Virus record (IMG/VR): IMGVR_UViG_3300021440_000080
Coordinates: 1 to 34,147 of that record
Strand: one strand, 5' to 3'
DNA length: 34,147 nt
Source: a virus
Position 1 is the stretch's first letter; every line of letters starts with the position of its first letter. Shown piece after piece: positions 1 to 34,147 of the stretch. Under the pieces are notes generated by a model, which made no database searches, was not told where the DNA came from, and was given only the letters and a program-made list of their open reading frames with translations. Position numbers and translations under genes: made by a program.

Positions 1-30
1 CACTTTCTGGACAAACAAAATAGGGGACAC
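1..30 (-). CDS. Start of an unidentified gene (partial)
   Basis: On the minus strand a GTG codon at 28-30 is preceded by AAGGA (37-41) with a 6-base gap, and the frame stays open for ten codons to the window edge, reading MSPILFVQKV. It follows the head-morphogenesis gene in the same direction, so it is probably the next gene of the capsid operon. Too little is visible to assign a function. Confidence 0.45.
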   Translation of the reverse strand, partial: MSPILFVQKV

Positions 31-55
31 GTGATTTCCTTGGACCGATGTCCCG

Positions 56-802
56 CTATCCGCGTTGTTTCTTCATCTCGTCGTGCTCGGGTCCGATGTA
101 CGTGACCATGCCGGCACTATCAAAACCATATCCTGGAGCTAAGGTCGCTTGCGAACATCTACAGTGAATATGGAGCCCCGACACCTTCGGGTTTTGTTGT
201 CCTCTTTTGTGGTAACCGCTGCCGACTTCTGATAGATACCAAAGTCGAGGTGGACCAGAAATCGTGCCGCTGAGTTGGTGCAACCTCAAGCACTCAGAAC
301 AAATGTGCCCGTCCCGGACGATAATGAAGAAAACGACCGGGTCATCAATCCCCATGTGGCGGTTGATTGCCTCGATTCCCTCAAGCGCTCCAACCGACCT
401 GGCGTTCTGGGCTTGGCTGTCAACAATCCGGTCCACATCAGTGGTTATGCGAGAAAAGGTCTCCGAGAGCTGTCCCTTGAGTACTTCCTCTGGATCCTGT
501 TCCTGGCGCAACGCACTGTCGACCGCAAAAGCGACCTGCGCTTTTGCTTTTTCTCGCGATGCCTCAATGTACCCGTCCGCAATGTGAGAAATCGCGTGCT
601 CAGTGTCGGGCTGTGGCTCTGCGCCACCAGCCCGGACTGACTCCTGGTACAGCGAACCCAGGGTGGGATTGCTAGTCACCACGATCTGGGTCGGTGCCCC
701 TTTTGACGGCACCCACGAATTCCCCAAATAAATCGACTTCAGCTTGTCGAAAAGCCGGTCGATCGCGTCATGAATTCGCTGCAAGCCTTTTTTATTCAGC
801 AT
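56..802 (-). CDS. Phage head morphogenesis protein (Mu gpF-like)
   Basis: A 248-residue protein. Its C-terminal part has the pattern of the minor-head/head-morphogenesis family: a strand-rich segment (DPVVFFIIVRDG), then CSEC, then LSGT, and after about 40 residues HIHCRC. These Cys/His clusters are the family's hallmark and may bind a metal. The N-terminal two thirds is helical and charged. Family members act in procapsid assembly, bound near the portal. The start ATG overlaps the end of the portal gene by 11 bases, suggesting coupled translation, and portal followed by head-morphogenesis protein is the classic order. A structural capsid role is secure; the exact subfamily is inferred from the Cys/His pattern alone. 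Confidence 0.7.
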   Translation of the reverse strand: MLNKKGLQRIHDAIDRLFDKLKSIYLGNSWVPSKGAPTQIVVTSNPTLGSLYQESVRAGGAEPQPDTEHAISHIADGYIEASREKAKAQVAFAVDSALRQEQDPEEVLKGQLSETFSRITTDVDRIVDSQAQNARSVGALEGIEAINRHMGIDDPVVFFIIVRDGHICSECLRLHQLSGTISGPPRLWYLSEVGSGYHKRGQQNPKVSGLHIHCRCSQATLAPGYGFDSAGMVTYIGPEHDEMKKQRG

Positions 803-2891
803 AAGGTTTCTTGGGGTGATCTCGCACTACACCCAAGATATCCTCGATCGCTTTCTGTTGTTCTTCGCGGAACCCCTGCATTACAGTCTTAACCAGTTCC
901 GAATGCCGCGCCAACACACGTCGACCCTTGAGGGAAAGCTGTTTTTCCCCCTTACTCAAAGCATCCTGAGCCTCGCTAAGAGCTTGCTGCGCATCCTGTT
1001 GCTGTTCCTTGGGGACAGGATCAGCTTCCGGAGCTGCGACCCCTGCCGCTACCCCCGGCCCCTGGTCTGCACCAGCGCCGCCGCCACCAGAAGGCGGACC
1101 GCCTGGGGGCGGCTGTTGTTGCGCCGCCATATCTGCCTGTTGTTTTGACAGCAAGAAGTTCTGGTAGGTCATCCAGAACTGATCACGAACATAGTTGAGA
1201 TCAGGATCCTTGGACGCACCTTCAATGCCAAAGAACTTCTCCTTGATCTGCCCAACCGTGAAATACTTGTCCAAAATGGCCTGGTAGGCTGGATTGAAAG
1301 GAAAGTCTCCGCCCAGCTCGCGGGGAATGAGCGGCTTCTCAACCCGTGAGAGGACGTCATTGTAGGACATCCAGATGGGGGCATCTTGCTGGAGGCGAAT
1401 CGACTCCTTCTCCGCGGTCTGTGCGTCCAGCCCCAAGAACCTCAAACGGAAGTACTTGGCGACTTGTGAATCAAAAAGAGGCAGGATCTTGTCGTTAAGA
1501 AAATCCTCAAACTGCATAACAAGAGGACGTAGACCCACGTCTCTGTGTGCGGTGAGCTGATACTGATTGTTCGATTCAGACAACGCTTGGTTGTTGGTGC
1601 CTCTTGACAGATGGGCGTATCCTGGAAGCTCTTCCGGAGACATCTGGAAGGCCGAGAGGATGACGCGGGCGTTTGAGTCGCTCAGGTACTGGAACTCCAT
1701 GTCCCTCGATCCGCTGTCGATGGGCACCCACTTGAGTTCGTCACCTTCTCCTGAGACACCAAAGACAGGCATGCGCCAAGAGTTGGACGCGTTGTTGATC
1801 GAAGCGTTGAATTGCTGACGAATGCCAGCAATCATCTGCGGATTCACGTTCGAACTCTTCAACACCAACATTCCGCGTGCTGCGCGGCCTGTCTGGAAGT
1901 ACATCTTGTTGTGAGTCGTGATGTTTATGTGCGTCGTTACCGCAGTAATAACCGTATCTAACGGTGTAACCGGATATCCGTTCAACTCGATATCGTTTAC
2001 AGGGTAAAAGTTGTGGACCACACACTCTTTAGCTGTAAAAGCCTGCCGAGGCGTGCCTTCAATAACCTGTAACCACTCGTAGCTTTGATTCTCAATTTTC
2101 TCAGCTGACTCTTCGTTTAAGTCCTTGTTACGGATCCCCTCCAGCAAGGAGAGGGCTTGTTTCCGCACATCGGCCGCATAATCATTGAGCGGTGCGGCCC
2201 TGTAAATGGTGCCGGCATCAATACACCGAAAACCACAGAAATTCTGCTGTCCCGTTTGGGCGTCAGTGCTCCACACGTTTTCGATAGCCACTCGACCTGG
2301 CCCGATGGCGTTCTTCGTTGCCTTTGCCAGGAAGGAGGAGAAGGTCTCTTGATCCGCCTCCCGCCATCCCTTGGGGCTGCCACATGTAACAAGGCGAGAC
2401 TCAACCTCCAGCGCCGCGCTCTTCAGCGATTTCTGTTGTTCTGGATCCAGCTGATCGAACAGCCCCTTTTTCGGCTGAAGCTCAAACCCCATGCCAAAAC
2501 GATCCTCACGCTTTCTGCCAAATGCAGAAAGATGCGCTGCTCGCGCATTTGTGATCGCAGCGACCAGATCGTCCTGAATCTGCAGGCGCTTAATGACCGT
2601 ATCAGGCAGCAACCTGGCCTTCTGGCGCCAGAGCTGTCCGTACATGGACGCCTGGCTCGGGTCCTCCTCAAACGCCAAACGCTCAATACTCGCCTTGGGA
2701 CCATTAAGAACATTCATGATGCTCTTGAATAGACCTTGACCGGGCATCTGTTCCGACTTGATAAGCTCTTCGTCCTCAGAGACGACGAAGCCTCCGGAAT
2801 CGGCTGGCTTGTGCTGAACAATCGGCACAAGGGCGGGTTGCACTGGCGCCGAAACTGGCGGGCTTGAACTCATACGTTTTTTTCTTGACAT
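792..2891 (-). CDS. Portal protein
   Basis: A 699-residue protein, at the long end for portals. The portal dodecamer sits at one capsid vertex, is the docking site for the terminase and forms the DNA channel. The central part (about residues 300-470) looks portal-like: an ARGMLVLKSSN segment, then GIRQQFNASINNASNSWR, a VFGVSGEGDELKWVPID strand pair, and the helical FQMSPEELPGYAHLSRG...NNQALSESNNQY stretch typical of the stem/wing. Residues about 590-650 are a low-complexity Gln/Pro/Gly/Ala linker followed by a charged helical tail, unusual and probably exposed. It lies downstream of the terminase genes and directly before the head-morphogenesis gene. Confidence 0.85.
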   Translation of the reverse strand: MSRKKRMSSSPPVSAPVQPALVPIVQHKPADSGGFVVSEDEELIKSEQMPGQGLFKSIMNVLNGPKASIERLAFEEDPSQASMYGQLWRQKARLLPDTVIKRLQIQDDLVAAITNARAAHLSAFGRKREDRFGMGFELQPKKGLFDQLDPEQQKSLKSAALEVESRLVTCGSPKGWREADQETFSSFLAKATKNAIGPGRVAIENVWSTDAQTGQQNFCGFRCIDAGTIYRAAPLNDYAADVRKQALSLLEGIRNKDLNEESAEKIENQSYEWLQVIEGTPRQAFTAKECVVHNFYPVNDIELNGYPVTPLDTVITAVTTHINITTHNKMYFQTGRAARGMLVLKSSNVNPQMIAGIRQQFNASINNASNSWRMPVFGVSGEGDELKWVPIDSGSRDMEFQYLSDSNARVILSAFQMSPEELPGYAHLSRGTNNQALSESNNQYQLTAHRDVGLRPLVMQFEDFLNDKILPLFDSQVAKYFRLRFLGLDAQTAEKESIRLQQDAPIWMSYNDVLSRVEKPLIPRELGGDFPFNPAYQAILDKYFTVGQIKEKFFGIEGASKDPDLNYVRDQFWMTYQNFLLSKQQADMAAQQQPPPGGPPSGGGGAGADQGPGVAAGVAAPEADPVPKEQQQDAQQALSEAQDALSKGEKQLSLKGRRVLARHSELVKTVMQGFREEQQKAIEDILGVVRDHPKKPYAE

Positions 2892-2893
2892 TT

Positions 2894-3874
2894 TTACTCC
2901 GCCGAGATAACGGAGATGTTAGCGGTTCGGGTGCTACGATTCAACACCTTGAGGGACCAAGTCGGCCCTGTGCGCTCGTACGAACCAACAAAATTGGATG
3001 AACCTGCCATCCAAGGCGCTACGCGTTGGGTTGAAGATGTGTCACCGTTCGCTCGCACCACACAGTCTTGGTCACTCTCCAGGTACACAAAAGTCTTGGC
3101 TTCTGTATATACCAAGAAACCTGCGGCCCCCGGCTGAATCCCCGACTCAGAAGGAACAGGGGATCCAGAAACCACCTCAAGGTACCGGTGGGTCACAGCC
3201 GAGACAGAATAGGTCCGACGGGTGGCAGTAGAAAAGCCACCAGCGATCTCAATCGAGTCGCCCTTCTGTACGCCATCCGCCGAGAATGCCTGGATTTGAT
3301 TGTTTGCGGAGCAAACAACGCCAGCCTCGCTCAGGCCCTCAAAATCCTCACTCGCATCACGGGTAATAACCAGCTGTGAAGATGTGGCCGCCAAGACCGA
3401 CCAGAACCCTTGGTTGGCAACATGGAACGGGGAGGTAATGGACTCTTCTGTGCCAGGAATCCACAAGATGTCCCCAGGCAGAACACCAGCAAAAGAGCCC
3501 GAAGCAACGCTCAATGTAGCAGTGGAGTTGGCGTTCAAGGTCAGGTCTAGGGTCGCTCCGCTGAGAGTCAGTGCACGATCGGTTCTGAAGCCCGGGTTGG
3601 TACCACCGGTCCACCGGAATCGGTAGTTGGCAGATGTGCCAGCTACCAGATCGACAGAAAGCACCGTGGTCCCATCCAACAGAAGCGACCGGGTACCATC
3701 AAACAGAGTCTTTTCTTGTCCAGGTGCGACAGTGATTGTCTCAACCCGAGACTCAAAAATCGGGATGTCCGCGATATCACGGCGCCAATCGACATTTCGG
3801 CGCTGTGGAGAACTGTAATTGTCTGGAGCATCCGAAGAACCAAAAAACTGTTTGATGATACGAAAATATGGCAT
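2894..3874 (-). CDS. Beta-rich structural protein between terminase and portal
   Basis: A 326-residue protein not recognised by family. It starts with MPYFRIIKQFF, then a short basic linker, and from about residue 45 onward is a run of Ser/Thr/Gly/Val-rich strands (for example FDGTRSLLLDGTTVLSVDLV and TLSGATLDLTLNANSTATL), suggesting two or more beta-sandwich modules. No signal peptide or membrane segment is visible. It has a GGAG ribosome-binding site, lies 19 bases from the portal gene's start and in the same operon, so a virion role (neck, head decoration or fibre-associated) is likely, but this rests on context and composition only. Confidence 0.6.
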   Translation of the reverse strand: MPYFRIIKQFFGSSDAPDNYSSPQRRNVDWRRDIADIPIFESRVETITVAPGQEKTLFDGTRSLLLDGTTVLSVDLVAGTSANYRFRWTGGTNPGFRTDRALTLSGATLDLTLNANSTATLSVASGSFAGVLPGDILWIPGTEESITSPFHVANQGFWSVLAATSSQLVITRDASEDFEGLSEAGVVCSANNQIQAFSADGVQKGDSIEIAGGFSTATRRTYSVSAVTHRYLEVVSGSPVPSESGIQPGAAGFLVYTEAKTFVYLESDQDCVVRANGDTSSTQRVAPWMAGSSNFVGSYERTGPTWSLKVLNRSTRTANISVISAE

Positions 3875-3902
3875 GAGATCTCCAGCCCCGTAGATTGCAG
3901 TC

Positions 3903-5819
3903 CTAACCGATTTCCCAGAAAACGCCGTCTCCGCCCCCCATGGTCACCTCGTCTTGGGTGCCGAGGCCAATAGCTTTGTCGATTTGCTGCTGCACCCAGT
4001 TGTCCTCCCGGTCGGGCGCCACAACCACACCTGCCGCCGATTCCGCTGTCGCCAAACCGGCGGATCCCGAGAAAGCGGACATCGCCATGTACCTCATCGC
4101 GTCACACTCATCGTCGTTTTCGTCATCAGGGATATCCGACGGTTCGCCCTGAGCATCCAGCTTCCAGTGGTATTCCCCCAGGCGCCGGCGCAACAGGTCG
4201 CACCCCAGGTCGTCCGCCAACAGGTAGAACCTTGGCTCCCCTACACCAGGACGAATCAGGCTCCGAACAACGGTGATGCCGCCAATCACGCTCCCCGGCC
4301 CTTTAACGACCGGCTTGATGCGATACCCCTTCTTCTTGAACTGGATGATGGCTTCTGGGTTTTCAGGATCAGCGTAGATTTGAGGCCGATAAGGCATGAT
4401 CGCCTTGTTGCAGAGCTGGATCTGCTGCTGGACCTCAATTTGGGCCTGGGAGACCACCTCTAAGACAAAGCAGTAGTTGCCCCAGACCGCAGCCAAAACC
4501 ACAGAGAAGTTGTGGGTGTAACCAAAGTCCATACCAGCAACAAAACGGACTCCATCAATCTCCTTGAGACGGGCAATCAGTTCGTGTTTTCTGAGTGGCG
4601 CATGCTCTTCTCCCGTGATCTTCTGCAAGATCTTGTGGCCCGCGAGCACATGAGTGTCGGCCGCAAAATTGGGGTAGATCAAACCAGCAGTCGACGGTTT
4701 CCAAGCCAACAACTGGGCCTTGGCGAACTCCAGATCCACCTTCTTGAACATATTCTGGGTGTGCGCCACCGGTTTCAGGAGGCTCTGGCGTGCCCGTTTT
4801 TCGGGCACGGCCGTCCTGGTGGCCAATCTCCCACGGCAGGCCGCAAAGATCCTACAGTTGCTCAGACACCCGCTGTAAGCGGTGTCTTTTTCGTATTTGG
4901 CCTGTCGTTCCGGCACAAACAGGGCGTGTTCTTGTGGTGTGACGGTATTCAGCTCGTCCTTTGAGATCATCACGTCGATCTTGGGGAGATCTGGGCGATG
5001 TCTGTCGTTGGGACAGCGTGCCGTCACGTCAATGATGTTCCAGTGCCGGATGTGCAGGCCGGAGACGTTTGCGTTATCAATCTCTTTTTGCACTAACCCG
5101 TAGTTGAACTTACGTGTTGAAGTATATAGAGTAATGGGGAGGTATCCGCCCCAGGGGGCGGGAATACCTTTGGCCTCGGCGTATGCTTTTTTGTCGGCAA
5201 CAACGTCGACTTCGTCAATCACAAAGAATGGAACGTGCTCAGAATTGGCACCCGCCATTGTGCAGACGACGATAATGATATAGTTGTTGATGAGAGTGTA
5301 CTTCCCCTTCATGTTTTCAGGGGTTTTCTCGAACTCAGCGGTCGTCAAGTTCTCACCGGTCACTTCGTTGTAGTACCGAGAGATTTCCCGCATCGACTCG
5401 TTGGCCTTGACCACATAATCCCGCAGGTAAGGCTTGGAGAAGAACCCCTTGACGTAGCTCTGGGATTTTTGCGACTGCGCCTTAATGGCCGCCATGTGGG
5501 CGACGTTCCGCTGCAAATGCAGCACAACCAGCACTTCCAGGACGGCTGCGCCAAGTGTCTTGAAACTGTCACGAGCAGCGTAGGCCAGGATTTGGTCGAA
5601 ATCGGCCACATTTCTGCGGGCCTTGTCGTACACCTCCCAGATCAGATCCATGGGACTGCTGGTGGAATCCGGGTCCACGATCTCATCTGGCATGTCCAGG
5701 TGGAGGTACGTCCGGATCCACAGATGCAGGTGCTCTTTCGTTTCACACGGCACAAAAAGAAGCTTCCGGAGCTTTTCAGCTCCGGCATCCCCAGGCTTCG
5801 GTTTGACTGCCGTGCTCAT
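3903..5819 (-). CDS. terL: Terminase large subunit (packaging ATPase-nuclease)
   Basis: A 638-residue packaging motor protein that hydrolyses ATP to pump DNA through the portal and cuts concatemers. The ATPase half has a deviant Walker A (ARDSFKT, residues 82-88), Walker B FFVIDEVD (198-205) and a downstream TSTRKFN coupling-type motif (233-239). The RNase H-like nuclease half has its expected acidic residues: D431 in AGMDFGYTHN, D484 in IYADPENPEA and D570/D573 in DDENDDECDAMRY. Between the halves lies a Cys cluster (C318, C322, C328 in GCLSNCRIFAACRG) not part of the textbook core. The start overlaps the previous gene by four bases (ATGA), fitting translational coupling to the probable small subunit. 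Confidence 0.93.
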   Translation of the reverse strand: MSTAVKPKPGDAGAEKLRKLLFVPCETKEHLHLWIRTYLHLDMPDEIVDPDSTSSPMDLIWEVYDKARRNVADFDQILAYAARDSFKTLGAAVLEVLVVLHLQRNVAHMAAIKAQSQKSQSYVKGFFSKPYLRDYVVKANESMREISRYYNEVTGENLTTAEFEKTPENMKGKYTLINNYIIIVVCTMAGANSEHVPFFVIDEVDVVADKKAYAEAKGIPAPWGGYLPITLYTSTRKFNYGLVQKEIDNANVSGLHIRHWNIIDVTARCPNDRHRPDLPKIDVMISKDELNTVTPQEHALFVPERQAKYEKDTAYSGCLSNCRIFAACRGRLATRTAVPEKRARQSLLKPVAHTQNMFKKVDLEFAKAQLLAWKPSTAGLIYPNFAADTHVLAGHKILQKITGEEHAPLRKHELIARLKEIDGVRFVAGMDFGYTHNFSVVLAAVWGNYCFVLEVVSQAQIEVQQQIQLCNKAIMPYRPQIYADPENPEAIIQFKKKGYRIKPVVKGPGSVIGGITVVRSLIRPGVGEPRFYLLADDLGCDLLRRRLGEYHWKLDAQGEPSDIPDDENDDECDAMRYMAMSAFSGSAGLATAESAAGVVVAPDREDNWVQQQIDKAIGLGTQDEVTMGGGDGVFWEIG

Positions 5820-6475
5820 TCATCGTCCTCTTGGTTCGGCATCATATCCACGACATTGGTGTCCATGTTTTCCAAAGCCAGCAATTCACGCATGGAGTCC
5901 GCCGGGCTCAGGCCCTTGGGGTGGACATCTGGGGTCTGGTTAATGACCAGCGTGTTGTTCTGCTGGTTATTCACCACGGTCGGCCGTGACAAGTCCGGGG
6001 TTGCGCCAGAAGTGCGCAACAACAAGTCGAGGACCATGCGGTACTGAGACAGGTTTGTTGGCTTCAGGTCCCCCAACACACTCTCGTTGCCAGTCTGGAT
6101 GTACTGTTTGAGCTTGGTTCCATACAGCTTGTGGAAAGCCGTCATGAAGTCCGCCAGGAAGTCTGCCCCCTCCCCCATGACTTGTTGGGTTTTGAGTCGC
6201 ACCCCCTGGAGCATGCCCTCCAGGTACAAGGACCGACGGTTGTGCCAGTCTGAGCGAACTCCAGCACGAACGATTTGCCCCAGTTTCAAAACTGGGTTCA
6301 CTTTCTGAATCTGTTCGTAGCTGTTTCCTTGCAAAAAAAGGTTGAACAGCTCGGCCTGCAGCTTGGGACTCAATTCAGGCTCATTGGCCTTCTCCGCCAT
6401 GCGGAGCGCCGACTCTTCCTTGGCTGTCAGAAGCGTCTGGACGATTTTTTCTTTCTTCAGCGGTTCGTACGCCAT
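5816..6475 (-). CDS. Putative terminase small subunit
   Basis: A 219-residue protein immediately upstream of the large terminase and overlapping it by four bases. The N-terminal third contains a helix-turn-helix-like stretch (LSPKLQAELFNLFLQGNSYE then QIQKVNPVLKLGQIVRAGVR), followed by a long helical region suited to oligomerisation and an acidic C-terminal tail ending NQEDDE. Small terminases bind packaging-start DNA and load the large subunit, and have little sequence conservation, so the call depends on position, size and domain order. The ATG at 6475 has a purine-rich AGAGAGAAG ribosome-binding site; its first 95 bases overlap the preceding gene in another frame. Confidence 0.6.
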   Translation of the reverse strand: MAYEPLKKEKIVQTLLTAKEESALRMAEKANEPELSPKLQAELFNLFLQGNSYEQIQKVNPVLKLGQIVRAGVRSDWHNRRSLYLEGMLQGVRLKTQQVMGEGADFLADFMTAFHKLYGTKLKQYIQTGNESVLGDLKPTNLSQYRMVLDLLLRTSGATPDLSRPTVVNNQQNNTLVINQTPDVHPKGLSPADSMRELLALENMDTNVVDMMPNQEDDE

Positions 6476-6830
6476 TTTCTTCTCTCTTAAAACGGAACTT
6501 CATCCGTTTGCCGTTCTCCTGTGACAGAGAAACGGAGATCTCCCACTCTGTCCCCAGCAAATTCTTGGTCTCTGTGTTCAAGATTAACGACATCCGATGC
6601 GCTTCCGCTCGGGAATACAAACGTTCCAGCCCAATATGGAAATGGAGTGCATGGCCTTCGATGTCCGCTTCCATGTAAACGTTCTCAGGGAGAGCGTCGA
6701 AGCAAATCAGAGGGTACACCTTCAGCTGTACTACCTGAGCCTCGTGAAGACACGCAAACCTTCGGGTTTGCTCCTTCAGCAACATCAGTTGGGTCCAAGG
6801 ATCGATGGGACCGGTCGTTACATCAGCCAT
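6381..6830 (-). CDS. Small protein of unknown function upstream of terminase
   Basis: A 149-residue protein read from ATG 6828-6830, which overlaps the end of the SbcD-like gene by eight bases; longer in-frame starts run deep into that gene and are less likely. Residues 1-110 form a plausible small alpha/beta domain (VVQLKVYPLICFDALPENV, then EIDIEG-like and HFHIGLERLY segments). The last 32 residues are basic and low-complexity and are encoded inside the start of the small-terminase gene in another frame, so they may be tolerated rather than selected. No family recognised. Confidence 0.6.
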   Translation of the reverse strand: MADVTTGPIDPWTQLMLLKEQTRRFACLHEAQVVQLKVYPLICFDALPENVYMEADIEGHALHFHIGLERLYSRAEAHRMSLILNTETKNLLGTEWEISVSLSQENGKRMKFRFKREENGVRTAEERKNRPDASDSQGRVGAPHGGEGQ

Positions 6831-7830
6831 AAAGCCCTCGCTTGCTTGCCATATCTGCCAAAACCTCTTTTGGAGTTCCGTTTGGCGGCGAAAAAGACTC
6901 CAGGAATGCCCTGAGAGCAACCGGAATGCCGGCCGACTCACGGACGTCCGCATGCTTGGTCTCTGGTGGATTGACAAAACCACGGACCCGAGCCTTGCCC
7001 TTCAGGGATTCCCTTGCACCGTCCACAAAAGCCTCAGAACCTCTGATGTCGAACGACCAAGAGATGCCGTCCTCTTCTGTGATCTCAGGAATCTCCATCC
7101 CTTCCTTCAGCTCCATGTGTCGAATCTCTCGGCACACACCTGAGGTCGAGAATGGCTTCGCCGACACCATTTCGCCATCCTTGAAGTCCAACAACCAAAC
7201 CGCACGCGCCACATTGGCATCCGCCAAAGACCGCCAACGAGGCGCCCCGGGATACCAGACTTTGCCCACCTTCTGGGGGGTATGGATGTGCCCAGAAATG
7301 AACTGGCAGTCCAAATCCTGGACATCCACACCATCGGGTGCATAGAAGCCGGCCTCAAACATTGAGCCGGCAAACGTCTGGTGTGCGAAAATGGTTTTTG
7401 CGCCACCCTGCACAAGCTTTTCGGCCTGAACCCTGAAATCTGCCGTATCCGAAAAGTAAGGCATCATCCCGATCTTGAGATCAGCCAACAACAGGGGTTT
7501 GTCCACGACAGTCGCAGTAGCCTCTTGAGCAATCAGGGCATGGACTGAGGCTCCGTCGTTTCCAGGCATATCGTGATTGCCGACAAGGCAATACACTTGT
7601 CCGACACTCGCCTTAAGGCGAGTGGTCCACAACGACCAAAAGGCCATGACCTCGACATGTAGGATGGCGTGGGTGTGGTACAAATCCCCCAAAAACAGGA
7701 CGCTGTCGGCTTTATTGTCGACAGCGCACTTTTCTACATACTCAAGGAGAGCGTTGCACTCCTTTAAGGAGTCACTGGTAACGTGGGGGTCGCCCACAAC
7801 CAAGAACCTGTGGGAACCGGCCTTCATCAC
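6823..7830 (-). CDS. SbcD/Mre11-like nuclease subunit (T4 gp47 type)
   Basis: A 335-residue calcineurin-like metallophosphoesterase with all family motifs in order: GDPH (D14, H16), GDLYH (48-52), GNHD (84-87), FAHQ (H150) and GHIH (180-183), which together hold two metal ions. In SbcCD/Mre11-Rad50/T4 gp46-47 complexes this subunit cuts DNA ends and the SMC-like partner drives it. The partner is encoded at 13631-15733 on the other strand. The region after about residue 200 resembles the short capping domain of the Mre11 type. Its start overlaps the GroES-like gene by four bases. Confidence 0.82.
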   Translation of the reverse strand: MMKAGSHRFLVVGDPHVTSDSLKECNALLEYVEKCAVDNKADSVLFLGDLYHTHAILHVEVMAFWSLWTTRLKASVGQVYCLVGNHDMPGNDGASVHALIAQEATATVVDKPLLLADLKIGMMPYFSDTADFRVQAEKLVQGGAKTIFAHQTFAGSMFEAGFYAPDGVDVQDLDCQFISGHIHTPQKVGKVWYPGAPRWRSLADANVARAVWLLDFKDGEMVSAKPFSTSGVCREIRHMELKEGMEIPEITEEDGISWSFDIRGSEAFVDGARESLKGKARVRGFVNPPETKHADVRESAGIPVALRAFLESFSPPNGTPKEVLADMASKRGLYG

Positions 7831-8168
7831 TCTTCGTCCACGTCGTTCAAGGTGGCCACCGCAACAACCATCTCCTGCGGGACAAGAATGAACGAGGACT
7901 CCAATCCGCTCGCCTTCATGTTGTCGTCAGGTGTCAATACCTCTTTCGCCCACGCATGCTGAAGGCAGTCGGCCTTCAGGTAGACGACATCCCCTGCGTC
8001 AAAGATCAGGTCGTCACCGTTTGCGGACAGACTGCCGACCAAAACCGTTGTTTGGGCCAGCTCAGACCGCTGTTCAACGGTGGCAAAACCTTTGCTCTCC
8101 TTGATGGAAACCGACAAGGAGGCGAAGGGCTGGCAAACAAGCTTTTTGTTCAAAGAATAGACGTTCAC
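7827..8168 (-). CDS. GroES-like co-chaperonin (probable)
   Basis: A 113-residue protein starting at GTG 8166-8168, chosen because AGGAG lies six to seven bases upstream; the frame runs further but only into the sigma gene. The layout matches GroES and T4 gp31: a first strand (KKLVCQP), a loop of about 25 residues where the mobile loop would be, a strand plus turn (TTVLVGSLSANGDDL), the characteristic GDVVYLKAD strand, and a final strand pair SSFILVPQEMVVAV followed by an acidic tail. Co-chaperonin rings cap GroEL and close the folding chamber. Similarity is structural in character rather than strong in sequence, but a GroEL-family gene lies at 11490-13310, which raises the likelihood. Confidence 0.5.
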   Translation of the reverse strand: MNVYSLNKKLVCQPFASLSVSIKESKGFATVEQRSELAQTTVLVGSLSANGDDLIFDAGDVVYLKADCLQHAWAKEVLTPDDNMKASGLESSFILVPQEMVVAVATLNDVDEE

Positions 8169-8176
8169 GGTTTCTC

Positions 8177-9235
8177 CTAAGCTGAAATGTCCACACCACG
8201 GAGGCGCAACACCTTGCGCTCCAAAACAGAAAGGTAGTTCGTCGCCTGCCGCAGCACGGCCTGCGACTCCGCGCCTTCTATGCTGATGTCCGGGCGCCAA
8301 GCATCTGGCGCCACGAACCGCTCAGCAATGGTATAGCTGTCTCCTACGTCTGTGTGCATGGGAGTCTCGGAAGAAACCAAAGAAACAGCCGAAAGAAGAT
8401 CTGCGATTTCCTCTGCGGTGGTCAACATATGCGGGGCCTCCACTCCTCGATTGACTTCTGCTGCGATTTTATGGAAGTCTACGTCCTCGATACGCCCCAC
8501 CACCTTGTGCGCCCGATAAAGCTTGCGCTTATCGGTCGGGAAAAAGTGAAACATGGTCTTGGAGTACTCCTCGATAAAATTTCCCAACATTCGCCCAATG
8601 GCGACGGCTCGAAAAACCGTCGTATAAGGTAGTACGAACTTGTCGATGGCCGACAATAGGCCCTCAGCCGCTATTTGCACAAAATCCATGTACTCCAGGT
8701 GGCTTTCTTGGGTCTTACTCCAGAAAATCCGTACTCTTGAGATGGCCAGCGGCAAATTCAGCTCGACCAGCTCTTTTCTCAGCCTTCGGACTTTTTTGTT
8801 CAGCTCCAACAGCTCAGGGCAGATCTGCTTCTCTTCCTCGGTCAGACTGCCGACAATGAAGGAGATCAGCTGGTAGTTGATGCAGAACTCCCGAAAACTA
8901 TCGGGATCTCCTACCTTGAGCGCAGATGCGATCTTCTCCGTGAAGAGGACCTGGCGCTCACGGAAGTAGGGCCGGGCGGCCAAAATGTTCCCGCGGACGA
9001 CATGGATGTATTGGCAGAACCTACCAAACACCACATGTCCGAAAGTCTGCCCATCTGGATGGGGGGTTTCGAACAACAGGTCACGAAACCTTGTCTCAAG
9101 TTCAAAGAGAGTCTCCAGCTGTCTTTTCTGACGAGCTGTCGAGTCTTCCTTCGAAAGTTCTTCATATCGAGATACGGCCGCTTCCAGCGAGTTAGCAAAT
9201 GTCCGGAAGTGTGCTTCGTCGTTAGTGGCTCTCAT
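8177..9235 (-). CDS. Sigma-70-family factor lacking region 4.2
   Basis: A 352-residue protein read from ATG 9233-9235 (ATGA overlap with the helicase gene). Region 2 is clear at about residues 160-228: NLPLAISRVRIFW, then YMDFVQIAAEGLLSAIDKF, which lines up with the core-binding helix FLDLIQEGNIGLMKAVDKF of RpoD. Region 3 follows (KIAAEVN...HMLTTAEEIADLL..., then SSETPMHTDVGDSYTIAERF, like RpoD's SMETPIGDDEDSHLGDFIED). The C terminus, ATNYLSVLERKVLRLRGVD, matches the start of region 4 (LTAREAKVLRMRFGID) and then stops, so the helix-turn-helix that reads -35 boxes is absent. It probably directs RNA polymerase to phage middle or late promoters; a separate region-4.2-like protein is encoded at 24103-24354. 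Confidence 0.8.
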   Translation of the reverse strand: MRATNDEAHFRTFANSLEAAVSRYEELSKEDSTARQKRQLETLFELETRFRDLLFETPHPDGQTFGHVVFGRFCQYIHVVRGNILAARPYFRERQVLFTEKIASALKVGDPDSFREFCINYQLISFIVGSLTEEEKQICPELLELNKKVRRLRKELVELNLPLAISRVRIFWSKTQESHLEYMDFVQIAAEGLLSAIDKFVLPYTTVFRAVAIGRMLGNFIEEYSKTMFHFFPTDKRKLYRAHKVVGRIEDVDFHKIAAEVNRGVEAPHMLTTAEEIADLLSAVSLVSSETPMHTDVGDSYTIAERFVAPDAWRPDISIEGAESQAVLRQATNYLSVLERKVLRLRGVDISA

Positions 9236-10680
9236 TTCACCAAAACCGTCCTTACAGGGCCATAGATTTCTTCGTACAGGCGAACGCGCTCTTGGGCGTG
9301 TCTGTGGCATGACTCGATATTCACAACATCGAAGTCTGTAAAATAGCAGTCGACCTTGCCTTCTGCAAGTCGAGTGCCACGTCCGACTGCTTGCTTGACC
9401 ATGATCTCTGATTTTCCGCCCATCAAAAAAATGATGTGGCCGACAACCCGGATGTCCGTCCCAGTCGAAACGCAGGATGTACCGACCAAACACTCAAGCT
9501 TGCGGTCGTTAAAACGCCCTACAAGCTCTGTTGGGTCAGACCCAGGCCCACCATGGGCGAAATCGTGTTGGCACTTCAGGTGCCGCTTGAGGTAGTCGTA
9601 TTGCTGAATTTCTTCGACCAGTACCAAGACCGGCCTTCGTTGGTTTTTGAGGGAATGGTGGATGATTTTTGCGGCTTGGATGTAAATTCGTTCGTTGTAG
9701 TATAAGTGCGCACGTGTCATTACATTTGAGTCCTTGGATTCCTTGTCGGAATCCGACTCAAGCTGAATCATGGTAAAAATTGGCTTAGACAGAAAACCTT
9801 GGTCGACACCTTCACGAACAGTCATTCGATAGACAATTGGTCCAGTAATTGCAGACAACACAAGAGCAAGGCCGTCACCACGGATTTGGGTGGCGGAAAA
9901 GAAAAAACGGACAGGAGCATTTTTGAGGAGGCCGAAACAGACTTGAGCCAGAGTTTTTGCAGGAGTTTGGTGAGATTCATCAGCGATAAAAACTTGGACA
10001 CCAGCAAAGAAATCCCATGCCGGGGTGCCTTCTTCAATTTTTGTCAGGGATTGGCTAACAGCAACAGTGATGAGTTTTCCAAGATCTTTTTTGCCATCTC
10101 CATAAAAGCCAACGTGCTTTTTTCCAAAATGGAGGGACATTTCAGTGAAGAGCTGAGAGGCGATGCTGACACTGGGGGCCATCACCACGGATCGTTGCCC
10201 CAGCTCCTTGATCAAGGTCTGGAGGATGAAGGACTTGCCAAGGCCAGTCCCGATTTCCACACCACCATGCCTCACCGCCAGCAAAGCCTCTTTTGCTTCC
10301 ACCTGGTAGTACCGCGGTTCTTTTTTAGGTGGTGAACTCCAGGGCAGGGGAGTTCTTTTCGAGAACTCCCTGACTACCCGGTCCTCAAAGGGACATCGAA
10401 ACTTTTCCACAAGCTGTTGGGCTACCCCAGAGTAGGTCCAATAGCCTTCCTTGTCCTGGAAGAGGATCGAACCATCTTTTTCTTTCTGGAGGGAGAGCAG
10501 GTGCTGTTGGTACTGGGCTTCGCCCAGCTTCTTCCTGAGGAAAGAGGAGTTCCTTGCCTTCCTCAAGGCAAAGGCTGCTTTTTCATCCGTGAAGGCAAGT
10601 TCCTTCTTCAGGGAAGGGAGTTCCTCTGGACTGAGATCCCAGATCCTAGCTACTGTAGGTGAAACGATCTCAATGCGCAT
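9232..10680 (-). CDS. Superfamily 2 DNA helicase (UvsW/RecG-style repair helicase)
   Basis: A 482-residue protein with SF2 motifs in order: a Q-like RYYQVEA, Walker A GTGLGKS (about 144-150), DESH (234-237), SAT (262-264) and the motif VI arginine finger QAVGRGTR (430-437). The 140-residue N-terminal part is not recognised. Such helicases remodel forks and recombination intermediates, as UvsW does in T4. ATG 10678-10680 is preferred; the frame also allows a TTG at 10714-10716 inside the inverted-repeat arm, and neither has a strong ribosome-binding site. It is the first gene of the leftward operon. Confidence 0.85.
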   Translation of the reverse strand: MRIEIVSPTVARIWDLSPEELPSLKKELAFTDEKAAFALRKARNSSFLRKKLGEAQYQQHLLSLQKEKDGSILFQDKEGYWTYSGVAQQLVEKFRCPFEDRVVREFSKRTPLPWSSPPKKEPRYYQVEAKEALLAVRHGGVEIGTGLGKSFILQTLIKELGQRSVVMAPSVSIASQLFTEMSLHFGKKHVGFYGDGKKDLGKLITVAVSQSLTKIEEGTPAWDFFAGVQVFIADESHQTPAKTLAQVCFGLLKNAPVRFFFSATQIRGDGLALVLSAITGPIVYRMTVREGVDQGFLSKPIFTMIQLESDSDKESKDSNVMTRAHLYYNERIYIQAAKIIHHSLKNQRRPVLVLVEEIQQYDYLKRHLKCQHDFAHGGPGSDPTELVGRFNDRKLECLVGTSCVSTGTDIRVVGHIIFLMGGKSEIMVKQAVGRGTRLAEGKVDCYFTDFDVVNIESCHRHAQERVRLYEEIYGPVRTVLVK

Positions 10681-10707
10681 CAGGCGGATTGTAGCGATTC
10701 CTGATTT

Positions 10708-10807
10708 TGCAAGCAACTTGAAAAAAGTTTTAGCCAGGCTCCGGATCTGCTTGACAAGAGATGAACTCCCCCTATAATTGGATCGATCCGTTTGAATTGA
10801 ATTTGAA
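10708..10807 (+). repeat. Left 100-bp arm of the inverted repeat
   Basis: Exact reverse complement of 11073-11172 over all 100 bases, checked segment by segment. It begins TGCAAGCAACTTG and contains the inward promoter and the palindromic GGATCGATCC (10780-10789). The repeat identity ends at 10807, where the two arms diverge by a small indel. Confidence 0.9.
10751..10778 (+). promoter_or_regulatory. Consensus sigma-70 promoter, left arm, rightward
   Basis: TTGACA (10751-10756), 16-bp spacer, TATAAT (10773-10778): both hexamers are perfect consensus. Transcription would start near 10785, cross the repeat array and the right arm, and continue into the gene at 11219 and the GroEL gene. Confidence 0.75.
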
Positions 10808-11057
10808 TTGAATTTTAAAATTCAATTTAAATTCTGAATTTATAATTAGGGATTTTTTCTGAAGAAAAAATCCCCTATAATTAAATTGAATTTTAAAATT
10901 CAATTTAAATTCTGAATTTATAATTAGGGATTTTTTCTGAAGAAAAAATCCCCTATAATTAAATTGAATTTTAAAATTCAATTTAAATTCTGAATTTATA
11001 ATTAGGGATTTTTTCTGAAGAAAAAATCCCCTATAATTAAATTGAATTTTAAAATTC
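10806..11057 (+). repeat. Three exact 78-bp direct repeats plus a partial fourth
   Basis: Units start at 10806, 10884 and 10962 and are identical; a fourth begins at 11040 and breaks after 18 bases. Each unit holds a hairpin with 11-bp arms (GGGATTTTTTC / GAAAAAATCCC) and a TGAA loop, at 10849-10874, 10927-10952 and 11005-11030. A second perfect palindrome centred on GAATTTTAAAATTC is 28 bp long in units 2 and 3 (10881-10908, 10959-10986) and 22 bp in unit 1. Each unit also contains TATAAT twice. Because 78 is a multiple of three, the array stays open in frame and gives a spurious repetitive ORF on the minus strand. Confidence 0.92.
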
Positions 11058-11072
11058 CGATCAAAATTCAAT

Positions 11073-11172
11073 TTCAAATTCAATTCAAACGGATCGATCC
11101 AATTATAGGGGGAGTTCATCTCTTGTCAAGCAGATCCGGAGCCTGGCTAAAACTTTTTTCAAGTTGCTTGCA
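11073..11172 (-). repeat. Right 100-bp arm of the inverted repeat
   Basis: Exact reverse complement of the left arm. Its outer end lies 46 bases before the start of the first rightward gene. It carries the mirror-image promoter and GGATCGATCC (11091-11100). Confidence 0.9.
11102..11129 (-). promoter_or_regulatory. Consensus sigma-70 promoter, right arm, leftward
   Basis: Mirror copy of the left-arm promoter: TTGACA on the minus strand at 11124-11129 and TATAAT at 11102-11107, 16-bp spacer. It would transcribe leftwards through the array into the helicase operon, so the two transcripts overlap by about 300 bases. Confidence 0.75.
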
Positions 11173-11218
11173 GCCCATGTCATGGCTATGGAGTTCTGTT
11201 GAAGCCTGGAGAAAAAAA

Positions 11219-11464
11219 ATGCAAGCAGCGCCTGAAAACAAAAAGAGCCTAACTGTCGTGAGTGATGGGGACGGATACTTCGGCCTCTACGAAAACGGTG
11301 GTCTTATCGCACAAGGACCTACATCGAGACTTCTGGATGCTGTGGCGGAACACTACGGAATAGAACTTGTGGGTCTTTGTACGACAGCGGCCTACAACGA
11401 CAAGGTGCTCTTCATCACGGGCGAATTCCCTGACCGGCTTGAAGAAGTCGAAATCGAAAAATAG
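11219..11464 (+). CDS. Small protein of unknown function, first rightward gene
   Basis: An 81-residue protein starting at ATG 11219, chosen for the GGAG eight bases upstream; an in-frame ATG 14 codons earlier has no comparable site. It reads as a compact alpha/beta domain (SLTVVSDGDGYFGLYENGG, then LLDAVAEHYGIELVGLC, then VLFITGEF) with an acidic tail. No family is recognised. It is the first gene after the inverted-repeat structure and lies 25 bases before the chaperonin gene, so it is probably expressed early with it. Confidence 0.65.
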   Translation: MQAAPENKKSLTVVSDGDGYFGLYENGGLIAQGPTSRLLDAVAEHYGIELVGLCTTAAYNDKVLFITGEFPDRLEEVEIEK

Positions 11465-11489
11465 TTTGGATTGAAAGGTTTTTTGCTGA

Positions 11490-13310
11490 ATGCAATACGC
11501 AAAAGTGAAGTCAGTTGCGAAGTCGGTTCTTTCCAGAGGGAAGACGCTTCAAGACAAAATCCGCACAGCCATGAACACCACCTCGTCTGTGGTGGGATCC
11601 ACGCTAGGTCCTGGTGGAATGCCGGTTTTGATCGAACGCCAAGAAGTTGGCATGGCCCCGCTGATCACCAAGGACGGTGTGACGGTTTTTCGTTCTTTGG
11701 GTTTTGATGACCCTGTGGTCCATTCAGTGATGGAGGCGGCACGAGATGCCGCCGTCCAGACTGCCTCAGAAGCCGGAGACGGAACTACGACAGCGACTGT
11801 CTTGTCTGCCGCCATCGTTGAAAAGATGGAGGAATTGCTCAAGGCAAGCCCAAAGGTAAGTCCCCAAAAGGTTGTTCGGAACATTGAGGGCATCTTCAAA
11901 AAAGAGATCGAACCAGCCATCCGGCAACTGGCTATCAAAAAGGACTGGAGCACCGAAGAAGGTCAGTCTTTCTTGAAGAAGGTGGCCAGTCTGTCGGCAA
12001 ACGGCGATGCCGATCTGGCAGAAGCCGTTATGCAGTGTTTTCAGCTGGTGGGCGACGACGGTAACGTCACGATCACAGAAGGTAACGGTCCTTCCCATTA
12101 CGAGGTGGAGAAGATCGAGGGGTTCCCAATCCCCGTCGGCTATGAAGAGTCTTGTCTGAAGTTTTACTCCAAGTTCGTCAACGATCCAGGCCAGCAGCGG
12201 GTGTTCCTGGAGAAGCCCGTAGTGGTGGTCTATAACGGCAAAATCACGGGAACACAGGCCATCGTCCCATTGATGCAGAAAATTGGTTCATTGTGGGAAA
12301 ACGAGGGCACTACCGTTGAGGACGGCAAAAGTCTCCACCTGGAGGACTGGGGTGGCCGCCACAACGTCTTGCTGGTCGCCACCGGCTTCTCTGACAGTGT
12401 GATTGGGGACCTGGCGATCAATTTCGCCCACGAAAAAACCATCAACGTCTTCCCTTTGGTAGCCCCAGAGAGCCCGCTTCATAACGGGCAACAGAAGTTT
12501 TTGGAGGATCTGGCTTGTGTGTCTGGAGCACGGGTGTTGGATCCGTTGTCGTACCCGCTGGATCGGGCACGGACGTCTGACTTGGGCTATGGAGATGGCC
12601 TCACATACTTTGAGGCCACCCGGTTCCGCTCGACCCTCGTGGGGGTTGTGGATCCAGAGGAGATCGTGCTCAGGGCAGACGAGATTCAGGCGAACATTGA
12701 CAGCGCAGAATCGATTCTGGAGAAGACGCTCCTTCAGGAGCGGCTTGGTAAGTTGACTGGCGGTATCGCCAAGCTCAAGGTCATTGGCAGCTCCAGCGGC
12801 GAACTGAAAGAGAAGCGGGACCGAGCAGAAGACGCAGTCTGCGCTGTCCGGGGCGCAATCAAAAACGGCTGTCTTCCTGGTGGGGCCTGGACTCTCCTGA
12901 AGCTGCGCGAGATCATCTACGAAGGGCTCCTCACGGAAAACAACGCCGACACGATTGCTCGCCACGTTTTGGCCAGCGCTTTTTTTGCCCCTTTTTCGAG
13001 AATCCTGGAGAATCTCGGCCACAACGAGGAGGAGATCGAAGGTGTCGAGTGGGAAATTGTGAACAACTTTGGTTCGGATCCCGAGCATGCCCTGGTTTTT
13101 GACGGTGTTTCGTGCACCTTCGTAAAGGCGGTGGAGGGCGGTATTTTGGATTCTACGCCAGCCGTGCTCGAAGCTGTCCGGAATGCCATCTCAATTGCAT
13201 CGCTCTTGGGCACGCTTGGCGGGACTGTAGTTTTTGCTCGGGATGCCGAACTGGAGCGCCAAGAAGGGCGGGACATGGCAGATTTCGTCAAAACGGCTGA
13301 AGGAGGCTGA
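11490..13310 (+). CDS. GroEL-family chaperonin, phage-encoded
   Basis: A 606-residue chaperonin, longer than the usual 540-550. The equatorial ATP site is intact: LGPGGMPVLIE, TKDGVTV (the D52 equivalent of E. coli GroEL), AGDGTTTATVL (D87) and, near the C terminus, RDRAEDAVCAVRGAI with the catalytic Asp equivalent to D398, then LPGGAWTLLKL. The apical domain between is strongly diverged and contains extra sequence, as in other phage chaperonins, and the Gly-Met tail is missing. Members fold proteins in an ATP-driven barrel; here the clients are likely phage proteins. A likely co-chaperonin is on the other strand at 7827-8168. The ribosome-binding site (AAGG) is weak and distant. Confidence 0.92.
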   Translation: MQYAKVKSVAKSVLSRGKTLQDKIRTAMNTTSSVVGSTLGPGGMPVLIERQEVGMAPLITKDGVTVFRSLGFDDPVVHSVMEAARDAAVQTASEAGDGTTTATVLSAAIVEKMEELLKASPKVSPQKVVRNIEGIFKKEIEPAIRQLAIKKDWSTEEGQSFLKKVASLSANGDADLAEAVMQCFQLVGDDGNVTITEGNGPSHYEVEKIEGFPIPVGYEESCLKFYSKFVNDPGQQRVFLEKPVVVVYNGKITGTQAIVPLMQKIGSLWENEGTTVEDGKSLHLEDWGGRHNVLLVATGFSDSVIGDLAINFAHEKTINVFPLVAPESPLHNGQQKFLEDLACVSGARVLDPLSYPLDRARTSDLGYGDGLTYFEATRFRSTLVGVVDPEEIVLRADEIQANIDSAESILEKTLLQERLGKLTGGIAKLKVIGSSSGELKEKRDRAEDAVCAVRGAIKNGCLPGGAWTLLKLREIIYEGLLTENNADTIARHVLASAFFAPFSRILENLGHNEEEIEGVEWEIVNNFGSDPEHALVFDGVSCTFVKAVEGGILDSTPAVLEAVRNAISIASLLGTLGGTVVFARDAELERQEGRDMADFVKTAEGG

Positions 13311-13311
13311 C

Positions 13312-13554
13312 GTGCCGATTTACGGCTACAAATGCCCTGGTTGTGGGGCGGAGACTCGGCGACTGATGTCTGCAAAAGAAGCTCTGGCTGCTGTCTTGGT
13401 TTGTTCCTGTGGGGTTGAATTCCAACGTCACGTCAAAGCTCCCTCTTCACAGACCATGGAGGTCATCGATAATGGGGCACGGGTTCGGCGTCTTGAGCGC
13501 CTGTCGGACGCCCAGGACATTTATCGAGAATACGTGAAACAAGAAAAAAGTTGA
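13312..13554 (+). CDS. Small zinc-ribbon protein (FmdB type)
   Basis: An 80-residue protein starting at GTG 13312-13314, with AGGAGG placed ideally upstream and one base after the chaperonin stop. It begins MPIYGYKCPGCG and has a second pair VCSCG about 25 residues later, matching the CxxC...CxC zinc ribbon of the FmdB-type putative regulatory family (which typically starts MPxYxYxCxxCG). The tail is helical and basic. The function of this family is not established; nucleic-acid or protein binding is likely. A terminator follows five bases after its stop. Confidence 0.75.
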   Translation: MPIYGYKCPGCGAETRRLMSAKEALAAVLVCSCGVEFQRHVKAPSSQTMEVIDNGARVRRLERLSDAQDIYREYVKQEKS

Positions 13555-13559
13555 TTTGC

Positions 13560-13586
13560 GACCCGCCCCACGGCGGGTCTTTTTTT
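13560..13586 (+). terminator. Rho-independent terminator after the zinc-ribbon gene
   Basis: Perfect 8-bp stem GACCCGCC (13560-13567) / GGCGGGTC (13572-13579), loop CCAC, then seven T. It closes the chaperonin transcription unit. Confidence 0.9.
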
Positions 13587-13595
13587 GTCAAGCAG

Positions 13596-13624
13596 TTGCC
13601 GACACAGGAGGACTTTGCCATAAT
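13596..13624 (+). promoter_or_regulatory. Promoter for the SbcC-like gene
   Basis: TTGCCG (13596-13601), 17-bp spacer, CATAAT (13619-13624), directly after a terminator. Transcription would start about seven bases on, near 13631, which is the A of the SbcC ATG, so the message may be leaderless. The AGGAGG at 13607-13612 lies in the spacer and is too far from this ATG. Confidence 0.5.
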
Positions 13625-13630
13625 GGTGTT

Positions 13631-15733
13631 ATGCCGGTCCAGTTGCAAAAAATCGCAGTCTCCAATTTCGGCCCTTTCATGGGTGACCACGAATGCTCGT
13701 TCCCGCCCCATGGGCTGGTCCAGGTTCGCGGTCTGAATCGACAGACAGGCGGCAGTAGTGGGGCAGGGAAGAGCAGCTTCCTTACTGCTGTGGGGTATGC
13801 CCTGGGCCACAGCTCGGTACCGAGCGCGGCCATCCAGTGCTGGGAGACTGACAAGAAACCCCAGGTGCGCTTGGTTCTTGGGACCGATTCTGGCGCTGCC
13901 TCCATCTCCCGTGGAGTCAAGACCTTTTTTGAGGACAAGGACGGTCAGACCAAGGGCGCTGTCGCGATTGTCGAAGAACGGCTTCGTGCAGCCATTGGTA
14001 CCGACCCGGAAGTCCTCAAGCTGCTGACGTATCGTGGTCAAAAACAGCCGTCCCAGTTCCTTGGGATGAATGATGCGGCAAAAAAGGAGTTTCTCGCCCA
14101 GATCCTTGGTTTGGACAAGATCGAATCCGCCTATGAGGATTCCCTCAAGAAAGAGAAAGTCCTGGAGGGGCGGCTTGCCCAGCAACAGCTGACCGTTAAG
14201 GCGATCCAGCTGCCGTTCGTTCCGGTCTACGAGGCAGTCGATACCACTCCGATCGTGACCACGATTGAAGAGCTGAAGCAAAAACAGTCTGAGGTCGAAC
14301 GGCAAATCAAGTCGCTTTCGGCTCGAATCAAGAAGCTGAACGACGAGGTTCCGGCCGACTCAGAGGCAGTATTGGACTGCCAAAAACAGCTCGAAAAAGA
14401 GCGTGCAGCGACCTTCTCACAGGATCTTGCCCACCTGAACAAGCTTCGGACGTTCGAGAAGGAAATCGAGCGTCGCTTGAATGGCTTCCAGGCAGAAGAC
14501 GACCGACGTCTCAGGATCTTCACCAAGAGGAAGCAAGAAAAAGAGCAAGTTCTTGCTGATGCTCACCGGCTGTGGGCCACTGTGGAGGATCGCAGGGCTG
14601 AGGTGGCTACGCTCGAACGTGCTTTGGCCGAGAAGAAGTGTCCGACCTGTAAGCAGTCGCTGGAGCTTCTCAATTCAGGAGATGAGGGTCTTTGGACCGA
14701 AATCCTCAACATCACTCTCAAGCTGAAAGCCACCAGAGATCGGCTCAATGAAGCCGAAGACGCAGAGGGTCGGATCCACTGGACTGACATGCAGATCTTG
14801 GAGATGGGGAAGTTCGAGCCCAACCCAAAGATTCAGCAGTTTCAAGGGTCTTTGGCTGAAGCCCGCCGGCAAATTGGTGTCGAGCAACAACGTCTCAATG
14901 TCGAAGCTGCTACCTTTGAGTCCGAGCGCCGCAGTCGCATTGCTGCCATTGAGAAGCAAATCGCTGAACTGCGTGTCGAAAACCGTAAGGGCCACACCGC
15001 GGCACTTCGTGAACTGAATGAACAGAGCGTTGCTCTCTATGAGCAACGCCGGCTGATCACCGAAGAGTTGGCCCACAACGAAAACCGGCTTTCGACCCAT
15101 CGTTTGGCTGAGGTCAATCATCAGGCGGCAATCAAGGCGCTGGATACAGCAACAGCCCGCCTGGCAGAAGAAAAGCGACGGCTCGACGAAATCGACCTTG
15201 AATTGCGTGCAGAACGTGATTTTTCACGTTTTGTTGGCCGAGACGGCTTTCTGGGGGTGATCTTTGACGAGGTCTTGAAGGAGATCGAAGAACAGGCCAA
15301 CAAGAACTTGGGACGGATCCCGAATACCGCACAGGTGTCGGTGATCTTCAAGTCTGAGGTTTCCTCCCAGAAGGGAAACGTCAAGAAGGCCATCGTCACC
15401 GAGTTCACCAAGAATGGCCACAAATGCAGTCACCACGGCCTATCTGGTGGCATGCAGACGGTTGTTGACTTAGCGGTCGACCTGTCGCTCTTGGAGGTGG
15501 CGGGGCGGCGTACGGGGATTCGGCCGGGTTGGCTAGTGCTGGATGAGGCAATGCAGGGGTTGGGGCTGGTGGAGAAGGAGGCTTGCCTGGAGCTTCTGCA
15601 GCGGTTTGGGCAGGAAAAGCTGGTTCTGGTTGTGGATCACGATACGGCATTCAAGGAGTTTTTCACAAAAACGATTGACATTTCCTATGATGGCGCCGTA
15701 TCGTCCATCTCAGAAAGCGAGACAGGTGCATGA
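13631..15733 (+). CDS. SbcC/Rad50-like ATPase (T4 gp46 type)
   Basis: A 700-residue SMC-like protein. The N-terminal ATPase lobe has Walker A GSSGAGKSS (about 41-49); two long charged coiled coils follow, separated by a zinc hook CPTC (C337, C340) through which two molecules dimerise. The C-terminal lobe has the ABC signature GLSGGMQTVVDLA (about 604) and Walker B WLVLDEAMQGL (about 637). With the SbcD-like subunit at 6823-7830 it should form the end-processing complex that creates recombinogenic 3' ends, feeding the UvsX-like recombinase. ATG 13631 is preferred because the protein family starts here (VQLQKIAVSNFGPF); it has no good ribosome-binding site. Confidence 0.9.
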   Translation: MPVQLQKIAVSNFGPFMGDHECSFPPHGLVQVRGLNRQTGGSSGAGKSSFLTAVGYALGHSSVPSAAIQCWETDKKPQVRLVLGTDSGAASISRGVKTFFEDKDGQTKGAVAIVEERLRAAIGTDPEVLKLLTYRGQKQPSQFLGMNDAAKKEFLAQILGLDKIESAYEDSLKKEKVLEGRLAQQQLTVKAIQLPFVPVYEAVDTTPIVTTIEELKQKQSEVERQIKSLSARIKKLNDEVPADSEAVLDCQKQLEKERAATFSQDLAHLNKLRTFEKEIERRLNGFQAEDDRRLRIFTKRKQEKEQVLADAHRLWATVEDRRAEVATLERALAEKKCPTCKQSLELLNSGDEGLWTEILNITLKLKATRDRLNEAEDAEGRIHWTDMQILEMGKFEPNPKIQQFQGSLAEARRQIGVEQQRLNVEAATFESERRSRIAAIEKQIAELRVENRKGHTAALRELNEQSVALYEQRRLITEELAHNENRLSTHRLAEVNHQAAIKALDTATARLAEEKRRLDEIDLELRAERDFSRFVGRDGFLGVIFDEVLKEIEEQANKNLGRIPNTAQVSVIFKSEVSSQKGNVKKAIVTEFTKNGHKCSHHGLSGGMQTVVDLAVDLSLLEVAGRRTGIRPGWLVLDEAMQGLGLVEKEACLELLQRFGQEKLVLVVDHDTAFKEFFTKTIDISYDGAVSSISESETGA

Positions 15734-15972
15734 CCGAAACACTGAGCCCCAAAAGCGGAATGCTTGTTCCAGCGATTTTTGTGATGGATGTCTGGCGTTC
15801 TGCCCTCATGCGAGGGCACGCGTCTCAGGTGTTCGCTGAGGGCTTGGCGGAAAAAATGCAGCCGTTTAGCTTTGATCGTGAGGGATGGCGTGAGCTTTTT
15901 GCTCGACATGACCGAGAAAGGTCATACGACATTCTTTTTGCTGAAATCGACCGTATCTTCTCTGTCCGCTGA
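15730..15972 (+). CDS. Small protein of unknown function after SbcC
   Basis: An 80-residue protein whose ATG overlaps the SbcC stop (ATGA), so it is probably translationally coupled. It is mostly helical (FVMDVWRSALMRGHASQVF, then GWRELFARHDRERSYDILFA) with balanced charge, no membrane segment and no metal motif. Its tie to the SbcC gene suggests a role in recombination, but nothing in the sequence proves it. Confidence 0.6.
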   Translation: MTETLSPKSGMLVPAIFVMDVWRSALMRGHASQVFAEGLAEKMQPFSFDREGWRELFARHDRERSYDILFAEIDRIFSVR

Positions 15973-15981
15973 GGAAAACAC

Positions 15982-17157
15982 ATGAAGCCACTCAAATCCG
16001 CTGCCTCCTATACCCTGTACAAGACTGTCGAGTCCCCACTGACCAACTCTGAGGTGCTGGACAACATTCACGGCCGGCGGCGCGTGCCGCTGACGCCGGC
16101 AAATGAGTCCTCTGTTGGTTGGGGTGTCTTTACCAAGGAGGAAGGCGAGACTCCATTCACAACCGAGAACACTGTCTTCGGCAACATCGTCGCTCTGTCC
16201 TTCTGTCAGGACAGCTACAGTGTCCCCAAGTCAGCAGTGAAGCGGGAACTGAAGCGAACCATCAGTCTGTTGCCTGCCGAGCCGAAAAAGTCGGAAATGG
16301 TGGAATTGGAAATGAAGGTGCGAGCGGATCTTCGCGCAAGATCGTTTCCGCGGACCCGTTACGTCCGGGTCCTGTGGGATCGTTCCACGAATCTCGTCCG
16401 GATCTTCACATGTGGGGCACAACGAGAGGCGATCACATCATTGTTTGAACGTACGTTTGGTGTGGCTTTGAATGAGCAAAACACGTTTGGTCGATACAAA
16501 GAAAGCTCATTGTGTACAAACGAATACAAGATCCCCAACCGGATGACTGCTACTTCAAGCTACGACAACACGCCTAATGTGGATGGCTATGAGTTCCTGA
16601 CTTTCTTGTATGCTGATATGGTTCAGCAAGAACGAGTCACAGAACCCGGATTTGGTCTTGAGTTCTTCAAGGCAAAAATCGTGCCTGTTTTTCATGAGGG
16701 CGCCGTCACCTCTGTCTTGACTGGAGGCAAGGAAAAATATCTGAAGATCGGGCGAGAAGGCCCAGAGCTTGCGGATGCCTTCCGGCGCGGTGGGCTGATC
16801 TCACAGCTTGGTGTGGCTTGCAGTTCAGACGATACCGGCAACCTTTATCGGTTTCAGTTGAACGCAGATATTTCGATCAAGGGGCTCAAATGCCCTGACT
16901 TCAAGTCAACCGTTGAGGGGGACCAACCACAGGGCCGCGGTAAACGCGGCCGAAAGAAAAAGGGAGAACAAGAGAGGGCTCCCATTCAGATCCCGATGGA
17001 AGATGTTCTGGAATTCTTTGTGGCACATCTGGCGGTTGTGGAAGACTTGGTCACCCGGTATTTCATCGAATTCCTGCAACTCCGCACCCAAGGCCCCTGC
17101 GCTGTCTCGGAATATCTGGGTACTTTTTTCAGCGTTCCGTTGCCAAAAGCCGCCTGA
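15982..17157 (+). CDS. RdgC-like DNA-binding protein
   Basis: A 391-residue protein; bacterial RdgC is about 300. The order of features follows RdgC: VGWGVF near residue 48 (RdgC MGWVPP), a strand NIVALSFCQD, a helix VPKSAVKRELKRTISLL (RdgC LPSPVIKQALEAKIAKL), a second charged helix, RSFPRTRYVRVLWD then LVRIFTCGAQREAITSLFER (RdgC MWIDTVNGLIMVDCAS...), and later YRFQLNADISIKGLKCPDF matching RdgC's strand before LKFCDEL. RdgC forms a ring around DNA and limits RecA filaments. A basic insert (GRGKRGRKKKG, about 310-320) is extra. It lies between SbcC-like and RuvC-like genes, which supports a recombination role. A terminator follows. Confidence 0.6.
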   Translation: MKPLKSAASYTLYKTVESPLTNSEVLDNIHGRRRVPLTPANESSVGWGVFTKEEGETPFTTENTVFGNIVALSFCQDSYSVPKSAVKRELKRTISLLPAEPKKSEMVELEMKVRADLRARSFPRTRYVRVLWDRSTNLVRIFTCGAQREAITSLFERTFGVALNEQNTFGRYKESSLCTNEYKIPNRMTATSSYDNTPNVDGYEFLTFLYADMVQQERVTEPGFGLEFFKAKIVPVFHEGAVTSVLTGGKEKYLKIGREGPELADAFRRGGLISQLGVACSSDDTGNLYRFQLNADISIKGLKCPDFKSTVEGDQPQGRGKRGRKKKGEQERAPIQIPMEDVLEFFVAHLAVVEDLVTRYFIEFLQLRTQGPCAVSEYLGTFFSVPLPKAA

Positions 17158-17185
17158 TCCCATACCAATCTAAGCAGAACCCCTC

Positions 17186-17206
17186 GGCCCCGAAAGGGGC
17201 CTTTTT
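17186..17206 (+). terminator. Rho-independent terminator after the RdgC-like gene
   Basis: GGCCCC (17186-17191), GAAA tetraloop, GGGGCC (17196-17201), then five T. It ends the SbcC-RdgC unit 15 bases before the RuvC-like start. Confidence 0.85.
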
Positions 17207-17220
17207 CGTTTCAGGATCAC

Positions 17221-17868
17221 ATGACAATTCGCCTCGCCTTAGACCTGTCTTCCAGCTCCACGGGATACGCACTTGTCGAGAAATCAGACAAAGGGGTTGC
17301 TGTCTTGGGGTACGGCACACTCAAGCTGTCGCGCACCTCAATTGACGCTTATGGAAAATATCCGTTTTGTTACCATACGGCAGCGGACGAGATGGCCGAA
17401 TCAGTCCTGGCACTGGCCCGCCAACACCAGGTCACTGAGATCGTGATCGAGGAGACGAACTTGGGAAAAAATCGGTACAGCCAGAAGATCCTGGAGTTCA
17501 TCCACTGTCTGGTGCTCGAAAAGCTGAAGCTCGCCCATGAGTGTCAGGTCCTGTACCTGTCATCGTCCGCCTGGAGAAAAGAGCTGAAATTGACGCTTAC
17601 TCCAGAACAAAAGAAGGCAAACGCTAAATTGTCGGCAGCAAAGAAGAAGAGTGCCGAATCTGGCGTAAAGCTGGACAAAACTGCTCTAGGTATAAAAGGC
17701 AAGGTTACCAACAAACATCTTGCTTTGTTCTACGTGCGGGATAGGTTTGGTCTGGAGTTTTTGGCGAAAGACGATGATATCGCCGATGCGATCTGTTTGG
17801 GGACAGCAAGTTTTGGGCCGGCAGTGGTGTTTTGCGATGGGTTTCAAAAGAAAGGGATTTGGTCGTGA
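17221..17868 (+). CDS. RuvC-like Holliday junction resolvase
   Basis: A 215-residue RNase H-fold nuclease. Acidic residues sit where RuvC needs them: D8 in ALDLSSSSTGYAL, E77/E78 in TEIVIEETNLG, and D184-D186 with D189 in KDDDIADAICLG. RuvC-type enzymes cut four-way junctions symmetrically; phage versions resolve recombination or packaging branches. A Lys-rich insert (about 127-160) is longer than in bacterial RuvC. The final four bases overlap the ribonucleotide reductase start. Confidence 0.82.
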   Translation: MTIRLALDLSSSSTGYALVEKSDKGVAVLGYGTLKLSRTSIDAYGKYPFCYHTAADEMAESVLALARQHQVTEIVIEETNLGKNRYSQKILEFIHCLVLEKLKLAHECQVLYLSSSAWRKELKLTLTPEQKKANAKLSAAKKKSAESGVKLDKTALGIKGKVTNKHLALFYVRDRFGLEFLAKDDDIADAICLGTASFGPAVVFCDGFQKKGIWS

Positions 17869-20800
17869 TTAAGTCGATTGATCAGGAAGTTTTTGTTCGT
17901 CCGTTACACAAAGGCATGGGGGAGGCGGTCGCTGCACGCACCGTGTTCCGTCCCAAGGAGACATGGAAGGATGTGGCCCGACGGGTGGCGCGTGGAAACC
18001 TGTCGTTGTGCCCTCTGGGGGATCCTGATCAAGACGAAGCGGAAATGTACCGAGGAATCGCCTCCGGTGGCATTCTGATGTCGGGTCGTCACCTCCAGCA
18101 CGGCGACTCCACCCAAAAAGGGCGTAATTTGGAGGTTTTCTCCAATTGCAGCACGGCTGCCTTGAGCTGTGTGAAATTCTACCTGCTGCTGAACGGCAGT
18201 GGCGTCGGCCGAGTCTATGACGACTCGGTGATGGTGATTGATTGGACCTGTGCCCCCAAGCTCACCCTCCGTCTTTCAGTCAACCATCCGGATTTTCCGG
18301 ATACTCCCGAAAAACAACAGAAGCTGATGCGGACGTGGGGTATTTCGCAAGAAGAAATGCTCGACTTTGTGGCTGAGCTTGGTGGCACCGACGTCCCGGA
18401 GAAAGGGGTTTCCCACGTTGTTCAGGACTCACGTGAGGGCTGGGCCGCCAGTGCAGAGCTGTACGAGTCCATGGCTTTTGCTAACACGGTACGAATGCGG
18501 ACTCCTGAAGTCTTTTCCTTGCCTGAGGAAGAGGATCTGAACCTCTGCTTGGACTTTTCGCCAGTTCGCCCAGAGGGCGCCCCAATTGCTGGTATGCAGG
18601 ATCGTCCTGCCAGTGGCCCACTTTCGGTTATCCAGGCTTTTTACTGCATCCGAAAGATTGTCAACAAGCAGTACGGTGACATTGAGCGCTGGGAACAGGC
18701 CATGCGGGTTGACCATGAGCTTTCTACTCAGGTCCAAGTGGGCGGCGCCCGCCGCGCCGCCCGTATGTCCACCAAATGGTGGAAGGACCCAGGTATCTTC
18801 AAATTCATCCGTATCAAGGCCGATTGCGGACTGTGGACCTCGAACAACTCTGTGGCAGTTGACCAAGAGTTCTGGGATGGTGTCAAGTCCGGCAAAGACG
18901 CGCATGCTGTCGCCGTCTTCAACGAAGTCACCAAATACATGTTCATCAATGGTGAACCCGGCTTCGTCAACGTCGACAAGCTGGAGGCGCACGGCGAACG
19001 TGTGGTCGCCCAAGACGGCTCAGATTTCTCGTCTGACCGCTATCAGATTTCGTACGCCAAAGAAGCGCTGTATGCAGTATATCTTGGATTACAAAACACC
19101 AAGTATCACCATACAACAAATCCTTGTATTACGGGCGACACCTTGATCGAAACCTCTGAAGGTTTCCTGCAAGCGAAGGACCTGGTGGGCAAGCAGTTTA
19201 CTGCTCGTATTCGCAATAACGAAAACGCCGGCGACTGGGTGTCGACCCAGCAGGGTTTTTGGTCAAACGGCGTCAAAGAGGTGTTTGAAATCCGACTGGA
19301 ATCCGGCAAGATTATCAAGGCAACAGGAAACCATCAATTCTACGTCCGGATTGACAGTGTAGGTCAGTCCGGGGCTGTGGAGACTGGAGGGTACTGGTTG
19401 GAGGTAAACGAGCTTGTCAGTGCCGAGATGGGGCACTCCCTCTTCGTTTCAGGAGAAGCCGATGAGCTTATGACAGTGGACGGCTGGGAGAAGATCGATC
19501 GTGTGGAGTACGTTGGGGAAGAGGAGGTGTTTGACTGCTCGATCCCAGGGCCGAATTGCTATTTCGCAAATGGCATTCTGTCACACAATTGCGGCGAAAT
19601 CACGATCCACTTGCTCGGCGCTTACTGCGTGATTGCCGACATTGCTCCATCGTTGTTGCCTGAATACTCGTTACAAGAAATCAGCAACTTTAGAAAGAAC
19701 CCCAAGAGCGCTCCAGAGGGGTTCTGGGAAGACTGGGATGCGCGATTCTTCCGGTCGTGCAGCACAGTGGCGCGCTCGCTCGTTCGCGTCAACAGCCTGC
19801 CTGCCCTCTACGGCAAAGAGGTCGCGAGGACAGAGCGTATCGGTGTCGGTTTGACCGGTGTTCACGAGTACGCTTGGCTCCGTTTTGGTCTTTGCTTTGA
19901 TGATCTGGTCGACCCAGATATCAGTAAGAGCCTGCCGTTTTGGGAGACCTTGGCGAAAGGTCGAGATGCTGTACGCCAAGCTGCTGACGAATATTGTGTA
20001 AAGTTAAATCGCAATAAACCTCACACTTATTGTACAATGAAACCCGCCGGTTGTGCCACGCCTGAGACGGAAGTGAAGACGACAGAGGGAGCAAAGACGC
20101 TTCGTGACGTTTTTGCTGCGAACGGAGTGTCCATGGAGCAGATTTTCTCCACCCCAGCGGGCACGTGGATTGACCCTACTGTCAAAATCCAGGTCATGGA
20201 TGAGAACAATGAAGCAAAAAACATCACGAAGCTGTACATCAACGGCGTCAAGGAGGTCTTTGAGATCTCTTTCGATGACACGACGTCTGTGAGACTTACC
20301 GGCAACCACAAGCTCAAGTTGGCGGACGGGCAATGGAGGCGTGTCGACGAATTGGGGGCAGATGCCGTTGTCGATGCGTTTTATGGGGTCGGTATTCGTA
20401 AGCCAATGAGGATTGCACGAATCCAAAAGATGGAACCAGAAGTCACCGTCGACATTGAGGTGGCCGATACTCACACGTACCAGTTAGGGAATGGCGTAGT
20501 TTCCCATAATACCACGTCAAAGTTGTTCGGATTAACAGAAGGCGCACACCTTCCTTCGCACAAGTTCTTGCTTCGTTGGGTTCAATTCGATCAAAGCTCG
20601 ACCCAAGTGCAAGAGCTGAAAGCTAAGGGGTACCCGACACGGGATTTGAAGGGCTTCTCGGGCAAAACCATTGTGGGGTTCCCGACATTGCCGACGATCA
20701 CGTCAATCGGGATGCCGTACGTGATCACCGCCCCAGAGGCTACGCCCGCCCAGCAGTACGAGTGGCTGCGTCGCCTAGAGAAGTACTGGATTGGAGAAGT

Positions 20801-21077
20801 TGGGGGTAACCAGGTGTCGTACACACTGAAGGTGTACACCAACCAGGTATCCCTGGAAGAGTTCCGGGACATCGTCCTGGAGAATCAACCAACTGTCCGG
20901 TGTTGCAGTGTGATGCCCTCCAGGCCGGATCACGAACTGGGGTACGAGTACCTGCCGGAAGAAGAAGTGTCGGCGGAGCGGTTCATCGAAATCGTTTCTG
21001 GTATCAAGGACGAAGAGATTGAGCAGGCGATCGACATGAACACCTTGCTGTGCGCCAGTGGAGCTTGCCCCATTTAG
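17865..21077 (+). CDS. Ribonucleotide reductase large subunit with two inteins
   Basis: A 1070-residue precursor that would splice to about 762 residues, the normal length of a reductase. It makes deoxynucleotides from ribonucleotides in the cytoplasm. Conserved pieces: FSNCSTAALSC with the first redox Cys, SGVGRVYDD, the radical-site motif NPCGEI (interrupted by intein 1), MKPAGTTSKLFG (interrupted by intein 2), and a CASGAC tail that accepts electrons. No small-subunit (NrdB) gene is in the window and the layout looks closest to B12-dependent class II, but class I cannot be excluded. GTG 17865 is preferred (GTGA overlap with RuvC, AAAGGG upstream); the ATG at 17832 is the alternative. Confidence 0.93.
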   Translation: MIKSIDQEVFVRPLHKGMGEAVAARTVFRPKETWKDVARRVARGNLSLCPLGDPDQDEAEMYRGIASGGILMSGRHLQHGDSTQKGRNLEVFSNCSTAALSCVKFYLLLNGSGVGRVYDDSVMVIDWTCAPKLTLRLSVNHPDFPDTPEKQQKLMRTWGISQEEMLDFVAELGGTDVPEKGVSHVVQDSREGWAASAELYESMAFANTVRMRTPEVFSLPEEEDLNLCLDFSPVRPEGAPIAGMQDRPASGPLSVIQAFYCIRKIVNKQYGDIERWEQAMRVDHELSTQVQVGGARRAARMSTKWWKDPGIFKFIRIKADCGLWTSNNSVAVDQEFWDGVKSGKDAHAVAVFNEVTKYMFINGEPGFVNVDKLEAHGERVVAQDGSDFSSDRYQISYAKEALYAVYLGLQNTKYHHTTNPCITGDTLIETSEGFLQAKDLVGKQFTARIRNNENAGDWVSTQQGFWSNGVKEVFEIRLESGKIIKATGNHQFYVRIDSVGQSGAVETGGYWLEVNELVSAEMGHSLFVSGEADELMTVDGWEKIDRVEYVGEEEVFDCSIPGPNCYFANGILSHNCGEITIHLLGAYCVIADIAPSLLPEYSLQEISNFRKNPKSAPEGFWEDWDARFFRSCSTVARSLVRVNSLPALYGKEVARTERIGVGLTGVHEYAWLRFGLCFDDLVDPDISKSLPFWETLAKGRDAVRQAADEYCVKLNRNKPHTYCTMKPAGCATPETEVKTTEGAKTLRDVFAANGVSMEQIFSTPAGTWIDPTVKIQVMDENNEAKNITKLYINGVKEVFEISFDDTTSVRLTGNHKLKLADGQWRRVDELGADAVVDAFYGVGIRKPMRIARIQKMEPEVTVDIEVADTHTYQLGNGVVSHNTTSKLFGLTEGAHLPSHKFLLRWVQFDQSSTQVQELKAKGYPTRDLKGFSGKTIVGFPTLPTITSIGMPYVITAPEATPAQQYEWLRRLEKYWIGEVGGNQVSYTLKVYTNQVSLEEFRDIVLENQPTVRCCSVMPSRPDHELGYEYLPEEEVSAERFIEIVSGIKDEEIEQAIDMNTLLCASGACPI
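19125..19589 (+). other. Mini-intein 1 in ribonucleotide reductase (NP/CGEI site)
   Basis: 155 residues from C421 to N575 of the precursor. It starts CITGDTLIETSEG (block A), has ATGNHQF (block B, TxxH-like with the catalytic His) and ends FANGILSHN followed by Cys +1. Removing it joins NP to CGEI, the reductase active-site motif. There is no homing endonuclease domain, so it cannot move by itself. All splicing residues (Cys1, block B His, terminal His-Asn, Cys+1) are present, so it should be active. Confidence 0.92.
20052..20510 (+). other. Mini-intein 2 in ribonucleotide reductase (KPAG/TTSK site)
   Basis: 153 residues from C730 to N882. It starts CATPETEVKTTEG, has RLTGNHKLKL (block B) and ends LGNGVVSHN followed by Thr +1. 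Excision restores KPAGTTSKL. No endonuclease domain. Residues needed for splicing are present. It shares the stretch NGVKEVFEI with intein 1, with 24 of 27 bases identical. Confidence 0.92.
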
Positions 21078-21083
21078 CACCGT

Positions 21084-21112
21084 TTGCGATTGAGGATTCT
21101 TGACGCTATAGT
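21084..21112 (+). promoter_or_regulatory. Promoter upstream of gene 21132
   Basis: TTGCGA (21084-21089), 17-bp spacer, TATAGT (21107-21112), in the gap after the reductase gene. A start near 21119 would give a leader of about 13 bases containing AGGAGG. Confidence 0.5.
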
Positions 21113-21131
21113 GCCTCCCACAGGAGGTTCT

Positions 21132-21758
21132 ATGGCGTTTTTTGATCTTGAAGAAGAGGCGGCGGGGGACACGAGCGTGGATGACGCAATCAACCATCGC
21201 CTTGAGATGGCGATGTGTTTGCGGTCCTTGATTGGCAAGCGCTTGTTTGACCAGCAGACGGAAGCTACGGATGCGGTCTCCAAGAAAATCAACGACTTCT
21301 TGAAGGAGGAGTTGAAGTCCTTGCTCGGGATGGGGGTTGCCCCGGCAGCGGCAAAGCCGTCTCTGGTGGCTTCCAACAGAAAGCCCACTACCACTACATC
21401 GGCGACTGTCGCCCCGCAACCCGCCCCCGAGAGTGCTGGAGCGTGGGACGATGACGGGGTGATTGAAGTCGTCCAGACATACACCTCTATTGAAGGTAAG
21501 GTGTATGCACGCAAGGTGAAGTGCAACGGCGTGCTGTTCCGAGAGCAGCTGGATGCGGAGGGGGCGGTGGTTGCCCGCGACCTCGTGCCAGCTCCTGTCC
21601 GCTCCACCAAAGGGTTCCCACCCGTATCGGCGCAGCAGTTTGAGATGATGTCGCAAATGCAGGCTATTGCAAGTGTCGATTCTGGTGCTAATGTCCGTGC
21701 CGAGGGATCGGAAGTCGCATTGCCTATCGGTCGCCTTATCGGTAGTTTCACAGGTTGA
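21132..21758 (+). CDS. Protein of unknown function with Pro/Thr-rich linker
   Basis: A 208-residue protein from ATG 21132, with AGGAGG five bases upstream. Three parts are visible: a helical N terminus (about 1-75) with many acidic residues, a low-complexity linker rich in Pro, Thr and Ala (about 76-110), and a strand-rich C-terminal domain starting GVIEVVQTYTSIEGKVYARK. The architecture suggests two small domains joined by a flexible tether. No family is recognised. It is the first gene behind a plausible promoter, in a run of small genes before the polymerase. Confidence 0.7.
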   Translation: MAFFDLEEEAAGDTSVDDAINHRLEMAMCLRSLIGKRLFDQQTEATDAVSKKINDFLKEELKSLLGMGVAPAAAKPSLVASNRKPTTTTSATVAPQPAPESAGAWDDDGVIEVVQTYTSIEGKVYARKVKCNGVLFREQLDAEGAVVARDLVPAPVRSTKGFPPVSAQQFEMMSQMQAIASVDSGANVRAEGSEVALPIGRLIGSFTG

Positions 21759-21772
21759 TACAGGAGACAAAA

Positions 21773-22285
21773 ATGAAAGAAATCAAGAAGACTCCGCCCA
21801 AGGGCGCACTGGAACGCATCGCAGATCTGGAACGACAGGTGGTTCAGCTTGTCAGCGCTATCAACCAGTCCCTCCAGCAAGAGCAAGCTCAGCGTACCGA
21901 GCTTGCAAACCTGGTGTTTGCCATCAAGGAACAGGTCGGGAGTGACGTTGTCGACGCGGTTCTTGCGGAACGCCACCGCCGGACACAGCTTGAGCTTGCT
22001 GAAAACGCACGACGATGGATTGAGCAACGGGTTGCCGAAGGCACACTCGCAGCTGTTGGGGCGGTCGACCAAGACTGCATTGTTGTGGCAGCTGAGACCG
22101 ACAATGAGGGCGCCCAGCTTGGCGCCGGGCGCCTGCAGTTGACCTACGACCGCATTCGGCCGGACATCCAAGAGAAGATCCTTGGTCAAGGACCGGGTTT
22201 TATCTGCGCCACCGGTGAGAATTCCCGACTTGAGGTCCTTGAGATCTACAAGATCGCCCCCAAACAAGCTGCGACCGCAGCTTAA
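21773..22285 (+). CDS. Coiled-coil protein of unknown function
   Basis: A 170-residue protein from ATG 21773, chosen for the AGGAG seven bases upstream (a start 18 bases earlier lacks one). Residues about 10-95 form a long charged helix with heptad-like spacing (ALERIADLERQVVQLVSAIN and onward), followed by a small strand-rich domain containing QDCIVVAAETDNEG and GRLQLTYDRI. Likely oligomeric. No known family recognised. Confidence 0.68.
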   Translation: MKEIKKTPPKGALERIADLERQVVQLVSAINQSLQQEQAQRTELANLVFAIKEQVGSDVVDAVLAERHRRTQLELAENARRWIEQRVAEGTLAAVGAVDQDCIVVAAETDNEGAQLGAGRLQLTYDRIRPDIQEKILGQGPGFICATGENSRLEVLEIYKIAPKQAATAA

Positions 22286-22297
22286 AAGGGGGTTGCG

Positions 22298-23716
22298 GTG
22301 GATAACAAACATAAGCCGTACAAAAACAACGTACGGGCGTTTGAGAAAAAGGTGGGAGAGCTGTTGACTAAGAAACCAGATCAAGCCAACAAAGAATCGT
22401 CCGGCTGGGAGGGACAGGTCTTTGATTGGGCACAACAGAACCCGAACGAAACAATCAACGCCCAGGACTTTATCGAAGGGCTGGAACTGCAGGGCGTCCT
22501 GTTCCTCAAGGACCTGGAGCAGTTGGCGAAGGAGAACCCTGACCGTATCAATTTTTCACGAAGTCGTTCTGGGCGCCCTGCCCAGCTGACTTCACGGTTC
22601 CCTCCGCTGGGGGTGGTGGCTGCCCGTAGGGCACGCCACAAGCGCTTGACCGAAGATTTGGAGCAAACTACCCAGGAGTTCCAGCAAGCGCACCAGCACA
22701 GCCGGAACCGAGCACTGGCGATTGTGCAGGCCCGGGACACACTCCTGATTGACCAGGTCCGAAATGCCATCAAGGACGTGTTTGCTGGTGGCATTCAGGT
22801 CAAGCCGTACAAGCCGATGAAGAAAAAGCCGACAGCACGTGTTTTGAACACGATCTGGTCGGACCTTCACTTCGGCAGCCTGCTTGATCCTCGGGAAGTC
22901 CCTCTCCGGTATGGACCAGTGGAGGAGGCGCGTCGGATCGCGGCCGTCGCGGTACAAGTCGCAGAGTTCAAGCGCCAATACCGCGATGAAACAGAGGTGG
23001 CGGTCAACCTGGCAGGCGACATCTTCCAGGGACAACTTCATGATGCTCGGGACGGTGCGCCTCTTGCGGAGCAAGCAGCGGCTTCGATCCACCTGCTAGC
23101 GCAAGCTATCTCGTTCTTGTCCTCACAGTTCAAGAGAGTCACTGTTCGCTGTACGTCGGGTAACCATGGACGCAACACAGCCCGACATCCTCAGCGGGCG
23201 ACCTTGCAAAAGTGGGATTCGATTGAGACGATCGTCTACGTTGCCCTCAAGGCCGCGCTTTCGCGCGTCCCGAATGTGACGGTTGAGATCGGGTACCGAC
23301 CATACTATCTGTACAAAAACTTCGGGAAGACGACCTTTGTCACTCACGGAGACACGGTGTTGAAGCCTGGGTACCCGGGGTCGACAATCAACGTGGCGGA
23401 CGTCCGCAAGCAAATCAATGAGTTCAATGCGGCCCGTTCTGAGGAAGAGCGAGCAACTCTTTTTGCTGTTGGTCACGTGCACGTGGGGTCAATCACCAGG
23501 TTGCCAAACGGCAGCATTTTTATGAGCAACGGGTGCTTGATCCCGCCGGATGGATATGCGCAGTCAATTGGTGTACACGATACAGCGTGCGGTCAATGGA
23601 TCTGGGAATCTGTTGAGGACCACCTGGTGGGGGATACTCGCTTCGCTGTGGTGGATGAGTATACGGATAAAGACAGTCGATTGGACAAGATCGTCACCCC
23701 ATTTACTGGATTCTAA
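22298..23716 (+). CDS. Second metallophosphoesterase with helical N-terminal domain
   Basis: A 472-residue protein from GTG 22298 with AAGGGGG upstream. The C-terminal 290 residues form a calcineurin-like phosphoesterase: SDLHFGS (D189, H191), NLAGDIFQG, SGNHGRN, THGDT and GHVHVG. The first 170 residues are helical and charged and not recognised; they may recognise DNA or a protein. It is clearly separate from the SbcD-like protein, lacks its capping region, and is not next to an SMC-like gene. Substrate unknown: nuclease, cyclic-nucleotide or protein phosphatase activity are all possible for this fold. Confidence 0.82.
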   Translation: MDNKHKPYKNNVRAFEKKVGELLTKKPDQANKESSGWEGQVFDWAQQNPNETINAQDFIEGLELQGVLFLKDLEQLAKENPDRINFSRSRSGRPAQLTSRFPPLGVVAARRARHKRLTEDLEQTTQEFQQAHQHSRNRALAIVQARDTLLIDQVRNAIKDVFAGGIQVKPYKPMKKKPTARVLNTIWSDLHFGSLLDPREVPLRYGPVEEARRIAAVAVQVAEFKRQYRDETEVAVNLAGDIFQGQLHDARDGAPLAEQAAASIHLLAQAISFLSSQFKRVTVRCTSGNHGRNTARHPQRATLQKWDSIETIVYVALKAALSRVPNVTVEIGYRPYYLYKNFGKTTFVTHGDTVLKPGYPGSTINVADVRKQINEFNAARSEEERATLFAVGHVHVGSITRLPNGSIFMSNGCLIPPDGYAQSIGVHDTACGQWIWESVEDHLVGDTRFAVVDEYTDKDSRLDKIVTPFTGF

Positions 23717-23717
23717 T

Positions 23718-24146
23718 GTGTCCACAGATGATGACCAACAGTTGTTGTACCTCATCAATGAGGAGTCAAAGCTGTTGGCGATAATGAAGACAAAGCAAAG
23801 CCAGGCGTACGCCCTCGATACCCTGGTATCCGAGCTTGCTCAGAAGCGGGACAAGGCAAGAGCGCTTCTGAGTGGTTTGTTTCTTAACCTGTCTTCCCTC
23901 CGTGATGCACCTATTGTGACGATAGGTGCTTTTCAGGAGTGTGCTAAGGGGATCAGGACGTACCGGGTAGCCTTGGAGCATTTCGAGAAAGAGCTTCAGG
24001 CAGAACAAAAAAGGCTGGTGACAACAGTGGAAGAATTCGAAAAAGCAAAAACCGCGTTGAACGAGACCCGAGAAAAGATAGAAGAGAAGAAAGAGACAGG
24101 TTATGGAAAAATCCTACAAATGCGCAGGCCCCACAAAAAGATCTGA
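23718..24146 (+). CDS. Small coiled-coil protein
   Basis: A 142-residue protein whose GTG start (23718) lies one base after the previous stop. Nearly all of it is helical: one helix with an AYALDTLVSELAQKRDKARA core and a long C-terminal one rich in Glu and Lys (FEKELQAEQKRLVTTVEEFE). It resembles export-chaperone-type coiled coils in composition only, and no function is assigned. Its last 44 bases overlap the sigma-4.2-like gene. Confidence 0.6.
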   Translation: MSTDDDQQLLYLINEESKLLAIMKTKQSQAYALDTLVSELAQKRDKARALLSGLFLNLSSLRDAPIVTIGAFQECAKGIRTYRVALEHFEKELQAEQKRLVTTVEEFEKAKTALNETREKIEEKKETGYGKILQMRRPHKKI

Positions 24147-24354
24147 TCCGGTGCGGATGGAGAGCGACCCCGACTACGTGATCAGCAAGAAGCACGGCAA
24201 CAGTCTGGCTGCCGTACTCCGTGACTTTCCTGATGGTGTCCCGGAACGGACAGCCGCCCGGATGTTGGATATGTCGGAATCAGAGGTTGAACAGATCTAT
24301 CAAGGCGTGGTACTACGGTTACGCCACTTGATGAAGGTATCACTCCAGGAGTAG
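24103..24354 (+). CDS. Sigma region 4.2-like helix-turn-helix protein
   Basis: An 83-residue protein. Residues about 45-78, VPERTAARMLDMSESEVEQI then YQGVVLRLRHLMKV, line up with the -35-binding helix-turn-helix of sigma-70 (RpoD: TLEEVGKQFDVTRERIRQIE then AKALRKLRH), including the closing LRxLRH-like end. The N terminus is charged and short. On its own this could be a generic DNA binder, but the window's sigma factor (8177-9235) lacks exactly this piece. T4 late transcription uses a comparable pair (gp55 with region 2, gp33 bound where region 4 binds), and Bacillus SigO/RsoA is another two-part sigma. The pairing here is inference. Confidence 0.6.
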   Translation: MEKSYKCAGPTKRSDPVRMESDPDYVISKKHGNSLAAVLRDFPDGVPERTAARMLDMSESEVEQIYQGVVLRLRHLMKVSLQE

Positions 24355-24360
24355 ACGAAC

Positions 24361-26058
24361 GTGCGCAACTTCCCGACCCCACACTGTCATCCGATGTCTT
24401 TCGACTCTGGCTCCACGCCAGAGTCTTTTGCAAAAAGGGAGGTGGAGTTAGGGACGGGCGCGCTCACCGTCACCGACCACGGATCAATGGCCGCATGCCG
24501 TAAGGTCTACGACCTCGCCAAAAAGAACAATTTAGCCCCCATCCTGGGGCTTGAGGCGTATTTTCGTGATGACAAGTGCCCGATTTTGACAAAAAAAGGG
24601 TACGATCCAGCTTCATACCTCAAGTACTGCCATCTGACGATTCATGCACGGGACGAGCAGGCATACTTCTTCCTTGGGGAAAAGCTTTCCAGGGCGCCCA
24701 CCGAAACTCACGGCTCAGAAGCTAAGCCCATCTTCACTTGGACCGATCTTGAAGAAATTGGCGCCCAGAATGTGACAATGACGTCGGGGTGCCTGGCGGG
24801 GATGGTCCAGCGCCATATTCTTGATCACTCAAACCTGGATGTGGCCAAGGCGTATTACGAGAAACTCCGTTCAGTGGTTCGGCCCGGAAATTTCTATGTC
24901 GAGGCGTTCCCGCACAAGTGTGACAAGAACTGGGTCGCAGGGGTTTTCTTCGATTTTGAGGATGGGACGAAACAGAAGTACTGGGCGTCCAAAAAGCTCA
25001 AGTTCCGCTTTGCTGGGGAGATTGAAGCCAAAGAGGCCGCAAAGCGGTATGGAACCCCCAAATGGACTGATGGGGACGAGCTGCTGGCGGTCCGTAACTA
25101 CCGGTCATGGACGGATTTGCCCCCCAAGAAGATCGTGGGGTGTGCACACATCGAAGATTTCATTTCGAACGAGTGCCAGCCTTGGTGTCCCGACGGAGAC
25201 GTCCAAAAAGGTGCCAACAAGGTGGTAATGGCACTGGCTCGGAAGTATGGGGACAAAATCCTCATCAGCGATGACAGCCACTACGCCACCCCCGAAGAGA
25301 AGATCGTCCAAGACATCCGCCTGCAACAGAACGGCTCGTGGCGTTTTTACGGGACCTACAACCGCCAAGACAGCAAGCAGGCGTTCGAGTACTTCAGCCA
25401 AGAGCTGGGCATCTCTCTTGAGGGGTTCGAAGGCTTGGTCGAAAACAACCTGGAGTGGGCTGACGGCTTCAAGGACTTCAAGTTCAACTCCAAGGTGTCG
25501 CTTCCCACTTCTTTCTACCCCAAGGACACCCTGGCCCACACCTACGAGCTGATCAAGAAGCATGGCCGGATGGATTGGAATGCGCCGGTCTACGTCAACC
25601 GCCTGAATGCCGAAATCGAGCTACTCCACCGAAACCAGACCATCGATCTCCTGCCCTATTTTTTCATCGGAGAAGACGTCTGCTCGTTTTATGAGCGACA
25701 AGGCATGTTGACTGGCCCCGGCCGTGGGTCGGCCGCGGGCCTTCTTTTGGCATACCTTTTGGGGATTACGCACGTGGACCCACTCAAGTTTGGACTCAGC
25801 ATGGAACGGTTCTTGACGCTGGATCGAATCAAGTCTGGCAAATTGCCCGATATCGACCAAGATTTGGGTACCCGCGAACCACTGGTTGACGGCTGGTTGG
25901 AAACCGTTTACGAGTTAGAACTGGAAGACGGCTCGACAGTCAACATGCGGGGCGACGACATGGTGGTGATTGACGGGAAACAGATGGAAGTCGCGGCGGC
26001 CCTGGCAGCTGGAATCGACTTGGTTGAGGTCGCAGAGGTGCGTTTTGAAAATCGTTAA
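24361..26058 (+). CDS. DNA polymerase III alpha, N-terminal fragment
   Basis: A 565-residue protein from GTG 24361 (AGGAG nine bases upstream). It holds the PHP domain (H8 and H10 in PHCHP, then VTDHGSM), the GPGRGSAAGLLLAYLLGI motif of the palm and the first two catalytic aspartates in PDIDQD (D497, D499 with D501). Normal family members continue with about 600 more residues. Here the polymerase sequence stops at about L513 and is followed by a 52-residue tail that looks like part of an intein (see separate entry). The rest of the enzyme is the next gene, in another frame, overlapping by 14 bases. The two products must associate, or be joined, to make a catalytic site, since the third Asp is in the other fragment. 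Confidence 0.9.
   Translation: MRNFPTPHCHPMSFDSGSTPESFAKREVELGTGALTVTDHGSMAACRKVYDLAKKNNLAPILGLEAYFRDDKCPILTKKGYDPASYLKYCHLTIHARDEQAYFFLGEKLSRAPTETHGSEAKPIFTWTDLEEIGAQNVTMTSGCLAGMVQRHILDHSNLDVAKAYYEKLRSVVRPGNFYVEAFPHKCDKNWVAGVFFDFEDGTKQKYWASKKLKFRFAGEIEAKEAAKRYGTPKWTDGDELLAVRNYRSWTDLPPKKIVGCAHIEDFISNECQPWCPDGDVQKGANKVVMALARKYGDKILISDDSHYATPEEKIVQDIRLQQNGSWRFYGTYNRQDSKQAFEYFSQELGISLEGFEGLVENNLEWADGFKDFKFNSKVSLPTSFYPKDTLAHTYELIKKHGRMDWNAPVYVNRLNAEIELLHRNQTIDLLPYFFIGEDVCSFYERQGMLTGPGRGSAAGLLLAYLLGITHVDPLKFGLSMERFLTLDRIKSGKLPDIDQDLGTREPLVDGWLETVYELELEDGSTVNMRGDDMVVIDGKQMEVAAALAAGIDLVEVAEVRFENR
25900..26055 (+). other. Intein-like N-tail on the polymerase fragment (degenerate)
   Basis: Residues 514-565: ETVYELELEDGSTVNMRGDD then MVVIDGKQMEVAAALAAGID. 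It lines up with the second half of N-terminal split inteins (for example Npu DnaE EVFEYCLEDGSLIRATKDHK then FMTVDGQMLPIDEI) and with intein 2 of this window (VFEISFDDTTSVRLTGNHKL). The block B His is replaced by Asp (GDD for GNH), and the block A start with its nucleophilic Cys is absent. So it looks like a decayed intein half that cannot splice. Confidence 0.65.
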
Positions 26059-26095
26059 AGTCAAAAAAACTGAAATCCAGCACCCCGCCTTCCTG
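26045..26095 (+). other. Intein-like C-tail at the start of the second polymerase fragment (degenerate)
   Basis: The first 12 residues, MKIVKVKKTEIQ, resemble the start of split C-inteins (Npu MIKIATRKYLGKQ) and the matching part of intein 2 here (MRIARIQKMEPE). The remainder of a C-intein, with the terminal His-Asn, is missing; polymerase sequence resumes at about residue 17 (LQQRFGENY). The break lies where natural split inteins break. Confidence 0.5.
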
Positions 26096-28975
26096 CAGCA
26101 GCGGTTCGGGGAAAACTACGCACAAATCTCGGTCGACATTACCTTGAAGCTCAAGTCGTCGATTAAGGATGTGGCGCGCGTTACCCACGGCTTCGTCCCT
26201 CCCCTTATTGAGGAATTGACCAAGAAAATGCCTCAGACCCCACAAGGGGTTACTGACCGAGACTTTGTGTTTGGGTATGAGGACTCGGGCAACTGGGTTA
26301 AGGGTATCATCGAAACCGACAAGTTTCTGCAGGAGTACATCCAGCACTACCCAAAAGAATGGGGGATTGTGCAGAAATGCCTGGGGGTGGCTCGCCAAAA
26401 AGGGCGACATGCCTGTGGTTTCGTGGTGGCGGACAAGCCGATTTCTTCGTTCATCCCCACACAAATCATCAGTGATTACCGGTGTACGCAATACGATCCC
26501 GGCAGCGTGGAGGCTGCCGGTGGACTGAAGATGGACTTCCTGATCGTGACGGTTTTGACCGACATTGAAGACTGCATCAAGTCGATACACAGCAGGTCTG
26601 GCCGTGTTGTTCCCAAGGAAGCGATAATTGGTGGTCGACGTGTTCCTCGTAACCGATTGATTCCGTACAAGGACGGTTACGCAGACGTTTGGGACCTACC
26701 TGACGACCAGGGAGTCTTCAACGACGTTTCTTCGGGCCGAACAGAGACGGTATTCCAGTTCAACACCCCAGGAGCACGGAAGTGGCTGGAGCATTTCGAC
26801 TACTACACGGATGACATCCAGTCCAAAAAGGCCATCGATTCCATCGGGGCGATGGCGGCCTTTACAGCACTTGACCGTCCAGGCCCACTCGACGCTTTTG
26901 TTGAGGGGGAGGGGATGCGCCACAACATGTTGGTGGAGTACGCACGACGAATGCGTGGGGAACCGCCAATCGGGACTGCCCCTATCTTTGAAGAGCTGTT
27001 GCCGGAAACAAAAGGGATCATGTGTTTGGCGAAGGGGACCCGAGTCAAGACATCGGCCGGCTGTGTCCCTATCGAGGACGTCTCGGTTGGCTCTATGGTG
27101 CAGACCGAAACCGGAGAGTTCCGGCCTGTTCTCGCCAACCTTAAAAAAGGACGGAAGCGGGTGCTGCATGTCCGGCTTTCAAACGGCGAGGAGCTGCGAT
27201 TAACCGCGGACCATCGGGTCTTGACTCGCCGTGGGTGGGTAGAGGCTGGGGATCTGGTCACGACTGACCAGGTCAAGCAGTTTTGGGGTTGTGATCATCA
27301 GGTCGAACCCGATAACGCGCTCCTGCTTTCGCAAGACACGGCCAGCCCGGGCCTGAGCTTGGAAAGCGAAGCTGCAGCACGCGCATTGTTCGATCTTCTG
27401 CAAAGTTCGCGGGTTTGTTCCACTTTGCACGAGAAAATCCCTGGTGTCTGGAATGTCACGTCTTATCCGGAAGACCGAATGGCTCCAGACGTGGATGGAA
27501 GTATTTGGGGTAAGGTCGTTTCGGTTTGTCCAGGAGAAGTCGTTGAGACCTACGATCTTTCTGTACTTGACGTACATTCCTTTGTTGCGGGTGGAACCGT
27601 AGTTCACAACTGCTTCCAAGAGCAGTTGCAAAAGATGTACCAAAACCTCACTGGATGTACCGGTTCAGAAGCTGAAGAATTCCGTACCTTTGTGGCCAAG
27701 AAAAAGATGGATAAAGTCCAGAAGGCGTTCCAGCCCTGGATGGACCGCGTCGGCGCTAAACTGGGGGAAGAAAACGCTCAAAAGATCTGGGACTTCTTTG
27801 TCTCGTGGGGGCAGTACGGGTTCAATTTGTCCCACTCGGTGTGCTACAGCGTTATCGGTTACGCCTGCGCCTACCTCAAGCGGCACTACCCACTGGAGTG
27901 GTGGTGCGCCGTCCTGGGAAATGCCTCAAAAAACAAAATCAATGAGAGTTTTTGGCGGCATGTCGGGCATTTGGTTGACCTGCCGGAGGTGTCTCGGTCT
28001 GGAAAGCAGTACCGCATCTTGAACGAAAGGATCGTGGCTCCCATTACGGCATTGACTGGTGTAGCTGAAGGCGCGTTGGACCAGCTGATGAAGTATCACC
28101 CCTATCAAGATATCTTGGATTTTTGTCAAAAGAAGGAACAGCACTGCATCGACAATGCTGTTCCAGTCTTGGACGCCAACGGTGCCCCCGTCATGGTGGG
28201 CAAAGGGCGGGGAAAAAATAAGGTGATGGTACCGAAGATCAAGAGAGGGAAAAGCGCACTGAATCGGACGATCTGCTACAAGCTGATCGTTTCTGGTTGT
28301 TTGGACTCACTTTTCCCCGCCTATGTCGAACAAGATGGGCAGCTGCTCCCCATCGACATCACAGACAAATTGATGATGTTCCAAGAGGCTGAAGCCAAGG
28401 TGAAGGGCAAGAAGCAAAAACCGGTTGATGCGCGGTATATGGTCACCGACGCACTGATCCGCTTCCAGATGAAGAAGGGGTTGTTGCCGATTTACTCCGA
28501 GCCGTTGCTGACGGCTATCGTAAAACGGCAGACCCCCGGTATTGCGGTCCGGAAGAATGCCCAAGGCCGGATGGTTGCTCTGTATGAGTGGGGAGGGGAC
28601 CTACTTCCCTTTGTGCGGCCCGACAAAATCAAGGTCTTGGAAGAGATCTCGGTCTTGCCGGAGGGAGAGGTTATCCGGGTAGCCACCCCCGCTTACGTAG
28701 TCGACTACCGGCCTTTCGAGTATGCAGGCAAAACCAAGGAGGCCGTCTCGATGACATTGGATATCGAGGGGGTGCGCATGGAGGTGGTCAAGTGGCCTGG
28801 TCGAGATGGTGCACTCCCCCTTCATTTCAAGGAAGATGTGAGTGGGGCAGTTGGCATTGCGGTGCTGAAGAAGTACAAAGAGGATAAGCCGTTTTCGCTA
28901 GAGGATTTCTTGGTGGTTTCACATTCGCTGAAGAAGAAAGAAAAGGATGACGATGACAACAAAGAAGAAGAATGA
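26045..28975 (+). CDS. DNA polymerase III alpha, C-terminal fragment with intein
   Basis: A 976-residue protein (about 780 after splicing). The start is TTG 26045, preceded by GAGGTG with a short gap; longer in-frame ATG starts read into the other gene. It carries the third catalytic aspartate (D164 in GGLKMDFLIV), the ALDRPGPLDAF segment, the GIM/CFQEQ helix broken by an intein at residues 327-522, and the QYGFNLSHSVCYSVIGYACA then YLKRHYPLEWW motif of the fingers. The C-terminal part includes an OB-like region and a Lys/Asp/Glu tail. Together with the previous gene it is the phage replicase. Confidence 0.92.
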   Translation: MKIVKVKKTEIQHPAFLQQRFGENYAQISVDITLKLKSSIKDVARVTHGFVPPLIEELTKKMPQTPQGVTDRDFVFGYEDSGNWVKGIIETDKFLQEYIQHYPKEWGIVQKCLGVARQKGRHACGFVVADKPISSFIPTQIISDYRCTQYDPGSVEAAGGLKMDFLIVTVLTDIEDCIKSIHSRSGRVVPKEAIIGGRRVPRNRLIPYKDGYADVWDLPDDQGVFNDVSSGRTETVFQFNTPGARKWLEHFDYYTDDIQSKKAIDSIGAMAAFTALDRPGPLDAFVEGEGMRHNMLVEYARRMRGEPPIGTAPIFEELLPETKGIMCLAKGTRVKTSAGCVPIEDVSVGSMVQTETGEFRPVLANLKKGRKRVLHVRLSNGEELRLTADHRVLTRRGWVEAGDLVTTDQVKQFWGCDHQVEPDNALLLSQDTASPGLSLESEAAARALFDLLQSSRVCSTLHEKIPGVWNVTSYPEDRMAPDVDGSIWGKVVSVCPGEVVETYDLSVLDVHSFVAGGTVVHNCFQEQLQKMYQNLTGCTGSEAEEFRTFVAKKKMDKVQKAFQPWMDRVGAKLGEENAQKIWDFFVSWGQYGFNLSHSVCYSVIGYACAYLKRHYPLEWWCAVLGNASKNKINESFWRHVGHLVDLPEVSRSGKQYRILNERIVAPITALTGVAEGALDQLMKYHPYQDILDFCQKKEQHCIDNAVPVLDANGAPVMVGKGRGKNKVMVPKIKRGKSALNRTICYKLIVSGCLDSLFPAYVEQDGQLLPIDITDKLMMFQEAEAKVKGKKQKPVDARYMVTDALIRFQMKKGLLPIYSEPLLTAIVKRQTPGIAVRKNAQGRMVALYEWGGDLLPFVRPDKIKVLEEISVLPEGEVIRVATPAYVVDYRPFEYAGKTKEAVSMTLDIEGVRMEVVKWPGRDGALPLHFKEDVSGAVGIAVLKKYKEDKPFSLEDFLVVSHSLKKKEKDDDDNKEEE
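27023..27610 (+). other. Intein 3, in the polymerase C-terminal fragment (GIM/CFQEQ site)
   Basis: 196 residues starting CLAKGTRVKTSAGCVPIED, with RLTADHRVL (block B, His present) and ending VAGGTVVHN before Cys +1. Excision joins KGIM to CFQEQ, the counterpart of the GI-YQEQ helix in bacterial DnaE. The middle is longer than in the two reductase inteins but has no recognisable endonuclease motifs. Confidence 0.92.
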
Positions 28976-29657
28976 CAAGGAACCGGTCAAAAACACTGAG
29001 TCTGCCAGTCCCCAGGCGGCCGTCTCGGTGGATCCGGTACTGGCGGGCCTGATATCTCAGATGCAGGCCCTGGAACCGGTTTTGCGGACCGATCCGATGG
29101 AGATTCCGGGTAGAGTGCGCCCCGGCTTCGTGATCCGTCAGGGGCAAGCACAAGAAGAAATGGCGGCGCTGCAGAAGGCCTACCTGGAGCGGGCGCTGAA
29201 GAACCTGGACGTCATTGTTCAGGACGTGGGGGCGGACGCCTTCACTTCGTCATCGACGGAGGTGGACGTGGCTGTAGACGCCCGTGCGGTCTACGAGGAT
29301 GCGGCCGCTGCTGTGTTGCCAATCATTCAGAAACATGGCGTGTTTGAGCCCCGCCATTTCCACGAAATGGCGATCTCTCTTCGTCATGCCGCGCGACAGG
29401 TTGATCTCCAATTGAACTTGCGTTTCGTGGACGGTCGTGTAGCATCGACCCGTCAGGAGCTGATCTCTCTGGGTCGGGAGTTGGTTCGCGAATCGGTTGG
29501 AGACAAGCTCCTGACGCTTAATGCGGTCCGTCAGGTCGAGCAGGCGTTGCTCAAGGATAAGCGAGCTGATCAAAAAATTCGCGTACTGGTTGCGTGTTCT
29601 GACTCGTCAGAAGTGCAATCTTTACGGGAAGCGTTCGCTGCACGAGTGAACGCGTAG
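28953..29657 (+). CDS. Helical protein of unknown function after the polymerase
   Basis: A 234-residue protein. ATG 28953 is preferred (AAAAGG six bases upstream); an ATG two codons earlier also fits. The start overlaps the polymerase end by 23 bases. It has a charged, Lys/Ala-rich first 30 residues and then mostly helices (EEMAALQKAYLERALKNLDV, then RHFHEMAISLRHAARQVDLQ, then ELISLGRELVRESVGDKLL). No catalytic or metal motif is apparent. Its tie to the polymerase suggests a replication accessory, but nothing more can be said. Confidence 0.65.
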   Translation: MTTKKKNDKEPVKNTESASPQAAVSVDPVLAGLISQMQALEPVLRTDPMEIPGRVRPGFVIRQGQAQEEMAALQKAYLERALKNLDVIVQDVGADAFTSSSTEVDVAVDARAVYEDAAAAVLPIIQKHGVFEPRHFHEMAISLRHAARQVDLQLNLRFVDGRVASTRQELISLGRELVRESVGDKLLTLNAVRQVEQALLKDKRADQKIRVLVACSDSSEVQSLREAFAARVNA

Positions 29658-29708
29658 TACAAAAATAACCACAAACACACAACAACATAAAACCAAGAGT
29701 ACAAAAAT
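29656..29708 (+). promoter_or_regulatory. G-free A/C-rich leader of the ssDNA-binding protein gene
   Basis: Between the previous stop and the ATG lies a stretch with no G from 29658 to 29696, so it cannot form stable structure in RNA. The 11-base AGTACAAAAAT occurs at 29656-29666 and again at 29698-29708, the second copy running into the start codon. There is only a weak ribosome-binding site (AAGAG). T4 gp32 represses its own translation by binding an unstructured leader, so this may be an equivalent operator. Confidence 0.45.
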
Positions 29709-30951
29709 GTCAGTGGCAGGCGTTGGTAAAGCAAAAATTGGCAAACAGACGCGTACTTACGCGAAGACCTTCAAGTTGGTGTCCCCAAAACCCGGGGAGA
29801 CCTCCACCGCAGTCTACCGGCTGATGCCGCCGATCAAGAACTGCGCCCCGACAGGGCAATGGAACAAGTTCTACTCAGTCCACTACGGATACAGCGTTGT
29901 CGATCCAAACGACCCGACACGCCTGGTGCAACGTCCTTTTGTGTGCGTTGAGAAGAAGAACTGGCGCACGAAGGAGATCGAAGTGCAGTGTCCGGCATGC
30001 GAGAAAGAACAGCAAGCGTTCATTGCCCTCAAGGAAGCAACTGAGCGGTACAAGCAAGAGGGGATGTCGGAAGAAGAAATCAAGACCGCGACCTCTGTCC
30101 TCTCTACAGAGAAGCAGAAATACAACAGCGATCGGAAGTACCACATCCACGTCATGACGCCGGAGGGGGAGTTCGGGACCCTGAAGCTCTCGGGTAAGAA
30201 TTCGTTCAAACCCTTGGAGATGAAGATCAACGATCTTGTAGGGAACGATCTCGACCCTTTCTCCCCAGAAGAGGGGGTCTGGTTCGAGTTCAAGCGCACG
30301 GGCTCCAAGTTGAACGCGGTCGACACGATCGACATCGTCAAAGACAACATCAGCAAGACTCAGTCGACCATTCGCATGGCGCCGTTGTCGGACGAGCAAC
30401 TGACCAAGGCTCTGGAAATCCTACCTGACCTCAACGAAATGTACACGATCATCTCACCACAACAGGTGCAGCAGATCGTGGACGCCGACGGAGATCCCGA
30501 GATCGTCCAAAAGGTGTTTGACCAAGGGACGCTGGGGAAGAAACAAGCGCCGCGAGCGGCTGCCCCAGAGGCAACCACCCGGGCGAAGGTCCAGGACATG
30601 GCAGAGGAGGTCGAGGAAGCACCTGCACCGGTAAAAACGCCACCAAAGAAGGCTGCTGAGGTCCCGGCAGCTGCTGCACCAAAAGCATCCGCGGATGCCG
30701 CACGACTGCAGAAGCAAAAACAAATGGAGGAATTGCAGCGCCAGATGGCTGCATTGCAGCAAGATGAAGCGGCAGCGGAAGAGCCGGAGGCTGTTGTAGC
30801 GCCGACTCCCCCACCGTCCGCCCCCAAGCCGATGGTGGGGCAAGTTACGGTGAAGAAGGCAGCGCCTCGTCCTGTTATTGCCGAGAAGGACGCCATGGAG
30901 TTGGATGACAGCGATCTTGCCCAGATGTTCCCCACCGGAGATGCGGCATGA
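29707..30951 (+). CDS. Single-stranded DNA-binding protein (T4 gp32-like)
   Basis: A 414-residue protein. The first 230 residues resemble gp32-type proteins: YRLMPPIKNCAPTGQWNKFY, then H59, C80 and CPAC (C95, C98), which match the zinc ligands of T4 gp32 (H64, C77, C87, C90), then a basic, strand-rich core. From about 280 to 400 it has a long Ala/Pro/Gln/Glu-rich flexible tail and ends with an acidic tip (MELDDSDLAQMF), as ssDNA-binding proteins use to recruit partners. It coats single strands during replication and recombination and helps load the UvsX-like recombinase. The tail is much longer than in T4 gp32. Confidence 0.72.
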   Translation: MSVAGVGKAKIGKQTRTYAKTFKLVSPKPGETSTAVYRLMPPIKNCAPTGQWNKFYSVHYGYSVVDPNDPTRLVQRPFVCVEKKNWRTKEIEVQCPACEKEQQAFIALKEATERYKQEGMSEEEIKTATSVLSTEKQKYNSDRKYHIHVMTPEGEFGTLKLSGKNSFKPLEMKINDLVGNDLDPFSPEEGVWFEFKRTGSKLNAVDTIDIVKDNISKTQSTIRMAPLSDEQLTKALEILPDLNEMYTIISPQQVQQIVDADGDPEIVQKVFDQGTLGKKQAPRAAAPEATTRAKVQDMAEEVEEAPAPVKTPPKKAAEVPAAAAPKASADAARLQKQKQMEELQRQMAALQQDEAAAEEPEAVVAPTPPPSAPKPMVGQVTVKKAAPRPVIAEKDAMELDDSDLAQMFPTGDAA

Positions 30952-31055
30952 CAAATGGCGGGCAAGTCGAAATGGCAAGTCTTATCGATGCCTTGCAAGT
31001 GATGGAGAGTGAGCGACAAGAAGGGCTACGGAACAGTAGGGTAAAGGTTGACTAA
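30948..31055 (+). CDS. Tiny ORF (35 residues) coupled to the ssDNA-binding protein gene
   Basis: ATG 30948 overlaps the upstream stop (ATGA) and the frame reads MTNGGQVEMASLIDALQVME then SERQEGLRNSRVKVD, ending in TAA at 31053-31055. It would be a short amphipathic helix. The ATGA overlap, common in this genome, is the only support; it may also be chance. Confidence 0.4.
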   Translation: MTNGGQVEMASLIDALQVMESERQEGLRNSRVKVD

Positions 31056-31094
31056 GTCAAACGGTTGAGGATCTTGGTCTGTAGCAAGTCTTTG

Positions 31095-31123
31095 TTGACG
31101 GATTGTTGTTGTAGTGTTAAATA
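31095..31123 (+). promoter_or_regulatory. Promoter of the structured RNA
   Basis: TTGACG (31095-31100), 17-bp spacer, TAAATA (31118-31123). A start near 31126-31130 coincides with the first stem of the structured region. Confidence 0.6.
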
Positions 31124-31125
31124 AA

Positions 31126-31493
31126 GTCTGCAGACCCGATAACCAAGGGCTGCAGACGCCTCGGGCAACCGAGGCGTTGATAGCGCCCACGACATTACGC
31201 CGTGGGCCATGATAGATCAATCCTCTTACTTCAGTAATGAAGTAGGTGTTAAAGTCGAGCTAAGGCTATTGTTAGCTTTGGTGAGACTGAAAGTGATCGG
31301 CTGAAGCTTCGCGGTCGTGCCGAAGAAAATTGAGGCAACCCAGACGTCTTCCGCAGACCGAGCGCACCGACCACCACATTGAACTGCTGGAGTGGTTGGT
31401 TGGTAAAAGCGGTCGAACTGAAGACCCGTAGTTGCAGAGACTCCCGACGATAGCTATGAAGGACCGTACACCAGGTACGGTCCTTTTATTTTT
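31126..31493 (+). ncRNA. Structured RNA of about 370 nt, family not recognised
   Basis: No ORF of substance lies at 31056-31502, yet it is packed with stems: GTCTGCAG / CTGCAGAC (31126-31133 with 31150-31157); GCCTCGG / CCGAGGC with a GCAA tetraloop (31158-31175); GCCCACG / CGTGGGC (31185-31207); TACTTC / GAAGTA near 31227-31243; AGCTAA / TTAGCT near 31258-31277; GAAGA / TCTTC (31322-31351); a 12-pair stem ACCGACCACCAC (31366-31377) with GTGGTTGGTTGGT (31392-31404), enclosed by GACCG / CGGTC; and the terminator. It is not tmRNA, RNase P RNA or a group I intron by the motifs I could look for. It could be a stand-alone ncRNA or a long 5' leader controlling the recombinase genes. Confidence 0.65.
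31459..31493 (+). terminator. Strong terminator at the end of the structured RNA
   Basis: Perfect 11-bp stem AAGGACCGTAC (31459-31469) / GTACGGTCCTT (31475-31485), loop ACCAG, T-rich tail TTTTATTTTT. It ends one base before the ribosome-binding site (GGGAG, 31494-31498) of the next gene, leaving no room for another promoter. CTCCC at 31441-31445 could pair with that GGGAG. Confidence 0.9.
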
Positions 31494-31502
31494 GGGAGCA
31501 AC

Positions 31503-32084
31503 ATGTCGTCAGACCAGATGACCACACACACTATTACTGTGCCACGCGGACTCAAGGAATTGCGTCCTGTCGAAATCGATCTCACGCAGATCTTGCGAGC
31601 AGAGGCCCGCATCCGGGAGATCGCGTCGGTAACAAAGGACAAGGCACAGGAGCTGATGGCGACATTCAACGTCGCCTACTGCGAATGCTCCCGCCATGTG
31701 GCAGTCCTCTCGGGTGAGGAGACGCTAGCAAAACGACATGCAGACAAGGTTCGCTCAGTTGCTGTGTTGGATCGTGTTCCCCGTATCCTTGCAGAGAAAG
31801 GGCTGTCGAACGCCAAGAATCCAGCCGGGTCAGAAGACTTGCGCCGGGCTGTGCTGGATGGGGATCTTGAGTACTGCCAGGCCATCGCCCGAGTGGACGA
31901 GATTTCCCGATATGTGGAATTCATGAAAGGCAAGCAAAAAGGTATCGAAATGGCCTACACTTCGGTCAAGAAACTGTTTTCAGACAATTCTTTCAATCAT
32001 TTGGGGAACGGGACTGCGGGCGCGGACTCAGCGGCTCCAGTCCGTGTCGTGAGCGGCGAAATGGTTGGGCGTGCACGTTACTAG
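31503..32084 (+). CDS. Helical protein before the recombinase (possible UvsY-like mediator)
   Basis: A 193-residue, almost entirely helical protein. Segments of note: EARIREIASVTKDKAQELMA, LAEKGLSNAKNPAGSEDLRR, and YVEFMKGKQKGIEMAYTSVK, with a low-complexity tail. T4 UvsY is a small helical mediator encoded with recombination genes, and its mid-part also has a charged-helix, residue-spaced pattern, but no direct sequence match is claimed. Its place, 13 bases before the UvsX-like gene, supports a mediator role. The GGGAG ribosome-binding site sits just after a terminator. Confidence 0.6.
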   Translation: MSSDQMTTHTITVPRGLKELRPVEIDLTQILRAEARIREIASVTKDKAQELMATFNVAYCECSRHVAVLSGEETLAKRHADKVRSVAVLDRVPRILAEKGLSNAKNPAGSEDLRRAVLDGDLEYCQAIARVDEISRYVEFMKGKQKGIEMAYTSVKKLFSDNSFNHLGNGTAGADSAAPVRVVSGEMVGRARY

Positions 32085-32097
32085 CTAGGAGAAGCAC

Positions 32098-33180
32098 ATG
32101 GCAGCAAAGAAGATTTCATGGTTCGAGAAACTCACCAAAATCGATGGAGCAGTGGATCGTGACTTTGACCCCTATGAAAACACACTCAATTGGTCGTCCC
32201 CCGGGCTGAACTCAACGTTTGGCAACTCGTGGGGTATTCCCCGAGGATATGGTGCAGTCTTGTTCGGCCCCCCCAAGGCCGGCAAGACCTTGTTGCTGAA
32301 TGACCTGACCTCGTGCATCCACCGGTCGGACCCGGAAGGTGTGGTCATTAAGATCGACACGGAATTCCGAGAAGAAGGTCAGCTGACCAGAGACCACATG
32401 CGACGGCTCGGCATTGATCCGACCCGGTACATCTGCTACCAGGGCAACTCGCCGTCTTTTGTTTTTGATAAAATCGAGAAGGATATTGCGGAGTTGTGTG
32501 AGGAAGGCATGCCCCTGCGGGCGCTCTATATCGACAGCTTAAACGGTATCTGGGGCCGGCGTATGGAGAACGCTGAATCGGTCGACAAGCAGCAGATCGG
32601 TGATGAAGCGGCTACGCTTCAGGCCGGCCTGAAGCGGATTTTGGCCGTCCAGCGGAAGTATCGGTTCGCGGTCATTGCGACCTCTCAGGTTCGGGCAGAG
32701 CTGGACCCATTAGAGGTCAAGCGAGGCAACAAGTATCGCCAAGCCACGGCTTTTGCGACCAAGCACTGGGCAGAATTCTTCTTGTTTGTGGAGCGCTTCG
32801 CCAACAAAGAAGGACGAGTAGACGCCCTGGGGAACGCTTTCGTGGGTGAACGAGAGGATGCGGTCGGAAACGCTGAACTGACTGGTCACAAGATCCGGGT
32901 AACGATGAACGACAGCTCCCTGTCCCCCAAGGGACGCCAGGCCATCTTCACGGTGGATTACCGTAAAGGGATCATCAACACCCACGAAGAGGTGTTCGAG
33001 CTGGGGAAAAACCGGGGGGTCATCGATATGTCAGGGCACATCTACTCGTTTCGTGACAACAAGTGGAACGGTAAGAACGACACACTCATGGCATTGCAGT
33101 CAAGCCCCGATATTTGTGCCCAGATCGTGGAAGAGTGCCGCAAGCAAGACCGGAACAAAGAAGAGATCGAAGCTCCATAA
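32098..33180 (+). CDS. RecA/UvsX-like recombinase
   Basis: A 360-residue recombinase. Walker A is GPPKAGKT (57-64), Walker B RALYIDSLNG (141-150), and an allosteric-type segment VIATSQVRAE (192-201) follows, as in RecA-fold proteins. A glutamate suitable for catalysis lies in DTEFREEGQ (about 87-95). It would form filaments on ssDNA coated by the gp32-like protein and pair it with duplex DNA for recombination-dependent replication. AGGAG lies upstream of the ATG. RdgC-like and SbcCD-like proteins encoded here would act on or before this step. Confidence 0.88.
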   Translation: MAAKKISWFEKLTKIDGAVDRDFDPYENTLNWSSPGLNSTFGNSWGIPRGYGAVLFGPPKAGKTLLLNDLTSCIHRSDPEGVVIKIDTEFREEGQLTRDHMRRLGIDPTRYICYQGNSPSFVFDKIEKDIAELCEEGMPLRALYIDSLNGIWGRRMENAESVDKQQIGDEAATLQAGLKRILAVQRKYRFAVIATSQVRAELDPLEVKRGNKYRQATAFATKHWAEFFLFVERFANKEGRVDALGNAFVGEREDAVGNAELTGHKIRVTMNDSSLSPKGRQAIFTVDYRKGIINTHEEVFELGKNRGVIDMSGHIYSFRDNKWNGKNDTLMALQSSPDICAQIVEECRKQDRNKEEIEAP

Positions 33181-33223
33181 GTTCTCTTCTTGCTAGTACC
33201 TGCGGTTTGTGTTCTCATGAGGA

Positions 33224-33535
33224 ATGCAAACCAACTCCCCTGGCCCCTGGACCGTTCGTCTGGTGTTCTTTCCCAGACACACGGCGCCAGGGGCCGTCTC
33301 CAATCGAGAGATCCTTTACACCACCAACAGAGAGCTGTGCTTCGACATCCAGCTCGAACTGATTGGGGGAATTGCCAACGGCACGATCCAAGGGCTCCCG
33401 CCAGAAGAGGGACTGCTGTTTTTTGAGGTGGTGGGGCACCCTGCCGGTCGCCCCACCTTGTACCGACTGGGGATGGAGCCCGGACTGCCTTACGCTTCTT
33501 GCCAGCGCAAGGTGGAGGATACCGATGCAGGTTAA
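33224..33535 (+). CDS. Small protein of unknown function before the primase gene
   Basis: A 103-residue protein rich in Pro and aromatic residues, reading as a beta-rich domain (WTVRLVFFPRHTAPGAV, then ILYTTNRELCFDIQLELIGG, then LFFEVVGHPAGRPTLYRL). The GAGGA sits directly against the ATG, so the exact start is uncertain. The stop overlaps the primase start by 11 bases, suggesting coupling. No family recognised. Confidence 0.6.
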   Translation: MQTNSPGPWTVRLVFFPRHTAPGAVSNREILYTTNRELCFDIQLELIGGIANGTIQGLPPEEGLLFFEVVGHPAGRPTLYRLGMEPGLPYASCQRKVEDTDAG

Positions 33536-34147
33536 AGTCAACAAACTGGAAGAGCTGGTCCGGGGCTCTGGGGTTGATTTCCGGGAAAACCGCGTCAGCT
33601 GGATTTTTGCTTGCCCCCGCTGCAGAAAAAAAGACAAGGTCTACCTTCGCAAAAAAGATGGGCGCTTCGTCTGCTGGTATTGCGCCACCATCGACAGCTA
33701 CCAAGGTCGCCCAGAGATCCTGCTGAAGGATTTGTTGGGCAGATCAATCAAGGATCTGAGGGAGGTGCTGTATGGGGCGGCATATGACATCTCCGATGGA
33801 GTCCAGGTCGCGATTGAGTTCTCGGACTTCTTTGAAGAAAAGGAAGAGATCCCAGAGGAGTTGCACAAGTTCCTCCCACTGGCCACCCCTGCCGGTTTCC
33901 GGGCAATTGATCACCCATCTGCATCCAGGGGCCTGCAGTACCTGACTGCTCGTGGAATACCGCTGCAGGCGGCAAAGTACTACCGCCTCCGGTATTCCCC
34001 AGAGGAGAGACGGGTGATCTTCCCGATCGAGGTCGGAGGTGTTTGTGTGGGGTGGCAAGCTCGAACCGTGGAGCAGACGGAGATCTTCGATGAGGTCCAA
34101 CAAAAGACCTTCAAGAGGATCAAGGTTTTGACCCAATGTGGGCCACA
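33525..34147 (+). CDS. DNA primase-like protein (partial, runs off the window)
   Basis: 207 codons are visible from ATG 33525 (GGAGG upstream). A zinc ribbon with C30, C33, C50 and C53 (CPRC...CWYC) matches DnaG/T7-type primases, where it reads the initiation site. After a spacer the start of a catalytic-core-like segment appears: YLTARGIPLQAAKYY, then RRVIFPIEVGGVCVGWQART. The catalytic acidic residues would lie beyond the window edge. A primase, possibly fused to a helicase, would complete the replisome with the split polymerase. Confidence 0.75.
   Translation, partial: MQVKVNKLEELVRGSGVDFRENRVSWIFACPRCRKKDKVYLRKKDGRFVCWYCATIDSYQGRPEILLKDLLGRSIKDLREVLYGAAYDISDGVQVAIEFSDFFEEKEEIPEELHKFLPLATPAGFRAIDHPSASRGLQYLTARGIPLQAAKYYRLRYSPEERRVIFPIEVGGVCVGWQARTVEQTEIFDEVQQKTFKRIKVLTQCGP

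Follow-up and report, generated by a model that had tools for sequence, protein, structure and literature searches.

A mirrored, AT-rich element between two divergent operons as candidate replication origin and control region in a relative of Myxococcus phage Mx1

Iteron origins, such as those of the lambda O-type, RepA_N and PLE RepA systems, have an initiator gene beside repeats that lie in noncoding AT-rich DNA of a replication module. In the oriV of RSF1010, the ssi sites are two facing hairpin elements within an inverted repeat, which could prime both strands. At the T4 origins oriF and oriG, a promoter is followed by an AT-rich unwinding element, and the R-loops formed there are unwound by UvsW (PMC3016281). 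We found no paper in the literature that describes a phage origin with facing promoters. Myxococcus phage Mx1 (OR576727), a myophage of 169,621 bp, is cultured, and its closed genome was obtained with 327x Illumina coverage (PMC10720576). Its announcement places the start of the record at the gene that opens a co-directional series, without mention of an origin (PMC10720576). This start falls just within a block of helicase, gap and GroEL genes, and the corresponding gap of a relative is described here. With a probability of about 50%, we read the element in this gap as both the replication origin and the divergent control region, opened by transcription, of an Mx1-like phage of ~170 kb.

The window, i.e., the whole stretch of DNA analysed, comprises a virus record of 34,147 bases without end repeats. 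It represents part of the genome of an Mx1 relative, a bacterial virus of ~170 kb, with 53% identity to Mx1 in the portal and 50% in the GroEL-like chaperonin. The element occupies the gap between a leftward operon (UvsW-like helicase, sigma, terminase, portal) and a divergent rightward operon (GroEL, SbcC-like, ribonucleotide reductase, Pol III, UvsX-like). The first leftward gene (9232–10680, − strand) encodes an SF2 helicase of the UvsW/XPB type with ResIII and Helicase_C domains (phrog_16, E=9e-56). Its match to T4 UvsW (2oca, E=2e-12) covers the greater part of the helicase core, while XPB-type helicases score higher across a shorter stretch. A sigma-70-like factor (8177–9280, −; phrog_351, E=1.6e-8), the start codon of which is uncertain, belongs to the same operon. 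The rightward operon begins with an 81-aa orphan (11219–11464, +), for which no family and no relative were found and whose AF2 model (pLDDT 57) was set aside for low confidence, followed by the GroEL-like chaperonin (11490–13310, +), which served as synteny anchor.

Several other features of the neighbourhood were recorded. SbcD-like (6823–7830) and SbcC-like (13610–15733) genes flank the palindrome, one in each divergent operon. The ribonucleotide reductase (17832–21077) contains an intein at residues 448–586 (Pfam Intein_splicing, E=9e-19), and visual inspection pointed to another intein-like insert downstream of it. The DNA polymerase III alpha gene comes in two overlapping frames (24361–26058 and 25970–28975), apparently broken by an insertion near the PDID motif, and its second part (to 28975) has a Hint/intein segment inside.

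The anatomy of the element, as described in the initial annotation, was reproduced in full. The two 100-bp arms (10708–10807, +; 11073–11172, −), claimed to be perfect, are complementary at 100 of 100 positions. The claim of three exact 78-bp repeats corresponds to an exact period-78 stretch of 252 bp or 3.2 units (10806–11057), and each unit carries, as stated, a hairpin with an 11-bp stem and TGAA loop, GGGATTTTTTC-TGAA-GAAAAAATCCC (10849–10874, 10927–10952 and 11005–11030), and a 28-bp perfect palindrome, TTAAATTGAATTTT/AAAATTCAATTTAA (10881–10908, also 10959–10986). Both arms contain the inward-facing consensus sigma-70 promoter TTGACA-16-TATAAT that had been reported, rightward at 10751–10778 (+) and, in identical form, leftward at 11129–11102 (−). 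Between the arms lies a 265-bp core (10808–11072) of 18.1% GC against 53.7% for the whole window, which is a candidate DNA unwinding element. The lowest 300-bp GC value of the window (0.183) is found at the element and the runner-up elsewhere is 0.447. The 465 nt folded as single-stranded DNA give −203 kcal/mol compared with −47 ± 4.7 for shuffled sequences (z = −33), which is far beyond chance. Rfam returned only microRNA-precursor models, far under their gathering scores, because of the long hairpin, and no intrinsic terminators were found in the core. A 115-aa open reading frame over the repeats (10772–11119, −) was rejected as a gene since the period of 78 is divisible by 3 and a promoter lies inside the frame.

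Perfect inverted repeats and exact tandem arrays are well known to cause errors in assembly, and duplicated or misjoined arms or repeats were considered. By reasoning on an assembly graph of k ~127, at which the copy number is not fixable, the array would be a loop and 3.2 units the shortest path covering it. The three copies would thus be a minimum, and the true number of 78-bp units could be higher. The arms, being shorter than 101 bp, are not repeats at k ~127 and are unique for k >100; moreover, both flanks are in the conserved gene order, and a mirrored repeat of ~85 bp, although diverged, occupies the corresponding position in the cultured Mx1. Taken together, we consider an artefact very unlikely. 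Still harder to credit is a recent mobile or selfish palindrome of the MITE type, or a chance duplication without function. It would agree with the absence of the same sequence elsewhere, as an exact search of viral contigs with one 30-base pattern of the 78-bp unit gave no match and blastn of the element region against phage records gave nothing notable. Nevertheless, no target-site duplication was seen by eye at the edges (GATTT|TGCAAG and CTTGCA|GCCCA), the consensus promoters are intact in both arms, and mirrored leaders of other sequence recur at the same gap in relatives.

The inward pair are the sole perfect TTGACA-N15-19-TATAAT matches on both strands of the 34 kb. Promoters were scored against the sigma-70 consensus, the use of which in the host is assumed. 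The −10 box of the rightward promoter ends at 10778 and the AT-rich stretch starts ~12 bp downstream, with the same geometry on both sides. The predicted leaders fold strongly, with −153 kcal/mol (446 nt) and −149 kcal/mol (416 nt). It had been proposed, as directly seen, that these crossed promoters drive the two operons; the promoters themselves are present, whereas their driving of the operons would be a predicted role. This role is uncertain because a weak outward match (TTGTCA-19-TAAAAC) is likewise present in both arms and the mirrored leaders of relatives apparently read outward. Face-to-face consensus promoters were found in none of the relatives examined, and their combination with perfect arms is confined to the window. 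Perfect consensus promoters were observed back to back in L026, while L034 has two, both rightward. The helicase–GroEL gap of L034 also contains what resembles a tRNA gene (by eye, apparently for Asn) around locus position 4720; a perfect consensus promoter is located some hundreds of bases to its left. The gap repeats of L015, L017 and L020 (e.g., GAACGGCATTTGACA in L020) include a −35-like TTGACA, so that binding of an initiator or repressor could overlap promoters there.

The order helicase (−), gap, GroEL (+) is common to the window, Mx1 and dozens of viral contigs, with lengths reaching 182 kb. Relatives were obtained by alignments in the viral-contig search, the helicase protein alone having returned none, and a GroEL scan of genome contigs found only host-type chaperonins with 28–31% identity. 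In some of the relatives (L045, L065 at about 6300–6720, and L077/G014), the phage GroEL gene carries an insertion that breaks it near residue 98; the insertion is in frame in L045 and L065, and no Pfam intein match was obtained. In a distant clade (G010, G013), helicase and GroEL are separated by only ~60–75 bp.

Within each genome, the sequence upstream of one divergent gene was compared with that upstream of the other, with gene starts assigned from open reading frames and homology, which may be off at some loci. Mirrored leaders, homologous to each other and thus forming an inverted repeat at the borders of the gap, were found in Mx1 (~85 bp, diverged, 4–6 bp from both genes), in L014 (23 bp identical, 5 bp from both genes), in L075 (~85 bp) and, weakly, in L025, and were absent in 15 other relatives compared. 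The piece shared in L014 contains a ribosome-binding-site-like GGAG and hence reads outward. The position of the mirrored leaders is shared between genomes while their sequences are unrelated, which suggests that the arms were copied onto each other within each lineage. Their recurrence also argues that the arms of the window are real and not a product of assembly. The Mx1 gap resembles that of the window in genomic position and mirrored leaders, and it is an AT trough and a skew minimum. It differs in that its arms are strongly diverged and lack inward consensus promoters, the 78-bp array is missing, and a wHTH gene stands at the right side.

GC skew is confounded by gene direction, and third-codon-position skew was therefore modelled by two terms, one for gene strand and one for replication arm, in a scan of both origin and terminus. 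Nine of the 11 close-clade genomes have their fitted origin ≤4.5 kb from the gap; G003 and G016 are the exceptions. Per genome, the same proximity is expected in 4.6–7.1% of cases (~6% overall) with shuffled gene values and in 3.4–8.6% with circular shifts. By binomial, 9 of 11 corresponds to ~1e-9 to 1e-8 when the genomes are taken as independent; as they are related, these figures overstate the case. The gains in single genomes are mostly weak (p 0.003–0.22). In Mx1, the origin was fitted 1.6–3 kb from the gap with the terminus 87 kb off, and the raw cumulative GC-skew minimum is at the gap. In the window, all genes run away from the gap, so that skew is confounded with gene direction; its raw cumulative minimum is at 9552. 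Independently of skew, the gap ranks first or second in low GC among the 300-bp windows of the whole genome in 7 of 11 close-clade genomes. G010 and G013 show a strong skew switch 45–80 kb from the helicase–GroEL junction. The location is thus a property of the close clade only, and the distant clade seems to have its origin in a different place. In G013, the lowest-GC spot (45.5 kb) lies between divergent genes and close to one of the skew peaks of this genome, but the gene next to it is not an initiator.

The genes beside the gap were compared with PHROG profiles. The gene immediately to its right is a replication initiator or primosomal gene in L011 (phrog_1408, initiation family, E=5e-21), L019 (initiation family, E=1e-13) and L021 (primosomal family, E=2e-21). 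A DnaB-like helicase gene adjoins GroEL, with a profile match for L023 (phrog_19, E=3e-37). Weak matches to O-like, DnaD-like or other initiation profiles were obtained for L025, L038, L045 and L082, and the remaining relatives, including Mx1, have small winged-helix proteins beside the gap. Short-repeat clusters, specific to each phage, were observed in about half of the relatives' gaps, far above shuffled sequence. Skew, AT trough and adjacent initiator genes suggest an origin of replication in the gap for the close clade. Of the earlier proposal of a replication origin using transcripts as primers, the location is supported by the strand-corrected skew of relatives, the AT trough and the initiator and DnaB-like genes, while we infer the mechanism; the switch by promoter collision or double-stranded RNA offered beside it finds no specific support.

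The relatives fit the iteron origins mentioned above, and the same could be asked of the window, with the 78-bp units as binding sites of an initiator, in the manner of large semi-palindromic iterons, and the promoters serving merely the operons. Palindromic direct repeats are a form known for some iterons (PMC7145576), and the short repeats of relatives stand beside wHTH or O-like initiator genes. However, no initiator gene was found beside the repeats of the window, the neighbours being the UvsW-like helicase and the 81-aa orphan, and no homologues of the relatives' tested winged-helix proteins were found in its 34 kb. The window is also without the short iterons of relatives, having palindromic units instead, and 78 bp is long for an iteron. 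An initiator-dependent origin of this kind appears quite improbable.

A possible but rather unlikely explanation is a divergent regulatory region without origin function, in which the arms would be the same control element for both operons. Crossed promoters would then tune expression via interference, antisense pairing (~310 nt overlap) or RNase III acting on the hairpin leaders. The arms do border the gap beside both gene starts, both predicted leaders are strongly folded, mirrored leaders recur in Mx1, L014 and L075, and the distant clade combines its short gap with a skew signal elsewhere. Nevertheless, regulation alone would not account for why the close clade has a skew switch, a genome-wide AT trough, and initiator and DnaB-like genes at this place. 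As regards an invertible promoter switch, no recombinase was found among the subset of genes scanned.

In the preferred reading of a combined origin and control region, two identical consensus promoters in mirrored arms would fire toward each other over the core of 18% GC, and RNA polymerase arriving from both sides would help to open it. The transcripts may serve as primers, or their R-loops may admit primase, as at T4 oriF and oriG; alternatively, primase may load on exposed hairpin-rich single strands. Forks would start in both directions and the same transcripts would continue into both operons. Since the transcripts would read into the operons, opening of the origin and expression of both operons would be coupled and symmetric in this proposal. 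The identity of the arms would be maintained by recombination between them.

The element shares with T4 oriF and oriG a promoter that immediately precedes an A+T-rich unwinding element, here on both sides, and a UvsW-type helicase encoded by the phage. In contrast, T4 has one promoter and one direction per origin and employs a MotA middle promoter, whereas the present element has two identical facing sigma-70 promoters, a palindromic tandem array and a perfect inverted repeat. No MotA box replaces the −35 element, and both promoters of the window have consensus TTGACA. Compared with RSF1010 oriV, the element differs in that it also has promoters. Judged from sequence, priming by transcripts is compatible with this anatomy, i.e., a promoter ~12 bp before the AT-rich core and a UvsW-like gene as the first leftward gene. 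The helicase beside the element makes a link to R-loops suggestive but is not proof, as it is kept in relatives without the element. A more specific version, namely a two-sided transcription-primed origin with one R-loop primer per fork, arms homogenised by recombination and symmetric expression of the operons, which would have replaced the initiator-plus-iteron system of relatives, is doubtful as a whole.

The gap provides a candidate origin for a widespread and hardly studied group of large phages, and the cultured relative Mx1 is a system for direct test of its location. If the proposed mechanism is true, the element would represent a symmetric form of the T4-type transcription-primed origin, and concerted evolution in phage control regions would be exemplified by the mirrored leaders.
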